This document shows positions 1 through 64,000 of a DNA stretch of 64,000 nucleotides, in pieces. The notes below the pieces were generated by a model that saw only the letters and a list, made by a program, of their open reading frames with translations, had not been told where the DNA came from and did not search any database. The position numbers and the translations under genes were made by a program. The first letter of the stretch is position 1. Each line of letters opens with the position of its first letter. The DNA is from Phocaeicola coprocola DSM 17136 (GTDB taxonomy: Bacteria; Bacteroidota; Bacteroidia; Bacteroidales; Bacteroidaceae), in NCBI RefSeq assembly GCF_000154845.1, contig NZ_DS981461.1:12402-76401 (forward strand). Reading direction: 5' to 3'.

Positions 1-1085
1 ACCCATCTTCTTGAATAAAGTCTGAAGGCTTCTTTTGCATCAAGTTTAAGATCAGAGGTAAGCAGAGCATTCCAATTGCCGTTCTTACCTCTTCTGTAGA
101 AGAGCAGACTGACCTTAATGCCGGAGATTTTAGCAGAGACAGTTGCTGTGTAGTAACCGATTGAGCGGCTATACTTTACGCTCTTGGATTTCTGGAGAGC
201 CTTGATAAGCTCAGGCGCTGTCTTGTTTCCAAGATCTGTCTCATACTTGGTCTTGCCCATCTTTATCATTCCGATAAGGTGGCATCCAAAGTGCCTTGAG
301 ACTACGAACTTCAAAAGCTCAAAGCAGGTAAACCAGCTGTCAACAAGAAGATAATCGAAACGTACGCCCTCTATGATTGAGCGTTTGAGCATACTGATGG
401 CCGTCTCAATCTTACTTGCAAAATACTCAGCGCTACGCCTGGCAATACACTTATCCTCTGAGTGTTCCTTGCAGTAGCGAGCTTCCGTCTGTTTCTTGGA
501 TAAACCCTGTGGCTTATCGCTTCGTTTTCCTTCCTCTCCATGAAGAGAAAAGTCAAGGAGAAACTGGGATACACCATCCGTAAAACAGAGGAACATTGCC
601 TTGAATCCAAGTATAGGCTTCATTTGGGTATGAGAGAATACCTTGCCAATCTTCTCGGTCTTGAATCCGGTCTTCGGAAGGTCTGTATCATCGATGATGA
701 CACACCTGATGTCCGACTTCAATGTCGTTCTACGTTTCACACGTGAATACACCTGCCTGAAAACCGAGTAGATTATACGTCGCCAATTGATGTTGCCGTC
801 GTTCATGAAACGATAGAACATATCTTTGTGGCAGACAAACATCTTGCCCAGGGCAGAAGACGAATAGTTGGCAGCATTCTTAATTGAAAAGAACGGGAAC
901 AGAACAAGCAGCTGCAACACCTGAAGACAGGTGAATTTGCAATTCGGATTCTTAACTGACCCGATGACTTTGCTTTGTATCCTTATGCTGTTCATAATGG
1001 TTGATATGCTGTTTATTGCCTTGCTAGAGTCATTCTTTGCAAAAAACTCTTGGAGTTCACCGATAATATATCTATTTTTGTTCAT
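1..1085 (-). CDS. IS4-type DDE transposase, 3' end outside window
   Basis: Reading the minus strand from the ATG at 1085-1083 gives one uninterrupted frame of about 361 codons to the left edge, where it is cut by the window. The protein starts MNKNRYIIGELQEFF and has the features of an IS4-type (DDE) transposase: an acidic IIDDTD block near residues 130-135, which should hold the first catalytic Asp, and a LLVDSWF block with the second Asp at about residue 249. The final visible residues (RLYSRRW) look like the start of the Y-R-E block, so the catalytic Glu should lie just outside. The element's terminal repeats were not identified. No frameshift is seen. It is a different element from the IS at 3.6-4.9 kb. 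Confidence 0.8.
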   Translation of the reverse strand, partial: MNKNRYIIGELQEFFAKNDSSKAINSISTIMNSIRIQSKVIGSVKNPNCKFTCLQVLQLLVLFPFFSIKNAANYSSSALGKMFVCHKDMFYRFMNDGNINWRRIIYSVFRQVYSRVKRRTTLKSDIRCVIIDDTDLPKTGFKTEKIGKVFSHTQMKPILGFKAMFLCFTDGVSQFLLDFSLHGEEGKRSDKPQGLSKKQTEARYCKEHSEDKCIARRSAEYFASKIETAISMLKRSIIEGVRFDYLLVDSWFTCFELLKFVVSRHFGCHLIGMIKMGKTKYETDLGNKTAPELIKALQKSKSVKYSRSIGYYTATVSAKISGIKVSLLFYRRGKNGNWNALLTSDLKLDAKEAFRLYSRRW

Positions 1086-1221
1086 GGCTAAAGGGTGCTA
1101 TATCGTTTGTTTGGCGACATTAATATAGTGATAATCATCGAATTATCAAACTCTTTAGCCTTTTTTATTACATTATTTGAGTACTTGCGAAACTTGAATT
1201 AGGAATAAAAGATAAAAGTCA

Positions 1222-1229
1222 TAATTTTG
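1222..1229 (+). promoter_or_regulatory. Bacteroides -7 box upstream of the membrane regulator
   Basis: TAATTTTG matches the Bacteroides sigma-ABfr -7 consensus TAnnTTTG. It lies 31 bases before the ATG at 1261. A TTG at 1194-1196 could act as the -33 element, but the 25-base gap is longer than the usual 19-21. Confidence 0.4.
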
Positions 1230-1260
1230 TGATAATTTAATAATAGAAACTCACAATCAT

Positions 1261-3624
1261 ATGATATTTCACCGACTCCATCAAATTATAATTTTACTGA
1301 TATATCTTTCATTATCAGCAACTTCTTACGGGTATACATTTGAGCATAAAATTGAAAATTATGGATTAACATTTGCTGCCCATACAGTAGACCAAGATCA
1401 TCGGACAAGCTTAATCTTAAACTCAGGAAAAGGAATATCATTCCCTGCAGAAGGTTTTATAATGAACTTTGACATCAAATTACGTCAAGAATTATATACT
1501 TATGGATACATATTAAGAGTTATATCACATAATGATCAAAATTTAGATTTAGTTTCTTATCTGTATGACTCTAAGATCAGTATCATTTCTGGATCTAGCC
1601 ATGAGAAATCTCAAATGGTATATCTTGCCGATTCTATGTTAATAAGAAAAGATCAATGGATGCCAATACAGATTCAGTTTTTTCCAAACTCAGCCAAAAT
1701 AAAAATCAATGGAAAAAATATATATCTATCACATTCTTTTCGCGATTTTAATGATGTTCAAATTATTTTTGGAGCCAGTAATTTAGGACGTTTTTTTTCT
1801 GGAGATGTAGCACCAATGTCTATAAGAAATCTTTCTCTTCAATCTCTTCAAGGAAAAACTTTTTATTATTGGAAGTTAGACAGAAGTAGTAAAACCACTA
1901 ATAACTTTGTCTATGATAGTATTTCTGACTTACCAGCATATGTAAAAAATGGGAAATGGGAAATAGATAAACATTACCATTGGCAACGGGTTACTTCTTT
2001 TGAGATTGATTATAAGAATCCTCAACTTGCATTTGATGAGATAAAAGGTAATTTTTTTGTAGCTTCAGATAAAAAACTATATACATATAATGTCAATAAT
2101 AAAACTTTAGATACCCTATCATTTAAAGGGGCTCCTTTTTTAGGAGTTTCCAGTCAAATGCTATTTCATCCATTAAAGAAAACTCTCCTTTCATACAATA
2201 TTTATCATAATAAATTAAATTGGTTTAATCCAACAACATCTTCATGGAGTGTCAATCAAAAAATAACAGTAGATGACAATCAACATCATAATCGTTTTTT
2301 TGACAAAGATCACGATAAACTATATCTTTATGGAGGATATGGCAGACATCAATATAGCGGGGCACTTTACGAATATAATCTAAAAGACAATTTTAAATGG
2401 TCTCAAATGAATTTAGATACACTGATCTCTCCACGATATTTATCAGCTTTAGGAAAATATTCTGATAATAAACTACTTGTTCTAGGTGGATATGGAAGTC
2501 ATTCAGGAAAACAGGAAGACTTTCCTCAAAACTTTTATGATTTATATTTATTGAATTTGAACACTGGTACATGCAAAAAACTATGGGAGATGAATCATAC
2601 TGACGAACATTTTGTAATGGGTAATTCTGCTATCGTTGATACTCTTACTAACAGCATATATGCCTTAACATATAGAAATGATTGTTACAATACAGCTATC
2701 TACTTAAGCCAATTCTTAATTAAGACAAACAGACCTATAAGACAAATTGTTAGTGATTCTATTTTATACAAATTCAGAGATATCTATTCATATTGTGATC
2801 TTTTCTATCATCCTAATGATACCTCACTTTATGCTGTTATATTAGAACCTTCAAAGAATGAAAGTTCTTTATGCCGTATTTACAAATTAGCATTTCCTCC
2901 TTTAATACCAACCAAAACTTCTAATATTGAAAATAAATCAGATAAATGGGGGTATTTGACGGGAATAACCATATTTATTTTAATATTATTGATGCTTCAT
3001 TGGAGAAAAAAAAGGCAACAAGTAAAGAAGCTTCCAGAAACAAAAACCCTCAATAATTTATCTTTAGCAGAAAAATTAGAACATATACCTTTGGAAATTA
3101 CTACTCAAAAAATCAATAGAAAGGAAGTTAAATCTACAATTTTTCTAGTAGGAGGCTTTCAAGTTTTTGATTCTTTAGGACAAGACATTACAGGAGATTT
3201 TACCCCAACATTAAAACATTTATTCTTATTCTTACTTCTAAATTCTATAAAGAATGAAAAAGGAGTTACTTCGCAACGTCTAGATGAAACTTTTTGGTTT
3301 GATATGAGTAAAACAAGTGCTGCTAATAATCGCAGTGTCAATATCCGTAAATTAAGACTGCTGGCAAGCAAAATAGGAGATATTACAATAGTACATAAAA
3401 ATGGCTATTGGTTTTTAGAATTAGGAACTAATGTTACCTGTGATTATTATCATATATCTGCTTTACTAGAAGATCTAAAAAATAGGAAACAGGAAAATTT
3501 GTCTATAGATAAAGAGAAACTAGAGTTATTATTGACCTGGAGTAGTCCTGGAAGTTTATTACCTAATATCAATATTGAATGGCTTGATGAATATAATAGT
3601 TCGTTAAAAATTCGCCAAGCCTAA
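1261..3624 (+). CDS. Membrane-anchored SARP-like transcriptional regulator with LamG/kelch-like sensor, 3' truncated
   Basis: 787 residues. A signal sequence (1-25) is followed by a LamG/concanavalin-like region (about 25-220), then beta-propeller or kelch-like repeats with GGYG motifs (about 250-540). One membrane helix follows (about 562-581), then a cytoplasmic winged-helix domain (about 630-725) with the look of the OmpR/SARP trans-activator fold, including the ANNRSVNIRKLR recognition-helix region. The layout suggests a one-component regulator that senses a ligand in the periplasm and binds DNA inside. After the winged helix, the start of a bacterial transcriptional activator (BTAD) helical domain is visible (GSLLPNINIEWLDEY), but the frame stops where the IS at about 3609 begins. 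The last residues (KIRQA) are probably encoded by the IS end, so most of the BTAD appears lost. Its position next to the mannan locus suggests it once controlled that locus; this is inference. Confidence 0.7.
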   Translation: MIFHRLHQIIILLIYLSLSATSYGYTFEHKIENYGLTFAAHTVDQDHRTSLILNSGKGISFPAEGFIMNFDIKLRQELYTYGYILRVISHNDQNLDLVSYLYDSKISIISGSSHEKSQMVYLADSMLIRKDQWMPIQIQFFPNSAKIKINGKNIYLSHSFRDFNDVQIIFGASNLGRFFSGDVAPMSIRNLSLQSLQGKTFYYWKLDRSSKTTNNFVYDSISDLPAYVKNGKWEIDKHYHWQRVTSFEIDYKNPQLAFDEIKGNFFVASDKKLYTYNVNNKTLDTLSFKGAPFLGVSSQMLFHPLKKTLLSYNIYHNKLNWFNPTTSSWSVNQKITVDDNQHHNRFFDKDHDKLYLYGGYGRHQYSGALYEYNLKDNFKWSQMNLDTLISPRYLSALGKYSDNKLLVLGGYGSHSGKQEDFPQNFYDLYLLNLNTGTCKKLWEMNHTDEHFVMGNSAIVDTLTNSIYALTYRNDCYNTAIYLSQFLIKTNRPIRQIVSDSILYKFRDIYSYCDLFYHPNDTSLYAVILEPSKNESSLCRIYKLAFPPLIPTKTSNIENKSDKWGYLTGITIFILILLMLHWRKKRQQVKKLPETKTLNNLSLAEKLEHIPLEITTQKINRKEVKSTIFLVGGFQVFDSLGQDITGDFTPTLKHLFLFLLLNSIKNEKGVTSQRLDETFWFDMSKTSAANNRSVNIRKLRLLASKIGDITIVHKNGYWFLELGTNVTCDYYHISALLEDLKNRKQENLSIDKEKLELLLTWSSPGSLLPNINIEWLDEYNSSLKIRQA

Positions 3625-4886
3625 GCGGCTCTGGCAGTAAATAAAATGAGTTCTTTGAAAAGTTTGTCAATAACTTGCATGTCTGGGTTAATCCCGAACA
3701 CGCAAATAAATCGTTCAAGCATATAAGCATTGTGTATGAATGACTTGCAAGAGGATATGGAATAGGCTATTCCGAGCCTCTTACATGCCGCTTTGGCCAA
3801 GTTGACAGCTGCGAGCGATGCATTGAAGTGAAAATCCAACTTCCTGAAGTCGGTTGACTGGCAGTTGGTGATTCCTGCATGCTGCTTGCCATCTCTAAAG
3901 CAAAATTCCAGTTGGAACCTGGTTCTGTAATAATCCAGCACCTCACGTCCATCCATGGAATCGTCTGTAGAGAAGTAAAGCTGCCACTTGTCTGTCCTCC
4001 CGTCCATCGGATACCAGACGGCTAAGGAAACATACCTTTTGAGAGCTTTTGCATATACCCTCAATCCGTATAGCTTTCCTTTGTTCACCTCGTATTCCTT
4101 GCACCGGGTCAAATCCAGATTGGCAAAGTCAATCCTGCCGTCAAACCACTTGGGATGACCACGTTTTCCTGTTTTCTGCTCCAATGTCGGATAGTACAGG
4201 ATTACGTCATTCCGAAAGCGGCTGATGACATGGAAATCGTTCTCACACATAGGTGTTATGAATGTTTCCTTGGAAAAGAATGCGTCTGCAACCACCGTTC
4301 TGGACAGGCTCTGTAGCTTGTCTTTTCTACAGATAAGATAGCTGCTGTACCAGTCAACGAGGCTCTTGTCCATATTATCCAAGGTCTTACAATCCGGCGT
4401 CTGAATGGAACCTAAAGTCATGCATTCATGATTGTCGATGTCAATGACACCGATGCCCATGATTTCCAGTCCACGCTTGTATTCTCCTGCACAACCAGAC
4501 CAGAAGTAACCTATCCAAGGTGTCTTCTTGCCTGATTTGGGAATATAGGAAGGATCGATGGCGATGGCTTTTCTTTTGCCTGTGAGATGCTTGCTGATGA
4601 TAGAGCCGTTGAACGCAAACCAGTCGAAAGTTTCATGCTCAAAAAGGTTACGATAAGTCTGTTCTGAGAAACAGCCATATCTGCCCAATTGGAGGAAGTT
4701 TATACGATCCGGGATGGCCATGAATAATTTCATGGTGTCCATGAACGTTTTTTCAAAAGGTTTTTGTATATTCGCTACTGATTTGAGAGCCGACAGGCAC
4801 TCGGATTGGTATTGCATAAGGAGTGTTTCTTTAGTCATAATCAGAAGAGTTGAGAGACTTCTAATTTACTAAAAAACCAGCGAATT
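3609..4886 (-). mobile_element. IS4-type insertion sequence (approximate ends)
   Basis: The element encloses the transposase at 3621-4838. The ends are estimated from a short inverted motif, AATTCGC, at 3609-3615 and, reversed, at 4880-4886; the match beyond 7 bases is weak. No target-site duplication could be recognised, so the boundaries are tentative. The left end lies at the end of the regulator's reading frame. Confidence 0.5.
3621..4838 (-). CDS. IS4-type DDE transposase
   Basis: 405 residues, apparently intact. The catalytic triad can be placed: D95 in AIAIDPSYIP, D184 in VVADAFFSK, and E310 in the Y-R-E signature (YYRTRFQLEFCFRDGK, where Y..R...E......K is the IS4 hallmark). The stop codon (3621-3623) overlaps the stop of the opposing regulator gene (3622-3624), so the IS sits directly against the regulator's 3' end. 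The gene starts at the ATG at 4838. Transposition of its own element is the expected role. Confidence 0.85.
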   Translation of the reverse strand: MTKETLLMQYQSECLSALKSVANIQKPFEKTFMDTMKLFMAIPDRINFLQLGRYGCFSEQTYRNLFEHETFDWFAFNGSIISKHLTGKRKAIAIDPSYIPKSGKKTPWIGYFWSGCAGEYKRGLEIMGIGVIDIDNHECMTLGSIQTPDCKTLDNMDKSLVDWYSSYLICRKDKLQSLSRTVVADAFFSKETFITPMCENDFHVISRFRNDVILYYPTLEQKTGKRGHPKWFDGRIDFANLDLTRCKEYEVNKGKLYGLRVYAKALKRYVSLAVWYPMDGRTDKWQLYFSTDDSMDGREVLDYYRTRFQLEFCFRDGKQHAGITNCQSTDFRKLDFHFNASLAAVNLAKAACKRLGIAYSISSCKSFIHNAYMLERFICVFGINPDMQVIDKLFKELILFTARAA

Positions 4887-5040
4887 ATGCAATACTTTTT
4901 TACCTTTATTATCAGCAGGTTAGCACATTTTTTTCAGCACATTTCTTCATGCTTAACCATTCGTTTTAGACAACATTTCAATGACCTCTTTAGTGTTTCC
5001 GAACCGACTTTTGCCGGTTTTATTGTTTAACTTTTAATTT

Positions 5041-5119
5041 TTCGGTAAAAATTTACCGAAGTATTGTAAAAAGTCATAGCAAGATTTATTTCTGAGATCA
5101 TGCTATGGCTTTTTCTTTT
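5041..5119 (+). terminator. Two adjacent hairpins, the second with a T-run
   Basis: A perfect 9-bp palindrome lies at 5041-5060 (TTCGGTAAA...TTTACCGAA). A second stem of 14 bp with one G-T pair joins 5068-5081 to 5101-5114 and runs into a T-rich tract. It resembles a rho-independent terminator on the plus strand and separates the IS/regulator side from the mannan locus. The rest of 4887-5300 shows no convincing gene; the 61-residue frame at 5100-5285 overlaps the hairpin and looks random. Confidence 0.5.
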
Positions 5120-5304
5120 TTTATCTTCTCCCTATTCTGAAAAGTATTATGCTATGCCGTATGAGATGCTGAATAACATAATTGACATATATAAATACAT
5201 TTATGTCATGGATGTATACAATAGGGAGGCCTTTAGCAATTTACATATTTCTTGTGCGTTACATGATTGTCAGTTTTGGATATAAAAAAAACGTATTGTT
5301 AAAT

Positions 5305-5312
5305 TATCTTTG
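5305..5312 (+). promoter_or_regulatory. Bacteroides -7 box for the mannan utilisation operon
   Basis: TATCTTTG is an exact TAnnTTTG -7 box located 47 bases before the GH76 start codon at 5359. A TTG at 5276-5278 is slightly too far (26 bases) for an ideal -33 element. It is the best promoter candidate for the GH76-GH125-SusC-SusD operon. Confidence 0.45.
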
Positions 5313-5358
5313 CTGCAACTTAAATGAGTGAAAGGCGTTTAATTAGATTATTAAAGAT

Positions 5359-6546
5359 ATGAAAAACCAAATCTTAATCCTGTTTATAGGGTGTTTATTC
5401 ATATTTAGTGGGTGTCACAAAGTAAAACATGAATCTGATTTTGCAAGCTATGCCATGACGTTAATGGATAGTACTTTGATGTATTATAAAGTACCTGGTC
5501 AGGTCCTGTTTTATGAAACATATCCTAAACGTGATGCGGATCTGGTTACCTATTTAGCAGGAGCTGACACCATACGTAAGAATAGAGTTGCTTATTTATG
5601 GCCGACTTCAGGTATGTTTTCAGCTTTGAATGCTTTGCAGAAAACTACAGGCGATAAGAAATATGAGAACATGATTGAATCTGTAATCTTACCGGGCCTG
5701 GAATGTTACTTTGATTCATTGCGTGTACCGGGTTGTTATCAATCTTATCTTACAGAAAGTGGGAAGTCGGATCGTTTTTATGATGATAATCTTTGGTTAG
5801 GATTAGACTTCTTGGATCTGTATGAACAAACAGGAAATGATGCTTATTTAGCTTCAGCACGCAATATTTGGAGTTTTATAGAAAGTGGTTGCGATTCAAT
5901 TCTAGGAGGTGGAGTTTACTGGTGTGAGCAAAAAAAAGAATCTAAGAATACATGTTCGAATGCTCCGGCAGCAGTGCTGGCTTTACGGTTGTATTCATTG
6001 ACTAAAGAGAAACACTTTTTTAGAATGGGGCAGGATCTATATTATTGGACGAAGAAGAATTTACAAGACCCTGCTGATTTTCTTTATTTTGATAATATTA
6101 CTTTGGATGGTAGCGTAAATAGAACCAAGTTTCAATATAATGCAGGACAGATGTTGCAAGCTTCAGTGCTATTGTATAATCTGACAAAAGAGAATTTATA
6201 TTTAGAAGAAGCGCAACGTTTGGCATCGGCATGTGGTCAATATTTTTTTGAAGACTTTGTAGCTGAAGATGGCGAATCATTTAAGGCAATAAAAAATGGA
6301 AATGTTTGGTTTGTTGTCATTATGCTGAGGGGATTTGAGGAGTTGTATAAAGTAGATCGTAATCCTGTTTATTTGAATAGTTTTAAGAAAACATTGCAAT
6401 ATATGTGGGAACATAACCCCAATCAGAATATGCTGTTTGACGATGATTGCTTTGTAGAGAAAAGAAGTGAAAGTAAAGATACGAAGTGGTTACTTACTCA
6501 AGCTGCGATGATAGAAATGTATGCAAGATTATCAAAAATAAAGTAA
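5359..6546 (+). CDS. GH76 endo-alpha-1,6-mannanase, lipoprotein
   Basis: 395 residues with a lipoprotein signal (lipobox FSGC, residues 16-19), so it should be membrane-anchored. The fold is the (alpha/alpha)6 barrel of glycoside hydrolase family 76. The catalytic aspartate pair is visible in FYDDNLWLGLDF (D142/D143), and the family motif CSNAPAAVLALRLY follows the substrate-facing GGVYW segment. Known family members cut the alpha-1,6-mannose backbone of fungal mannan. It is the first gene of the operon, 12 bases before the GH125 gene. It is the most divergent of the three GH76 copies here. Confidence 0.85.
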   Translation: MKNQILILFIGCLFIFSGCHKVKHESDFASYAMTLMDSTLMYYKVPGQVLFYETYPKRDADLVTYLAGADTIRKNRVAYLWPTSGMFSALNALQKTTGDKKYENMIESVILPGLECYFDSLRVPGCYQSYLTESGKSDRFYDDNLWLGLDFLDLYEQTGNDAYLASARNIWSFIESGCDSILGGGVYWCEQKKESKNTCSNAPAAVLALRLYSLTKEKHFFRMGQDLYYWTKKNLQDPADFLYFDNITLDGSVNRTKFQYNAGQMLQASVLLYNLTKENLYLEEAQRLASACGQYFFEDFVAEDGESFKAIKNGNVWFVVIMLRGFEELYKVDRNPVYLNSFKKTLQYMWEHNPNQNMLFDDDCFVEKRSESKDTKWLLTQAAMIEMYARLSKIK

Positions 6547-6558
6547 AATATAATAGTT

Positions 6559-8028
6559 ATGAAAAACTCAGTTAGTTTAAAAAGTGTATTGTTGTGTACA
6601 CTTATTGGAGCCAGCTTTATGTCAGAAAACGGTTATGCTTCTTCGTTAGTAGAACCATTTCCTGTTGCAGTTCGTGAGAGTACACAAGATTATGTGTCAC
6701 AACGTCCGGAAGTTTCAAAACGTTTATTTCATTCGAAAGCTGTTGAGGCTAAGATACAAGAGGTAAAGAAGCTATTGACTAATCCTTATTTAAGATGGAT
6801 GTTCGAAAATTGTTTCCCGAATACCCTTGATACTACCGTGCATTATCGTACTCAGGATGGGGATGATGATACATTTGTGTATACGGGTGATATTCATGCC
6901 ATGTGGTTACGTGATTCTGGCGCACAAGTATGGCCATATGTAGATCTGGCTAATGAAGATCCGGCTTTGAAAAAAATGCTTAGAGGAGTGATTCTTCGTC
7001 AGTGGAAATGTATCAATATTGATCCTTATGCAAATGGGTTTAATGATGGTCCGGTTGGTGGAGAATGGATGAGTGATAAAACAGATATGAAACCAGAACT
7101 TCATGAGCGTAAGTGGGAGATTGATTCTTTGTGTTATCCTTTACGTTTGGCTTATCACTATTGGAAAATTACAGGTGATGCATCTGTCTTTGGAGATTTA
7201 TGGCTTGAAGCTATTCAGAATATATTGACTACTTTTAAGGATCAGCAACGTAAAGACGGACGTGGCTCATATTCTTTCCAAAGAAAAACAGAACGTGCTT
7301 TGGATACGATGACGAATGAGGGATGGGGAAATCCGGTGAAGCCTGTAGGTTTGATAGCTTCTTCTTTCCGCCCTTCTGATGATGCTTCTACTTTCCAGTT
7401 TCTGATTCCTTCTAATTTCTTTGCTGTTACTTCTTTGAGAAAAGCGGCAGAAATTTTAAAGCAGGTTAATAAAAAAACAGAATTAGCTAAGCAGTGTACT
7501 GATTTGGCTGATGAAGTTGAGAAAGCTTTACGGAAGTATGCGATTTACAACCATCCTAAATATGGTAAGATCTACGCTTATGAAGTAGATGGATTTGGAA
7601 ATTATCTGTTAATGGATGATGCAAATGTTCCTAGTTTGCTGGCAATGCCTTATTTGGGAGATGTTGATGTAAACGACCCTATTTATCAGAATACACGTCG
7701 TTTTGTCTGGAGTGAAGATAATCCTTATTTCTTTAAAGGAAAAGTAGGCGAAGGAATAGGTGGACCTCATATTGGTTATGATATGGTATGGCCTATGAGT
7801 ATTATGATGAAAGCTTTTACCAGTCAGGATGATAAAGAAATTCAGTCTTGTATAAAAATGCTGATGACTACGGATGCGGGAACTGGTTTTATGCATGAAT
7901 CTTTCCATAAGGATAATGCAGAGAAGTTTACTCGTCCTTGGTTCGCATGGCAGAATACATTATTTGGTGAGCTGATACTGAAATTGATTGCAGATGGCAA
8001 ACTGGAACTGCTGAATGGAATAAAGTAA
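6559..8028 (+). CDS. GH125 exo-alpha-1,6-mannosidase
   Basis: 489 residues with a cleavable signal peptide (about 1-27), so periplasmic. Family GH125 (formerly DUF1237) is shown by HAMWLRDSGAQVWPY (near residue 113), KWEIDSLCYPLRLAYHYW (near 184) and TGFMHESFHKDN (near 445). The conserved Asp of WEIDSL and the Glu of HESFHK match the positions of the known acid and base. The enzyme removes single alpha-1,6-linked mannoses by inversion, completing backbone degradation after GH76. It is 12 bases downstream of the GH76 gene and 50 bases upstream of susC, consistent with one transcript. Confidence 0.9.
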   Translation: MKNSVSLKSVLLCTLIGASFMSENGYASSLVEPFPVAVRESTQDYVSQRPEVSKRLFHSKAVEAKIQEVKKLLTNPYLRWMFENCFPNTLDTTVHYRTQDGDDDTFVYTGDIHAMWLRDSGAQVWPYVDLANEDPALKKMLRGVILRQWKCINIDPYANGFNDGPVGGEWMSDKTDMKPELHERKWEIDSLCYPLRLAYHYWKITGDASVFGDLWLEAIQNILTTFKDQQRKDGRGSYSFQRKTERALDTMTNEGWGNPVKPVGLIASSFRPSDDASTFQFLIPSNFFAVTSLRKAAEILKQVNKKTELAKQCTDLADEVEKALRKYAIYNHPKYGKIYAYEVDGFGNYLLMDDANVPSLLAMPYLGDVDVNDPIYQNTRRFVWSEDNPYFFKGKVGEGIGGPHIGYDMVWPMSIMMKAFTSQDDKEIQSCIKMLMTTDAGTGFMHESFHKDNAEKFTRPWFAWQNTLFGELILKLIADGKLELLNGIK

Positions 8029-8078
8029 TAAGATGATAATTTGTATTCTATCTTATTTTTCGAAGCTTTATATAGAAG

Positions 8079-11000
8079 ATGTATAACTTTAAATCAATAA
8101 AAATGAATACTAATTTAAAAATGTTAGCTGCTCTGGCGGCCATTACATTAACCTCACCTGTTGCTACTCTTTATGCAACTGTAGGCGGTCAGGAAGTATC
8201 GCAAGCTGTGATGACAATCCGGGGAAATGTAAAGGATGTAAATGGAGAGCCGTTGATAGGAGTCAGCATTTCAGTGAAAGGTAGGTCGGGACAGGGAACT
8301 GTTACCGATATAGATGGTAACTTCACCCTTCAGTGTGAAAAGGGAAATGTGTTGTCTTTTTCTTATATCGGATATAAGACAACAGAAGTGAAGGTCGGAA
8401 ATAAGTCTGATCTGATGATTACATTGCAGGAAGATACGGAACAACTGGAAGAAGTTATCGTTGTAGGATATGGTACTACTACGCGTAAAAGTGCAGTAGG
8501 TTCTGTCAGTCAGGTAAAATCTGAAGCAATCACTAAGCGTCCTGTAGCTAATGTTACACAAGCCTTACAGGGTGCAGCACCGGGAGTAATTGTCCAACAG
8601 ACAAGCTATAACCCTAACGATAATAAAACTAACTTTAATATTCGAGGTATCAGTACGCTGAATGATAATAGTCCGTTGATTGTAATTGATGGAATTGTGT
8701 CTGATGGAGGAAGTTTCAATAAGTTGAACCCGAATGATATTGAGAATATATCTGTATTGAAGGATGCTGGTACAGCCGCTATTTACGGATCACGTTCGGC
8801 AAATGGTGTAATCGTGGTAACTACTAAATCTGGTAAAAAGAATGAAAAACCAACAGTACGTTTAAATGGTTCTGTGGGTTGGCAAAATCCTGATATTTTA
8901 TTCTCTCCGGTAGCTGGGTATCAGAATGCAACCTTAACAAACTTGGCTAATACAAATGTTGGAAATGATCCGAAATTTACTCCAGAGCAGATTCGTGATT
9001 TAGCTGCACATCAGAGTGAAGAAAGTTGGTTCTACGATCAGATTATGCGTACAGCTTTACAGCAGAATTATAATCTGAGTGTTTCAGGAGGATCTGCTAA
9101 TACGACCTATATGGTTTCTATGGGATATTTTGATCAGGAAAGTAATTATGTAGGTAACAAGAATTTCGGAGTGGAACGTTATAACTTCCGTACAAATATA
9201 AATACAGAGGTTGGTCGTTTCAAATTGAATGCAATTCTGGCATATACGCGTAATAATAGTATTAGTACTACTGGTAGTAGTCTGGAAATTGATGCAGAAC
9301 GTGTTCCGACTTACTATTATTATAAAATGAAATCGGCAGACGGACGCTATTTATTGAATGATATTTTATCTGAGTTTAACCCTTTAGGAGCGTTGGAAGC
9401 AGGCGGATTCAATAAATATCGTAATAATTACTTAAATGCGAATGTTTCTGCTGAGATGAAGATTATTGATGGGCTTTCTTTAAAAGGAGTTTTGGGAGCA
9501 GATGTAATCAATGATACTCGTTTTACCAGAAATAATGCTGTAGAATATTATGCAAGTGAAGACGCTACTACTCCAAGACCTGTTAATTTAGCGAATAATA
9601 AAACCAGTAACTGGAATAGTGATGCGTATCTGATAAATACTCAGCTTTTATTGAACTACAATAAAACTTTTGGTAAACATACTGTAAATGGACTGTTTGG
9701 TGTTACAAATGAATCGTATACCTATACTGCCAATGAAATTGAAAAGAAATATGTTGATCCAGATTTAGGAATCGGTACAGATACTACTACGGGAGAAGCT
9801 GGTAATATAACAGGAAAGACTTCTGTAGACGATACTAATCGTACTAGTCTTACTTCTTTGTTGGGTCGTGTCGGATATTCTTATGCTGATAAGTACTATG
9901 GAGAGCTCAGTTTCCGTTATGATGGATCTTCGAAATTCCATAAAGATTACAGATGGGGATTCTTCCCTTCAGTATCTTTGGGATGGCGTTTATCAGAAGA
10001 AAACTTTATGAGTTTCTATAAAGAGAAGGTAGGCGATTTGAAGTTACGTACTTCATTTGGTATACTGGGAAGTCAAGCTATCGGTACTTACGACCGTTTT
10101 ACAACTTATACAGTATATGATAATAATTATGCTTATGGTAATTCGGTTGTTTCAGGAACTGGCTTTGCTTTAGGATTGAATGATTTGACTTGGGAAAAAA
10201 CAAAAACATTTAATATAGGTGTAGATGCTTCTTTTTTCAATAATCAATTGAATCTTACATTTGATTATTTTTACAAACGTACAACTGATATTTTGATGAA
10301 GCCTATAGTTCCTACTGTTTTTGGAACAGATATGCCAATGGATAATATCGGTGAAATGCAAAATCAAGGATGGGAAATAGGTATTAACTACAATATACGT
10401 ACAGGTCAGGTTCAGCACGGCTTTAGCCTTAACTTGAGTGACTCTTATAATAAGGTTTTAAAATTCCCTGGTCATGAGCAAATTACAAAGGTTAATGAAC
10501 TGGAACGTATCATTCGTGAAGGTGTACCTTTGAACTCTTATTATGGTTATAAGACTGACGGATATTTCCAGAGCTATGAGGAGGTCGAAGCTTCTGCTAT
10601 TCCTGTTGGAGGTAAAGTGCAACCTGGTGATGTGAAATTTGTTGATAGAAATAACGATGGAGTTATTGATTCAAAAGACCGCTTTATCTTAGGAAACGCA
10701 TTCCCTCGATATACATTTGGATTTACTTATAATCTTTCTTGGAAAGGACTTGATTTCAGTATGTTCTGGCAGGGAGTCGGAAAACGTGATATGATGTTGC
10801 GTGGTGAATTGATTGAACCATTTCATGAAAATTATTCATATAATATATTCAAACATCAGCTTGATTTCTGGACTCCAACAAATACGGATGCAACTTGGCC
10901 TCGTCTAGCAGCTCCAGGTTCTGACTCGAATAAAAATAACTATAGAACTGGTTCTGACATGCAGATTCTTGATGGTAAATACATGCGTTTGAAGAATTTG

Positions 11001-11222
11001 GTGATAGGGTATACACTTCCTAAATCTTGGTCGAAGAAAGTGGGAATGGAAAAACTTAGAGTATACGTGAGCGGAGAAAACTTATTGACTTTCAGTAATA
11101 ATAGTTTTATTGATCCTGAATCAACTGAGTTTGACTCTAAGATGTCTGCAGGTGGAGCTAATAGTGGACGTTCTTATCCGACATTGCGTTATTATGGTTT
11201 TGGTATTGATGTGGAATTTTAA
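8079..11222 (+). CDS. SusC-family TonB-dependent outer-membrane transporter
   Basis: 1047 residues. A signal peptide precedes a carboxypeptidase-regulatory-like domain (about 45-125: RGNVKDVNGEPLIGVSI, then a TDIDGNF turn). The TonB box and plug begin at about 125 (EEVIVVGYGTTTRKSAVGSV), and a beta-barrel ends in an aromatic C-terminus (YGFGIDVEF). SusC proteins pump bound oligosaccharides through the outer membrane with TonB energy; genomic context predicts alpha-mannan oligosaccharides. An internal ATG at 8103 (MNTNLKMLAAL) gives a more typical signal peptide and may be the true start. The gene pairs with susD 12 bases downstream. Confidence 0.93.
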   Translation: MYNFKSIKMNTNLKMLAALAAITLTSPVATLYATVGGQEVSQAVMTIRGNVKDVNGEPLIGVSISVKGRSGQGTVTDIDGNFTLQCEKGNVLSFSYIGYKTTEVKVGNKSDLMITLQEDTEQLEEVIVVGYGTTTRKSAVGSVSQVKSEAITKRPVANVTQALQGAAPGVIVQQTSYNPNDNKTNFNIRGISTLNDNSPLIVIDGIVSDGGSFNKLNPNDIENISVLKDAGTAAIYGSRSANGVIVVTTKSGKKNEKPTVRLNGSVGWQNPDILFSPVAGYQNATLTNLANTNVGNDPKFTPEQIRDLAAHQSEESWFYDQIMRTALQQNYNLSVSGGSANTTYMVSMGYFDQESNYVGNKNFGVERYNFRTNINTEVGRFKLNAILAYTRNNSISTTGSSLEIDAERVPTYYYYKMKSADGRYLLNDILSEFNPLGALEAGGFNKYRNNYLNANVSAEMKIIDGLSLKGVLGADVINDTRFTRNNAVEYYASEDATTPRPVNLANNKTSNWNSDAYLINTQLLLNYNKTFGKHTVNGLFGVTNESYTYTANEIEKKYVDPDLGIGTDTTTGEAGNITGKTSVDDTNRTSLTSLLGRVGYSYADKYYGELSFRYDGSSKFHKDYRWGFFPSVSLGWRLSEENFMSFYKEKVGDLKLRTSFGILGSQAIGTYDRFTTYTVYDNNYAYGNSVVSGTGFALGLNDLTWEKTKTFNIGVDASFFNNQLNLTFDYFYKRTTDILMKPIVPTVFGTDMPMDNIGEMQNQGWEIGINYNIRTGQVQHGFSLNLSDSYNKVLKFPGHEQITKVNELERIIREGVPLNSYYGYKTDGYFQSYEEVEASAIPVGGKVQPGDVKFVDRNNDGVIDSKDRFILGNAFPRYTFGFTYNLSWKGLDFSMFWQGVGKRDMMLRGELIEPFHENYSYNIFKHQLDFWTPTNTDATWPRLAAPGSDSNKNNYRTGSDMQILDGKYMRLKNLVIGYTLPKSWSKKVGMEKLRVYVSGENLLTFSNNSFIDPESTEFDSKMSAGGANSGRSYPTLRYYGFGIDVEF

Positions 11223-11234
11223 TAATGTGACTTT

Positions 11235-12854
11235 ATGAAATTAAAAACATATATGTTGTATGTTGTAAGTGCAATGATGTTATTGGCTGCTTGCAATGAC
11301 ATGGAAAATGTACCTACAAATAAATTTACTGATAATAGTTATTGGACATCGGAGGCAAAGGCACAGAATGTGGTGAACATGGTCTATAGCCAGATGTATG
11401 ATGCAGGGAAAATGTGGTCGGATGAAAGTTTGAGCGATAATGTAATTGACGGCCGTACTGTAACTGATCAACGTGCTATCCGTAAAGGGCAGGCAACACC
11501 TTCTATAGGTGTTTTTGATAGTGAGTGGAAAAATTTGTATGGTGGAATTAAAACTTGCCATGTATTTTTGGAAAAGGTAGATTTGGTTCCTAATATGAAT
11601 CCTGCTGCAAAGGCTCGTATGATAGCTGAGATTCGTTTTATCCGTGCTGCTATTTATTTCCGTCTTGTAAATTTCTATGGTGATGTACCATTCTTTACAA
11701 AAGACATAACATTGGATGAAGCAAATTCAATAAGTCGTACATCTGCTGCTACTGTTCTTCAGTTTATTCATGATGAATTGGAAGATATTAAAGATGATCT
11801 GCCAATTAATACTGCTTTATCGGCAGACGAACAGGGTAAAATTACGAAAGGTGCAGTAAGCATGTTGCAGGCACGTGTATACTTGATGGAAGGAAACTGG
11901 GATAAAGTAATTACCTATACAGATAATCTTATCAACAATCAAGGTGAATATGGTACCTATGACTTGTACCCTTCTTACAGAGGATTGTTTGAGGAAGAAA
12001 ATGAGTATAATCAGGAAGTAATAATGGACCGTTCATATGTAAAGAAACTCTTGACTTGGGGAGATATGGTAGATATGGCTCCATTGAGCGTTGGAGGTAG
12101 AGCTATAAATCGTGCTCCTCAACAGTCGTTGGTTGATAGTTATATCATGCTGAATGGAAAGAGAATCGATGAGCAGGGAAGTAATTACAATAAAGATTAT
12201 CCATATGCCAATAGAGATCCTCGTATGACTGCTACTATTATATATGATGGATATGATTGGAGCGGTAATGTAAATGATGGAAGCCAGGGTACTGTTATAC
12301 ATATTGATCCCAATACTTCGACAACTGTTGATAAATACATTTATGGTAGTAATAATACCGCTACAGGTTACTATGTACGTAAATATTATAGTCCACAAGA
12401 TGCCGGTGATTTGAATTCTGGCTTGAATATCATTACAATGCGTTATGCCGATGTGCTGTTAATGTATGCTGAAGCTAAATTCGAAAAAGGTGAATTTACT
12501 GAAGACATTTGGAATATGACTATCAAACGTATCAGAGAAAGAGCTGGATTTACTGATTCAGGTGCATTGGAATATCCTTCTCTGTCTTCAGATGATATGC
12601 GAAAACTGATTCGTAACGAACGCCGTTGTGAACTGGCTATGGAAGGATTAAGATGGTTTGATATTAAGCGCTGGAAGGCAGGTTCAGAATATTTGACAGG
12701 CAATGTTGAAGGTGCTACTTTTGATGGAGTTGGTACAATTCGTGTAGACTCTTATAACTTTAATGAACAAAGAGATTATTTATGGGCTGTGCCTCAAAGC
12801 CAGATTGACTTGAATCATAATTTGGCTCCTAATAATCCTGGATATGCAAACTGA
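11235..12854 (+). CDS. SusD/RagB-family surface glycan-binding lipoprotein
   Basis: 539 residues with a lipoprotein signal (LLAAC, residues 16-20). The SusD/RagB signature is seen at both ends: NSYWTSEAKAQNVVNMVYSQMYD near the N-terminus, and RNERRCELAMEGLRWFDIKRW with a C-terminal YLWAVPQSQIDLNHNLAPNNPGY segment. SusD caps the SusC barrel and delivers ligand. The adjacent susC and downstream SusE-like gene form the usual trio. Nothing is broken. Confidence 0.93.
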   Translation: MKLKTYMLYVVSAMMLLAACNDMENVPTNKFTDNSYWTSEAKAQNVVNMVYSQMYDAGKMWSDESLSDNVIDGRTVTDQRAIRKGQATPSIGVFDSEWKNLYGGIKTCHVFLEKVDLVPNMNPAAKARMIAEIRFIRAAIYFRLVNFYGDVPFFTKDITLDEANSISRTSAATVLQFIHDELEDIKDDLPINTALSADEQGKITKGAVSMLQARVYLMEGNWDKVITYTDNLINNQGEYGTYDLYPSYRGLFEEENEYNQEVIMDRSYVKKLLTWGDMVDMAPLSVGGRAINRAPQQSLVDSYIMLNGKRIDEQGSNYNKDYPYANRDPRMTATIIYDGYDWSGNVNDGSQGTVIHIDPNTSTTVDKYIYGSNNTATGYYVRKYYSPQDAGDLNSGLNIITMRYADVLLMYAEAKFEKGEFTEDIWNMTIKRIRERAGFTDSGALEYPSLSSDDMRKLIRNERRCELAMEGLRWFDIKRWKAGSEYLTGNVEGATFDGVGTIRVDSYNFNEQRDYLWAVPQSQIDLNHNLAPNNPGYAN

Positions 12855-12881
12855 TTAACTTTAAATATTTAAATACTTATA

Positions 12882-14042
12882 ATGATGAAACTAAGTTTTT
12901 TTTATGTATTTGCAATGTGCATGACTGTATTGTTTTCTACATCATGTACTAAAGATATGGAATATAAGGATGTACAAGTTAGTCCTGTAACTCAGTTGTA
13001 TGAACCGACAGATGGTCAGAGTGTAACACTGGTTGCTTCGTCTACAGCTTCACTTTTCTTTGAATGGGCTGCAGCAAAAGCTGAAGATAGTGGCTCGCCT
13101 TTGTATGAGGTTGTTTTTGATAAAGAAGATGGTAATTTTACAAATCCGATTTATCGTGTTGTTGCTGATAATAACGGAGTTCGTAATTATGCAACAATAA
13201 CTCATAAAGTGTTGGATAAGATTGGTAAAGCAGCTGGTATTAATGGTGGAGAAACCGGAACTGTAAAATGGACAGTTGTTGCTTCCAGAGGTTTAAATTC
13301 AGCGATGGCTACTGAAGCAAGAACTTTGACCATTACTTGTTTGAAAGGATTTACTGAATTACCTAATCAGGTTTATTTGACAGGTGAAGCTACTGAAGGA
13401 GGAACAGATATTGCACAAGCAGTTCCTTGTTCGATGCCTAATGAATTAGGTGTGTTTGAAGTGTTCACTAAATTGGAGGAGGGTAAGTCTTATCGACTGG
13501 TTGATAATAACTCTGCTGATGCCAAGTCTTATTATATCAATGAAAGTGGTGTTATCATTGAAGGTCAGGGTGAAACTACTGTAAATAAAGGTGGTGTTTA
13601 CCGTATTGTATTAGACTTTACAACGGCTTCTGTCAAGATGACTGAAATCCAGAGTATGGGATTCTTCTTCTGTCCTAGCAATGAGGTTACTTTTGAACTT
13701 CCTTATAAAGGTAATGGTGTATTTGAAGGAGAAGATCTGATTGAATTTAAACAGGAAAGCTGGGGTAGAGACCAACGTTATAAGTTCTTGATGACATATG
13801 CTGATGGTACAACACAAATGTGGGGAACTAAGAATACAACAGATAGTGCTCCAGGAGAAGCTACAGCTGATGATCCTTATTTCTATATAGCTGACACTCC
13901 TAATAACCAATGGGATCAGAAATGGAAACTGAATAATGAATTCGATGGAGCTGCTGATGGAGCTAATCCGGGAGCTGTTACTCGTATTTCTGTTATTTTC
14001 TCTGGAGATAATTATACACATCATGTAGAACTTGTTAAGTGA
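12882..14042 (+). CDS. SusE-like surface glycan-binding lipoprotein
   Basis: 386 residues with a lipoprotein signal (LFSTSC). The N-terminal third (YEPTDGQSVTLVASSTASLFFEWAAAKAEDSGSPLYEVVFDKEDG) has the SusE-type immunoglobulin-like fold, followed by two beta-rich modules (about 160-260 and 260-386) like the C-terminal starch-binding-type domains of SusE/SusF proteins. It should sit on the cell surface and hold mannan for the SusCD complex. Its stop (14040-14042) is 7 bases before the ATG of the next GH76. Ligand specificity cannot be read from the sequence. Confidence 0.75.
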   Translation: MMKLSFFYVFAMCMTVLFSTSCTKDMEYKDVQVSPVTQLYEPTDGQSVTLVASSTASLFFEWAAAKAEDSGSPLYEVVFDKEDGNFTNPIYRVVADNNGVRNYATITHKVLDKIGKAAGINGGETGTVKWTVVASRGLNSAMATEARTLTITCLKGFTELPNQVYLTGEATEGGTDIAQAVPCSMPNELGVFEVFTKLEEGKSYRLVDNNSADAKSYYINESGVIIEGQGETTVNKGGVYRIVLDFTTASVKMTEIQSMGFFFCPSNEVTFELPYKGNGVFEGEDLIEFKQESWGRDQRYKFLMTYADGTTQMWGTKNTTDSAPGEATADDPYFYIADTPNNQWDQKWKLNNEFDGAADGANPGAVTRISVIFSGDNYTHHVELVK

Positions 14043-14049
14043 TAGAACT

Positions 14050-15174
14050 ATGAAATATAAGTTATTATTCTTTTTTATTACAGGAATGCTTTTAGCTTCC
14101 TGTAGTAAGATTGAAGATGAATATGTATATGATACTGGTTATGCTATAGACTGGAGTGCGGCAGCAGATAGTGCCAGCTCTACTTTGCCGGAACGTTTTT
14201 GGAATGAAGAAGGGTATTTTAATTATGAAAACGATGGAAATGGCACTGGTTTCCAGTATTGGCCACAGGCACAGGCAATGGATGTAATTATCGATGCTTA
14301 CTTGCGTAGTGGAAATACTAAATACTCCGATCTTTTTACTCCATGGTATGAAGGTATTAAAGTAAAGAATGGCAATTCATATTGGAATAATTTTTATGAT
14401 GATATGGAATGGATAGCTCTTACGATGGTACGTTTGTATGAAACCACTCAAGATGAAAAGTACCTGAATACGGCTAAAGAGTTATGGGGATATATTGAAG
14501 GTGGTTGGAATGAAGAGTATGGCGGTGGCGGTATCGCATGGAAATCTGATCAGCGTTGGAGTAAAAATGCTTGTTCAAATGGCCCTGCTGCTTTATTAGC
14601 AATGCGTCTTTATTCAGTAACTCAAGATGAAGTATATAAAAATTGGGGAATCAAAATTTATGCATGGCTGCGTGAGAATCTGTTTAACAAGGCTACTGGA
14701 GCTGTTTATGATAATTTAAATGGCGAAACAGGTGAAATTGGTAGTTTCTCATTGAGTTACAATCAGGGTACTTTCTTGGGTGCAGCACACGAATTATATA
14801 AGGTTACAGGTGAAGCAAATTATTTAAAGGATGCACGTAAAGCTGCTTACTTCTGTATTAGTGATGCTGGTATGATTGATAGTGGTAATAATGTGCTACG
14901 TGATGAAGGTTCTGGTGATGGTGGCTTTTTCAAAGGTATTTTTATGCGTTATTTCGTCAAATTAATCATGGAGCCGGATTTAGATGAGCTTTATCGTAAA
15001 AAATTTGAGACATTCTTTAATAATAATGCAGAAGTTTTATGGCGTAAGGGTGTAAATAAGTTAGATATTTTATTTAGTACTAACTGGACTACACCTGCTT
15101 CTGGTAGCACTCAGCTTGGTGCACAGACTAGTGGATGTGCACTTATAGAAGCGAGATCCTTGTGGGGTAAATAA
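14050..15174 (+). CDS. GH76 endo-alpha-1,6-mannanase, lipoprotein
   Basis: 374 residues from the ATG at 14050, chosen because it gives a lipoprotein signal (lipobox LLASC); an upstream TTG at 14032 would add six poor residues overlapping the previous gene. The GH76 catalytic pair is D117/D118 in NNFYDDMEWIAL, followed by ACSNGPAALLAMRLYSVT. It is probably a surface endo-mannanase that starts mannan breakdown, as in known mannan loci where a GH76 follows the binding proteins. It is the last gene before a strong hairpin. Confidence 0.88.
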   Translation: MKYKLLFFFITGMLLASCSKIEDEYVYDTGYAIDWSAAADSASSTLPERFWNEEGYFNYENDGNGTGFQYWPQAQAMDVIIDAYLRSGNTKYSDLFTPWYEGIKVKNGNSYWNNFYDDMEWIALTMVRLYETTQDEKYLNTAKELWGYIEGGWNEEYGGGGIAWKSDQRWSKNACSNGPAALLAMRLYSVTQDEVYKNWGIKIYAWLRENLFNKATGAVYDNLNGETGEIGSFSLSYNQGTFLGAAHELYKVTGEANYLKDARKAAYFCISDAGMIDSGNNVLRDEGSGDGGFFKGIFMRYFVKLIMEPDLDELYRKKFETFFNNNAEVLWRKGVNKLDILFSTNWTTPASGSTQLGAQTSGCALIEARSLWGK

Positions 15175-15230
15175 CTAGGAACACTTGGTCTTAAAAATGT
15201 AAAAATACAGAAGTCTTAAGATCTGATTGA

Positions 15231-15304
15231 AAATCTTTTTTGAAACTTTTTTCTGTTTCTATGGATTATTATCATGAAATAGAAAAAAGTTTCGAAAAGG
15301 ATTT
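15231..15304 (+). terminator. Long imperfect hairpin ending the SusCD operon
   Basis: Arms at 15231-15259 and 15276-15304 (29 bases each) pair with only three non-Watson-Crick positions, most of which can form G-T pairs. The loop is 16 bases. The hairpin is AT-rich and lies 57 bases after the GH76 stop, so it probably ends this transcript; a miniature-element remnant is also possible. Confidence 0.5.
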
Positions 15305-15833
15305 GAGAAACAATTAAAATCAATAATTGAAAAACACTTTATTTCATCGTGTAAATTTTTTAGTTTACCTCTAACATAAGTAATAATCTTAGATTTTGCT
15401 AAAGCTCTGATTGTAATAAATATAACGGCTATAAAGTTGAAAGATAGTTCCATTCAAAATCTTATATTTATTAGTCTTAGACATTTTAAGAACATTGATT
15501 TGGGCGATGTATCTTTCTCTTTTTGTAAACGTTATATCATACTTTTTAAAATCAGACAAAGGATATTTGTTTCTTGAATTTTTTTGTTGATTGGGGATTC
15601 GGGTATATAAGTAAACGGCGAAAAGGTTGGGATAATGTTTTTAATGGGAAATGATAGGTAAAATCAGGAAAGAGATTATGTTAATATAAATTGAGATAGT
15701 AATGTCATTGGGTTATAGCTCAATATCTTATAAACCAATGGAAACAAGGAAGTATATCTAATTAATGAAGCGTTTAGGAGTAGTGTACAGAAATTTTGTT
15801 TATTGATAACTTTATTTGGATGATAAGAATGCT
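15305..15833. other. AT-rich intergenic stretch without a gene
   Basis: About 530 bases between the hairpin and the GH97 gene. No reading frame with sensible composition is seen on either strand. It should hold the promoter for the GH97-SGNH-GH92 group, but no exact TAnnTTTG box could be assigned; TAACTTTA at 15807-15814 is only a near match. Confidence 0.5.
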
Positions 15834-17789
15834 ATGAGAAAAGGAATGTTATTGTTCGGATTTTTGGGAATATTTTGCTGTTGTTCTAATGTACAGGGAA
15901 GATCTCTTGATGTCCAATCTCCTGATGGAAAACTTAAGGTTGTAATCGATTTGAAAGAGAAAATATATTATTCTGTGATTTCTCAAAATGATACAATTCT
16001 TAAAGATTGTACATTGTCTATGACTTTATCAGATAATGTTTTAGGGGCAAAACCAAGTCTTCAAAATATAAAGAGGGGAAAGATTGATAAAGAAGTACTG
16101 CGTCCTATCCCATTAAAAAATGCATTAGTCCGGAATCATTGTAATACTCTTCGTATGAATATGAAGGGTAATTATTCTGTTGAGTTTAGAGCTTACGATA
16201 ATGGAATTGCTTATCGTTTTGTAACTGATAGAAAAAATGAGCTTGAGATATTAGACGAAGAATTTACTATCCATTTCCCGACTAATTATTGGGCTCATTT
16301 GTCTAAGACTTCAGGATTTAAGACTTCATATGAAAATCCATATTCTCATTTGAATACAATGGATTATAAGTCGTCTGATGAAATGAGTTATTTCCCGGTT
16401 TTATTAGAGAGTCCGCAGGGATATAATATATTGATTTCGGAGGCTGATTTAGATGATTATCCTTGTATGTTTGTGAAGGGGACAGATAAGAATGGATTGA
16501 CTGCTGTTTTTCCGAAATGCCCTTTGGAGTTTGGAGATGACGGAGATCGTAGCGTAAAGATTCTTAAAGAAGCTAATTACATCGCTAAGACAGAAGGAAA
16601 GCGAACTTTTCCGTGGCGTTTCTTTATGATTTCTTCCGATGATAAAGATATTTTGAGTAATGAAATGGTTTATAACTTGTCTTCTCCTTGTGAATTGGAA
16701 GATTATAGTTGGGTAAAACCAGGACAAGTAAGTTGGGAATGGTGGAATGGAGCTACTCCTTATGGTCCTGATGTAAATTTTGTATCCGGTTTTAATATGG
16801 ATACCTATAAATACTTTATTGATTTCGCAGCTAAGTATCATATCCCTTATATATTGATGGATGAAGGATGGGCTTTGAGTACACGTGATCCTTATACTCC
16901 TAATCCTCAAGTTAATGTACATGAAATAATCCGTTATGGAAAAGAAAAAGGAGTTGGAGTCTTGTTGTGGCTTACTTGGCTTACTGTTGAGAACCATTTT
17001 GATGTGTTTAAAACTTTTTCTGATTGGGGAGTAGCAGGTATTAAGATTGATTTTATGGATCGTAGTGATCAGTGGATGGTCAATTATTATGAACGGGTAG
17101 CAAAAGAAGCCGCAAAATATCATTTGTTGATTGATTTCCATGGTTCATTCAAACCAGCAGGATTGGAGTATCGTTATCCTAATATTTTGTCTTATGAAGG
17201 TGTTCGCGGAATGGAACAAATGGGGGGATGTTATCCAGATAATAGTTTGTACTTACCTTTCATGCGAAATGCTGTAGGTCCAATGGATTATACACCTGGA
17301 GCCATGATCAGTATGCAACCTGAAGTCTATAGAGCAGACCGCCCGAATGCAGCTAGTATCGGAACTCGTGCTTATCAACTTGCTCTTTATGTCGTATTCG
17401 AAAGTGGGGTTCAAATGCTGGCTGATAATCCAACTCTATACTATCGCAATCCTGATTGTACAGATTTTATAACAAAAGTACCTGTTACATGGGATGAAAC
17501 GAAAATATTAGATGCTAAGATTGGTGAATATGTAGTACTAGCCAGACGAAAGGGTGATAAATGGTTTATTGGTGCAATCTGTAACGGAAAGGAAGCTTCA
17601 CGTAGATTTACTTTATCTTTTGACTTTTTGGATAAAGATAGAACTTACCGTATGACTTCATTTGAGGATGGTATTAATGCTGATAGACAAGCAATGGATT
17701 ATCGCAAAAAAGAACATCAGGTTAATTCTTCTGATAAATTAAATATTAAATTGGTACGTAATGGGGGATGGGCAGCTGTTGTAGAGTAA
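15834..17789 (+). CDS. GH97 glycoside hydrolase, probable retaining alpha-galactosidase
   Basis: 651 residues from the ATG at 15834 (MRKGMLLFG), which gives an N-terminal signal with a CCC stretch. The GH97 layout is complete: N-terminal beta-sandwich (SPDGKLKVVIDL), central (beta/alpha)8 barrel (PYILMDEGWA; GVGVLLWLTWLT; GIKIDFMDRSDQ) and C-terminal beta domain. In GH97, retaining enzymes carry an Asp nucleophile in the GVKxDF segment, which inverting SusB-type alpha-glucosidases lack; D406 is at that place, so a retaining alpha-galactosidase-type mechanism is inferred. In this locus it might remove alpha-galactose (or alpha-glucose) caps from fungal mannan. It is 20 bases before the esterase gene. 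Confidence 0.8.
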   Translation: MRKGMLLFGFLGIFCCCSNVQGRSLDVQSPDGKLKVVIDLKEKIYYSVISQNDTILKDCTLSMTLSDNVLGAKPSLQNIKRGKIDKEVLRPIPLKNALVRNHCNTLRMNMKGNYSVEFRAYDNGIAYRFVTDRKNELEILDEEFTIHFPTNYWAHLSKTSGFKTSYENPYSHLNTMDYKSSDEMSYFPVLLESPQGYNILISEADLDDYPCMFVKGTDKNGLTAVFPKCPLEFGDDGDRSVKILKEANYIAKTEGKRTFPWRFFMISSDDKDILSNEMVYNLSSPCELEDYSWVKPGQVSWEWWNGATPYGPDVNFVSGFNMDTYKYFIDFAAKYHIPYILMDEGWALSTRDPYTPNPQVNVHEIIRYGKEKGVGVLLWLTWLTVENHFDVFKTFSDWGVAGIKIDFMDRSDQWMVNYYERVAKEAAKYHLLIDFHGSFKPAGLEYRYPNILSYEGVRGMEQMGGCYPDNSLYLPFMRNAVGPMDYTPGAMISMQPEVYRADRPNAASIGTRAYQLALYVVFESGVQMLADNPTLYYRNPDCTDFITKVPVTWDETKILDAKIGEYVVLARRKGDKWFIGAICNGKEASRRFTLSFDFLDKDRTYRMTSFEDGINADRQAMDYRKKEHQVNSSDKLNIKLVRNGGWAAVVE

Positions 17790-17809
17790 ATTTTATATAA
17801 TAAAGTGTT

Positions 17810-18511
17810 ATGAGAACAAAACTATTGGTAAAATATTTAGGTATAGGAATTGTTTCCTTTAGTTTAACGTGTACGCATATAAATGCACAGGATCGAGATT
17901 TTGGTGGCTTAAATCGTTATGCTCAAGAGAATAAAGATATAACTATTTCTCACAAAACTGTAAAAGTTGTTTTTATGGGGAATTCTATAACAGAGGGTTG
18001 GGTGAATACCCACCCTGCTTTCTTTACAGATAATGGATATGTGGGACGTGGTATTAGTGGGCAGACCTCATATCAGTTCTTGTTGCGTTTTCGTGAAGAT
18101 GTTATAAAGCTATCTCCGTCATTGGTCGTTATTAATGCGGGTACTAATGATGTTGCAGAGAACACATGTGCTTATAATGAAGAGTATACTTTTGGAAATA
18201 TAATATCTATGGTAGAACTGGCTGAGGCACATAAAATAAAGGTTATACTAACTTTGACGTTGCCGGCTGCTGCTTTTGGCTGGAATCCAGCGATTAAAGA
18301 TGCGCAAAAGAAAATAGCTTCTCTTAATGCACGAATCAAAAAATATGCCTATCAACATAAGATACCCTATGTAGATTATTACGGAAAAATGGTTTATGGA
18401 GAAAATGGAGCTCTTAATCCTAAATATACAAAAGATGGTGTTCACCCTACTGCCGAAGGATATATAGTTATGGAAACATTAATAAAAGAAGCCATTGATA
18501 AAGTTTTATAA
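17810..18511 (+). CDS. SGNH/GDSL-family hydrolase, probable carbohydrate esterase
   Basis: 233 residues with a signal peptide (about 1-26). The four SGNH blocks are present: GNSITEGW (nucleophile S59), GISGQTS with the oxyanion Gly, GTNDV with Asn, and DGVHPT with D209/H212 completing the triad. Such secreted enzymes near glycoside hydrolases usually remove acetyl or other ester groups from sugars. Its place between GH97 and GH92 suggests it strips esters from mannan. The actual ester substrate is unknown. Confidence 0.8.
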   Translation: MRTKLLVKYLGIGIVSFSLTCTHINAQDRDFGGLNRYAQENKDITISHKTVKVVFMGNSITEGWVNTHPAFFTDNGYVGRGISGQTSYQFLLRFREDVIKLSPSLVVINAGTNDVAENTCAYNEEYTFGNIISMVELAEAHKIKVILTLTLPAAAFGWNPAIKDAQKKIASLNARIKKYAYQHKIPYVDYYGKMVYGENGALNPKYTKDGVHPTAEGYIVMETLIKEAIDKVL

Positions 18512-18679
18512 TTAATGGTGATTTTGAAAACTGTCATGTTGATAAAGTATGGCAGAAGGAGTTTTCAGTGGGGTTGATAATATAATTGAATGTATTCACT
18601 TACATTGCATTGGCATTAGGTGGTTAATAGAATATTTAGATGTACAATCTTCAATAGGTATGAAAAAATAGAAAATAAA

Positions 18680-20824
18680 ATGAAAAATGAACTTTTAATA
18701 TCAATCATATCTCTCATACTTTTTACAAACTGTGAGAGTCAGAATAAACTGACAGAGTATGTTAATCCTTTATTGGGAAGTGCTACATTATGGGAAAAGG
18801 AAGATTTGGGCTATGTACGTAAGAAAGCAACGAGAACTTGGGGAGCAGAAACATTTCCTGGAGCAACGCTACCTAATGCAATGGTGCAGTTGAGTCCTGT
18901 AACTCAATATCGGAGTGGTGCTGGTTATCAGTATGAAGATAGTGTTATTTATGGATTTTCTCATACTAATAAAGGACATTGGAACTTATTGCACGTTCCA
19001 ATGATGCCTGTTGTTGGAGAAATTAGTCCAAGTAATTACTGTTCACATTTTAGCCATCAGAAAGAGACTGCACGTCCCGGGTATTATCAGGTTTATTTGG
19101 ATAGATACAATGTAAATGTTGAACTTACAAGTACGTTGCGTTGTGCTTATCATAAGTATACTTTTCGTAAAGAAGATGCAAAGTCTGTATTAGTGGATAT
19201 TCGTCGTTCAAATAACACTGTTACAGAATGGCATATCGAAAAATCAGGGGATAAGGTTTTTACAGGATATCAGGCTGGAGAAGGTAAAATCTTTTTTTAT
19301 GCGACGACCAATTATGTAATCGATGACGTCGTAATGAAGAAAGACGGGCATCATGAAGTCGCTTTGGTCAATTTTGTCAATAGCAAAGATAGCAAACCAT
19401 TGGAAATGAAAATCGGATTTTCATTTGTTAGTGTTGAGAATGCAAAAATGAATTTTGAGCATGAAATGCTTCATAAAGACTTCGCGCAAGTTGCTTGTGA
19501 AGCAGATGAAGTTTGGGAAAAGCTTTTGTCTAAAATACAAGTGTCAGGGGGAACGGAACGTGAAAAAAGCTTATTTTATTCTTGCTTGTATCATGCTTTT
19601 AAATGGCCGGCTTTACGAAGTGATGTAAATTTTGAATATACTGATATTAAAGGGAATGTGGTAAATAATGGATTTCATTATTATACCAATCCATCATTTT
19701 GGGATGACTATCGTAATAAGTTGACTTTGTTGGGAATGTTATCACCTGAGGTGACAATTGATGTCATTAAGTCAATTATCGATAAAGGAGAAAAGAGTAA
19801 CGGATATATGCCAACATTTTTTCATGGAGATCATGCCTCTACTTTTATTGCGGGAAGCTGGTTACGTGGATTACGTGACTTTGATTTACAAAGGGCATAT
19901 AACCTGATTTTGAAAAATGCTACGGTTCCAGGTAAAGGAGGACGACCTTATTTGGATGAATATATAAAACGTGGATGGATTGCAGAAAAAGATACGGTAA
20001 ATGTTCCTACGCAAGATGAATATAAAGGTGCTGTAACAAAGACTGTAGAGTATGCTTATGATGATTATGCTGTAGCTTTGGTTGCTAAAGAATTAGGTGA
20101 TAAGGAGAATTATGATGTGTTGATAAAACGTGCTAATAATTATAAAACTCTTTTCGATCCGGGTACAGGTTTCTGGCGTGGTAAAATTGAAGATGGAAGT
20201 TGGATTGCAGATTTTGATCCATATTATCCTTATTATCAGTACATGTACCGTGAAGCGAATGCCTGGAATGCGCTTTTCTTTGCTCCCCATGATCCTGAAG
20301 GAATGATTAAGCTCTATCCTAATAATAAGGCAGTTGAGAATAAATTGGATTCTCTTTTTACAGAGCCTTGGCATGGGTATGAAGTTGATAATATGACTGG
20401 ATTTATTGGAAACTATTGTCATGGAAATCAGCCAGGACATAGTATTCCTTACACTTATTATTTTATCGGGAAGCAGGAAAAATCACAAGCGGTACTTGAT
20501 TCTCTGATGGGGCACTATTATGATATGGGTAAGGATAAATTGGCATATGCTGGTATGGATGATGCTGGTGAAATGTCGTCATGGTATGTATTTAATGCCA
20601 TTGGGCTTTATACATACTCTCCTGCAGATCCAGAATATATCGTTACAGTTCCATTATTTGATAAGGTTACGTTTTATTTAAAGGATAAACCTTTTACTAT
20701 TGTGAAGCAAGGACATGGAAGAAAAATCCGTCAGATAACTTATGATAATGAGGTCGTTGATGGATATTTTGTATCTCACGGACAGTTGCAAAAGGGAAAG
20801 AAACTTGTCATTACAGTTGATTAA
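18680..20824 (+). CDS. GH92 alpha-mannosidase with Gln at the general-acid site
   Basis: 714 residues from the ATG at 18680, which gives a lipoprotein-like signal (LFTNC); the frame is open upstream to 18620 but lacks a signal there. GH92 is shown by the N-terminal VNPLLGS and FPGATLPNAMVQLSP, by GYMPTFFHGDHAS, and by GMDDAGEMSSWYVFNAIGLY, whose D627/D628 correspond to the catalytic-base aspartates. The motif that normally reads HGNEP has Gln (HGNQPGH, Q584), so the usual Glu general acid is missing. In the literature a GH92 with this Glu-to-Gln change cleaves mannose-1-phosphate linkages, where no acid is needed. The gene is 20 bases before a third GH76. Confidence 0.88.
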   Translation: MKNELLISIISLILFTNCESQNKLTEYVNPLLGSATLWEKEDLGYVRKKATRTWGAETFPGATLPNAMVQLSPVTQYRSGAGYQYEDSVIYGFSHTNKGHWNLLHVPMMPVVGEISPSNYCSHFSHQKETARPGYYQVYLDRYNVNVELTSTLRCAYHKYTFRKEDAKSVLVDIRRSNNTVTEWHIEKSGDKVFTGYQAGEGKIFFYATTNYVIDDVVMKKDGHHEVALVNFVNSKDSKPLEMKIGFSFVSVENAKMNFEHEMLHKDFAQVACEADEVWEKLLSKIQVSGGTEREKSLFYSCLYHAFKWPALRSDVNFEYTDIKGNVVNNGFHYYTNPSFWDDYRNKLTLLGMLSPEVTIDVIKSIIDKGEKSNGYMPTFFHGDHASTFIAGSWLRGLRDFDLQRAYNLILKNATVPGKGGRPYLDEYIKRGWIAEKDTVNVPTQDEYKGAVTKTVEYAYDDYAVALVAKELGDKENYDVLIKRANNYKTLFDPGTGFWRGKIEDGSWIADFDPYYPYYQYMYREANAWNALFFAPHDPEGMIKLYPNNKAVENKLDSLFTEPWHGYEVDNMTGFIGNYCHGNQPGHSIPYTYYFIGKQEKSQAVLDSLMGHYYDMGKDKLAYAGMDDAGEMSSWYVFNAIGLYTYSPADPEYIVTVPLFDKVTFYLKDKPFTIVKQGHGRKIRQITYDNEVVDGYFVSHGQLQKGKKLVITVD

Positions 20825-20844
20825 AATTTATAAGGAAGCTAGTT

Positions 20845-21558
20845 ATGAAAAAAACTTTAACGATTCTGTTTATGTTATGTTGTGTCTTTGGAGTATTTGC
20901 TCAGAAAGATATAACTTATTGGAATAAAATGGCTAATGGTACTTCAGAAGCACTTATCAAACATTTTTGGGGAGCTAGTTTTGAGGGCTACGAAAAACGC
21001 TATTATTTTAATTATGGTAGCGATCTTTCTGATATGTCAACAAATAACTATTGGCCACAGGCACATGCAATGGATGTTCTGGTGGATGCGTATATGCGTA
21101 CTGGTAAATCGTATTATAAAGAACTTTTTCCTTTGTGGTGGGAAGGTATGCCCAAATATAATTTTGCCGGAAAAATGAATCCCAAAGATCCTTGGTGGAA
21201 TGTTTTTGTTGATGATATGGAATGGATCGTATTAGCACAAATAAGAATGTTTGAAAGTACAGGGGAGAAAAAATATATAGAGAAAGCGAGGCAAGTATAT
21301 GATGATTGGATTTGGCCTACATGGGGACCGGAAGATGAAGCTCCCTGGTTTGGTGGAATTACTTGGAAGACGGATGTCGCAAAATCAAAGAATGCTTGCT
21401 CTAATGGACCGGCTGCATTAATTGCTGCTCGTCTTTACTCTTTTTACGATCAGGCTCAATTTAGCGATGGCAAGATTAAAAATGCCTACTTAAATGAAGC
21501 TATCAAAATTTATATTTGGGAGAAAAACTACTTATCCTTAATTCCGCAACATAATTGA
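20845..21558 (+). pseudogene. GH76 mannanase cut by an IS1380-family element
   Basis: The signal peptide (MKKTLTILFMLCCVFGVFAQ), the catalytic pair D123/D124 (VFVDDMEWIVL) and the CSNGPAALIAARLYSFYD motif are intact. The gene-derived sequence ends at 21535 (about residue 230), and the last residues (SLIPQHN) are read from the IS inverted repeat. GH76 proteins are usually about 370-400 residues, so the last third of the barrel is gone and the product is probably inactive. The missing 3' part is not found on the other side of the IS or elsewhere in the window. Confidence 0.85.
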
Positions 21559-23129
21559 TAATTATTTTTATAAGTTCCTGAGCAACATTTTGTTGCCCAG
21601 GTTTTTGCCATGTCAGCGTTTTCACTTACCTTAGTGTTGCGAATCCAAAGACAAAGAAAACCGCAACAGGCATGGCAAAGGTAGCAATAAAATCCGAAAG
21701 ACTCACTCCTTTTGGAGGCATATTTCCAATCATGGAGCAATTTACCTCCCTTCTCTCCTCTACAATTGACTCAACACTTGGGTTGAGATGCAAACTCTAT
21801 GGTTATCAATACAGCGAAATCATCCGCTCCCTCCTATGCGTTTACTTCTGCGGCGGTTCTTGCGTTGAGGATGTCACCGCCCACTTAATGAGTCATCTTT
21901 CCCTTCACCCCACACTCCGCACCTGTAGCGCCGACACCATCCTTAGGGCAATAAACGAACTGACCCGGGAAAACATCTCATACACGTCTGATGCCGGAAA
22001 GTCCTATGATTTCAATACGGCAGACACACTCAACACATTGCTCCTGAATTGCCTGTTGTCCACAGGGCAGTTGAAAGAGGGCGGGGAGTATGACGTTGAC
22101 TTTGACCACCAGTTCATTGAGGCGGAGAAGTACGATGCAAAGCCCACGTACAAGAAATTTCTTGGTTACAGGTCCGGTGTGGCCGTTATCGGCGACATGA
22201 TTGTCGGCATAGAGAACAGCGACGGCAACACCAATGTACGCTTTCACCAGAAGGACACGCTAAAGAGGATTTTGGAGAGACTTGAAGAGAAGAAGCTGAC
22301 AGTCAAACGCTTCAGGGCCGACTGCGGCTCATGCTCTGAAGACATTGTGGATGAGGTCAGGAAGCATTGCAGGACATTCTACATACGCGCCAACCGCTGC
22401 TGCTCGCTCTATGATGACATCTTCGCGCTCAGAGGGTGGAAGAAGGAAGAGATAAACGGCATCGTGTTTGAGTTGAACTCCATTCTCGTTGAGAAGTGGA
22501 AGGGCAAACCGTATCGCCTGGTAATCCAGAGACAGAGACGCATGGGCAGTGGACCGGACCTGTGGGAGGGGGAATATACATACCGCTGCATCCTGACCAA
22601 CGATTACGAATCATCCATGAGGGACATCGTGGAGTTCTATAACATGCGCGGTGGCAAGGAACGCGTCTTTGATGACATGAACAATGGGTTTGGATGGGAC
22701 AGACTGCCTAAATCCTTCATGGCGGAAAATACCGTGTTCCTGCTCCTGACGGCACTGATACGCAATTTCTACAAGGCCATCATGCAAAGGATTGAAGTGA
22801 AGAAGTTCGGGCTCAAGGAAACCAGCCGTATCAAGACGTTTGTCTTCAAATTCATTTCAGTACCTGCCAAGTGGATTAAGACCGCAAGGCAATGTGTGCT
22901 GAATATCTACACCGACAACCATGCATATGCAGAAGCCTTCAAAACTTCTTCCGGATGATTTACATCACTTGATGGCCACTGATTGCGTATTGCCTCAAGT
23001 CGCTTTATGGGGTAAGGGGATGGTATGCGCATTGAAACGGACGCGAGGACTTAATGGTTATCTTACGAATCAAAAGTCCATTTCTCTTTATGTAGGTAGC
23101 ACTTCGGGAATGGAGTTGCGGATTTAAGG
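21536..23129 (+). mobile_element. IS1380-family insertion sequence, copy 1 (1594 bp)
   Basis: Terminal inverted repeats CCTTAATTCCGCAAC (21536-21550) and GTTGCGGATTTAAGG (23115-23129) match at 14 of 15 positions. One transposase fills the element. The size and type recall the IS612-615/IS942 group of Bacteroides (from memory, not searched). The flanks, TTAT on the left and ATTA on the right, do not form a target duplication. A second copy lies inverted at 35162-36755. Confidence 0.9.
21672..22958 (+). CDS. IS1380-family transposase
   Basis: 428 residues, the same length and sequence as the protein at 35333-36619. IS1380-type features are the N-terminal GGSCVEDVTAHL segment, the DFDHQFIEAEKYDAKPTYKKFLGY block with the first acidic residues, FRADCGSCSED (second Asp), and a C-terminal catalytic region around RVFDDMNNGFGWDRLP. 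It is intact and probably active. It reads from the truncated GH76 towards the TonB receptor gene. Confidence 0.9.
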   Translation: MAKVAIKSERLTPFGGIFPIMEQFTSLLSSTIDSTLGLRCKLYGYQYSEIIRSLLCVYFCGGSCVEDVTAHLMSHLSLHPTLRTCSADTILRAINELTRENISYTSDAGKSYDFNTADTLNTLLLNCLLSTGQLKEGGEYDVDFDHQFIEAEKYDAKPTYKKFLGYRSGVAVIGDMIVGIENSDGNTNVRFHQKDTLKRILERLEEKKLTVKRFRADCGSCSEDIVDEVRKHCRTFYIRANRCCSLYDDIFALRGWKKEEINGIVFELNSILVEKWKGKPYRLVIQRQRRMGSGPDLWEGEYTYRCILTNDYESSMRDIVEFYNMRGGKERVFDDMNNGFGWDRLPKSFMAENTVFLLLTALIRNFYKAIMQRIEVKKFGLKETSRIKTFVFKFISVPAKWIKTARQCVLNIYTDNHAYAEAFKTSSG

Positions 23130-23251
23130 ATTATTATTTCGGGGTGCAAAATTATAACGAGTTTACTCAGAGCACAATACCTAAAAATTGGTATATAATT
23201 AGAAGCAAATCACCACTCATTAACTAAAAAAATATAAACTTCGCTCCTGCT

Positions 23252-26020
23252 TTATAATTGTTTGTTAAAACGGTACTTGAAGGAGAGCATGAACCAACTA
23301 CCTATCTGCTGCGTGTGTCTCTCCGACAATCCGGAGGAAGAGACGCTGCGGGTAAAGTTCTTTTTCTGGCTAAGGATGTCCGCCCAGTAGAATGACAGTT
23401 CCGCCTTCTTCTGTTTGAGGAAACGCCAAGAAAGGGAGGCGTTCCACACTACCTGGTCATCTTCGCCGGGGGTGATGTTCGTCCCGTTGCGGAAAGAATA
23501 ATCGACATCGCTCCGCAACTGAATGCCGCCGGGCAGGTCGGCGTAGGCGTTCACCCCCAAGCGGTAGTCGCGGGTGTAATCGCCGGTTTCGCGCAAAAGG
23601 TTGGTGGAGTGGCGGAAACGCCAGTCACCCGTCAGGTCGAAACCTCCCCATTGGGGCTGGTAGCCAAAACGCAGGTTGGCATTCAGTGTCGTGTTGTGGG
23701 TCGTACTGCGCTCCGGCATCTCCTGCTGTCCCTCGTTGATAAGGCTTACGTTCTGGCTGAACGAAGCGCCGGTACGTGCGGTAACGGAAAATCGGCGTTT
23801 GATGCGCTTCTGGTATCGCACGGTGGCTCTTGCGTTCCAATTCCCGTTCACATTCACGGGATAGCTTTCTATACCGCCTGTTTGGGTATTGTACGTCACA
23901 GCCCGTGTCACACTGTTCACCGTGTTCGCCCAAGTCATGTCTCCGTTCAAACCTATCTTCGTGTCTCGTGCTTCTAAGCGCACCCTTTGGTTGTACGAAG
24001 GGCGCAGGCTGGGATTTCCCCGTGTAATGTTCAGCGGATCGCTGTTGTCGGTCAGTGTCAGCAGTTCGGTCAGTCCCGGCTGTTTCGTGTCTCCCTCGTA
24101 ACTTAGTTGCACCCGTGTTTTCTTTTTGTGCCACAAGACGGTAACAGCCGGGTAGTAGTTCACGGAGGTTCTCAGCGTGTCGGCTTGCATCCGCCCGGTC
24201 TTCTGGTCGAGACTCTGCCGTTCGGGAACGACGGACAGGCCAGCGTTGATTTCCCAAGTTCTGTCCGTATAGTTAAGGTGGAGGGCCACTTCATGCGCTG
24301 TCGTGTGGCTTCGGCTTCTGTTGCTCAGGCTGTCGGTATAGGCTGCCTCGTAGCCTTCCGGCAGGGTGTACAAGGGTTCATCGTCCGTACCGTCGAAAAA
24401 GCGGGACAGGTCGTAGGTATTGCGGTCGTTGTTTTGGTTTTCCCGTCTGAATTTATACGAAAGTTGTGCCCGCAGGCTCTTGTGTAGTGGCTGTGTCAGT
24501 ATCAGTCCCAAGCTGAATTTGCGGTTTCTGTTTGGGCTGTCATAATATTGATTACGGTAGAGGACGGAATCGTTACCCCACTCATCCTGCAATTGGTAAT
24601 AGGTGGTGGAGGACACGGAAAACGCCTCGTTCTTTCCTCTCCCCTCCGAGTATTGCATGGTTAGCCCCAAACTGCTGCCTTTCTCGTTCAGCCGTCGGGT
24701 GAGGTCGGCGTTCAGGAAATACTGCCGGTTGGCGCTTGTTGAACGGGAGTTCATGCGGATGCCATTCACCCGGATATCGTTTTCCGTTTGGCCGTTTTCT
24801 TCCCCATTGAACGGTGCTGTGATATCCAATTCTGGATTTTCATTGTAGGTCGCCTGCCGGCTGTCACTCCCGTTTGTCCCTTTCATCGCACTAAAGCTGC
24901 CTGAAAGGTTCAGCAAGGTCATCTTATCGATATTCCATTTCATGCTTAGCATGGTGCTTGCCATGCGGTTGGTGTTGTGGCGGTCGCTGGTCGCATAGCG
25001 GTAGCGGTTCCCCGTTTTCAGGTATTGCTCGTAGTAAGATGTCCCCTCGTTCCCATTGATAGCATTGCTGTACATGACATTCCCGTTAAGGTGTATCTTC
25101 TTTCCGAACTTTTTCAGGAAGTTCACCGCTACATTGTCTTGGCGGTTGTCTTTGTTTGCGGATGTCATGTTGCGGTTGCCGCTTTTGGCGATTACCGACA
25201 GGTTTTCCCCGCCGGTTTTGAAGAAATTGCTGATTAGTTCCGCTTCTTTTTTCTTGTTGTTACCCTTGCCTGCGGCTACGGAAGTCATCAGTGTACCGTT
25301 GAACTCCTTCTTGGTTTGCAGGTCGAGCACATAGTTTTCTTCCCCTGTTTTTATCCCCATGAATTTCTCCATTTCGCTACGCTTGTCATACACTTTTATC
25401 CTGCTTACCAAATCGGCGGGCAGATTTTCCAAAGCCAGCGCATGGTTTCCTGCAAAGAACGCTTCCCCGTTAACATTGATTTCCGCAATGGGAAGCCCAT
25501 TATAAACCAAGGTTTTGTTTTGCCTGTCATATTCCAAGCCCGGTATCTTTTTTACCAGCTCTTCCAAGTTCGAGCCTTCGGGAATCCGGTAGGCATCGGC
25601 ATTGATGACGGTAGTGTCGCCCACCAGTTCCACCTCCTTTATGGGAGCCGTGACCACCACTTCGGACAGTTCAAGACCTTCTGTCAAGACAATGTTTCCG
25701 ACATGGATTTTCGTCTTGCCTGTATTTAATGCACGAAACTCCGGCTTCATACCTATATAAGAAACTTTCAGCAGGTAAGGCGATTCTTTCTTTGCATGGA
25801 AGCTAAGACGGAAATTCCCGCCGGCATCACTCATCACCCCTTTTACAAGGGTGGAATCCCCGGCTTCGAGTACCAAGATATTGGTATAGGGCAACACCTC
25901 TTGTCCTTCTCCATTGTTGGAAACGACAAGGGTCTTTCCGGTCACATCCACCCTCTGTTGGGCAAATAGAGTTATCGGAAACAGGAACATAAGTATCAGT
26001 CCGAGAACAGATATACGCAC
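23252..26020 (-). CDS. TonB-dependent receptor-like outer-membrane beta-barrel protein
   Basis: 922 residues. A signal peptide (1-20, ending LFAQ) precedes a carboxypeptidase-regulatory-like domain (about 25-115), a plug-like segment (about 117-240: ELSEVVVTAPIKEVELVGDTTVINADAY, IPGLEYD) and a large barrel of the OMP_b-brl family ending YRFNKQL. This subfamily usually stands alone without a SusD partner. The substrate is unknown; small peptides, siderophores or export functions have been discussed for relatives. It has a good promoter of its own at 26070-26100. GC content is higher than in the mannan locus. It lies just inside IS copy 1. Confidence 0.8.
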   Translation of the reverse strand: MRISVLGLILMFLFPITLFAQQRVDVTGKTLVVSNNGEGQEVLPYTNILVLEAGDSTLVKGVMSDAGGNFRLSFHAKKESPYLLKVSYIGMKPEFRALNTGKTKIHVGNIVLTEGLELSEVVVTAPIKEVELVGDTTVINADAYRIPEGSNLEELVKKIPGLEYDRQNKTLVYNGLPIAEINVNGEAFFAGNHALALENLPADLVSRIKVYDKRSEMEKFMGIKTGEENYVLDLQTKKEFNGTLMTSVAAGKGNNKKKEAELISNFFKTGGENLSVIAKSGNRNMTSANKDNRQDNVAVNFLKKFGKKIHLNGNVMYSNAINGNEGTSYYEQYLKTGNRYRYATSDRHNTNRMASTMLSMKWNIDKMTLLNLSGSFSAMKGTNGSDSRQATYNENPELDITAPFNGEENGQTENDIRVNGIRMNSRSTSANRQYFLNADLTRRLNEKGSSLGLTMQYSEGRGKNEAFSVSSTTYYQLQDEWGNDSVLYRNQYYDSPNRNRKFSLGLILTQPLHKSLRAQLSYKFRRENQNNDRNTYDLSRFFDGTDDEPLYTLPEGYEAAYTDSLSNRSRSHTTAHEVALHLNYTDRTWEINAGLSVVPERQSLDQKTGRMQADTLRTSVNYYPAVTVLWHKKKTRVQLSYEGDTKQPGLTELLTLTDNSDPLNITRGNPSLRPSYNQRVRLEARDTKIGLNGDMTWANTVNSVTRAVTYNTQTGGIESYPVNVNGNWNARATVRYQKRIKRRFSVTARTGASFSQNVSLINEGQQEMPERSTTHNTTLNANLRFGYQPQWGGFDLTGDWRFRHSTNLLRETGDYTRDYRLGVNAYADLPGGIQLRSDVDYSFRNGTNITPGEDDQVVWNASLSWRFLKQKKAELSFYWADILSQKKNFTRSVSSSGLSERHTQQIGSWFMLSFKYRFNKQL

Positions 26021-26069
26021 AATTACCCGTTATTTTTTTATAGTTTTTAAAAGAAATGAAAAACGGGTA

Positions 26070-26100
26070 CAAAATTACAAGCTTTTACCAGCCGTGCCAA
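26070..26100 (-). promoter_or_regulatory. Bacteroides promoter for the TonB receptor
   Basis: On the minus strand, TTG (26098-26100) and TAATTTTG (26070-26077) are separated by 20 bases, an ideal match to the Bacteroides -33/-7 consensus. The -7 box is 49 bases before the ATG at 26020. The rest of 26021-26376 shows no gene. Confidence 0.6.
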
Positions 26101-26376
26101 TACCAAACAATCGGTATATATAATAACTCATTACTTTAACCTTCAACATATAAAAAATGGTCGGAACGATACAGAGTACAAGAAAACCTGCCGTACAACC
26201 GGGTCTTTTCCAGAGCATGGCGTCATGTATGAACCGGACATTTGTCGTGCAAATGAAAGCCTTCCAAAGAAACAAACCCCAGTCCACAATAAAAACAAAT
26301 CCGGCAACCGTTCTTTTATAGAACCGGCTGCCGGACGAGCCAAATTGCGGAAACTGTTACCGTTTCCCTTCCAGAA

Positions 26377-26916
26377 TCAGAATCGGCCGACCCGCAAAGC
26401 ATTCACGAAAGCGCTGGCCTCTTCTCCCGTATAATGGAGTACGGAAGATGCCGGTTCGTAAGCGTAAGGAACATACTTCAGCAACTGGACGGCAGCGAAG
26501 TTACCGTCCTGCGAAACCATGTAGTCCATCCGCACACCGCCGTCCTTCTTCGGCAGTACCTCTGCCTTGCCGTCAAAAGTCTTCTCCTCCAGCAACCGCC
26601 CCAATACAGAGAGGTCGCCCGCATCGAAGAAACAAGAACCTTTTTTCACCAAACTGCCGGTCGGAACGTATATCAGACTCCTTTTTCTTATCATCAGGCG
26701 AATACCTCCGGCCACCAGAAAGGCGATTCCGCCGACCAGCAGGACAGGACCTGACGCGGAAGAGGAATCTTCCACTTTCGACGAGAAAAACAGAAGGCAC
26801 AGTCCCACCGCACAAAAAAGGAGGGAAAGAATAAGAGCCGAAATATTGGTAATCTTCTTTATATCGGGATGCGCTGCGGAAAACAGGGTTTCGGCAGCAG
26901 AAATGTTTTGATTCAT
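26377..26916 (-). CDS. Hypothetical protein with two membrane helices
   Basis: 179 residues. Two hydrophobic helices (about 24-45 and 57-76) are separated by a short Ser-rich loop. A basic stretch (IRKRS) follows, then a soluble C-terminal domain of about 100 residues containing an MDYMVSQDGNFAAVQLLKYVPYAYEPAS segment. The family was not recognised. It shares strand and GC-rich composition with the M23 peptidase group upstream. A membrane-anchored accessory of the mobile element is possible but unproven. Confidence 0.55.
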   Translation of the reverse strand: MNQNISAAETLFSAAHPDIKKITNISALILSLLFCAVGLCLLFFSSKVEDSSSASGPVLLVGGIAFLVAGGIRLMIRKRSLIYVPTGSLVKKGSCFFDAGDLSVLGRLLEEKTFDGKAEVLPKKDGGVRMDYMVSQDGNFAAVQLLKYVPYAYEPASSVLHYTGEEASAFVNALRVGRF

Positions 26917-27036
26917 ACGGATTGAAAATTTTATTTTTGCTGATTGTTCAATAATAAGATATACTCACGACGAACAGCCACACCCCGCTTTTCAGCCAAG
27001 TGTAACCGTCAGTATAAACGATAAAAAAACAAACCG

Positions 27037-27465
27037 CTAAATCAGAATCCGTCTCATCCCGAAGATATAATGCTCGCAGGCATTATCCCAGTTCGGGCTA
27101 CGGGAAGAGTCATGCACGAGGGTACAACAATAGGTCAGGTTGTTCATGCGGCAAATGAGATACCGCTGTAAAATTCGGAGAAAATGGGCCGTTTCCACAG
27201 ATATGTACCGAAGATGCATCCCCTTTACCGATGCGCCGGCACGGCAAGCCACATCGGGGATTTCCCCGATTATGCCTGTTATGTCGCTGTCCTTTTTTTG
27301 CCGGATAGAGTCTCTGTCATGGAATTGCTGAAAAGAGGCGTTGTCCGTATTTCGGACACAACATTCCTGCGCAGCCGCCACACCGGCCGCCGGAACATGC
27401 AGCGCCCCGGAATTGCATACCAAGGCCAGCAGCACCAACGATAGAACAGCAACGAATCCTTTCAT
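27037..27465 (-). CDS. Hypothetical secreted Cys-containing protein
   Basis: 142 residues with a clear signal peptide (MKGFVAVLSLVLLALVCNSGA). The mature part has several Cys residues (CC near 36, C near 74, C and CC near 105-115, C near 130) that could form disulfides. No family was recognised. A TACCTTTG -7 box on the minus strand (27483-27490) lies 18 bases before the start. It lies 81 bases downstream of the M23 peptidase gene on the same strand, so the two may work together in the periplasm. Confidence 0.5.
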   Translation of the reverse strand: MKGFVAVLSLVLLALVCNSGALHVPAAGVAAAQECCVRNTDNASFQQFHDRDSIRQKKDSDITGIIGEIPDVACRAGASVKGMHLRYISVETAHFLRILQRYLICRMNNLTYCCTLVHDSSRSPNWDNACEHYIFGMRRILI

Positions 27466-27546
27466 ACCTTAATTTTGCCTTGCAAAGGTAAGCATAAAGG
27501 CATTTTTTTACCATTCCCGTGAAATGATTAACAAAAATAAACGGAA

Positions 27547-28263
27547 TCATCTGTGTTTTCCACCCGCAGGACTTAATGCGGGGGCCTCTCTGGATTCGGC
27601 CAGTGCCGCCACGCACTCTTCGCGTATGGACTTGATGTAATCCAGTACCATTAACGGATCGACACTTTTTCCATCGAGCTTGCAGGAAATATGCAGGTGT
27701 TCGCTGGTGCTGCGTCCTGTAGAACCGGTAATACCGACGACATCCCTCGGCCCGATAGCAGCCCCTTTCCGGGTAAGGATACGCGACAGGTGGCAATAGC
27801 TGACCGTGTAGTCTCCATGCCGTAAGGTCACATACTTGCCGGAGGATTTGTCCTGCCCGACTTTCACTACCACTCCCGCCATCATGGCCATCACCTCGTC
27901 GCCCCGTGCGTGGAGGTCGATTCCGTTGTGAAACTTCTTTTTTCCGGTAAAAGGATCTTTCCGATACCCATAAAGCGAGTTGATTTTCATCCGGTGCAGC
28001 GGATAGCTTACGCTAAGGTAACGCTCTATCCATACGTGTTTGCAGGTGTCGGCGGGCAATGCCGGGGCGGCGTCTCCTGCCGACGGTAAGGAGTCTTGGA
28101 CGGAAAGCATGTTTCCGGGCAAGGTCGCCACATTATCCCTACCGGCAGAAACGACTTCAACCCTGTATCGGGACGGCACGGTCGAGACCGTATTGAATTG
28201 TGCTTGAACGGGGCCTGCGATACTTGCAGCACCCGCCATCAAAACCAGTAGTTTCTTTCTCAT
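27547..28263 (-). CDS. M23-family (LytM) metallopeptidase
   Basis: 238 residues from the ATG at 28263, which gives a signal peptide (MRKKLLVLMAGAASIAGPVQAQ); the frame is open upstream but without signal character. The M23 zinc-site motifs are present: HNGIDLHARGDEV (His and Asp ligands) and EHLHISCKLDG (HxH). The domain is preceded by YPLHRMKINSLYGYRKDPFTGKKK. It should cut peptidoglycan cross-links. Conjugative elements often carry such enzymes to open the wall for the transfer channel, which fits the nearby genes. It is divergent from the DUF4099-type gene at 28482. Confidence 0.82.
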   Translation of the reverse strand: MRKKLLVLMAGAASIAGPVQAQFNTVSTVPSRYRVEVVSAGRDNVATLPGNMLSVQDSLPSAGDAAPALPADTCKHVWIERYLSVSYPLHRMKINSLYGYRKDPFTGKKKFHNGIDLHARGDEVMAMMAGVVVKVGQDKSSGKYVTLRHGDYTVSYCHLSRILTRKGAAIGPRDVVGITGSTGRSTSEHLHISCKLDGKSVDPLMVLDYIKSIREECVAALAESREAPALSPAGGKHR

Positions 28264-28443
28264 GCGGCAAATATAACCAGCCCTGCCCAAGATGTCCCGT
28301 TTCCACGGCCTTTTTCGACCAAAGTACAACAAAAAAAGCATTCAGAGTATGAATTTATGCGCAAAATCATACTCTGAACATAAAAATAAACTCTCTTAAT
28401 ACACTAATATTATTCTATTATATACAAGGGAATGAAAAGAATC

Positions 28444-28451
28444 TATCTTTG
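28444..28451 (+). promoter_or_regulatory. Bacteroides -7 box for the conjugative-element gene block
   Basis: TATCTTTG is an exact -7 box 31 bases before the ATG at 28482. No TTG is found at the expected -33 position. It would drive the plus-strand block that runs to 35150. Confidence 0.4.
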
Positions 28452-28481
28452 CAAAGTGTAATTCAAAATACAAAATTAAAT

Positions 28482-29240
28482 ATGAATGTAGTACGATTTG
28501 AACTAATTGAATTGCCCTATCCGACACTGGCCCGATTCGGGCTTACACAGGAGATGATCGAGGACTTGCCGATGCGTGTCCTCGATGAGATTTGCGACGG
28601 CAGACACTCTCCCGTGCTTCCGGTCCGTGTCCGTGACGAGAAGGGAGAACTAATCGAAAGCCGCAGCCGCTTCGCCCTTGTCCGTAGAGATGACGGTCTG
28701 TCGGACGTGGTATTTTATCCCGTCCTGGAATCCTCGCCACTGGAACGCTACGACGAGGCGCAACAGAAACAACTGCTCGCAGGCAAGGCGATTCTTGCCG
28801 ATGTGGAGACGGCAGACGGACGGCACAGCAAGGCATTCGTGCAGATAGACGAGGAAACGAAGCAGGTGATGTATATCCCCACGCCGATTATCGGGCGCAA
28901 CCTGCAAGTGCTGGCCGACATAATGCACCTCGGTACAATGGAGGTAAACAGTATGCAGAACGGCGAACCGCTGACACTGGTCGTGGACGATGAACCCGTC
29001 ACGGTGGGCATCGACCTGCATGACAAGACCGGCATCCGCTTCTGTTCGGGCGACAGCCAGAAATGGAAAGAACAGCCCAAACGCGAGTGGGACAAGTACA
29101 CTTTCGGCGTGTACGGCTGCTGGGTGATGGACGATGACGGCAACCTCGACTATGTTCCCGAAGAGGAATATACCGAAGAACTGTGGAACGAACAGAAGAA
29201 AAGCGCCGAGCGTAACCGTGCGGCGGGAGTTCACAAATAA
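28482..29240 (+). CDS. DUF4099/DUF3945-type conjugative-element protein
   Basis: 252 residues from the ATG at 28482 (MNVVRFELIELPYPTLARFGL); a TTG 33 bases upstream only extends the frame. The N-terminal part (about 1-80) resembles the DUF4099 family found in Bacteroidota conjugative transposons; the assignment is from memory. The C-terminal part is acidic (DDDGNLDYVPEEEY). There is no signal or membrane helix, so it should be cytoplasmic. It leads a tightly spaced gene block. Function is unknown. Confidence 0.6.
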   Translation: MNVVRFELIELPYPTLARFGLTQEMIEDLPMRVLDEICDGRHSPVLPVRVRDEKGELIESRSRFALVRRDDGLSDVVFYPVLESSPLERYDEAQQKQLLAGKAILADVETADGRHSKAFVQIDEETKQVMYIPTPIIGRNLQVLADIMHLGTMEVNSMQNGEPLTLVVDDEPVTVGIDLHDKTGIRFCSGDSQKWKEQPKREWDKYTFGVYGCWVMDDDGNLDYVPEEEYTEELWNEQKKSAERNRAAGVHK

Positions 29241-29260
29241 TATCTTAACATCCAGCGAAT

Positions 29261-29485
29261 ATGGCAGAACACCAATATTATTCCGAAGAGGTACTTATCG
29301 AGAAGATGGAGCGCGGCGAATACGGCTGGCTCGACTATGTGAATCATTTCTCGCCCGAATGGCAGGAGGAATATGCCCGCTATTGCAAGGAGCACAGCCT
29401 TATGGCGGGCAACGAATCCGCCGCCGAGTTCGTCCACTACAAGGACGAGCAACTGGAGGCGGCGATGGAGAACGGAGATGCATAA
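29261..29485 (+). CDS. Small acidic conjugative-element protein
   Basis: 74 residues, acidic, with many Glu, Tyr and Trp residues (GEYGWLDYVNHFSPEWQEEY). It lies 20 bases after the previous gene and 25 before the next, and codon use matches its neighbours, which supports a real gene. Small proteins of this kind are common in the same neighbourhood of Bacteroides conjugative elements. No known domain was recognised. Confidence 0.6.
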   Translation: MAEHQYYSEEVLIEKMERGEYGWLDYVNHFSPEWQEEYARYCKEHSLMAGNESAAEFVHYKDEQLEAAMENGDA

Positions 29486-29510
29486 CGGAAACCCTTTTTA
29501 ACAACGGATT

Positions 29511-31085
29511 ATGGCGATACGAAAGAATACCAACCCCCGAATGATGGACCTGCAACCCGAAATGCAGGACATATTGAGGCGTAACGGTATGCAGGCCCAC
29601 GTGGTCAGCGACGGCACGGGCTACCGGCTCGTGGTGCAGGGCCACGATTCGCCGCTGCTGACCTACGACCTTACCGAGCGTCAGATGTTGGCCCTGACGG
29701 ACTGGGGAACAAACTCGGCCAACAAGAAAGCCTACAACGTGTTCACGAGCATTGTAGGGAAAGACTTTTATATGCCCAAGAACTTCGTCCATGCCCGCAA
29801 TGCCAACGGTCGTGTCGCTATGGGGCTGCACGGCTACCGTATCGGTATCGGCGAATACGGGCATGTGGGACGGTTGGGTATGCCGCCCCCGTTTCTCGGC
29901 TGGACGCCACGCCACCAGTGGGGCTTCCATCTGCGGCGGGTCGGCGGCCAACTGTTCTATCCGGGACCGCCCGTTGTCCCTGAACGGTGGGACGGACGCA
30001 TGAAGCCGGGCGAATTGCAGTCGGGCGGCTACGGCTTCTATTACAAATACAAGGCCGGACAACCGGTGCAACCGGCACAACAGGCCGACGTCCTGCAAAA
30101 CCTGCAGACGGTCATCACGCCGCTGGTCAGCCGTCCGCGCAGCACGGAACCGGCCCGTACCTACAAGGAACTGATAAGCTCTCCTGTCTATTTTTCCAAC
30201 GAGAAATGGCAGGAATGTCTTGCCTCCCACGGCCTTATCGTCGATAAGGAGGCACGGACACTGACCGTACAGTCCGAAAAGGTGACCGCCGATCTGGTCT
30301 ATGACCTGACGGAAGAAGAAACGGCCGTCCTGACCTCCAACTCCATCGAGGAACAACCGGTCGAGAAGCGGCTGGAAGTCCTGAACGGGGTTATCGGGGC
30401 GGATTTTGCCGACAAGGTAACGATGGCGGACCTCGACAGCAAACAACGTATCGCCCTTGGTCTGCACCCCGAAGTACAGGAGGAACTGACGCAGCGTCAG
30501 CAACAGGAGCAGGAAATCCTCTCCCCACTGGAAAACCAGCTCCGGCAGGAGATGCCGTATGGTGCGGCTGCTTCCGTCGATGGACGGGATATTTCCGTCC
30601 TTGACGAGCGCAAGGGCTGGTACCGAGAAGAACGGCACGGCAGGGAGGTCGAGGTCGGCGAGATAGCCGTACACCCGTCCCCCATAGAGGGCAAGTACAA
30701 GATGACGGCCGTCATCGACGGGCAGGTCATCAGCCACGAGATCAGCCAGAAGGATTACGACAAATTCCTTGCGGTCGATGACTACCACCGCATGAAAATC
30801 TTTTCGAAAATATTCAGCGAGGTGGACATGAAGATGCGGCCGGAAGCACAGCGCGGTCTCGGCGTGAAGATTTTCGCCGCCCTTGCGGCAGGAACGGTCG
30901 TCACGGCGGGTGTCGTCCACGGCCTGCGGCATCATCATCACGGTCCGGAGTTCTACGGTGAGCGTTTCGGAGGCGAGCCGCGTCCGTATTTCAAGCCCGG
31001 TGTCGATACGCCGAGGGACGTGGCTATACGCAATTTCGAGGCACAGATGAATCAGGATATTAACGATATGAGAAGAGGGAGATAA
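29511..31085 (+). CDS. DUF3945-type conjugative-element protein with an internal duplication
   Basis: 524 residues. Two related segments are seen: residues 53-110 (DLTERQMLALTDWG ... IVGKDF ... RVAMGLHG) and 265-325 (DLTEEETAVLTSNS ... VIGADF ... RIALGLHP). Between them lies a Gly/Pro/aromatic-rich stretch (about 105-185). The C-terminal part holds a KGWYREERHGREVEVGEI segment and a YKMTAVIDGQVISHEISQKDYDKFLAVDDYHRMK segment of the DUF3945 type, followed by a short hydrophobic run (about 448-465) and a His-rich tail. It probably belongs to DNA processing or transfer of the element; the role is not known. Confidence 0.65.
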   Translation: MAIRKNTNPRMMDLQPEMQDILRRNGMQAHVVSDGTGYRLVVQGHDSPLLTYDLTERQMLALTDWGTNSANKKAYNVFTSIVGKDFYMPKNFVHARNANGRVAMGLHGYRIGIGEYGHVGRLGMPPPFLGWTPRHQWGFHLRRVGGQLFYPGPPVVPERWDGRMKPGELQSGGYGFYYKYKAGQPVQPAQQADVLQNLQTVITPLVSRPRSTEPARTYKELISSPVYFSNEKWQECLASHGLIVDKEARTLTVQSEKVTADLVYDLTEEETAVLTSNSIEEQPVEKRLEVLNGVIGADFADKVTMADLDSKQRIALGLHPEVQEELTQRQQQEQEILSPLENQLRQEMPYGAAASVDGRDISVLDERKGWYREERHGREVEVGEIAVHPSPIEGKYKMTAVIDGQVISHEISQKDYDKFLAVDDYHRMKIFSKIFSEVDMKMRPEAQRGLGVKIFAALAAGTVVTAGVVHGLRHHHHGPEFYGERFGGEPRPYFKPGVDTPRDVAIRNFEAQMNQDINDMRRGR

Positions 31086-31093
31086 AGACAATT

Positions 31094-32542
31094 ATGAGAG
31101 AAGGAGACCTTACCTACGACGACTTCCTGCAAAGGCTGAACATTCAGGACGTGCTGATTGACGCGGGCTACCACCTGAACCGGCGCGACGGCCTGCGCTA
31201 TCCCTCGTATGTCCGTCTGGACAGCGAGGGACGGCGTATCCGTGGCGACAAGTTCATCGTGACGCAACAGGGAAAGTGCTGCTTCCAAGCACAGCAGCAG
31301 AAAGTCTATAACATCATCTCGTTCATCAAGGCGCACCCGCAGTTTTTCGCTGAATACCGTGCGGGCATGTCTCCCGACCGACTGGTGAACCTCGTGTGCA
31401 ACCGGCTGCTGAACCATCCCATCGAGGACCGGACAACGCGGATTATACAGCCCAAGCGGGACATCCGCCCGTTCGACATCGCGAACTACGACCTGTACAA
31501 GTTCAACCCGCAGGACCGGGAGACACAGAAGAAGTTCTATCCTTATTTCAAGAGCCGGGGTATCGACCTCTACACCCAGTACGCCTTCCACCGCCACTTC
31601 TGTCTGGCGACGAAACACCGTGAGGACGGTGCGGCATACACCAATCTCGCTTTTCCGCTGACCTTGCCCAAAGGCGACGGCACGGTCGTGGGCTTCGAGG
31701 AACGGGGACGTGCAAGAATGGACGGAAGCGGCAGCTACAAAGGCAAGGCCGAGGGCAGCAATTCGAGCGAGGGGCTGTGGATTGCCAGCCCTGCCCAAAC
31801 CCCACTTGCGGAAGCTAAGCGTATCTATTGGTTCGAGAGTGCCTACGACGCGATGGCTTATTACCAGCTTAACCAGAAATGGGACAAGGAACTGCGAAAG
31901 GGAGTGTTCGTTTCTACCGGCGGGGCACCGAGCCAACAGCAGTTCAAAGCCATGATAAAGGCCACTCCACGCGCTTACCACCATCTCTGCTTCGACCAGG
32001 ACCGTGCCGGACAGATCTTCGCCATCAACTTCGCGCTCACCCAGGCGGGCAAGACATTCACCAGCAACGTGACGAAAGACGACAAACTGCTGGTCCGTAT
32101 CAGTGGCGAGGAGAACCAGAACTACGAAATAAAACTCGAACCCTTCGACTTTCACAGGATAATCGGCACGCTTTTACGTCCCAAAGAAATCTATCGGGAA
32201 GATGGTACGCTCGACTATCGGACAATCGGCGACGGATATTTGCAGGAGATGAGCATGGTGTGCCAAGACGAGTACGAGATAGCCCTTGCCGAGGGTTCGG
32301 CCAGTGAGGAAACACTGGAGGGCATGAGACAAAATATCATGGCCATAGAGGATGCGATCCGTAATCTTCCCGCTCCCGGCGAGGACAGCACCGACCTTAT
32401 TGTGTACGAGCCCGCTGAAAAAGGCTATAAGGACTGGAACGAACAGCTCTTGGCAAAGATCAGGCTGCAAGAATCAGTTCACGAAGAGCCGGCCAGAAGA
32501 GAAGAACCCGAACAGGAACGGCAAGCACGTTTCCACCGATGA
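31094..32542 (+). CDS. DUF3991/Toprim-domain protein, catalytic residues intact
   Basis: 482 residues. The N-terminal region (about 1-120) has a primase-like segment (FLQRLNIQDVLIDAGY; GDKFIVTQQGKCCF; NIISFIKAH), followed by the DUF3991-like part. A Toprim domain follows with E248 in IYWFESAYDAMAYY and D301/D303 in CFDQDRAG, the usual metal-binding set. Toprim proteins act in priming or cutting DNA, so a role in replication of transferred DNA is likely. It is 8 bases after the previous gene and 46 before a clear paralogue. Confidence 0.8.
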   Translation: MREGDLTYDDFLQRLNIQDVLIDAGYHLNRRDGLRYPSYVRLDSEGRRIRGDKFIVTQQGKCCFQAQQQKVYNIISFIKAHPQFFAEYRAGMSPDRLVNLVCNRLLNHPIEDRTTRIIQPKRDIRPFDIANYDLYKFNPQDRETQKKFYPYFKSRGIDLYTQYAFHRHFCLATKHREDGAAYTNLAFPLTLPKGDGTVVGFEERGRARMDGSGSYKGKAEGSNSSEGLWIASPAQTPLAEAKRIYWFESAYDAMAYYQLNQKWDKELRKGVFVSTGGAPSQQQFKAMIKATPRAYHHLCFDQDRAGQIFAINFALTQAGKTFTSNVTKDDKLLVRISGEENQNYEIKLEPFDFHRIIGTLLRPKEIYREDGTLDYRTIGDGYLQEMSMVCQDEYEIALAEGSASEETLEGMRQNIMAIEDAIRNLPAPGEDSTDLIVYEPAEKGYKDWNEQLLAKIRLQESVHEEPARREEPEQERQARFHR

Positions 32543-32588
32543 CAACGCAGTACCCCCTACATGAAACAACAAAAGAAAAGAGAAGACA

Positions 32589-33980
32589 ATGAATGACAAG
32601 AAATTGACACATAATGATTTTTTGCAAAGACTCGATATCCGGGATGTACTGCTTGATGCCGGGTATCGCCAGAACCGACGCTTCGGACTACGCCTCTCCT
32701 CGTTTATCCGCACGGACAGTGAGGAAAAGCGTATCCGGGGTGACAAGTTCGTCATAACGCAACAGGGAAAATGCTGTTGCCAACCACCCCGGCAGAAGGA
32801 ATACAACGTCGTTTCGTTCATCAAGGAGCACCCGGCGTTATTCGCGGAATATTATGAGGGAATAGACCTGAACCGGCTGGTAAACCTCGTGTGCAGCCGC
32901 CTGCTGAACATCCCCTTCGAAGAATACGAGGTGCAAACCGTACCGGTCAAGCAAGACCTACGACCATTCGATATAACAGACTACGACCTGCACAGATTCA
33001 ACCCTCAAGACCATGAGATGCAGGAGATATTCTATCCCTATTTCAAGAACCGGGGTATCGACCTCAGCACGCAGAATGCTTTCCACCGTCATTTCTGCCT
33101 GGCAACAAAACACGGCGCAGACGGTGCGGCATACACCTGTCTCGCTTTTCCACTGACCTTGCCCAAAGAGGGCGGTACGGTCGTGGGTTTCGAGGAACGG
33201 GAACGTATGAGAATGGACGGATGCGATAGCTATAAAGGCAAGAGCGAGGAAAGCAATGAGAGCGAAGGGTTGTGGATTGCAAGTCCTGCCGGAACACCTC
33301 TTGCCGAGGCCAAACATATCTACTGGTTCGGGAGTACCTATGACGCGATGGCCTATTACCAACTCCATCAGGCGAAGAACAAGGATTTGAGAAAGGCGGT
33401 CTTTATCTCAACGGGCGGCAAGCCTATCGGGAAACAGATGAGAGAGATACTTGATCTTACCATCCCTGCCCGGCAACATATCTGTTTCGATAATACCCGG
33501 AAAGGGTCGAATCTCACATGGGATTTGCAAAAGGAGATATGCCGCTCAGTACGTTTTGCCATAGAGGAAACGCCGGAGAGGAAACCCTATCTCGATTCCA
33601 TACCGGACGGCGGGGATTTGACAGACGGAGAATTTTACCTATTGCCCAAGGGTGGTTTGCAAGAAATCTGCATACGGTTCGACGCCGAATCGGAAGAAGC
33701 GGAGTCGATGCGTTCGAGCGGGTTGTGTGCCCCGGAAGACGTGCAGGACCAGATAGATACCACGAACAAGTGCTACCGGGAATATCGAGAGAAACTACGG
33801 GAGTTCCTTGGTATTGACAGGGAGCATGATGTCTCCATTACCTGGGAAAGTCCGGATTATCGCCATACGAGCTGGAACGAACAGCTTTTGGCTGAACAGA
33901 AACGTGAAGAGACTGTCGGGCAGGAGTCGGAAAAAGAAGAAAACGCCGGGCAGGAACGACAGATACACTTTCGCCGATGA
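32589..33980 (+). CDS. DUF3991/Toprim paralogue with lost active site
   Basis: 463 residues, closely related to the preceding protein over about 300 residues (for example FLQRLDIRDVLLDAGY, DKFVITQQGKCC, HRHFCLATKHGADGAAYTCLAFPLTLPK). At the Toprim site the Glu is Gly (WFGSTYDAMAYY, G248) and the DQD motif reads DNT (D301, N302, T303). Two of the three metal ligands are therefore replaced, while the surrounding fold is kept. After residue 300 the two proteins diverge strongly. It is probably a non-catalytic partner or regulator of the intact copy. No stop or frameshift is present. Its last 4 bases overlap the start of the next gene. Confidence 0.75.
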   Translation: MNDKKLTHNDFLQRLDIRDVLLDAGYRQNRRFGLRLSSFIRTDSEEKRIRGDKFVITQQGKCCCQPPRQKEYNVVSFIKEHPALFAEYYEGIDLNRLVNLVCSRLLNIPFEEYEVQTVPVKQDLRPFDITDYDLHRFNPQDHEMQEIFYPYFKNRGIDLSTQNAFHRHFCLATKHGADGAAYTCLAFPLTLPKEGGTVVGFEERERMRMDGCDSYKGKSEESNESEGLWIASPAGTPLAEAKHIYWFGSTYDAMAYYQLHQAKNKDLRKAVFISTGGKPIGKQMREILDLTIPARQHICFDNTRKGSNLTWDLQKEICRSVRFAIEETPERKPYLDSIPDGGDLTDGEFYLLPKGGLQEICIRFDAESEEAESMRSSGLCAPEDVQDQIDTTNKCYREYREKLREFLGIDREHDVSITWESPDYRHTSWNEQLLAEQKREETVGQESEKEENAGQERQIHFRR

Positions 33981-34474
33981 CCATGCCATATACCATACAA
34001 GATGTCCGGAACATTATCCTGCGCCCGCACGCCGGGCAATTCGTCATCGACGAACTGCCATTGATATTCATGTGCATGGCGGGACTGGTGTACGGCGGCA
34101 TGGAAGGTATGCCGCTTGGCGGTATGGCGACGGTCATTGCCTTGTTTCTGTTCCTCGTGCTGCTGTATCGTTTCATTTGCCTGCGCCGGATATGTTACCG
34201 GGTCGGCAACGAACAGCTTGTCTGCGAGCGGGGACTTTTCTGCCGCAGGGTGGACTACATGGAACTGTACCGTATCGTGGACTTTCAGGAACACCAGAGC
34301 CTCCTGCAACAGCTTTGCGGTCTGAAAACGGTCGTTATCCTTTCGACGGACCGGAACAGCCCGAAGCTCGACCTTATCGGTATCCGGCGCGGAAACGACA
34401 TCGTGGCGATTATCCGTGAACGTGTGGAAATCAATAAACGAAAAAAGGGAATCTATGAGATTACGAATCATTAG
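33977..34474 (+). CDS. Membrane protein with bacterial PH-like domain
   Basis: 165 residues. Two hydrophobic stretches (about 27-45 and 48-66) are followed by a bPH-type domain (CYRVGNEQLVCERGLFCRRVDYMELYRIVDFQEHQSLLQQLCGLKTVVILSTDRNSPKLDLIGI). This layout resembles YdbS/YdbT-type proteins. The start overlaps the previous stop (ATGA), indicating coupled translation. Its job in a conjugative element is not known; membrane scaffolding is a guess. Confidence 0.65.
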   Translation: MTMPYTIQDVRNIILRPHAGQFVIDELPLIFMCMAGLVYGGMEGMPLGGMATVIALFLFLVLLYRFICLRRICYRVGNEQLVCERGLFCRRVDYMELYRIVDFQEHQSLLQQLCGLKTVVILSTDRNSPKLDLIGIRRGNDIVAIIRERVEINKRKKGIYEITNH

Positions 34475-35150
34475 CATATGGGTGGTCTTTGTGCTTGCCG
34501 GTCTGCTTCCGCAATTGGCCAAGGCGCAGGTTGCCGCTTCGAACCCGTTGGAATGGGCAGCCTTGGCCGAGGGAAACGAACTGATAAACGGCCAGATAGA
34601 CAAACAAATCAAAGGGCAGACACAGACCGCCCTGATGCAGAACAGTATCGCAGCGGAGTTCAACCGCATACATGAGTGGGAAAAGCAGTACAACAGTTAC
34701 CTCAAGACGGCGAACGGTTATGCTTCGTCGCTGAAAGCCTGTACCCACCTCTATAACGACGGCGTGCGGATTTTCCTCACGCTGGGAAAACTGGGCAAAG
34801 CCATCGGGGACAACCCGCAGGGCATCGTCGCCAGCATGAACATGAACAACCTCTATATCGAGACGGCGACGGAGCTGGTTTCCGTGTTCACGTTGCTGAA
34901 CGACGCCGTGGCCAAAGGCGGCACGGAAAACATGCTCACGGGGGCGGAACGGAGCAAAACCCTGTGGGCTTTGAACGACCAGCTCGCGGCATTCAGCCGG
35001 AAACTGCATCTGCTCTATTTGAGCCTGCGCTATTATACCCTGAACGACGTGTGGAACAACATAACGGCGGGTATGATAGACCGCAGCAACGGCGAGGTGG
35101 CCCGTCTGGCCATGTCCCGCTGGCGCAGGGCGGCAGCCATCGCCCGTTGA
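34455..35150 (+). CDS. Secreted helical protein, possible VirB5/TrbJ-like transfer protein
   Basis: 231 residues from the ATG at 34455, chosen because it gives a signal peptide (MRLRIISIWVVFVLAGLLPQLAKAQ) that an upstream start would bury. The mature part is mostly helical with Gln/Asn/Ala-rich segments, as in VirB5/TrbJ-type conjugation proteins. This is a weak, architecture-based suggestion. The first 20 bases overlap the preceding gene. Only 11 bases separate its stop from IS copy 2, so the following genes of the block are cut off. Confidence 0.55.
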   Translation: MRLRIISIWVVFVLAGLLPQLAKAQVAASNPLEWAALAEGNELINGQIDKQIKGQTQTALMQNSIAAEFNRIHEWEKQYNSYLKTANGYASSLKACTHLYNDGVRIFLTLGKLGKAIGDNPQGIVASMNMNNLYIETATELVSVFTLLNDAVAKGGTENMLTGAERSKTLWALNDQLAAFSRKLHLLYLSLRYYTLNDVWNNITAGMIDRSNGEVARLAMSRWRRAAAIAR

Positions 35151-35161
35151 AAAAAGGATAA

Positions 35162-36755
35162 CCTTAAATCCGCAACTCCATTCCCGAAGTGCTACCTACA
35201 TAAAGAGAAATGGACTTTTGATTCGTAAGATAACCATTAAGTCCTCGCGTCCGTTTCAATGCGCATACCATCCCCTTACCCCATAAAGCGACTTGAGGCA
35301 ATACGCAATCAGTGGCCATCAAGTGATGTAAATCATCCGGAAGAAGTTTTGAAGGCTTCTGCATATGCATGGTTGTCGGTGTAGATATTCAGCACACATT
35401 GCCTTGCGGTCTTAATCCACTTGGCAGGTACTGAAATGAATTTGAAGACAAACGTCTTGATACGGCTGGTTTCCTTGAGCCCGAACTTCTTCACTTCAAT
35501 CCTTTGCATGATGGCCTTGTAGAAATTGCGTATCAGTGCCGTCAGGAGCAGGAACACGGTATTTTCCGCCATGAAGGATTTAGGCAGTCTGTCCCATCCA
35601 AACCCATTGTTCATGTCATCAAAGACGCGTTCCTTGCCACCGCGCATGTTATAGAACTCCACGATGTCCCTCATGGATGATTCGTAATCGTTGGTCAGGA
35701 TGCAGCGGTATGTATATTCCCCCTCCCACAGGTCCGGTCCACTGCCCATGCGTCTCTGTCTCTGGATTACCAGGCGATACGGTTTGCCCTTCCACTTCTC
35801 AACGAGAATGGAGTTCAACTCAAACACGATGCCGTTTATCTCTTCCTTCTTCCACCCTCTGAGCGCGAAGATGTCATCATAGAGCGAGCAGCAGCGGTTG
35901 GCGCGTATGTAGAATGTCCTGCAATGCTTCCTGACCTCATCCACAATGTCTTCAGAGCATGAGCCGCAGTCGGCCCTGAAGCGTTTGACTGTCAGCTTCT
36001 TCTCTTCAAGTCTCTCCAAAATCCTCTTTAGCGTGTCCTTCTGGTGAAAGCGTACATTGGTGTTGCCGTCGCTGTTCTCTATGCCGACAATCATGTCGCC
36101 GATAACGGCCACACCGGACCTGTAACCAAGAAATTTCTTGTACGTGGGCTTTGCATCGTACTTCTCCGCCTCAATGAACTGGTGGTCAAAGTCAACGTCA
36201 TACTCCCCGCCCTCTTTCAACTGCCCTGTGGACAACAGGCAATTCAGGAGCAATGTGTTGAGTGTGTCTGCCGTATTGAAATCATAGGACTTTCCGGCAT
36301 CAGACGTGTATGAGATGTTTTCCCGGGTCAGTTCGTTTATTGCCCTAAGGATGGTGTCGGCGCTACAGGTGCGGAGTGTGGGGTGAAGGGAAAGATGACT
36401 CATTAAGTGGGCGGTGACATCCTCAACGCAAGAACCGCCGCAGAAGTAAACGCATAGGAGGGAGCGGATGATTTCGCTGTATTGATAACCATAGAGTTTG
36501 CATCTCAACCCAAGTGTTGAGTCAATTGTAGAGGAGAGAAGGGAGGTAAATTGCTCCATGATTGGAAATATGCCTCCAAAAGGAGTGAGTCTTTCGGATT
36601 TTATTGCTACCTTTGCCATGCCTGTTGCGGTTTTCTTTGTCTTTGGATTCGCAACACTAAGGTAAGTGAAAACGCTGACATGGCAAAAACCTGGGCAACA
36701 AAATGTTGCTCAGGAACTTATAAAAATAATTATCAATTATGTTGCGGAATTAAGG
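35162..36755 (-). mobile_element. IS1380-family insertion sequence, copy 2 (1594 bp)
   Basis: Same length and transposase as copy 1 but in the opposite orientation. Terminal repeats are CCTTAAATCCGCAAC (35162-35176) and GTTGCGGAATTAAGG (36741-36755). The left flank is the end of the transfer-type block (GATAA); the right flank is the inside of ermF (TTTAT). There is no target duplication. Confidence 0.9.
35333..36619 (-). CDS. IS1380-family transposase
   Basis: 428 residues, identical in the translated sequence to the copy at 21672-22958, which argues for recent movement or gene conversion. It has the same DFDHQFIEAEKYDAKP and FRADCGSCSED catalytic-region blocks. It reads away from ermF towards the transfer-type block. 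The identity of the two copies makes this pair a good substrate for homologous recombination. Confidence 0.9.
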   Translation of the reverse strand: MAKVAIKSERLTPFGGIFPIMEQFTSLLSSTIDSTLGLRCKLYGYQYSEIIRSLLCVYFCGGSCVEDVTAHLMSHLSLHPTLRTCSADTILRAINELTRENISYTSDAGKSYDFNTADTLNTLLLNCLLSTGQLKEGGEYDVDFDHQFIEAEKYDAKPTYKKFLGYRSGVAVIGDMIVGIENSDGNTNVRFHQKDTLKRILERLEEKKLTVKRFRADCGSCSEDIVDEVRKHCRTFYIRANRCCSLYDDIFALRGWKKEEINGIVFELNSILVEKWKGKPYRLVIQRQRRMGSGPDLWEGEYTYRCILTNDYESSMRDIVEFYNMRGGKERVFDDMNNGFGWDRLPKSFMAENTVFLLLTALIRNFYKAIMQRIEVKKFGLKETSRIKTFVFKFISVPAKWIKTARQCVLNIYTDNHAYAEAFKTSSG

Positions 36756-37407
36756 TTTATTAAAAATCGCCAACAATGTTGTTGCTATTGAAAACGACAC
36801 AGCTTTGGTTGAACATTTACGAAAATTATTTTCTGATGCCCGAAATGTTCAAGTTGTCGGTTGTGATTTTAGGAATTTTGCAGTTCCGAAATTTCCTTTC
36901 AAAGTGGTGTCAAATATTCCTTATGGCATTACTTCCGATATTTTCAAAATCCTGATGTTTGAGAGTCTTGGAAATTTTCTGGGAGGTTCCATTGTCCTTC
37001 AGTTAGAACCTACACAAAAGTTATTTTCGAGGAAGCTTTACAATCCATATACCGTTTTCTATCATACTTTTTTTGATTTGAAACTTGTCTATGAGGTAGG
37101 TCCTGAAAGTTTCTTTCCACCGCCAACTGTCAAATCAGCCCTGTTAAACATTAAAAGAAAACAGTTATTTTTTGATTTTAAGTTTAAAGCCAAATACTTA
37201 GCATTTATTTCCTGTCTGTTAGAGAAACCTGATTTATCTGTAAAAACAGCTTTAAAGTCGATTTTCAGGAAAAGTCAGGTCAGGTCAATTTCGGAAAAAT
37301 TCGGTTTAAACCTTAATGCTCAAATTGTTTGTTTGTCTCCAAGTCAATGGGTAAACTGTTTTTTGGAAATGCTGGAAGTTGTCCCTGAAAAATTTCATCC
37401 TTCGTAG
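36756..37407 (+). pseudogene. ermF: ermF 23S rRNA methyltransferase, 5' end deleted
   Basis: The frame entering from the IS reads LLKIANNVVAIENDTALVEHL and continues to the known ErmF C-terminus EVVPEKFHPS. I recognise it as ErmF, which gives macrolide-lincosamide-streptogramin B resistance by methylating 23S rRNA. About the first 50 residues are missing, including the SAM-binding DIGAGKG motif, so no activity is expected. The NIPYGI catalytic motif is retained. A few residues differ from the ErmF I remember (for example RKQL for RKHL). The missing 5' part is not in the window. Confidence 0.92.
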
Positions 37408-37481
37408 TTCAAAGTCGGGTGGTTGTCAAGATGATTTTTCTGGTTTGGTGTCGTCTTTTAAGCTGCCGCATAACGAAAAAT

Positions 37482-37623
37482 GGTAGCCGTAGTTGCCGGA
37501 TTTACAGCACTTTCGTATCAATTTAGCACTTCGGTTCGTTAAAAGCACCAAAGTATCAAGTTGGCACGAAAGCCGGCAATTATCGGCTACCATATGTGTG
37601 TGCCCTGCATATGCAGGACACAC
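37482..37623. repeat. Large imperfect hairpin plus adjacent palindrome
   Basis: Arms at 37482-37499 and 37573-37591 pair almost fully (GGTAGCCG... with ...CGGCTACC), with an inner CTTTCGT/ACGAAAG stem. Directly after it, 37598-37623 is a 26-base palindrome with one mismatched pair (GTGTGCCCTGCAT / ATGCAGGACACAC). The structure lies between the ermF remnant and a group II intron. The whole 37408-37690 stretch has no convincing gene. Confidence 0.6.
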
Positions 37624-37689
37624 CCCGAAAGCTTTTCAAATAGTTCAAAAATACAAATTTAGTTTTACGAACCAAGTTTTCGGGGTGTT

Positions 37690-39511
37690 ATTTTTCCAGA
37701 GGGTGCAAGTCCCTTACGAGCGGATTGAAACCCCGAATCGTTAGCAAGCTGCAAGGTGGTTTATCGTGAGGTATGCACTGAAGGAAGCAGAACTGCAAAA
37801 GTCTGTACCGACGAACAGAAAGTACATAAGAGGCATAACAATAAGGATGAGTATCCACAGCAATACGAAGTCCAAAACAGTGTTCTGAACATGCTATTAA
37901 ATCAGATTATTGTTATGTAGATGTACCGGCGATAGACGGAAGGAAAAAGCATTTACCAGGGGAGGTCTTGGCGATTACGAGTTAATCAATCCAAGAAGTC
38001 AGCAGAGGTCATAGTACTTGAGGGCAAACGAGGTGCGAATAGATACCGCATAGGTCTCACAAACAAGGAAGGACTGAACGTAAAGAGGTTTTCAATAGGT
38101 AACGGAACACATAGTAGCCCTACTTAACGAAAACAGGTTAAAAACAACTAAAATGATAACAAGAGTAGTACATCCGTTTAATCTTCAAAGAGCATTGGAA
38201 CACGTGATTGCCAATAAAGGTAGTGCGGGTGTTGATGGTGTTTCTATAAGAGAGCTCCGCAAGGTGTTTTCTGAAAAGAAACTACAACTGATTGAAGCAA
38301 TCAAACAAGGCAACTATCAAGTACAACCCATTTTAGGTATTGAAATTCCGAAAGGAAATGGGAAAACTCGATTATTGGGTGTTCCCACCACTACAGAACG
38401 TGTGTTGCAACAAGCCTTAGCACAAACTATTGCACCACTTTTTGAGCCCGAATTTAGTAATTACAGCTATGGATTTAGACCTCACAAGAATGCCCGACAA
38501 GCCGTTGGACAATCTCGGGATTACATCCATTCAGGATTAAACCACATTGTGGATATTGACCTGAAAAACTTCTTTGATGAAGTTGACCACTGTTTATTAC
38601 TGAATTTAATCTATCAAAAAGTGAAATGCAAAGCTACCATGCAACTCATACGCAAATGGCTCAGAGCACCTATTAAAATCAACGGAAAGCTACGAAAGAG
38701 AAGAAAAGGCGTTCCGCAAGGAAGCCCTTTAAGTCCATTATTGTCGAACATTTTACTACATCAACTGGATAAGGAAATGACTCGAAGAGGACACAAATTT
38801 GTACGTTATGCGGATGATTTTAGTATTTATTGCAAAAGCCACAATCAAGCCAAGGCAACAAGAGTGGTAATTGAAAAGTTTTTGAAAAACAAACTCAAAT
38901 TAACTATAAATGAAGAAAAGAGTGGTATCAGAAAACCAATCCACTTCACAATTTTGGGTTTCGGATTCGTACCTACGTACGAGAAAGGAAGTAAAAATCA
39001 ATACCAACTTATTGTATCGGAAAAAGCATGGAAGAAACTAAAAGAACGACTTAAAACAATCACCCGAAAAACCACACCAGCCACATTTGAAGAGCGTATT
39101 GCCAAGATAAAAGAAGTGCAACGCGGATGGTTGAACTATTTCCAAGGCACGAGTATTTTGGGCAAATTACGAGATTTAGATGGTTGGCTTCGCAACCGAC
39201 TGCGCTATTGCATTTGGCATCATTGGAAAAAACCCGAAAGGAAAAGGAAAAACCTGATTCGATTAGGTGTAGACCAAGACCATGCCTACGCTTGGAGCAG
39301 AACACGGAAAGGCGGTTGGGCAATAGCACAAAGTCCTATTCTAGGCACTACCATTACTTTACAACGCTTGAAGAAAAGAGGATATGTTTCCTTAACTGAA
39401 TTACATTTACAACTTAACCCATCTCTTTGCGAACCGCCGAGTACGTGACCCGTACGCTCGGTGGTGTGAGAGGCGCACTCCGTCAGTTACTGGCGGAGCC
39501 GTCTACTCGAT
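37690..39511 (+). mobile_element. Group II intron 1 (5' boundary approximate)
   Basis: The RNA part begins near GGGTGCAAGTCCC (about 37690) and contains typical domain I/IV segments (GTACCGACGAACAGAAAG; GAAGTCAGCAGAGGTCATAGTA). The intron-encoded protein is at 38153-39448. Domain V follows as ACCGCCGAG...CTCGGTGGT (about 39432-39464). Domain VI ends at CTACTCGAT (39503-39511), consistent with the usual 3' AY end. The exact 5' splice site could not be fixed. Confidence 0.8.
38153..39448 (+). CDS. Group II intron reverse transcriptase/maturase
   Basis: 431 residues. Reverse transcriptase blocks run from NKGSAGVDGVSI through the palm with the catalytic YADD at 219-222 (FVRYADDFSIYCKS) and PQGSPLSPLLSNILL. 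The maturase/X domain follows (RGWLNYFQGTS; WLRNRLRYCIWHHWKKP). The C-terminus lacks an obvious HNH endonuclease, as in many short bacterial maturases. It acts in splicing and retrohoming of its intron. It appears intact, and differs clearly from the maturase at 62122. Confidence 0.92.
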   Translation: MITRVVHPFNLQRALEHVIANKGSAGVDGVSIRELRKVFSEKKLQLIEAIKQGNYQVQPILGIEIPKGNGKTRLLGVPTTTERVLQQALAQTIAPLFEPEFSNYSYGFRPHKNARQAVGQSRDYIHSGLNHIVDIDLKNFFDEVDHCLLLNLIYQKVKCKATMQLIRKWLRAPIKINGKLRKRRKGVPQGSPLSPLLSNILLHQLDKEMTRRGHKFVRYADDFSIYCKSHNQAKATRVVIEKFLKNKLKLTINEEKSGIRKPIHFTILGFGFVPTYEKGSKNQYQLIVSEKAWKKLKERLKTITRKTTPATFEERIAKIKEVQRGWLNYFQGTSILGKLRDLDGWLRNRLRYCIWHHWKKPERKRKNLIRLGVDQDHAYAWSRTRKGGWAIAQSPILGTTITLQRLKKRGYVSLTELHLQLNPSLCEPPST

Positions 39512-39904
39512 TATGCGGTCGGTTTTCATTTTCTCTTCTTTCTCGTTAATTTGTCAAGCAAAGTTACTAAATTTGCAGTCAAGCAATTTCAATTTTTGAA
39601 TTATGTATTTCAGCAGACCTTGGACTTCTATCTAAGTGATAGGCAGTCCTGAAAATTCCAATCTCTTTTAGGTCAAGACAATTAGTCTATGGGTTTCGTG
39701 TACCGACTTTTTTGTAAAGGCGTTACGTTGTCATAGTTGCTCTGTCGGGTAATACTGTCTATTCACTTCTCCACGATTTCAACAACAAAAATGATTGAAC
39801 GTATCAAATCGTTGGGGGAAATGGAGACGAAGCAGAAATGTGTAGTTCAACGGTTCGAGATTATCATTCCCCTCCACCAAAAAATAACGACCCAATATAT
39901 AGCC

Positions 39905-39931
39905 TCCGCAAGTTTTACTTGCGGATTTTTT
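39905..39931 (+). terminator. Rho-independent terminator
   Basis: Stem TCCGCAAG / CTTGCGGA (39905-39912 and 39918-39925) with a 5-base loop, followed by six T. It sits after the intron and converges with the minus-strand operon. The 39512-39900 stretch holds no convincing gene. Confidence 0.6.
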
Positions 39932-39962
39932 AGTTATCGCAGATTGGACAAAGGTTTCTTTG

Positions 39963-40020
39963 CTACTTTCTTTGTCCGCCATCATGCTCACTGAAAGAAA
40001 GTAGGGCGGCTCTCGCCGCC
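39963..40020 (-). terminator. Hairpins at the end of the PcfJ/PcfK operon
   Basis: Read on the minus strand, a GC-rich stem (GGCGGC/GCCGCC, about 40005-40020) follows the last gene, and then a perfect 11-bp stem joins 39963-39973 and 39994-40004 (CTACTTTCTTT / AAAGAAAGTAG). They probably end the operon. The lack of a long T-run makes a pure intrinsic terminator less certain. Confidence 0.4.
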
Positions 40021-40027
40021 CCGCCAC

Positions 40028-40336
40028 TCAAAAGCGTGTGTAAAGTCCCGTCACCATCGTGAACATTTCCTCCAGCATATCAAAATAGATACCCTCGTGT
40101 ACGGCAATGTCCTTTGTCTTGCACTCAAAGGTCTTTTTGCTGAACGTCCTGCGGTAGAAGCGCATATTGTAGAGGTCTGCCCCTTCGTCATAGATGATGT
40201 CAAGGCGGTTGGCACTTGTTTTGTTCCTTGCAAGGCTCATCCGTAAGCCGTTGCCCATATCTATGAAATCACGGCTACCTGTCATGGCGGTGAAGCGTTT
40301 TCCGCCTATCTGCTGTAATATCGTCTTGGCTATCAT
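40028..40336 (-). CDS. Hypothetical conjugative-element protein
   Basis: 102 residues from the ATG at 40336 (MIAKTILQQIGGKRFTAMTGSRDFIDMGNGLRMSLARNKTSANRLDIIYDEG). The start was chosen because the upstream extension overlaps the preceding gene and has poor composition. Similar small proteins occur in Bacteroides mobile elements beside PcfJ/PcfK genes. No catalytic motif is visible. It is the last gene of the minus-strand operon. Confidence 0.6.
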   Translation of the reverse strand: MIAKTILQQIGGKRFTAMTGSRDFIDMGNGLRMSLARNKTSANRLDIIYDEGADLYNMRFYRRTFSKKTFECKTKDIAVHEGIYFDMLEEMFTMVTGLYTRF

Positions 40337-40389
40337 ATCTTTTGTTTTTAGGGTTTTAAGTATTGGCGGTGCGGACACCGCCATCCCGT

Positions 40390-40635
40390 TCAAAATTCTC
40401 GCATTTCGGAAATGGGGGTCTGCCGTTGTAGCCACTCTTTCACACATTCCATATTGTACTCGCTCGTGATGACTGCCGTATGGCTGTCGGTGGCGGTGAA
40501 ACGTGTGCTTTCGTAATCATCTATCCACCCCTTGAGGGTGTCCGTTCCCCACGCTCCGGTATCGTCAAAGATACCGTCCAATGCCGTGATAGGTTCGCTG
40601 AACTTGACTATCAGCGTTTGATAGGTCGTGTTCAT
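40390..40635 (-). CDS. Small hypothetical conjugative-element protein
   Basis: 81 residues from the ATG at 40635 (MNTTYQTLIVKFSEPITALDGIFDDTG). The ATG overlaps the TGA of the preceding DUF3873 gene (40632-40634), a coupled start. It is acidic, with no signal or membrane helix. Function is unknown. Confidence 0.6.
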   Translation of the reverse strand: MNTTYQTLIVKFSEPITALDGIFDDTGAWGTDTLKGWIDDYESTRFTATDSHTAVITSEYNMECVKEWLQRQTPISEMREF

Positions 40636-40865
40636 AGTCTGTCCTCCTTTCCCTTCTTTGCGTTCAGCCACTTGTCCCGTGCGGCTCGGCACTCGTCCAA
40701 CGTGGGTTTGACACAAGAGAACAATTCTCTGTCTATGGGGTGGCGGTAGTCGTACTGCACAAGTGTCCGCCTGCGTCTTCCGATACCCGATTGGAAACGC
40801 TCGTATTTCTCCGTACCTGCTTCCGCGCAGGTGCTTACTCCGTTGATGGTCATTCGTGTTGTCAT
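40632..40865 (-). CDS. DUF3873-family protein
   Basis: 77 residues. The sequence MTINGVSTCAEAGTEKYERFQSGIGRRRRTLVQYDYR followed by ELFSCVKPTLDECRAARDKWL is the pattern I associate with the DUF3873 family of Bacteroides mobile elements. It has four Cys but no clear zinc knuckle. It lies between two small genes in the PcfJ/PcfK operon and is translationally coupled to the next one. Function is unknown. Confidence 0.65.
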   Translation of the reverse strand: MTTRMTINGVSTCAEAGTEKYERFQSGIGRRRRTLVQYDYRHPIDRELFSCVKPTLDECRAARDKWLNAKKGKEDRL

Positions 40866-40884
40866 AATGTTGCTTTTTAGATGG

Positions 40885-41142
40885 TTAAAAATGTACTGAC
40901 AGAACTCTGTTCTTCATCACCATTTCGGGGTTGCTTGTGTAGCGTTGGTGCAGGTAGAAATGGTGTGAGCCGAAGCCGTAAAGGAAAAACTTGTCAAGTT
41001 CGTGCTTCTCGGCAAACTCCTTTACGCTCTTTCTCAATTCCCCCTCACTCGTTGTGAGAGTGAGGAGGTTCACAAATTCAAGGAACATCGTGGGGATTGC
41101 ATCATCCCACACACAAATCATACTTTCAATTCTTACTTCCAT
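40885..41142 (-). CDS. Small hypothetical conjugative-element protein
   Basis: 85 residues (MEVRIESMICVWDDAIPTMFLEFVNLLTL). It lies 24 bases downstream of the PcfJ-like gene and 19 upstream of the DUF3873 gene, all on the minus strand. There is no recognised domain. Acidic N-terminal and aromatic C-terminal parts (FFLYGFGSHHFYLHQRY) suggest a small folded protein. Confidence 0.55.
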   Translation of the reverse strand: MEVRIESMICVWDDAIPTMFLEFVNLLTLTTSEGELRKSVKEFAEKHELDKFFLYGFGSHHFYLHQRYTSNPEMVMKNRVLSVHF

Positions 41143-41166
41143 ATCAATGTTGTTTTAGGGGTTATG

Positions 41167-42498
41167 CTATGCCGCTTTCATCCGCTCACGGATAAGGTTG
41201 GCGTTCTTGTTCACAAGGTCTATGATGCGCTCGTGATATTCGGTGTCCTGGTTGTGCTTGCCGTGGCACTGCACCACTTCGAGGGTTCGCAAGTCCACCT
41301 CTACGGTTTCAATAATCTCATCGCCAATCCTTGCCGATAGTATGAGGGTGTCGGCTTTCTTGTAGTATCCACTGCCAAACACGCAGATGCCCTGCGTCTT
41401 GCCCTCGTTGTAATACTCGTCTATGCTTTCAAGCACCTTGACGATTATTTCCTCGTCCGTGATTACCAAGCCGAAGAATTTGGATTTGTTGGCGATGAAA
41501 TCCTCCGCATCTTTCTTTCGTTGGAGTTGTCGCTGTTGCTCACGCTCACGCCTTTCAATCTCCCAACGGCGTTGCTCTGCGGCTCTTTCCTTCTCGTGTA
41601 TGGCTTCAATTTTTCGGGTTGCGTTGTCGTGTGCCGCCATGAAATCTTCGGGACAGATGTTCTTCGGGTTACGGAGGTCTTGACCGAGTTTTTTGAGCAT
41701 ACGCAGATAGTCGCACCACATTGAGAGGTTGTCTATCTGATACTTGTGACGCTTGGCAATCAGATATGATGCCCAACATTCATCGGCAGTACGGGTATTG
41801 AAAAGAAAGTGTTTCATGACCTCAATCTCACCGCCTTTCATAAGGGTTTCAATTCTTGGGTCTGAAAGCAAGGCTTTGAAAAGACGCACGGGGGAGATGC
41901 CGTGGAAATCGCCCTTGAAGCCGTTACGTCTGAGTTGGGGCAATATCCTCATCTTTGGATATGCACAGCTTCTTGCCACCACATCATCGTATAGGCTGTT
42001 GTGCGGTCTTACCTCCATATCGCTGCCTAATGCCCACACATCGCAATAGCAGAAAAGGAAGCCACGGAGCAACGCCATGTCCGTAACCTTGCCGTCGGGT
42101 GAAATCCAACGCTGCACGACCTCGTGGCAGTAGAAACGCATCGGTTCGCCTTTCCTGCTCTCGCATCTGACCTGCGCCACGCGGATTACCTGATACCCTT
42201 TGCAGGTGGTTATCACGCTGAAATTCTGCGTTTCCTTGTAGATGCGTCTGCGTGTGTCCTGCACTTTGAGTTCGGCATGGCATTTGGGGCAGGTGCAGCC
42301 TTCAAGGGTGTCGCATAGTCCGCTGTCGCTGTGCCACTCGTGACCGCAGTCGGAACAGGTGATGTTCCCTTTCTTGGTGCGGTAGCCGATATGCTCAACG
42401 CAGTGGCGGTATGCCCAATCTATTTGTGTCGCTGATATGGGGCGAAGGTTGGCGGAAAGTCTTGCCACCTCTTTCTGTATCTTGGTCTTCGGTTTCAT
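41167..42498 (-). CDS. PcfJ-domain protein
   Basis: 443 residues. The N-terminal part contains a zinc-ribbon-like pair of Cys motifs (CSDCGHEW and CPKCHAEL, about 48-80). The middle region matches the PcfJ family found in conjugative elements. A charged coiled-coil segment (about 300-345, KEKAAEQRRWEIERREREQQRQLQ type) is followed by a C-terminal domain. PcfJ relatives accompany relaxase regions, but their role is not defined. The start overlaps the end of the PcfK-like gene by 4 bases (42495-42498). Confidence 0.8.
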   Translation of the reverse strand: MKPKTKIQKEVARLSANLRPISATQIDWAYRHCVEHIGYRTKKGNITCSDCGHEWHSDSGLCDTLEGCTCPKCHAELKVQDTRRRIYKETQNFSVITTCKGYQVIRVAQVRCESRKGEPMRFYCHEVVQRWISPDGKVTDMALLRGFLFCYCDVWALGSDMEVRPHNSLYDDVVARSCAYPKMRILPQLRRNGFKGDFHGISPVRLFKALLSDPRIETLMKGGEIEVMKHFLFNTRTADECWASYLIAKRHKYQIDNLSMWCDYLRMLKKLGQDLRNPKNICPEDFMAAHDNATRKIEAIHEKERAAEQRRWEIERREREQQRQLQRKKDAEDFIANKSKFFGLVITDEEIIVKVLESIDEYYNEGKTQGICVFGSGYYKKADTLILSARIGDEIIETVEVDLRTLEVVQCHGKHNQDTEYHERIIDLVNKNANLIRERMKAA

Positions 42499-42911
42499 AA
42501 GCCTAAATCAAATAATGAGGGTTGGGGTTGGTTTTCTTTTCTCGCTGACGGTCTGTGGCGGTTCTGCAACTTGCGGAGTTCCTCCTCTTGGTATTTGCGG
42601 ACAGCGTTCTGACGTGCCTCCGCCTTTTCCTCTGCCGTGAGTTTCACAACGTGGTTCACAACCACTTGGCAGTCCATCGGTTTGCCCACCTCTATCTCGT
42701 TTTCCTCATAGTAGTGGATGGCTTGCCCGAATATCTCTCCGTCCGTGAAACCGTTGCAACCGCTTTTCTGCACATAGTTCAGAATGTGGGTCACGCACTC
42801 GTCCATGTTCTTGGCAGGGTTGCGGTACTTCTTTGCAAATAGCGCATCTTCCTCCGCACGCTGTTCCAAGTACATATATATCGTTCTCTTGAAATGGTCT
42901 GTTCCTTTCAT
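42495..42911 (-). CDS. PcfK-like protein
   Basis: 138 residues. MKGTDHFKRTIYMYLEQRAEEDALFAKKY at the start and the NMDECVTHILNYVQKSGCNGFTDGEIFGQAIHYYEE core fit the PcfK-like family, which pairs with PcfJ. The C-terminal third is charged and disordered-looking and ends with QPSLFDLGL, a motif resembling the QxSLFDL sliding-clamp binding peptide. The 4-base overlap with the PcfJ gene suggests coupled expression. Confidence 0.8.
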   Translation of the reverse strand: MKGTDHFKRTIYMYLEQRAEEDALFAKKYRNPAKNMDECVTHILNYVQKSGCNGFTDGEIFGQAIHYYEENEIEVGKPMDCQVVVNHVVKLTAEEKAEARQNAVRKYQEEELRKLQNRHRPSARKENQPQPSLFDLGL

Positions 42912-42924
42912 ATCGCTGTCATTT

Positions 42925-43146
42925 TTAGATTATCTGTTTCAGTATCTCTCTCCAATAGGTCGGCTCTACCTCGCTGAGAAGGAAGTCCATGAAATCCCTC
43001 CGTGCGTCCTTGTTCAGTTCGTGGTACAATCTTCGGAAAGTTTCAAAATTGCCGTTGATGTACGTTTCCACCATATACACGAAGATGTTGTCCACCTCGT
43101 AATATCTGCACTGCTGCGCTGCCGTCTTGCTGTTTCTTTTTGCCAT
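42925..43146 (-). CDS. Small hypothetical conjugative-element protein
   Basis: 73 residues from the ATG at 43146 (MAKRNSKTAAQQCRYYEVDNIFVYMVETYINGNF). The frame is open upstream but overlaps the membrane-protein gene and is probably not translated. It is 13 bases before the PcfK-like gene. No domain is recognised; the conserved-looking Tyr-rich start is typical for these operons. Confidence 0.55.
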   Translation of the reverse strand: MAKRNSKTAAQQCRYYEVDNIFVYMVETYINGNFETFRRLYHELNKDARRDFMDFLLSEVEPTYWREILKQII

Positions 43147-43157
43147 GTCGGTAAGGG

Positions 43158-43373
43158 TTAAAGGGTGAATAACCAAAGGATGAAGCCAAAGAAGGCAATG
43201 GTGGAAAGGATAGCCACGATTACACCTATCGCCACTCGGAACACTCCGTTTACAATCTCTCTGATGATGCCCCAAAGGATGCCGAACACCCCGAAGGCGG
43301 TGCGCATCATCAAGCCGCATATCGCCAACCCGATGTGTTGCGCCATTTGTCTGAAATTTGCCGTTGCCGTCAT
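43158..43373 (-). CDS. Small membrane protein of the PcfJ/PcfK operon
   Basis: 71 residues with two long hydrophobic helices (about 14-38 and 44-69: GVFRVAIGVIVAILSTIAFFGFILWLF). It is the first gene of the minus-strand operon, 11 bases before the next gene. It lacks a cleavable signal. Its role is unknown; membrane association fits a transfer or surface function. Confidence 0.6.
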   Translation of the reverse strand: MTATANFRQMAQHIGLAICGLMMRTAFGVFGILWGIIREIVNGVFRVAIGVIVAILSTIAFFGFILWLFTL

Positions 43374-44033
43374 ATCTTCGCTGTTTTTGATTTTTTTGTT
43401 TTTAATGCGGATTCAAGAGCTGAGGGAGTTGAGTTTCAAACTATCTTATCTGCCTCTCGTTTATCCGACATTTTTTTTATGCGTCTTTCTGTCGCATCGG
43501 TCGTTTTCGTTTCGGGTGCTTGAAAAGGTAGGGATTAGGGAATGCAAGGTTTTTCGGTCAAAATACTACCCGCAGGGCTGGAGATTTTTACCGAAAACAG
43601 GAGGCTTGACCTTGCTTTCCCGTCCAATCCCGGAATTACCTTTGCGCCCAGAACGAAAATGACTGACTGATGCGGCTTACTGAAAGGCGCAAAATGGAGG
43701 TAAACGAAAACAGAGGCAGATTGTGTAGAAAAAAACTTCAGGGGAAAATCCGTAAAAAAAAGAATCACCAAAAGGAAAAAGACATCACCGGAAGCGTGAA
43801 AAGGGCAAACCACAACAAAGGAAGTATGATTGTTTCCGATCCGACGGAACTTGTTCAGCCGGGTGGCAACAATCATTCTTCCCGGTTTGTCCGGCTGTGT
43901 GTGGGCGCCTGTTTCATTCATGGGGCAGGCTGACACACTCTGCATTCACTTTCCGCTTCCGGCAAAAGAGACAGCGAAAAAAGAAAAATCATTTGAAAAC
44001 CCGTAAAAGCACCTCTTGGCATAGGCGCAAAAG
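43374..44033. other. Intergenic region upstream of the PcfJ/PcfK operon
   Basis: It should contain the operon's promoter, but no exact TAnnTTTG box was found on the minus strand. Short frames (for example 43670-43933, Lys-rich with no domain) do not look like genes. I see no other feature here. Confidence 0.4.
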
Positions 44034-44166
44034 AAAGGGGCATTGCTTCATCTGTCTAAACATCGTTTAGGCGTGAGGCAATGCCCTTTTCTCCAGCTAT
44101 GCGGTAGTCGGCACACGTTTGTTCCAAACTCGTTTTGGGCAATGGTGTGCCGACGGACAATACCGC
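44034..44166. repeat. Two consecutive long hairpins
   Basis: Hairpin A: 44034-44050 pairs with 44074-44090 (GGCATTGCTTCA with TGAGGCAATGCC), with an inner CTAAAC/GTTTAG stem (44056-44061 and 44065-44070). Hairpin B: GTCGGCACAC (44107-44116) pairs with GTGTGCCGAC (44145-44154), extended by GCGGTA (44101-44106) with TACCGC (44161-44166). They stand in a gene-free stretch between the PcfJ/PcfK operon and the integrase remnant. Confidence 0.6.
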
Positions 44167-44705
44167 TTTTACGGAAAATTCTTATGAATGAGGGGATAAA
44201 AAACGGGAGTTTATATCAAAATCTCGAATTAAATAGCTACTTTTGCATACGAAGAGTTCTTTGAAGGTTACGCAACGCGCAGAAGGATAATGCAGTAGAT
44301 AACTAACTAAATCGTAACCTATTACTATCAAGAGCAATTAACCTACGCTCATTTCCAATAAATTACACTCTTTTCGTAACTTCAGCCTGCAAATATACAC
44401 TTTACTTGTGACAAAAGCAATCTTTTTCTACATTTAATCGACTTACAGTCAGCCTTAAAGAGGGTATCTGGTCTCATTCCATCTTCTTCCTCAAAAATAA
44501 CATAGCAGTCTAAATTGGTTTATGTATGGGATAGGTCTTGTTCATTCGATCCGGTAGACTACTATACATAAAAGTATAAAGGCGAGATACGACAAGGAGA
44601 TGCCATGCTTTTGTGTAAGGGGAATCTCTCTTAGCTTATCGCAGACCATGTATAGCTAAGTGTTTTGAGAATAAACAGTCTGTAAAAAACGGAAAGACAC
44701 CGATT
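44167..44705. other. Intergenic stretch upstream of the integrase remnant
   Basis: TACTTTTG at 44238-44245 is an exact -7 box on the plus strand, without a clear -33 TTG. A GGTTACG/CGTAACC inverted pair is present near 44265 and 44310. No gene is seen. The N-terminal coding part of the integrase (GKTPIMGR frame) is open back to about 44655 but lacks a good start. Confidence 0.35.
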
Positions 44706-45975
44706 ATGGGCCGTATCACCATCAATGGAACCCAAGCCGGTTTCAGTTGTAAGAAAGAAGTGTCCCTCGCTTTGTGGGACGTCAAAACCAACCGGGCCAA
44801 AGGCAAGTCCGAGGAGGCCCGTACACTCAATCAGGAGCTTGACAATATCAAGGCGCAAATCACCAGGCACTACCAGTACATCTGCGACCACGACAGTTTT
44901 GTTACAGCCAAGAAAGTCTATAACCGCTATGTCGGCTTCTCAGAGGAATGCCACACCCTTATGAACCTTTTCAGGGAACAGCTGGAACCGTATAAAAAGA
45001 AAATCGGCATAGAGAAAGCCGAAAGCACCTACTGCGGTCTGGTTGCCGATTACAAGAGTCTCCTGCTTTTCATGAAAAGCAAGAAGAATGCAGAGGATAT
45101 TGTCATCGAAGAACTTGAGAAATCATTCATCGAGGATTACTACAACTGGATGCTCGGTACATGCGCTTTGGCAAACTCCACTGTCTTCGGGCGTGTCAAT
45201 ACCTTGAAGTGGCTGATGTATATCGCGCAGGAAAAAGGCTGGATACGGGTTCATCCGTTCGCATCATTCGAGTGTATGCCCGAATACAAGAGGCGTTCTT
45301 TCCTTTCCGAAGAGGAACTGCAAAGGATAATCCATATAGAACCGAGATACAAACGCCAGCGTGCCATGCGCGACATGTTCCTGTTCATGTGCTTCACCGG
45401 TCTTTCCTATGTGGACTTGAAAGCCATAACATACGATAATATCCATACCGACTCCGACGGCGGTACATGGCTGATGGGCAACCGTATAAAAACGGGAGTG
45501 GCGTATGTCGTAAAATTATTGCCCATTGCTATCGAACTGATTGAAAAATATAGGGGTACGGATGAAAAGAAAGACTCCCCGAATGTGTCTTTCCGGTAGG
45601 TGAATACAATGCCATGCGGCTCAGTCTTGGAATCATAGGCAGGAAATGCAACTCCGGGGCGAGGTCACCCCGCACATCGGACGCCACGCATTTGCCGTTC
45701 TGGCCATACTCAAGGGGATGCTGCTGGAAACTCTTCAGAAAGTGTTTGGGCATAAGTCCATCACATACGTCCTGCGCATCCATTCACTTGTCCGGCGCAG
45801 GCGGGGCAATCTTTTTCTGGAAGTCGCCCATCTGTACGACCAGCGTGCTGACCAGCTTTCTCAACTCCTAATACGCGCTTGTTTCAATAATTGTCAGTTC
45901 CATACTAAAATTCTTTTTAAGATTCTGAATATGCGACAAAGTAACGCACATCCTATATCCTTTCCAAACAGATAA
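44706..45975 (+). pseudogene. Tyrosine recombinase (integrase), frameshifted
   Basis: Typical parts of a Bacteroidota tyrosine integrase are present: arm-binding segment (GRITINGTQAGFSCK), SAM-like core-binding domain (about 100-200) and catalytic domain with the Arg box (FMCFTGLSYVDLKAITYDNI). The frame ends at 45599 with SFR and a stop. The expected continuation (CVFPVGEYNAMRLSLG) is in another frame, and the HIGRHAFAVLAILKGM...FGHKSI box (HxxR...GH) is in a third, at 45646 onward. The catalytic Tyr segment after it is not recognisable. The N-terminus also seems short. At least two frameshifts make an active enzyme unlikely, so this end of the element may be immobile. Confidence 0.8.
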
Positions 45976-46110
45976 TATCAGAGTCTTCCGTTGGCGTGCA
46001 TTGGCGTATCCAACGTTAAAAGAGAAGGTCCTTCACCTGCATCCATGCGGCAACGGAACTTCCATTCCCTTACTTGTTTTCCATAAATTTATAGGATTAA
46101 TTTCTGGTGC

Positions 46111-46284
46111 ATGATATTAATAGTCATTATTCTGTCTGCTTTTTTTGCTTGCATAATTGCAGTTAACAGTTATCTATTCCAGAACGCATTGTTATGGAAA
46201 ATGGCAAGCTGTTTTGTTGGTTTATGGATATTGTGTATGATAATTACCGTCTTCGTTTGTCGTAAACTTGAATGCTCTAATTAA
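46111..46284 (+). CDS. Possible 57-residue membrane protein
   Basis: An ATG frame of 57 residues with two hydrophobic helices (MILIVIILSAFFACIIAV; FVGLWILCMIITVFVC) and a short basic tail (RKLECSN). It lies between the integrase remnant and the cobalamin riboswitch. Composition is convincing for a small membrane protein, but there is no recognised family or clear promoter. Other bases between 45976 and 46370 show nothing. Confidence 0.35.
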   Translation: MILIVIILSAFFACIIAVNSYLFQNALLWKMASCFVGLWILCMIITVFVCRKLECSN

Positions 46285-46374
46285 AACAGTACGGTTGTCA
46301 TGCTTTGTGTGTTTTATTATAAATATTATGAATTATTTGGAATTGATATGTAATATAGATAATTTTGCAGTCGG

Positions 46375-46540
46375 GAAATGGTTTCGGGAGGTTTACGCCT
46401 TCCGAATGAAAAGGGAACCCGGTGAAAATCCGGGACAGTACCCGCTGCTGTGAGTCCACAAAAACGGACATCGAACTTTTGCCACTGGTGTAATACCGGG
46501 AAGGCACGATGACCGGGACGAGTCAGAAGACCTGCCATGA
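46375..46540 (+). promoter_or_regulatory. Cobalamin (B12) riboswitch
   Basis: The conserved elements occur in order: AAAAGGGAACCCGGTGAAAA, CCGGGACAGTACCCGCTGCTGTGAG (the B12 box core, 46427-46455), GCCACTGG, CCGGGAAGGC, GATGA and GACGAGTCAGAAGACCTGCC. Cobalamin binding is expected to shut down the downstream B12-uptake operon. An intrinsic terminator at 46629-46667 forms the likely expression platform. Confidence 0.95.
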
Positions 46541-46628
46541 CCGGAATGAGATTTACACCTGCGGGATATACGGGTCGTAATCAAATAAGGAATAGCTCAT
46601 CGGCCATTCAATATTTGAAGACAGACAT

Positions 46629-46667
46629 ATTCCCGTTCGTGTAAGTCCGCACGAACGGGAATTTTTT
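46629..46667 (+). terminator. Riboswitch-linked intrinsic terminator
   Basis: A perfect 13-bp stem (46629-46641 with 46650-46662), 8-base loop and T-run (46661-46667) lie between the riboswitch and the first operon gene at 46709. This indicates control by transcription termination. Confidence 0.8.
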
Positions 46668-46708
46668 GTGTTTGTTAATAATATGTTTTACATTAAAATG
46701 AGTGACCT

Positions 46709-47626
46709 ATGAAAAGAAAATTACGCTTTCTGGCAGGTGCCTGTCTATTTACCGCAACCGCCTTGTTCTCTGGCTGTAGTTCGGACGATGACTTTTTGAT
46801 GGACCCGGTTGATTCCGGAACTTCGCAAACCCGTGCTGTGACAAATCCGGACGGTACTTTAACTATCACTTTCGATGATTTCGATCCCGGCATGTTAGCA
46901 GGACCTACCTCGGCCGGAGAAAATCTTTATTCGTACCAAGGGTATCCTCAAGTAACCACCATTTACGACAATACTCCGGAAGAATATCTCTTCCTTTCAA
47001 TGTTTAATACTGTAGGTGGAAGCACAGAGTATTCCAGCGGCGGCATCGCACTTTCCAACTGGAACATCCGCTCCAATCAGTCGGGAAATACCGGAGACTG
47101 GTGGTATTCTTATCTAAACCAATGTTCTGTCTATAACACTGCGGTGGAAGCGGAAGGACAGAATAAGGAAGCCGGGCACAGCGGTTCCAATTTCGGTGTC
47201 GTTTACGGATATGTGGATGCTTACAATCAGGCATGGATGGCTAAACCAGAATTTTATTTCAATGTTCCCCGGAAATTGGTCGGCCTGTGGATCTGCAACA
47301 CCTCATACACTTATGGTGTCATTACTTATGGTAATCAGTTCGGTTCTACGGGGGTAGCGACTCCTCTGAAAGAGATGAAAGGGTATTTCCAAGTGAATCT
47401 GGAATGTTATGATGCGAATGGCGGTCTGATCCGCACTTACAAACGTCTTTTAGCCGATTATCGTAACGGCCAACAACAGGTTGATCCTATCACGACATGG
47501 GATTATTGGGAAATCAATGCCGAAGGGGTGCAAAGTGTGAAATTCAACTTCGAGGGTTCGGATTCGGGAGCATACGGTTTGAATACTCCGGCTTATATCT
47601 GTATTGATGATATCACCATACAATAA
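46709..47626 (+). CDS. DUF4465 surface lipoprotein of the B12 locus (BtuH-like candidate)
   Basis: 305 residues with a lipoprotein signal (lipobox LFSGC) and an acidic stretch after the Cys (SSDDD), a surface-export signal in Bacteroides. The mature part fits DUF4465, a beta-sandwich fold (TFDDFDP; SGGIALSNWN; DWWYSYLNQCSVYN; YICIDDITIQ). It is the first gene after the riboswitch. B12-binding surface lipoproteins (BtuH) have been described in such loci; I think this is one, but could not verify the family link. It probably captures corrinoids at the surface. Confidence 0.7.
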   Translation: MKRKLRFLAGACLFTATALFSGCSSDDDFLMDPVDSGTSQTRAVTNPDGTLTITFDDFDPGMLAGPTSAGENLYSYQGYPQVTTIYDNTPEEYLFLSMFNTVGGSTEYSSGGIALSNWNIRSNQSGNTGDWWYSYLNQCSVYNTAVEAEGQNKEAGHSGSNFGVVYGYVDAYNQAWMAKPEFYFNVPRKLVGLWICNTSYTYGVITYGNQFGSTGVATPLKEMKGYFQVNLECYDANGGLIRTYKRLLADYRNGQQQVDPITTWDYWEINAEGVQSVKFNFEGSDSGAYGLNTPAYICIDDITIQ

Positions 47627-47637
47627 AAAGAATATAA

Positions 47638-47675
47638 GGATATCCCTTCTGTCGGGGGTATCCCTGTTATTTTTC
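47638..47675 (+). terminator. Weak hairpin between the first two genes of the B12 operon
   Basis: GGATATCCC (47638-47646) pairs with GGGGTATCC (47655-47663) through one G-T pair, and a T-rich tract (TGTTATTTTTCT) follows. It may reduce read-through and favour expression of the first lipoprotein. Confidence 0.45.
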
Positions 47676-47690
47676 TAAAATCCACACATC

Positions 47691-49472
47691 ATGCATCGTT
47701 TTCACTATTTTATTATTTCTGCCTGTATGCTGTTCACCTCCTGCAACAAGGATGAAGTCATTACCGAAGAAGTAGGAGGACAACCTATAATAGAACTTGA
47801 CAGCGAGACCGGTATTTACACGGTCAAGGTCGATCACGAATTGACTATCGCCCCGACATACCAGAATGTTGAAGATGCTCTTTTTGCTTGGACGATAGAC
47901 GGTACGCTGGTTTCTTCGGGTCCGTCTCTTCAACGTACATGGAATGAATGCGGGGATTTTTATGTCAAACTAAGAGTAGACAATGCGGAAGGCTATGCCG
48001 AAGAGGAACTGAAAGTAGAAGTGAAAGAACTCACCCCTCCGGTCATCTCACTGGCACTACCTTCGCAGGGGCTAAAAGTCGTCCGGAATACCGATTACAC
48101 ATTTACTCCCGATATTCAGCATTCGGATGTCGAAGGGTTCAAAATCGAATGGGTACGGGAAGGAAAAATCGTTTCCACCGAGAATACTTATACTTTCAAT
48201 GAAAAAGAACTCGGTGTTTATACGGTGACAATCAACGCTTCCAATATAGATGGGACAACAACGAAAGACGTAAGCGTAGAGGTCGTGGAAACGATGCCCT
48301 ACGTTGTCAAATTCCCGACCCCGTCTTACCTGCAAACATCCACGGACAGGTACACTTTTGCCGACCGTCCTGTTTTCCTGCGTCCGTTGTTGGAGTATTT
48401 CGACAATCCCCGTTTTGAGTGGAGTGTGGACGGTCAGGTCATGGAAGGAGAAGTGGAACGCATGTTCAAGTTCACGCCGTCCGCACCCGGAGAATACACC
48501 GTCTCCTGTACTGTGTCGGAAGACACACCGACGGAAAAAATAAGCAGGAATATCGACAAAGGGAAAACGGCTGTCACTGCCACCGTAAAAGTCGTTTGTG
48601 TGGACAAAAAGGAACAAGACGGCTTCCGGGCTTCGGGAAGTTCCAAGCTCTGGAATAAAGTCTATGAATATACCCCAGCTCCCGGCCAATTTATCAACGA
48701 GACGAGCACGATAGGCGGTATGACCGGCAACGAAACATCCCCTGAAGCGGCTGTCGCATGGGCAACACAGCGTTTGAAAGACAAACTGCACGTCTCTTTA
48801 GGTTCTTTCGGGGGTTATATCATCGTCGGCTTCGACCACAGTATTCCCAATTCGGGTAACCAATATGATTTCTGTGTTCAGGGGAACGCCTTTGACGGCA
48901 GTTCCGAACCGGGTATCGTATGGGTCATGCAAGATATAAACGGAAACGGATTGCCGGATGACGAGTGGTACGAACTGAAAGGATCTGAAGCAGGCAAGGA
49001 AGAAACAATACAGAATTTTGAAGTGACCTATTACCGTCCGGAAGGCAAAAAAATGGATGTCCAATGGATCAGTTCCGACGGTAGAAACGGCTGGGTAGAC
49101 TATCTGTCCGCTTATCATACACAAGACTATTATTATCCGGCTTGGATTTCGGAAAACAGTTATACCCTGACAGGCACTTGTCTGGCCGCCCGCAACACCC
49201 AAGATTCTCAAACCGGTTATTGGGATAATCAGAGTTATGACTGGGGGTACGTGGATAATTTCGGAAACGACCAGATAGAAGGCGGCAGTACGGTGGATGG
49301 AAGCGGACAAAGGAACGGTTTCAAAATTTCCAATGCCATCCATGCCGATGGAACGGAAGCCAATCTGCAATATATTGACTTTATCAAAATACAATGCGGT
49401 GTTCTGGCCAAAAGCGGCTGGCTGGGCGAAGTTTCTACGGAGGTATTTTCTTTTGAGGATCTAACCAAATAA
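47691..49472 (+). CDS. Surface lipoprotein with PKD/Ig-like domains in the B12 operon
   Basis: 593 residues, lipobox LFTSC. Three Ig/PKD-like repeats (about 25-110, 112-195 and 200-300) carry the typical YxVxVxxxN and FxWTIDG patterns (FAWTIDGTLV; GEYTVSCTVSE). A C-terminal domain of about 270 residues follows (GGYIIVGFDHSIPNSG; DINGNGLPDDEWYELKGSE, a calcium-loop-like stretch). Such proteins are regular members of Bacteroides btu loci. A role in surface binding or presentation of corrinoids is likely but not shown. It is 14 bases before the next gene. Confidence 0.7.
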   Translation: MHRFHYFIISACMLFTSCNKDEVITEEVGGQPIIELDSETGIYTVKVDHELTIAPTYQNVEDALFAWTIDGTLVSSGPSLQRTWNECGDFYVKLRVDNAEGYAEEELKVEVKELTPPVISLALPSQGLKVVRNTDYTFTPDIQHSDVEGFKIEWVREGKIVSTENTYTFNEKELGVYTVTINASNIDGTTTKDVSVEVVETMPYVVKFPTPSYLQTSTDRYTFADRPVFLRPLLEYFDNPRFEWSVDGQVMEGEVERMFKFTPSAPGEYTVSCTVSEDTPTEKISRNIDKGKTAVTATVKVVCVDKKEQDGFRASGSSKLWNKVYEYTPAPGQFINETSTIGGMTGNETSPEAAVAWATQRLKDKLHVSLGSFGGYIIVGFDHSIPNSGNQYDFCVQGNAFDGSSEPGIVWVMQDINGNGLPDDEWYELKGSEAGKEETIQNFEVTYYRPEGKKMDVQWISSDGRNGWVDYLSAYHTQDYYYPAWISENSYTLTGTCLAARNTQDSQTGYWDNQSYDWGYVDNFGNDQIEGGSTVDGSGQRNGFKISNAIHADGTEANLQYIDFIKIQCGVLAKSGWLGEVSTEVFSFEDLTK

Positions 49473-49486
49473 TAAAAATTACAAGT

Positions 49487-51577
49487 ATGAAAATTTATTT
49501 TCTTCCCATGCTCCTATCCTTGTTCTTTTTGGGAGCGTGTGACAAAAACGATGAAATTATACCTGAAGATGCAGATGAAAATTTCATCACATCGGTCGTG
49601 ATGACCGTGGACGGGAAATCGTACACGGCCGACATTACGGACAATACAGTAACAATAACCGTTCCCTATACGGTATCGCTGAACAACGCCGAAGTGGAAT
49701 TCAAGTACACAACTTCTGCAACAATCATACCTGATCCTGAAACGGTAACGGACTGGGATAACGAACGAACCTTCCGGGTGACATCCTATAACGGAGATGC
49801 CCGCGAATATACCTATAAGGTCGTGAAAAGCGAGATAGAATCTGACGGAGATGTGGAGTTGAAGACCACCGAGGAGGTAGCTTCTTTTGCCGCAACCAAA
49901 ACAACCGTTGTCAAAGGGAACCTGATTATCGGCTCTGATGCGGAAGAGGCAGAAAAAATCACTGACATATCTGCATTGGCATCTTTGAAAGAGGTTACTG
50001 GCAACATTGTCATTCGTAACAGTTACAACGGTGCAGACTTGACAGGGTTGGATAATATCGTTTCTGCCGGAGGTTTACAGGTAGGTTCGACCGATGTCGC
50101 CTCGAAAGCTACGGAACTTCACATGATTTCCATGAAAGCATTGGAAACGCTCTCCGGAGACATATCGGTATATAACGACCAAGTGACGTATGTCCTATTC
50201 GAGAAACTGGCAACTATTGAAGGAAGCGTGATGTTCAATGCGTCGTCGTTACAGAGTTTTGAGTTTCCGGTTCTGACTACTGTAGGTCAGGATCTGAATC
50301 TTCAAGGACTCAATGAAGAGAACACAGCAGCCGGTTCGATTGCGTCTTTGGAAATACCGGAACTGACAAGTGTCGGAGGGGTCTTGTCCGTAAACAATCT
50401 TGCCAAGCTGACTTCCATGAGCTTCCTTAAGCTGAAAGAGACCGGTGGCCTTGATTTCCATACCGTCCCCGTGATGTTGGAAACCATCAACCTTCCGGAA
50501 ATCGAAACAGTAAACGGAAGTATTATTATGGAAGCCAATATGGAAGCTCCTCCTACCGGTAGTTTTGTTCCCCAACGAAATGACGTGCTTCAGGCTTTCG
50601 GTGGAATGGACAAACTGACAACGATAAAGGGACAGATAAAGATAAAGAATTTCACGGCACTCAAACAACTTCCCGACTGGAGCAAGATCACCACACTTGG
50701 AAGCATCACGCTGGATTATCTTGAAGATGTGAGCGGAACACTGCTGTTGCCGAACGCCCGATTTGAAACCTTCGGAGAAACAGCGCCCCAGATTGAAATT
50801 ATAAACAAGGTGCAGCTCTCCAAAATTGAAACAGCCGAAGATTTGTCAAATGTAAATTTTGTCATCACCAGTCTCACGAATAATAAGTTCCCTGAAATCA
50901 CGTTCAAGAATATCAAAGACTTCACTTGTAAGCCAACCACCAACAATATCGATTATACCATATCGACAATTCAACATGTATATGGAAATCTAAATGTGAC
51001 AGGCCAAATGCGAAGCAATGCCAAATTTCCCGACTTGGAAATCATAGATGGATATGGATATATCCAAATACCCATGTTTGCTTCAATCACAATGCCAGTC
51101 TTGAAAGAAGTGGGAGGACAGTTCTATTTATCTGGAAATTTTACCAGTTGTAACTTGCCCTTACTATCCAAAGTTTGTTGTTCAGCTTCTCCTGTATATT
51201 ATAAAGAGGGAGAGGGTTCGTTAGCAATATCTTTGCAAAGTAAATCGCTGGATATTCCGGAATTGCTTCACGTAGGAGGTGAAGGGTTGTTCGTTAATAA
51301 AGCAACAGGCATTACTTGTGATAAATTACAGACTATAGATGGTACGCTACAGATAAAAAGTGCGACTTCTCTTTCTCAGGAAACACTTTCCATGGAGAAG
51401 TTGGAGACCTTGCATGGGGTTGTTTTTGACGGTTTGACGAAATTTACCGACTACACTTTCTTCGGCAAGTTTATAGAAAACGGAATGATTACGGGGGAAA
51501 GTTGGAGCGTGACGAAATGTGGGTATAACCCAACCTTCCAAAATATGAAGGACAAACAATATACGCAGCAGGATTAA
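49487..51577 (+). CDS. Leucine-rich/receptor-L-like surface lipoprotein in the B12 operon
   Basis: 696 residues, lipobox FLGAC. The N-terminal Ig-like domain (about 25-115, SVVMTVDGKSYTADITDNTVTITVPYTV) is of DUF5018 type. From about 125 there are many irregular leucine-rich units of the receptor-L type (for example ITDISALASLKEVTGNIVI, FPVLTTVGQDLNLQGL, LETINLPEIETVNGSIIM), forming a long solenoid. It is probably surface-exposed. Its link to B12 uptake rests on the operon position. A terminator-like hairpin follows 16 bases after the stop. Confidence 0.65.
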   Translation: MKIYFLPMLLSLFFLGACDKNDEIIPEDADENFITSVVMTVDGKSYTADITDNTVTITVPYTVSLNNAEVEFKYTTSATIIPDPETVTDWDNERTFRVTSYNGDAREYTYKVVKSEIESDGDVELKTTEEVASFAATKTTVVKGNLIIGSDAEEAEKITDISALASLKEVTGNIVIRNSYNGADLTGLDNIVSAGGLQVGSTDVASKATELHMISMKALETLSGDISVYNDQVTYVLFEKLATIEGSVMFNASSLQSFEFPVLTTVGQDLNLQGLNEENTAAGSIASLEIPELTSVGGVLSVNNLAKLTSMSFLKLKETGGLDFHTVPVMLETINLPEIETVNGSIIMEANMEAPPTGSFVPQRNDVLQAFGGMDKLTTIKGQIKIKNFTALKQLPDWSKITTLGSITLDYLEDVSGTLLLPNARFETFGETAPQIEIINKVQLSKIETAEDLSNVNFVITSLTNNKFPEITFKNIKDFTCKPTTNNIDYTISTIQHVYGNLNVTGQMRSNAKFPDLEIIDGYGYIQIPMFASITMPVLKEVGGQFYLSGNFTSCNLPLLSKVCCSASPVYYKEGEGSLAISLQSKSLDIPELLHVGGEGLFVNKATGITCDKLQTIDGTLQIKSATSLSQETLSMEKLETLHGVVFDGLTKFTDYTFFGKFIENGMITGESWSVTKCGYNPTFQNMKDKQYTQQD

Positions 51578-51593
51578 ACCTTATACCTTAACC

Positions 51594-51626
51594 AGAGTAC
51601 CCGTAATGATTCGGGTACTCTTTTTT
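51594..51626 (+). terminator. Intrinsic terminator inside the B12 operon before btuG
   Basis: AGAGTACCCG (51594-51603) pairs perfectly with CGGGTACTCT (51612-51621), loop of 8, then T-run. It overlaps an in-frame ATG at 51606, which makes the ATG at 51633 the better start for btuG. Confidence 0.7.
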
Positions 51627-51632
51627 ATCCGA

Positions 51633-52706
51633 ATGACAATGAGCAGAACAATACAACGGATTTGCCTTTTTCTTTTCTGCCTGCCAGTTTTCGGCAGTTG
51701 CATGAAATGGGATTACGGAGAGATGGAAGATTTCTCTGTATCGGCCTCTGGTCTTTTCATTACCAACGAGGGGAATTTCCAGTACAGCAATGCCACGCTT
51801 TCCTACTACGATCCCGCCACGTGCGAAGTGGAGAATGAAGTGTTTTACCGTGCCAACGGGTTCAAGTTGGGCGATGTGGCCCAGTCTATGGTTATCCGGG
51901 ACGGTATAGGCTGGATCGTGGTGAACAACTCGCATGTGATTTTCGCCATCGACATCAATACTTTCAAGGAAGTGGGCCGTATCACAGGTTTCACCTCACC
52001 CCGGTATATCCATTTTCTGTCGGATGAGAAAGCCTATGTGACGCAGATATGGGACTACCGTATCTTCATCATCAACCCCAAGACATACGAGATTACCGGC
52101 TATATCGAATGTCCAGACATGGACATGGAATCGGGTTCCACCGAACAAATGGTACAATACGGCAAGTACGTCTATGTGAACTGCTGGTCGTACCAGAACC
52201 GCATCCTGAAAATCGACACGGAGACGGACAAGGTCGTGGACGAACTGACCATCGGCATACAACCTACTTCGCTGGTCATGGACAAATACAACAAGATGTG
52301 GACCATCACGGATGGCGGTTACGAGGGCAGCCCATACGGTTACGAGGCACCGTCTCTCTATCGTATAGACGCCGAGACTTTCACCGTAGAGAAACAGTTC
52401 AAGTTTAAGCTGGGCGACTGGCCTTCGGAAGTCCAGCTCAACGGTACACGGGATACACTTTACTGGATCAACAACGATATTTGGCGAATGCCGGTGGAAG
52501 CCGACCGTGTTCCCGTCCGGCCTTTTCTGGAGTTTCGGGACACCAAATACTACGGCCTTACGGTCAATCCCAACAACGGGGAGGTATATGTGGCCGACGC
52601 TATTGATTACCAGCAACAAGGTATCGTGTATCGCTATTCGCCGCAAGGCAAGCTGATCGATGAATTTTACGTGGGAATCATTCCGGGAGCTTTCTGCTGG
52701 AAATAA
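51633..52706 (+). CDS. btuG: BtuG, B12-binding beta-propeller surface lipoprotein
   Basis: 357 residues from the ATG at 51633; a farther ATG at 51606 lies inside the terminator hairpin. The lipobox is VFGSC, followed by an acidic YGEMEDF stretch. Seven YncE-like propeller blades can be followed (GLFITNEGNFQYSNATLSYYD; GWIVVNNSHVIFAIDINTFKEVGRI; KAYVTQIWDYRIFIINPKTYEITGYI; KYVYVNCWSYQNRILKIDTETDKVVDEL). BtuG is known to bind cobalamin extremely tightly and to sit on BtuB. It is 18 bases before btuB. Confidence 0.88.
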   Translation: MTMSRTIQRICLFLFCLPVFGSCMKWDYGEMEDFSVSASGLFITNEGNFQYSNATLSYYDPATCEVENEVFYRANGFKLGDVAQSMVIRDGIGWIVVNNSHVIFAIDINTFKEVGRITGFTSPRYIHFLSDEKAYVTQIWDYRIFIINPKTYEITGYIECPDMDMESGSTEQMVQYGKYVYVNCWSYQNRILKIDTETDKVVDELTIGIQPTSLVMDKYNKMWTITDGGYEGSPYGYEAPSLYRIDAETFTVEKQFKFKLGDWPSEVQLNGTRDTLYWINNDIWRMPVEADRVPVRPFLEFRDTKYYGLTVNPNNGEVYVADAIDYQQQGIVYRYSPQGKLIDEFYVGIIPGAFCWK

Positions 52707-52724
52707 CGAGGAAGGAGGACAAAA

Positions 52725-54803
52725 ATGAAAAGACATCTTATTCTATTGTTCGTGGGGGTAAGCCTGCCCTTTCTGCTTGCCGCCCAGCAGAAAAATTCCG
52801 TCAGCATTACCAAAAGGGTACTACGTATTCCGGAGGTTACGGTGGTGGGCAAACGACCTATGAAGGATATAGGCGTGCAACGAACCCGTTTCGATTCCAT
52901 CGCCATGAAAGAGAACATCGCCTTGTCTATGGCCGATGTGCTGACATTCAACTCATCCGTTTTTGTCAAGAACTACGGACGCGCCACGTTATCCACCGTG
53001 GCTTTCCGGGGTACCTCTCCCTCGCATACCCAAGTGACGTGGAATGGTATGCGCATTAACAACCCGATGCTGGGCATGACGGATTTTTCCACCATCCCTT
53101 CTTACTTTATCGATGATGCCTCGCTGCTGCACGGAACGTCATCGGTAAACGAAACGGGCGGCGGCTTGGGTGGTCTGGTCAGGCTCTCCACTTCTCCGGC
53201 CAACCATGAAGGGTTCGGGTTGCAGTACGTGCAGGGAGTGGGGTCGTTCAGCACGTTCGACGAGTTTCTCCGCCTGACCTACGGTGACAAACACTGGCAG
53301 TCCTCCACCCGTGTGGTGTATTCCTCTTCCCCCAACGACTACAAATACCGAAACCGGGACAAGAAGGAAAACATCTATGACGAGGACAAGAACATCATCG
53401 GTTCCTATTACCCGACGGAACGCAACCGCAGCGGGGCTTATAAGGATCTGCACGTCTTGCAGGAAATTTATTATAACACGGGCGAAGGCGACAAGTTCGG
53501 GCTAAACGCCTGGTATATCAATTCTAACCGGGAACTGGCGATGCTCAGCACGGATTACGGGAACGACATGGACTTCGAGAACCGCCAAAGGGAGCAGACG
53601 TTTCGCGGCGTCCTCTCGTGGGATCGCGTGCGGGAGAAATGGAAGGTCGGTGTAAAAGGCGGCTATATACACACATGGATGGCCTATGATTACAAGCGGG
53701 ACAAGGGAAACGGCGAAATGGCTTCGATGACCCGCTCACGCAGTAAGATTAACACGTTCTACGGAAGTGCGGACGGGGATTATGCTCCTTCAGAGAAATG
53801 GCTGTTCACGGCCGGTGTTTCCGTACACCAGCATTTGGTGGAAAGCGCGGACAAAAATATCATCTCGCAGGAAGGTAACAAGGCTGTTGTCGGGTATGAC
53901 AAGGGACGTGTCGAGTTTTCCGGTTCCGTTTCTGCGAAATGGCGGCCTGTCGATCGTTTTGCCGCCTCGCTTGTCCTTCGCGAGGATATGTTCGGTACGG
54001 AATGGGCCCCGGTTATCCCGGCTTTCTTCATCGACGGGGTACTGTCGAAAAAAGGCAATATCGTGGCGAAAGCATCCATCTCCCGGAACTACCGTTTTCC
54101 CACGCTGAACGACCTCTATTTTCTGCCGGGCGGTAATCCCGACCTGAAAAGCGAGCACGGCTTCACATACGACGTGGGGTTGTCGTTCTCGGTGGGGAAA
54201 GAAAATGTATATGCTTTGAGCGGTGGTATCAACTGGTTCGATTCGCACATCGACGACTGGATCATCTGGCTACCCACAACCAAGGGATTCTTCTCCCCCA
54301 GAAACCTCAAAAAGGTACATGCTTACGGGGCAGAGACCAACGCCCACCTTGATATAATGCTCGGAAAGGACTGGAAACTGGATATGAACGGAACTTTCTC
54401 GTGGACTTCCTCGATCAACGAGAGCGAACCGATGAGTCCGGCAGACCAATCCGTCGGCAAACAGTTGCCATACGTGCCGGAGTTTTCCGCAACGGTGACC
54501 GGACGTCTGTCATGGCGGACATGGAGCCTGCTTTACAAATGGTGTTATTACAGCCAGCGTTATACCATGTCGAGTAATGACTATACCCTGACGGGCTATC
54601 TGCCCCCTTACTTCATGAATAACGTGACACTGGAAAAACAGCTCTCTTTCCGATGGGCCGATCTGTCGCTAAAGGGCAGCATCAACAACCTGTTCGATGA
54701 AGAATACCTTTCCGTATTGTCCCGTCCCATGCCGGGCATCAATTTCGAGATATTCATCGGCATAACACCCAAGTTCGGAAAAAACAAAAATAGTAAACGA
54801 TAA
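52725..54803 (+). CDS. btuB: BtuB, TonB-dependent cobalamin outer-membrane transporter
   Basis: 692 residues with a signal peptide (MKRHLILLFVGVSLPFLLAAQ). There is a TonB-box-like EVTVVGKRP (about 43-51), a plug domain (about 60-170: SSVFVKNYGRATLSTVAFRGTSPSHTQVTWNGMRIN) and a 22-strand barrel (SLKGSINNLFDEEYLSVLSRPMPG near the end). The barrel is without the SusC-type N-terminal extension, as expected for BtuB. Directly behind btuG and ahead of btuFCD. The assignment rests strongly on context plus the TonB receptor fold. Confidence 0.9.
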   Translation: MKRHLILLFVGVSLPFLLAAQQKNSVSITKRVLRIPEVTVVGKRPMKDIGVQRTRFDSIAMKENIALSMADVLTFNSSVFVKNYGRATLSTVAFRGTSPSHTQVTWNGMRINNPMLGMTDFSTIPSYFIDDASLLHGTSSVNETGGGLGGLVRLSTSPANHEGFGLQYVQGVGSFSTFDEFLRLTYGDKHWQSSTRVVYSSSPNDYKYRNRDKKENIYDEDKNIIGSYYPTERNRSGAYKDLHVLQEIYYNTGEGDKFGLNAWYINSNRELAMLSTDYGNDMDFENRQREQTFRGVLSWDRVREKWKVGVKGGYIHTWMAYDYKRDKGNGEMASMTRSRSKINTFYGSADGDYAPSEKWLFTAGVSVHQHLVESADKNIISQEGNKAVVGYDKGRVEFSGSVSAKWRPVDRFAASLVLREDMFGTEWAPVIPAFFIDGVLSKKGNIVAKASISRNYRFPTLNDLYFLPGGNPDLKSEHGFTYDVGLSFSVGKENVYALSGGINWFDSHIDDWIIWLPTTKGFFSPRNLKKVHAYGAETNAHLDIMLGKDWKLDMNGTFSWTSSINESEPMSPADQSVGKQLPYVPEFSATVTGRLSWRTWSLLYKWCYYSQRYTMSSNDYTLTGYLPPYFMNNVTLEKQLSFRWADLSLKGSINNLFDEEYLSVLSRPMPGINFEIFIGITPKFGKNKNSKR

Positions 54804-54814
54804 TCTGCATCAAT

Positions 54815-55954
54815 ATGAACGCATTAAAGAATTTAAGCCTGATTTTGTTGCTTTCTCTGGCATTTACAGGCTGCCACAACAAAAGCTCAAAAATCAATGA
54901 TTTCAACCTGCTGCTTTATGCTCCCGAATATGCCTCCGGCTTCGACATCAAAGGGGCGGGCGGGAAGGAAAGCGTACTGATAACCGTCAGGAATCCCTGG
55001 CAGGGAGCGGACAGTGTAACCACATGGCTGTTTATCGTCCGCAACGGTGAAGAGGTTCCCGAAGGGTTTGCAGGACAGGTACTCAAAGGAGACGCCAAAC
55101 GCATCGTGGCGATGTCTTCCACTCATATCGCCATGCTTGACGCAATCGGTGAAGTCCGGTGTATAACCGGCGTTTCGGGAATCGACTACATTTCCAACCC
55201 AGACATCCAAGCCCGCCGCGACAGTATTGGCGATGTCGGCTATGAAGGGAACATCAACTACGAGTTGCTGCTCTCGCTCGATCCCGACCTCGTTCTGCTC
55301 TATGGGGTGAACGGCGCAAGCGCAATGGAAAGCAAACTCGAAGAACTCGACATACCGTTCATGTATGTCGGCGATTATCTTGAAGAGTCGCCTCTCGGCA
55401 AGGCCGAATGGATGGTAGTGCTTTCAGAAGTCACAGGAAAACGTGAGAAGGGTGAAAAAGCCTTTGCCGCAATCCCGGTCAGATACAACGCCTTGAAAAA
55501 GAAAGTGGCCGACAGTACCCTCGGCACTCCTTCGGTTATGCTTAATGTTCCCTATGGCGACTCGTGGTTCATGCCTTCAACCCAAAGTTATGTAGCCCGC
55601 TTGATTACTGATGCGGGAGGCCGCTATATCTACCAGAAGAACACGGGAAACGCTTCTATCCCCATTGACTTAGAAGAAGCATATCTGCTCGCGTCGGATG
55701 CGGACATGTGGCTGAACGTGGGAATGGCGAACTCCCTTGACGACTTGAAGGCATCATGTCCGAAATTCACCGATACCCGATGTTTCAAAAATGGAGAGGT
55801 GTATAACAACAACGCCCGTACCAACACAGCCGGGGGTAACGACTATTACGAGTCTGCCGTCGTGAATCCTGACATCGTGCTCCGCGACCTCGTGAAGATA
55901 TTCCATCCTGAACTGGTGCAGGAAGAGTGTGTGTATTACAAGCAACTGAAATAG
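54815..55954 (+). CDS. btuF: BtuF, cobalamin ABC-transporter binding lipoprotein
   Basis: 379 residues, lipobox AFTGC. Periplasmic-binding-protein type III features: RIVAMSSTHIAMLDAIGEV, SLDPDLVLLYG, and IPFMYVGDYLEESPLGKAEWM. It should bring cobalamin to BtuC in the inner membrane. The stop abuts the btuC ATG (55955) without a gap. Related iron-siderophore binding proteins share the fold; the btu context decides the call. Confidence 0.88.
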   Translation: MNALKNLSLILLLSLAFTGCHNKSSKINDFNLLLYAPEYASGFDIKGAGGKESVLITVRNPWQGADSVTTWLFIVRNGEEVPEGFAGQVLKGDAKRIVAMSSTHIAMLDAIGEVRCITGVSGIDYISNPDIQARRDSIGDVGYEGNINYELLLSLDPDLVLLYGVNGASAMESKLEELDIPFMYVGDYLEESPLGKAEWMVVLSEVTGKREKGEKAFAAIPVRYNALKKKVADSTLGTPSVMLNVPYGDSWFMPSTQSYVARLITDAGGRYIYQKNTGNASIPIDLEEAYLLASDADMWLNVGMANSLDDLKASCPKFTDTRCFKNGEVYNNNARTNTAGGNDYYESAVVNPDIVLRDLVKIFHPELVQEECVYYKQLK

Positions 55955-56935
55955 ATGCGTTCCCGTTCGACTATATTATTCTCCATATTGATTACGCTCA
56001 CGGTCGGTCTTTTTTTACTGGACTTGGCCGTGGGAGCTGTCAACATTCCGATCCGCGATGTATGGGCAGCACTGACCGGGGGAAATTGTTCCCGTGCCAC
56101 GGAAAAAATCGTACTCAACATACGCCTCATAAAAGCTATAGTGGCACTGTTGGCCGGGGCTGCCTTATCGGTCAGCGGTCTTCAGATGCAGACCCTCTTC
56201 CGTAATCCTCTTGCCGGTCCCTATGTCCTTGGCATCAGTTCCGGTGCAAGTCTCGGTGTGGCACTTGTGGTACTTGCCGGGATCGGTTCATCAATAGGCA
56301 TTGCCGGAGCAGCGTGGGTGGGTGCGGCTGTCGTGTTGCTCGTGATAACTGCCGTCGGACAGCGAATAAAAAACATCATGGTAATCCTGATTCTGGGCAT
56401 GATGTTCTCATCGGGCGTAGGTGCTGTCGTGCAGATATTGCAGTACCTCAGCAAAGAGGAATCGCTGAAAGCCTTTGTCATTTGGACGATGGGGGCTTTG
56501 GGTGACGTCACCTCCGGACAACTTCTGATTCTTGTTCCATCGGTGTTTGCCGGACTGCTGTTGGCGGTACTGACCATCAAACCGCTTAACCTCCTGCTGT
56601 TCGGAGAGGAATATGCCGTAACAATGGGACTGAATATTCGGCGTTCACGCAGCCTGTTGTTTCTCTCGACAACGCTGCTCGCCGGAACGATAACCGCTTT
56701 TTGCGGTCCGATAGGTTTCATAGGTCTCGCTATGCCTCATGTCACAAGAATGCTTTTCCAAAATAGTGATCATCATGTCCTTCTGCCCGGAACAATTCTT
56801 TCGGGAGCATCGATATTGCTTCTTTGCGACATCATTTCTAAAATATTCACCTTGCCGATCAACGCCATTACAGCTCTATTGGGAATCCCAATCGTCGTAT
56901 GGGTGGTTTTACGCAACAAATCCATCACCGCATGA
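55955..56935 (+). CDS. btuC: BtuC, cobalamin ABC-transporter permease
   Basis: 326 residues, FecCD family. About ten hydrophobic helices. Family landmarks are IRLIKAIVALLAGAALSVSGLQMQTLFRNPLAGPYVLGISSGASLG near the start and GFIGLAMPHVTRML...LLPGTILSGASILLLCDIISK near the end. It forms the inner-membrane channel with BtuD. Its stop overlaps the btuD start (ATGA at 56932). Confidence 0.9.
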   Translation: MRSRSTILFSILITLTVGLFLLDLAVGAVNIPIRDVWAALTGGNCSRATEKIVLNIRLIKAIVALLAGAALSVSGLQMQTLFRNPLAGPYVLGISSGASLGVALVVLAGIGSSIGIAGAAWVGAAVVLLVITAVGQRIKNIMVILILGMMFSSGVGAVVQILQYLSKEESLKAFVIWTMGALGDVTSGQLLILVPSVFAGLLLAVLTIKPLNLLLFGEEYAVTMGLNIRRSRSLLFLSTTLLAGTITAFCGPIGFIGLAMPHVTRMLFQNSDHHVLLPGTILSGASILLLCDIISKIFTLPINAITALLGIPIVVWVVLRNKSITA

Positions 56936-57690
56936 TAGAATTACAGCATTTTTCCATAGGTTACAAAGAAAACTCGTTGCTCCACGAGGTAAATGCCACG
57001 ATAAAAAAAGGTCAACTGACAGCCCTTATCGGAAGAAACGGGACAGGAAAATCGACGTTGCTCCGCGCCATAGCCGGTCTGAACCGGTGTTATTCCGGAA
57101 AAATCATTCTCGACGGGCACGACATCGCCTGCATGAAAACCGAAGATATGGCAAAAACGCTGGCTGTCGTCACGACCGAGCGCACGCGCATCGCCAACCT
57201 GCGGTGCAAGGATGTCGTAGCCATAGGCCGTGCTCCTTATACCAACTGGATAGGTAGGATGCAAGAAACAGATAAGGAGATAGTCATGCAATCGCTCATT
57301 TCGGTGGGAATGGAGGCTTATGCAAACCGCACGATGGATAAAATGTCGGATGGCGAATGCCAGCGTGTGATGATTGCTCGTGCATTGGCACAGGATACTC
57401 CTATCATTCTCCTTGATGAACCGACTTCCTTTCTTGACATGCCTAATCGCTACGAACTTGTGGCGTTGCTTCGTAGGCTTGTCCACGACGAGAAAAAATG
57501 TATCATGTTCTCGACACATGAACTTGACATCGCGTTGTCCATGTGCGATTCGATAGCATTGTTAGATACCCCGAATTTAAGTTGCTTGACCGCGTCTGAA
57601 ATGCAGAAAAGCGGATACATTGACAGACTTTTCCAAAATGAAAACATCCGTTTCGACTCCTTATGCGGTACAATGATTTTGAAACAATGA
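56932..57690 (+). CDS. btuD: BtuD, cobalamin ABC-transporter ATPase
   Basis: 252 residues from the ATG at 56932, which overlaps the btuC stop. Walker A is GRNGTGKST (34-42), the signature is MSDGECQRVMIARAL, Walker B is IILLDEPTSFLD and the H-loop is FSTHELD. It powers cobalamin import through BtuC. An upstream GTG/ATG extension within btuC (56899) is less likely. The stop overlaps the next start. Confidence 0.9.
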   Translation: MIELQHFSIGYKENSLLHEVNATIKKGQLTALIGRNGTGKSTLLRAIAGLNRCYSGKIILDGHDIACMKTEDMAKTLAVVTTERTRIANLRCKDVVAIGRAPYTNWIGRMQETDKEIVMQSLISVGMEAYANRTMDKMSDGECQRVMIARALAQDTPIILLDEPTSFLDMPNRYELVALLRRLVHDEKKCIMFSTHELDIALSMCDSIALLDTPNLSCLTASEMQKSGYIDRLFQNENIRFDSLCGTMILKQ

Positions 57691-58253
57691 GTATATACAC
57701 TGTAGAAAATTTTACTTCAGACATCACTGTTGAAGGATATATCGCCGAATTCCGTGACGAACCACATTTTCTTGAACTTTGCAAACAATGTACCAATTAC
57801 GGTAAAAGTTGGGGGTGTCCTCCATTTGATTTTGATACGGAATCGTTTCTCCGACAATACAAGTATGCACATCTTATGGCAACGAAGATAATCCCTGAAG
57901 ACAAAGATATTCCGATTGAATATACACAAAAACTCATTTTACCGGAACGGATACGAATCGAGAGCGAATTATTGGATATGGAGCGGAAATATGGAGGGCG
58001 TTCATTTGCCTATATAGGTAAATGTCTTCACTGCTCAGATAACGAGTGTACGCGTAACTGCGGCACACCATGCCGACACCCGGAAAAAGTGCGTCCGTCA
58101 CTCGAAGCCTTCGGATTTGACATAGCCAAAACGCTTTCTGAACTTTTTAACATCGAACTTCTTTGGGGAAAGGATGGCAAATTACCTGAATATCTTGTTC
58201 TCGTAAGCGGATTTTTTCATAATGAATACGAACTTTGCAACATAGCATACTAA
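57687..58253 (+). CDS. DUF2284 Cys-rich metal-binding protein
   Basis: 188 residues from the ATG at 57687, which overlaps the btuD stop (ATGA). Cys motifs are CKQCTNYGKSWGCPPF (about 33-48) and CLHCSDNECTRNCGTPCRHPEKVRPSLEAFGFDI (about 113-146), typical of DUF2284 and suited to iron-sulfur or other metal binding. Its coupling to btuD suggests a role in corrinoid handling after import, such as reduction or remodelling. This is inference. It is the last gene of the operon. Confidence 0.8.
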   Translation: MSIYTVENFTSDITVEGYIAEFRDEPHFLELCKQCTNYGKSWGCPPFDFDTESFLRQYKYAHLMATKIIPEDKDIPIEYTQKLILPERIRIESELLDMERKYGGRSFAYIGKCLHCSDNECTRNCGTPCRHPEKVRPSLEAFGFDIAKTLSELFNIELLWGKDGKLPEYLVLVSGFFHNEYELCNIAY

Positions 58254-58370
58254 TGATTCGGACATGAAATAAACAGACAAACTAACCACATTCGGTTCAA
58301 TCTGTTTTGTGATTTCAAATGAATTATAGTTAGATATGTAAAAAGCGACGCTGGAGCTTGAAATAAGTAA

Positions 58371-58450
58371 CGGTTTATCGGTGTATTCTCCGTTAAACCG
58401 TCCTGTTTTCGTTAAACGAAAACACAACTTGCTGTCCCCTAATGGGGACA
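58371..58450. repeat. Three small palindromes after the B12 operon
   Basis: CGGTTTA/TAAACCG (about 58372-58400), GTTTTCGTTAAACGAAAAC (58405-58423, nearly perfect) and TGTCCCC/GGGGACA (58433-58450) follow each other. They may end the btu transcript or serve as protein-binding sites. No gene lies between 58254 and 58647. Confidence 0.5.
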
Positions 58451-58647
58451 ACATTCTCCAATAGGAATTGTGTATCAGCCTATTGTACGGTTATTCTCCT
58501 GTGATTTTCGGGTCATTTCCATCAGGCATTTGCCGGCTGCTCTCCCCATAAAAAGGTGGCTATCTCTCCTGAATCATGTGACTTACGCCCATAATTCAGG
58601 AATAAGGGAGACGTATGTACTGGAAATCTGCCCTTTCCATACCCTAT

Positions 58648-59710
58648 TCTCCATTAATGGATTGTTATTTTTACACATCTGCAAATGGAGAATGACAGGT
58701 AGCCGTATACGCCTTATTGTTTTTCTTCATTGTCTCCATTAACGGATTGCTACTTCTACACTTCTGCAAATGAAGAATGTGCATGTAACCGTGTATGTCT
58801 TATGGTTTCTTTTCCTTGTCTCCATTGATGGATTGATACTTCTACACTTCTGCAAATGGAGAGCGGCAGTGAGCCGTATATGCTTCATGGTTTTTCTACA
58901 TTATCTCCATTAATGGATTGCTACTTCTACACTTCTGCAAATGGAGAAATGGACATGTAGCCGTATATGCTTCATGGTTTTCTGCATTATCTCCATTAAT
59001 GGATTGCTACTTCTACACTTCTGCAAATGGAGAAATGGACATGTAGCCGTATATAGTTCATTGTTTTTTTCATCGTCTCCATTAACGGATTGCTACTTCT
59101 ACACTTCTGCAAATGGAGAATGACAGGTAGCCGTGTATGTCTTATGGTTTCTTTTCCTTGTCTCCATTGATGGATTGCTACTTCTACACTTCTGCAAATG
59201 GAGAACGTGCAGGTAGCCGTGTATGACTTATGGTTTCTTTTCCTAGTCTCCATTGATGGATTGCCACTTCTACACTTCTGCAAATGGAGAATGGGCAGGT
59301 AGCCGTATACACCTTATTGTTTTTCTTCCTTGTCTCCTTTGATGGATTGCTACTTCTACACTTCTGCAAATGGAGAATGGGCATGTAACCGTGTATGTCT
59401 TATGGTTTCTTTTTCTAGTCTCCATTGATGGATTGCTACTTCTACACTTCTGCAAATGGAGAACGTGCAGGTAGCCGTGTATGACTTATGGTTTTTCTTC
59501 ATTGTCTCCATTAACGGATTGCTACTTCTACACTTCTGCAAATGGAGAATGGCAGGTAGCCGTATATGCCTTATTGTTTTTTTTCATCGTTTCCATTAAC
59601 GGATTGCCACTTCTACACTTCTGCAAATGGAGAACGTGCAGGTAGCCGTGTACGCCTTATGTTTTTTTCTTCCTTGTCTCCATTAACGGATTGATATTTT
59701 TACACTTCCA
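58648..59710. repeat. Non-coding tandem array of ~86-bp units, 12 full copies and one partial
   Basis: Units start at 58648, 58733, 58819, 58904, 58990, 59076, 59161, 59247, 59333, 59419, 59505, 59590 and 59677, with a period of 85-87 bases. Each unit has a conserved half of about 44 bases, from TCTCCATT through GGATTGCTACTTCTACACTT to CTGCAAATGGAGA, whose ends are inverted repeats (TCTCCATT/AATGGAGA). The other half is more variable (GTAGCCGT, TATGGTTT or TTATTGTTTTT). The period is mostly not a multiple of 3, so the short frames over it are not protein repeats. Confidence 0.9.
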
Positions 59711-60036
59711 CAGACCGATAATCCAAGAATCCGTATCAGGACGGATGCATGCTCCCACACCTGCCCATAAGGATTTGAAAGGGGCGGTGGACAAGGAACG
59801 GAATCCCGCCACTTTTCCACGCCGCTACGGACAGCAGGATTCTGACGTCACTCCCGCATGGGAAGAAGCATCCGGATGGAACCATATGTTCGTCCCCACC
59901 ATCATGTGTATCATGACAATAAACGACTTTGGATGACTATAAGCGACAGGTGGTTCCGTCCTGTCCTCTTCTTTCTTTATTTTGTATTCCGAAACAATGC
60001 CAGTTGTGTAATTTAATAAATTAAGATTTTAAGACA
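59711..60036. other. Intergenic region before the DUF3408-ParA genes
   Basis: About 325 bases without a convincing gene; the 81-residue frame at 59691-59936 starts inside the repeat array and has no domain. A promoter for the downstream genes is expected, but no exact -7 box was found. Confidence 0.4.
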
Positions 60037-60453
60037 ATGGATTCAGAAAAGGAAAAGAACCGGCTTTCCGATATCGTTCTCGAGAGGGTCGGACTCACGG
60101 GAAACCTTCTGTCAGCTCCCGTTTCCCCATCCCCGGAACCGGCGGTGGGTATGCCGGGGCATGAAAGGCAGGTCCGTGCAGGGAAAGTGACAGCCCCGGA
60201 AGAATACAAGAGGAGGTTTCTTGTTCCCGCTCCCAAGTCTGTGGAGTGGAAGACCGCGTATATTGACGGGAGGCTGCACCGCCGGATCGCCATGCTGGTC
60301 AGGGCCGCCGGTTGCGGCAGCATCTCCGGGTTTATCATCCGGCTGCTGGAGCTCCATATGGAGGAGCACAGGGAGGATATCGCCGCCCTGCTCGGTGAGG
60401 TCTACCGTCCCTGGGATGAGGACGGACAGCGTGGAGGAACGGCCCGCCGATAA
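60037..60453 (+). CDS. DUF3408-family conjugative-element protein
   Basis: 138 residues. After a disordered N-terminal half, the C-terminal part (YKRRFLVPAPKSVEWKTAYIDGRLHRRIAMLVRAAGCGSISGFIIRLLELHMEEHREDI) fits DUF3408, which has a ribbon-helix-helix-like look with LHRRI as the start of a helical DNA-binding core. It is 29 bases before a second member of the family. Such genes accompany ParA-like TraA genes in Bacteroides conjugative transposons. Confidence 0.75.
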   Translation: MDSEKEKNRLSDIVLERVGLTGNLLSAPVSPSPEPAVGMPGHERQVRAGKVTAPEEYKRRFLVPAPKSVEWKTAYIDGRLHRRIAMLVRAAGCGSISGFIIRLLELHMEEHREDIAALLGEVYRPWDEDGQRGGTARR

Positions 60454-60482
60454 AATGTTGTCATTGTCCAAGAAGATATATC

Positions 60483-60869
60483 ATGACAGGAAAGAACGTA
60501 AAAGACCGGATTGGTCCCGGCGGGATGGACGCGGACCGCATCCGTGAGATCATGGGGGAAGCACCTGCCTGTCCCCGGAAGGGACGTGGAATGTCCGGTA
60601 ACGACATAATGCGTCCCGCAAGGAAAAGCGGCCCCATGCAGCCGTCCGTCTATGGGGAGGAATACCTGCGTGGCATTGCGGGCGTGCAGCGCCGGTCACT
60701 GCATATTCCTGCCGCCCTGCACCGGAAACTGTCCATCCTGGCGGGAGCCTCGAGAAATGGGAAGGTCACGCTGGAGGGGTTCATCAACCACCTTGTCTCG
60801 CGGCATCTGGAAGAATACAGGGAAACGGTGGAGATGATTCTGGAAGAGTCCCTGCCCGGCCGGTCATAA
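60483..60869 (+). CDS. DUF3408-family conjugative-element protein, second copy
   Basis: 128 residues. The C-terminal part (YLRGIAGVQRRSLHIPAALHRKLSILAGASRNGKVTLEGFINHLVSRHLEEYRETV) is related to the previous protein (LHRKLSILAG versus LHRRIAMLVR), suggesting an old duplication. The N-terminal half is basic and low in structure. It is 27 bases before the ParA gene. Confidence 0.72.
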   Translation: MTGKNVKDRIGPGGMDADRIREIMGEAPACPRKGRGMSGNDIMRPARKSGPMQPSVYGEEYLRGIAGVQRRSLHIPAALHRKLSILAGASRNGKVTLEGFINHLVSRHLEEYRETVEMILEESLPGRS

Positions 60870-60896
60870 TAGTGTTTAACATTTAATGCAAGAAGT

Positions 60897-61685
60897 ATGA
60901 TGAAAAAAGAAAAAGAGTTGTTGGTTGCCGTCGCCAGCCAGAAGGGTGGCGTGGGAAAATCCGTCTTTACGGTACTGCTGGCCAGTGTGCTGCATTACCG
61001 CAAAGACCTGCGTGTGGCGGTTGTGGACTGTGACTACCCGCAGCACAGCATCGCCCTGATGCGTGAGAGGGACATGGAGAGTGTCATGAAAAATGACGAC
61101 CTGAAGGTGAGCCTTTACCGGCAGCACGAGAGAATCCGGAAGCTTGCCTATCCGGTCATCAAAAGCGATCCGGAAAAGGCGGTGGAGGACCTGCGTCGTT
61201 ATATGGACGAAAAGGGGGAAACTTTCGATATCGTGCTTTTCGACCTTCCCGGAACGCTCCGCAGCGAGGGGGTGGTCTATACTGTTGCTGCGATGGACTA
61301 CATTTTCATCCCGATCAAGGCGGACAACATCGTCATGCAGAGTTCCCTGCAGTTTACCAAGGCTCTGGAAGAGGAGTTGGTCTCCAGGAAGAACTGCAAC
61401 CTGAAAGGGACCTGGCTGTTCTGGAACATGGTGGACAGGCGGGGGCGGAAGGATTTGTATGACGCCTGGAACCGGGTCATCGACAAGATGGGGCTGCGGC
61501 TGCTGTCCTCACACATTCCGAACACCCTCCGCTACAACAGGGAGGCGGCCCCTGTCTGCAAGGGTGTCTTCCGCTCCACGCTGTTTCCACCCGATCCCCG
61601 TCAGGAGAAAAGCTCCGGCCTTCCTGAACTGGTGGAGGAGATATGCCGTACCATCGGCCTGGAGGAATCCGATACCGACCGGTAG
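60897..61685 (+). CDS. ParA-family ATPase (TraA-like)
   Basis: 262 residues. The deviant Walker A is SQKGGVGKSVF (about 15-25), with VAVVDCDYPQHS (Walker A' region) and a FDIVLFDLPGT Walker B. These are typical of ParA/MinD-type ATPases. Two starting Met codons are adjacent (60897 and 60900). In Bacteroides conjugative transposons a ParA-like protein (TraA) sits at the edge of the transfer region. It may position DNA or partner proteins, here possibly with the DUF3408 pair. The intron insertion begins just after its stop. Confidence 0.85.
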   Translation: MMKKEKELLVAVASQKGGVGKSVFTVLLASVLHYRKDLRVAVVDCDYPQHSIALMRERDMESVMKNDDLKVSLYRQHERIRKLAYPVIKSDPEKAVEDLRRYMDEKGETFDIVLFDLPGTLRSEGVVYTVAAMDYIFIPIKADNIVMQSSLQFTKALEEELVSRKNCNLKGTWLFWNMVDRRGRKDLYDAWNRVIDKMGLRLLSSHIPNTLRYNREAAPVCKGVFRSTLFPPDPRQEKSSGLPELVEEICRTIGLEESDTDR

Positions 61686-61699
61686 CGGATGTCAGGGTA

Positions 61700-63629
61700 G
61701 TATGCTCGGCATGAGTATTAGCTAACGGGTGCAAGTCCCCAATGAGCCCTAATAGCGGGAATCATACAGCCAATAGCAAGGGTGTCCATCGTGAGGTGGA
61801 ATCTGAAAGAAGCTGGCGGCAAACATCTGGTCTGACGAACAGAAACTTCATATAAGGCATAAAAACCGTGGGTAAGGTTGCTACCCAAACCAAAGCCCTA
61901 TAGCTATTCGGAACGGTTAATGTAGATGAAGCAGACATAAGATTGAAAGTTAATACCCTTATCCGAGGAGGTCTCACGGACGCATGAAAATAGAAAAAAA
62001 TCGAAATCAGCGGAGTAAAGCTTGCCGTGAGAAGTCAGCAGAAGTCATAGTAGCAAACGAGCCGATAGGTTTGCGAAGGACTGAACCTAATAATTAAACG
62101 ATAGTAATTGAAACATACCTAATGAAAGAACGAATGCAGAAAACATTATCCGAAGTTAATGACTGCCCTCAAAGAGATAGGTCGGAAACCGAATGGTATG
62201 AGGGAGTGCAGACTTTCATGTGGATATGTGAAGACAACATCGTGGAAGTACCATTCGACAAGGAACACCTTTTCGAGCAAATCCTGAGTCCTGCGAACCT
62301 AAACCGATCCTATAAGGCAGTGATTGGAAACAAGGGCTGTGGCGGTATCGACAATATGTCATGTGAACAATTGTTTTTATGGCTATTAGCCAACAAAGAT
62401 GCGCTCATCCGTTCCTTGATGGACGGTTCTTACCGTCCGAACCCCGTCAAAAGGGTAGAAATCCCCAAGGACAATGGCAAGATGCGTCTATTAGGAATCC
62501 CCACTGTGGTAGACCGTTTGGTGCAACAAGCCATTAACCAAGTTCTGAGTCCTATATATGAGAAACAATTCTCCAGGAGAAGTTATGGCTTCCGTCCGAG
62601 AAGAGGTTGTCATGACGCGGTGAGAGGAGCCCAAGAGATAATCAATACAGGCTACACGTACGTTGTAGACCTTGACCTTGAACGCTTCTTCGATACCGTG
62701 AACCATAGCAAACTCATAGAAATTCTCAGCCGTACTATTAAAGACGGCAGAGTTGTCAGTCTGATACACAAATATCTCCGAAGCGGTGTAATGAACAAAG
62801 GTCTGTTCGAAGTGAGCGAGGAAGGAACTCCCCAAGGAGGACCACTAAGTCCATTGTTAAGTAATATTATGCTCAATGAGCTGGACAAGGAACTCGAACG
62901 CAGAGGACTTCCTTTTGTGCGGTATGCCGATGACTCGATGATATTCTGTAAGTCCAAAAGGGCAGCAAGAAGAGTCAAAGAGTCCATAACCCGATTTATA
63001 GAGGGAACTCTATATCTTAAAGTCAACAAGGAAAAGACTGTAGTATCGTATGTTCGAGGAGTGAAGTATCTCGGTTATTCCTTTTATGTAATGAAAGGCA
63101 AATATCGCCTTACAGTACACCCTAAATCCAAAGCAAAGATGAAATTGAGCCTCAAAGAGCTGACTAATCGTAGCAATGGATGGGGATACGTCAAGAGGAA
63201 ACAGAAGCTGAAAGATTACATACGTGGGTGGATTGGATACTATCACCTTGCCGATATGAAACGCTTTCTTCTTGACACAGATGAGTGGTTAAGACGTAGA
63301 ATACGTATGTGTATATGGAAAGCTTGGAAGAAACCCAAGACCAAGGTGGGGAACCTCATTAAATGCGGTATAGAAAAATATAAGGCATGTGAATGGGGTA
63401 ACACTCGCAAAGGTTATTGGCGTATCGCTGACAGTCCTATATTGAAAGTGGCGATAAATAATGATAGCCTGCGAAAAGCAGGATATCCTACCTTAATGGG
63501 CTCGTATCTCGAATGGTACCCAAAATAGGAACCGCCGTATGCCGAACGGCACGTACGGTGGTGTGAGAGGTCGGTGAACATGAAAATAGGAGATAAACAC
63601 CTATGATTAATGTTTACCTCCTACTCGAT
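61700..63629 (+). mobile_element. Group II intron 2 (5' boundary approximate)
   Basis: The RNA part starts near 61700 (GGGTGCAAGTCCC at about 61728) and contains GTCTGACGAACAGAAAC and GAAGTCAGCAGAAGTCATAGTA. Domain V is ACCGCCGTATG...CACGTACGGTGGT (about 63531-63563), and domain VI ends CTACTCGAT (63621-63629). It is of the same general class as intron 1 but clearly different in sequence. It lies directly behind the ParA gene. Confidence 0.8.
62122..63528 (+). CDS. Group II intron reverse transcriptase/maturase
   Basis: 468 residues. Reverse transcriptase blocks are GNKGCGGIDNMSCEQL, RLLGIPTVVDRLVQQAI, YGFRPRRGCHDAV, TPQGGPLSPLLSNIMLNELDKEL and the catalytic YADD (FVRYADDSMIFCKS). The maturase domain follows (YIRGWIGYYHLADMKRFL; WLRRRIRMCIWKAWKKPKTK). 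No HNH endonuclease is visible. It has an N-terminal extension of about 50 residues compared with the protein at 38153. It is intact. Confidence 0.92.
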   Translation: MKERMQKTLSEVNDCPQRDRSETEWYEGVQTFMWICEDNIVEVPFDKEHLFEQILSPANLNRSYKAVIGNKGCGGIDNMSCEQLFLWLLANKDALIRSLMDGSYRPNPVKRVEIPKDNGKMRLLGIPTVVDRLVQQAINQVLSPIYEKQFSRRSYGFRPRRGCHDAVRGAQEIINTGYTYVVDLDLERFFDTVNHSKLIEILSRTIKDGRVVSLIHKYLRSGVMNKGLFEVSEEGTPQGGPLSPLLSNIMLNELDKELERRGLPFVRYADDSMIFCKSKRAARRVKESITRFIEGTLYLKVNKEKTVVSYVRGVKYLGYSFYVMKGKYRLTVHPKSKAKMKLSLKELTNRSNGWGYVKRKQKLKDYIRGWIGYYHLADMKRFLLDTDEWLRRRIRMCIWKAWKKPKTKVGNLIKCGIEKYKACEWGNTRKGYWRIADSPILKVAINNDSLRKAGYPTLMGSYLEWYPK

Positions 63630-63762
63630 TAGACACCTTAAATAAGAAGTTTTAGCCTAAGATAAAGTAAGCTAATGGCATGATAATAAGGTTCTTATAA
63701 TTACGACTTCTCCTGTAAAAGCATTACTTTAGTAAAGCGAAAAATAAAGGAGGAAACAAGTA

Positions 63763-64000
63763 ATGAACGAGCAAATCAGAAACATTTTAGTACAAGAAAC
63801 GACAAAGACGAGCAAGATCCGGCAACTGTATCTTCTGGGTGTTCCCCGTGCGGAAATCGCGAGAATGGTGACCAACGGAAACTACGGCTTTGTAGTGAAT
63901 GCCCTGCGCCGGATGAGGGAACGTGAGGGCGGTCCGAACGTTCAACCGTTGGCAGCCGCACCGGATTACACTTTCAACCGCAAGTTCGGTATCGAGATCG
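63763..64000 (+). CDS. Probable amidoligase-family protein, 3' end outside window
   Basis: The frame begins with the ATG at 63763 and is open to the window end (79 codons). The first about 50 residues look like a helix-turn-helix segment (KTSKIRQLYLLGVPRAEIARMVTNGNYGFVVNALRRM). It then reads YTFNRKFGIEIE-type sequence (FNRKFGIEI visible), which I associate with the start of the amidoligase fold. A strong Shine-Dalgarno AAGGAGG (63747-63753) lies 9 bases before the ATG, unusual for Bacteroides. The family call is tentative because most of the protein is missing. Confidence 0.5.
   Translation, partial: MNEQIRNILVQETTKTSKIRQLYLLGVPRAEIARMVTNGNYGFVVNALRRMREREGGPNVQPLAAAPDYTFNRKFGIEI

Follow-up and report, generated by a model that had tools for sequence, protein, structure and literature searches.

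A tandem array of 86-bp units beside a predicted CTnDOT-type origin of transfer in Phocaeicola coprocola as a candidate iteron site for ParA/DUF3408 proteins

INTRODUCTION

In the gut, CTnDOT-type ICEs are among the major vehicles of gene transfer. Their transfer operon is headed by ParA and DUF3408 genes, to which, to our knowledge, no role has been assigned. Type I partition loci combine ParA with a ribbon-helix-helix centromere-binding protein (omega, ParG) and an iteron centromere, and the known type Ib centromeres are built from iterons of 7–11 bp.

For CTn341, a conserved oriT, an inverted repeat, and a nick site have been mentioned (PMC5729914). In Agrobacterium, the ParA-like ATPase VirC1 is described as bringing the relaxosome to the cell pole (PMC4949242), and SGI1 is reported to carry sequences that mimic parS and exploit the ParABS system of the helper plasmid (PMC10954446). 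MTnPi1 to MTnPi3 of Prevotella intermedia are mobilizable transposons with two tandem tyrosine integrases (PMC4755523, PMC5704250).

Here, we describe a tandem array of 86-bp units in a 64,000-nt stretch of the genome of Phocaeicola coprocola DSM 17136 (the whole stretch is hereafter called the window). The locus shares with the oriT region of what we take to be the CTnDOT/CTn341 family (mobABC, oriT, ParA-DUF3408-TraE-F-G; gene names as annotated in the records) the CGACNNNGGAG motif, the hairpins, the inverted repeat before ACANCTTGCT, and the place before the ParA/DUF3408 operon. Unlike that region, however, it has no adjoining mob genes, carries 86-bp units in place of short iterons, and shows the gene order DUF3408-DUF3408-ParA rather than ParA-DUF3408. 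As in type I partition loci, a ParA-family ATPase and small proteins are encoded beside a tandem-repeat site, but the units measure 86 bp rather than 7–11 bp and are thus not short repeats, the array lies at an oriT, and the DUF3408 fold is predicted with low confidence only (protein 2; mean pLDDT of 49.7 in two predictions), with no ribbon-helix-helix match found for DUF3408 in PDB or Pfam. With the VirC1/VirC2-overdrive system, the window shares a ParA-like ATPase, a candidate small partner, and a candidate cis enhancer adjoining the predicted transfer origin; overdrive is a short element, unlike the array, and the Pfam match of the window's ParA to VirC1 falls below the cut-off (E = 0.029; 14.1 of 24 bits). 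SGI1 is likewise a mobilizable element with a cis site for a partition system possibly supplied in trans, but there the helper's parS is mimicked, whereas the site proposed here is a distinct 86-bp repeat that often comes with a ParA gene beside it. Finally, elements with the array share with MTnPi1-3 a tandem int1-int2 pair and a TTAC next to one element end; MTnPi have relaxase and primase genes, whereas a search for PF03432, the one relaxase family sought, found none between the ends of four related elements (XA, XB, XD, and L061).

RESULTS AND DISCUSSION

An array of 86-bp units with a conserved core

Tandem Repeats Finder reported an array at 58648–59708 with a period of 86, 12.4 copies, and 85% matches, and an ungapped scan with the 44-bp core placed 13 unit starts 85–87 bp apart, which agrees with the count made in the first-pass annotation. 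The start given there (58648) holds, but its end (59710) falls short, since a degenerate 13th unit carries the array to ~59720 (Table 1). The array lies between the last gene of a B12-uptake operon (57663–58253, DUF2284) and the DUF3408-DUF3408-ParA genes (60037–61685). It had been called noncoding, and this is confirmed: the mixture of 85-, 86-, and 87-bp spacings breaks the reading frame, and the array is not spanned by any long frame.

Table 1. Features of the oriT-array-ParA region (window coordinates)
Feature	Position	Strand	Description
oriT-like block	58346..58449	+	CGACGCTGGAG motif 58346-58356; H1 58371-58400; inverted repeat H2 58405-58423; hairpin H3 58434-58449
Predicted nick	58431/58432	+	between ACAACTTG and CT; position by analogy
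Conserved noncoding stretch between oriT and array	58450..58647	+	seen only with the 86-bp array type, plus one array-less locus (L025, L047)
86-bp iteron array	58648..59720	+	12 complete units followed by a degenerate last one; 44-bp core (conserved) and TAGCCGTATA block
Array tail and 5′ region of DUF3408 operon	59721..60036	+	tail in 7 loci keeping DUF3408-ParA and in 0 others of 20 sequences scanned
DUF3408 protein 1, 138 aa	60037..60453	+	candidate array-binding protein; Pfam PF11888, 9.4e-9
DUF3408 protein 2, 128 aa	60483..60869	+	candidate array-binding protein; Pfam PF11888, 3.3e-8
ParA-family ATPase, 262 aa	60897..61685	+	Pfam AAA_31, CbiA, and others; PDB segregation protein 1wcv, 9.9e-6
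Next operon gene, start	63763..64000	+	runs beyond the window; parted from ParA by a group II intron (~61700-63629)

When 37 distinct full units taken from nine loci were compared, column conservation averaged 0.948 in the core versus 0.809 in the rest of the unit (permutation p = 1e-4), with 24 versus 7 invariant columns, so the division into a conserved 44-bp half and a drifting second half proposed earlier is borne out. Core similarity was 0.934 for units within one locus and 0.907 between loci, i.e., there is little homogenization, and these near-equal values speak against homogenization as the only cause of the conservation.

The core contains an 8-bp inverted repeat, TCTCCATT/AATGGAGA, with a 28-nt loop. 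This repeat is perfect in only 9 of the 13 units, and the claim that every unit carries a conserved hairpin must therefore be withdrawn. Single units fold weakly as DNA (z of −0.8 to −2.5 in six foldings of three units on both strands), and a search for compensatory change in the 8 stem pairs across 32 distinct cores returned no double changes, 6 wobble cells, and 11 broken cells. With no Rfam match found in the array and no covariation in its units, the option of a set of structured RNAs is not supported; the stem changes in the 32 cores are easier to reconcile with a DNA-binding inverted repeat than with an RNA hairpin. An 8-bp periodicity is present in the consensus unit (p = 0.0045; p = 0.011 over lags 6–12) but falls short of significance for one unit in a local test (p = 0.093).

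The same DNA occurs elsewhere in the P. coprocola genome (3 units; G000:C20), in 3 of 99 other relatives searched (own genome excluded), and in Bacteroides and Phocaeicola records. The number of units varies from 1 to 13 between loci, and so does the upstream gene cargo, which comprises the B12 operon, TonB/TPM genes, ABC exporters, or small lipoproteins (for unannotated genes, the kind was read from the ORFs). In the open-licence full-text literature searched, we found no description of the array or of ParA-linked iterons at CTnDOT-type oriTs.

A predicted CTnDOT-type oriT upstream of the array

Directly upstream of the array lies a structured block (58346–58449) that was absent from the first-pass annotation. 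In its pattern and neighbourhood, this block matches an origin of transfer (oriT) of a known kind, the CTnDOT type. The mobA-ParA gap of CTnDOT-type ICEs follows the same plan, namely CGACTYYGGAG, a hairpin, an inverted repeat, ACANCTTGCT, and a second hairpin. The pattern CGACNNNGGAG-N45-75-ACANCTTGCT, built from such gaps, matched the window once (58346–58433; 0 in 100 shuffles) and occurred in 34 of 99 genomes of one genus, taken as Bacteroides (reversed control: 1 of 99). Mob genes lay upstream of 24 and ParA downstream of 21 of the first 30 loci matching the pattern; when 70 of 75 matches were examined, 66 had no 86-bp units, and among these, 57 had mob genes no more than ~1.5 kb upstream and 50 had ParA downstream. 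The divergent mobA/mobB genes expected upstream were not found in the window, where the B12 operon takes their place, and none of four loci with the 86-bp array had mob genes within ~1.5 kb. The P. coprocola genome contains eight matches to the pattern, four of which have MobA, MobB, and ParA in their flank and are thus potential sources of a helper.

The first 100 bp of the leader (the ~270 bp preceding the array) form three hairpins, and three pairs in H2 and H3 are kept through two-sided changes, with one pair of H2 kept through a double change in one relative. On both strands, a 301-nt stretch around the leader folds better than every one of 100 shuffles (z of −4.0 and −5.7). In the window, H2 ends directly at ACANCTTGCT; in a test of bare stem length, the window's H2 (identical to that of L134) gave p = 0.059, and 14 of 35 distinct oriTs beat their shuffles at 0.05. 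The nick is presumed to lie as in other MOB_P origins. The whole leader, aligned in 13 loci, has a mean column identity of 88% and precedes the array wherever flank sequence covers it; its array-proximal stretch is absent from the relatives examined that carry CTATA-type repeats (see below), and the one array-less locus (L025/L047) retains the oriT but lacks both a full unit and ParA. The variable upstream flanks had suggested that the leader might be an element end (att), which we rejected because the ends lie inside tyrosine-recombinase genes and the leader matches a CTnDOT-type oriT. When viral contigs were scanned for exact matches to the H2-nick sequence, none turned up. Separately, an H1-H3 hairpin block with a different H3 loop was seen in another genome (G168; L048, 9902–9966), beside genes read as serving polysaccharide use.

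Two repeat types alternate between the oriT and the ParA operon

A relative (L112; G454:C32) matches the window at 99.8% identity along 8,432 bp (50024–58455). The shared stretch runs through the B12 operon and stops where the oriT ends, and past that point, short repeats of a CTATA type replace the 86-bp array. A second oriT copy in the same locus is followed by the same CTATA type and then by an amidoligase gene. In OY726000, the order is the hairpin block, CTATA-type repeats, amidoligase, ParA (64%), DUF3408, TraE, TraF, and the start of TraG. The periodicity test gave p = 0.013 (L062), 0.05 (first copy in L112), and 0.003 (second copy in L112) for the CTATA stretches, i.e., a borderline value in one copy. 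In B. xylanisolvens, by comparison, an 86-bp array of 5 units heads DUF3408, DUF3408, ParA, and amidoligase genes, followed by TraE-F-G-I-J homologues. Taken together, these arrangements indicate that the place between the oriT and the ParA operon is taken by one or the other of two unrelated repeat arrays, and that modules are swapped at the border of oriT and array.

Short iterons in the slot between oriT and ParA go with ParA

At a low score, Tandem Repeats Finder gave mostly iteron fragments, together with a 96-bp repeat in L112 (1.9 copies). We therefore tested for iterons by a diagonal score against dinucleotide shuffles, with a lowest period of 8 (6 in one run, on the CTATA stretches and the single unit). 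Short tandem repeats, mostly of 8 bp, were detected in 18 of 21 oriT-ParA gaps versus 2 of 21 stretches of mob coding DNA, and in none of six oriT loci without ParA in reach. With a fixed 450-bp gap applied to all 70 loci, and the four 86-bp-array loci set aside, 39 of 50 loci with ParA were positive versus 5 of 16 without it; many of these loci are related, and the counts are not independent events. After dereplication, the counts were 23 of 29 versus 3 of 11 (one-sided Fisher p = 0.0037). By these comparisons, iterons in the slot go with ParA at CTnDOT-type oriTs.

The five iteron-positive loci counted as ParA-less are L175, L178, L183, L188, and L199. L183 and L188 carry the amidoligase gene, which precedes ParA in OY726000, and L199 stops at a contig end; the ParA of these three may simply be out of reach, which does not apply to L175 and L178. 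Mob genes are upstream in all 50 ParA loci (39 positive), and 2 of the 7 other mob-bearing loci were positive (L178 and L199). Among loci with MobA and DUF3408 and no ParA (L121, L124, L136, L173, L178, and L194), only one of six was positive. The eight P. coprocola oriTs stand outside the 70-locus count; six were positive, namely three of the four with ParA, the window's own (through its leader, with a period of 11), L156, and L158, and the locus with the 3-unit array (L155) was negative. L156 and L158 (G000:C28 and C47) have the same matched sequence and strong 8-bp iterons, with no mob or ParA genes in their flank, which in L156 is cut by a contig end.

The DUF3408-ParA operon and loci carrying the array

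Among the 20 sequences scanned, all seven loci with both DUF3408 and ParA carry 86-bp units, with the array just upstream and in the same orientation. Close homologues with the same genes and no array, which had been named as a sign of a passive satellite, were thus not encountered; for three IMG/VR loci (L147, L149, and L150), the upstream sequence is too short to show an array. The comparison with homologues is less uniform among distant ParA relatives, of which 11 of 50 had no significant short iterons. In addition, at least six distinct loci have the 86-bp array with no close ParA/DUF3408 in the fetched flank (XA [L010], XB [L008], L006/L018, L046, L017, and L020 with its copies L049/L014).

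The gene that starts at 63763 is presumably an amidoligase, although NCBIfam gave no match for it. The group II intron that parts it from ParA (61700–63629) encodes a reverse transcriptase, and L009 and L011 are contiguous there. A second stretch (37760–38074) matches the same group II intron Rfam families.

Proposed role of the array

We consider it fairly probable that the 86-bp array is a cis-acting iteron site, centromere-like or overdrive-like, of the transfer origin of an integrative mobile element, serving ParA/DUF3408; put simply, proteins probably dock on the array and so aid the transfer or retention of the element. The idea of a partition or transfer site read by these proteins was already raised in the first-pass annotation. 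What speaks for it is the position of the array between a CTnDOT-type oriT and the ParA operon, in the slot where related ICEs often have short iterons that go with ParA; what speaks against it is the set of array loci without close ParA, for which a binding-site reading needs either the ParA of a helper or decay. Within this proposal, one or both DUF3408 proteins would bind the 44-bp core, and ParA would act on the DUF3408-core complex. The complex might then bring the element, nicked or circular, to the coupling protein of type IV secretion, in the style of VirC1/VirC2 and overdrive, or, alternatively, copies of the excised circle might be spread to daughter cells in the style of type I partition; both may apply. 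Since no mob genes adjoin the window's oriT, nicking would fall to the MobA/MobB of a resident CTnDOT-type element acting in trans, and the element is probably mobilized in this way. On the model of MOB_P origins, the array would be among the first sequences to reach the recipient. Further points count against the proposal: the number of units goes down to 1, L025/L047 has the oriT without array or ParA, units of 86 bp are unlike the iterons of type Ib centromeres, some ParA loci lack significant short iterons and some ParA-less loci have them, and the DUF3408 fold is predicted with low confidence.

The array could also be an operator whose units bind a DUF3408 repressor and only control transcription of DUF3408-ParA(-tra). 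In the seven loci that keep these genes, it directly precedes the operon and points the same way, which would suit such a function, and type Ib partition proteins commonly autoregulate; however, thirteen units over 1 kb far exceed the need, arrays persist where the operon was not found, and the short iterons track ParA and not DUF3408 alone (one of six loci with MobA and DUF3408 but no ParA). We regard this explanation as unlikely. Slightly less likely, in our estimate, is a relaxosome accessory array, in which a Mob accessory protein of the helper, or factors of the host, would bind the units and shape the oriT for nicking without ParA. That the array follows the oriT wherever the flank is covered and is kept where no ParA was found, as if a helper supplied the protein, is in keeping with this, but the iterons of other elements follow ParA, not mob, being present in 39 of 50 ParA loci and in only two of seven other mob-bearing loci (L178 and L199, the latter at a contig end).

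A functionless satellite grown by slippage beside the oriT is improbable, and we place it below both of these: although the variation from 1 to 13 units and the decayed look of some carrier elements (int2 fragments in L046 and L017) speak for it, the core is better conserved than the other half of the unit, homogenization within loci is slight, and unrelated iterons fill the same slot in many other ICEs. Very improbable is an array of structured RNAs or single-stranded-DNA hairpins (noncoding RNA or Frpo-like single-strand promoters of the leading region). The array would lie in the leading region if the nick is as predicted, and the oriT leader is strongly structured, but the units fold weakly one by one, the array matches nothing in Rfam, and the stems of the units show broken and wobble pairs with no double change.

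If the preferred reading, a ParA/DUF3408 iteron site, is correct, it may reach beyond this locus. It is a tentative proposal, to which we give somewhat less than an even chance, that an oriT-iteron-ParA/DUF3408 module coupling partition to transfer is standard in the conjugative elements of Bacteroidales, and that its iterons have here grown into 86-bp higher-order units that remain useful to mob-less cargo elements, such as B12-uptake islands, which would borrow the relaxase, ParA, and secretion system of a resident ICE. A ParA-linked cis site at oriT makes the role of ParA and DUF3408 directly testable, and it offers a simple sequence signature of elements without nearby relaxase genes that may be mobilized in trans.

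Host element: ends, integrases, and cargo

The first-pass annotation had also offered a recombination substrate as an option. The element ends of relatives lie elsewhere, beside intW and beyond int1, kilobases from the array, which speaks against this option, although modules are, as noted above, swapped at the border of oriT and array; an array of integrase arm-type or attachment sites, or of integron attC sites, was rejected for the same distance. The ends border interrupted tyrosine-recombinase genes. The border with N-terminal halves has the same end sequence in L011, L022, XA (L050/L051), and XD (L056–L058), and the C-terminal halves at the other end (XA, XB [L052/L053], and L061) begin at arginine-histidine codons that we take to be the catalytic motif of box II. 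Four different N-terminal and three different C-terminal halves border the element ends, and an integrase-gene-targeting element family is possible. XA, XB, and XD have a tandem int1-int2 pair, and B12, TonB, or iron cargo is found in several relatives. The window's own left element end is lost, with homology starting at 44388.

Several further observations concern the host element and its relatives. The recombinase gene interrupted in L050/L051 adjoins transfer genes of another ICE. B. bouchesdurhonensis (L050/L051 and L052/L053) has two copies of a 5,053-bp oriT-array-int2-int1 unit with 99.6% identity in different surroundings, which suggests recent movement. The integrase beside the window's B12 operon is split into two frames (44706–45599 and 45646–45975), as it is in L011 and L022 (100%), while the L025 record annotates its homologue (60% identity) as a single gene. 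Genes resembling PcfJ and PcfK lie at 41167–42911, left of the lost element end. NZ_OY725920 (L022/L023, PLSDB) is labelled a circular plasmid and carries chromosomal carB, guaB, and clpX; it looks like a mislabelled chromosomal contig, and the same may be true of its sister records L011, L025, and L049. Finally, L014 (MT835562, labelled Bacteriophage), L006/L061, and L147–L154 (including IMG/VR contigs) carry this conjugation-related DNA, and L148 and L153 begin inside the array.
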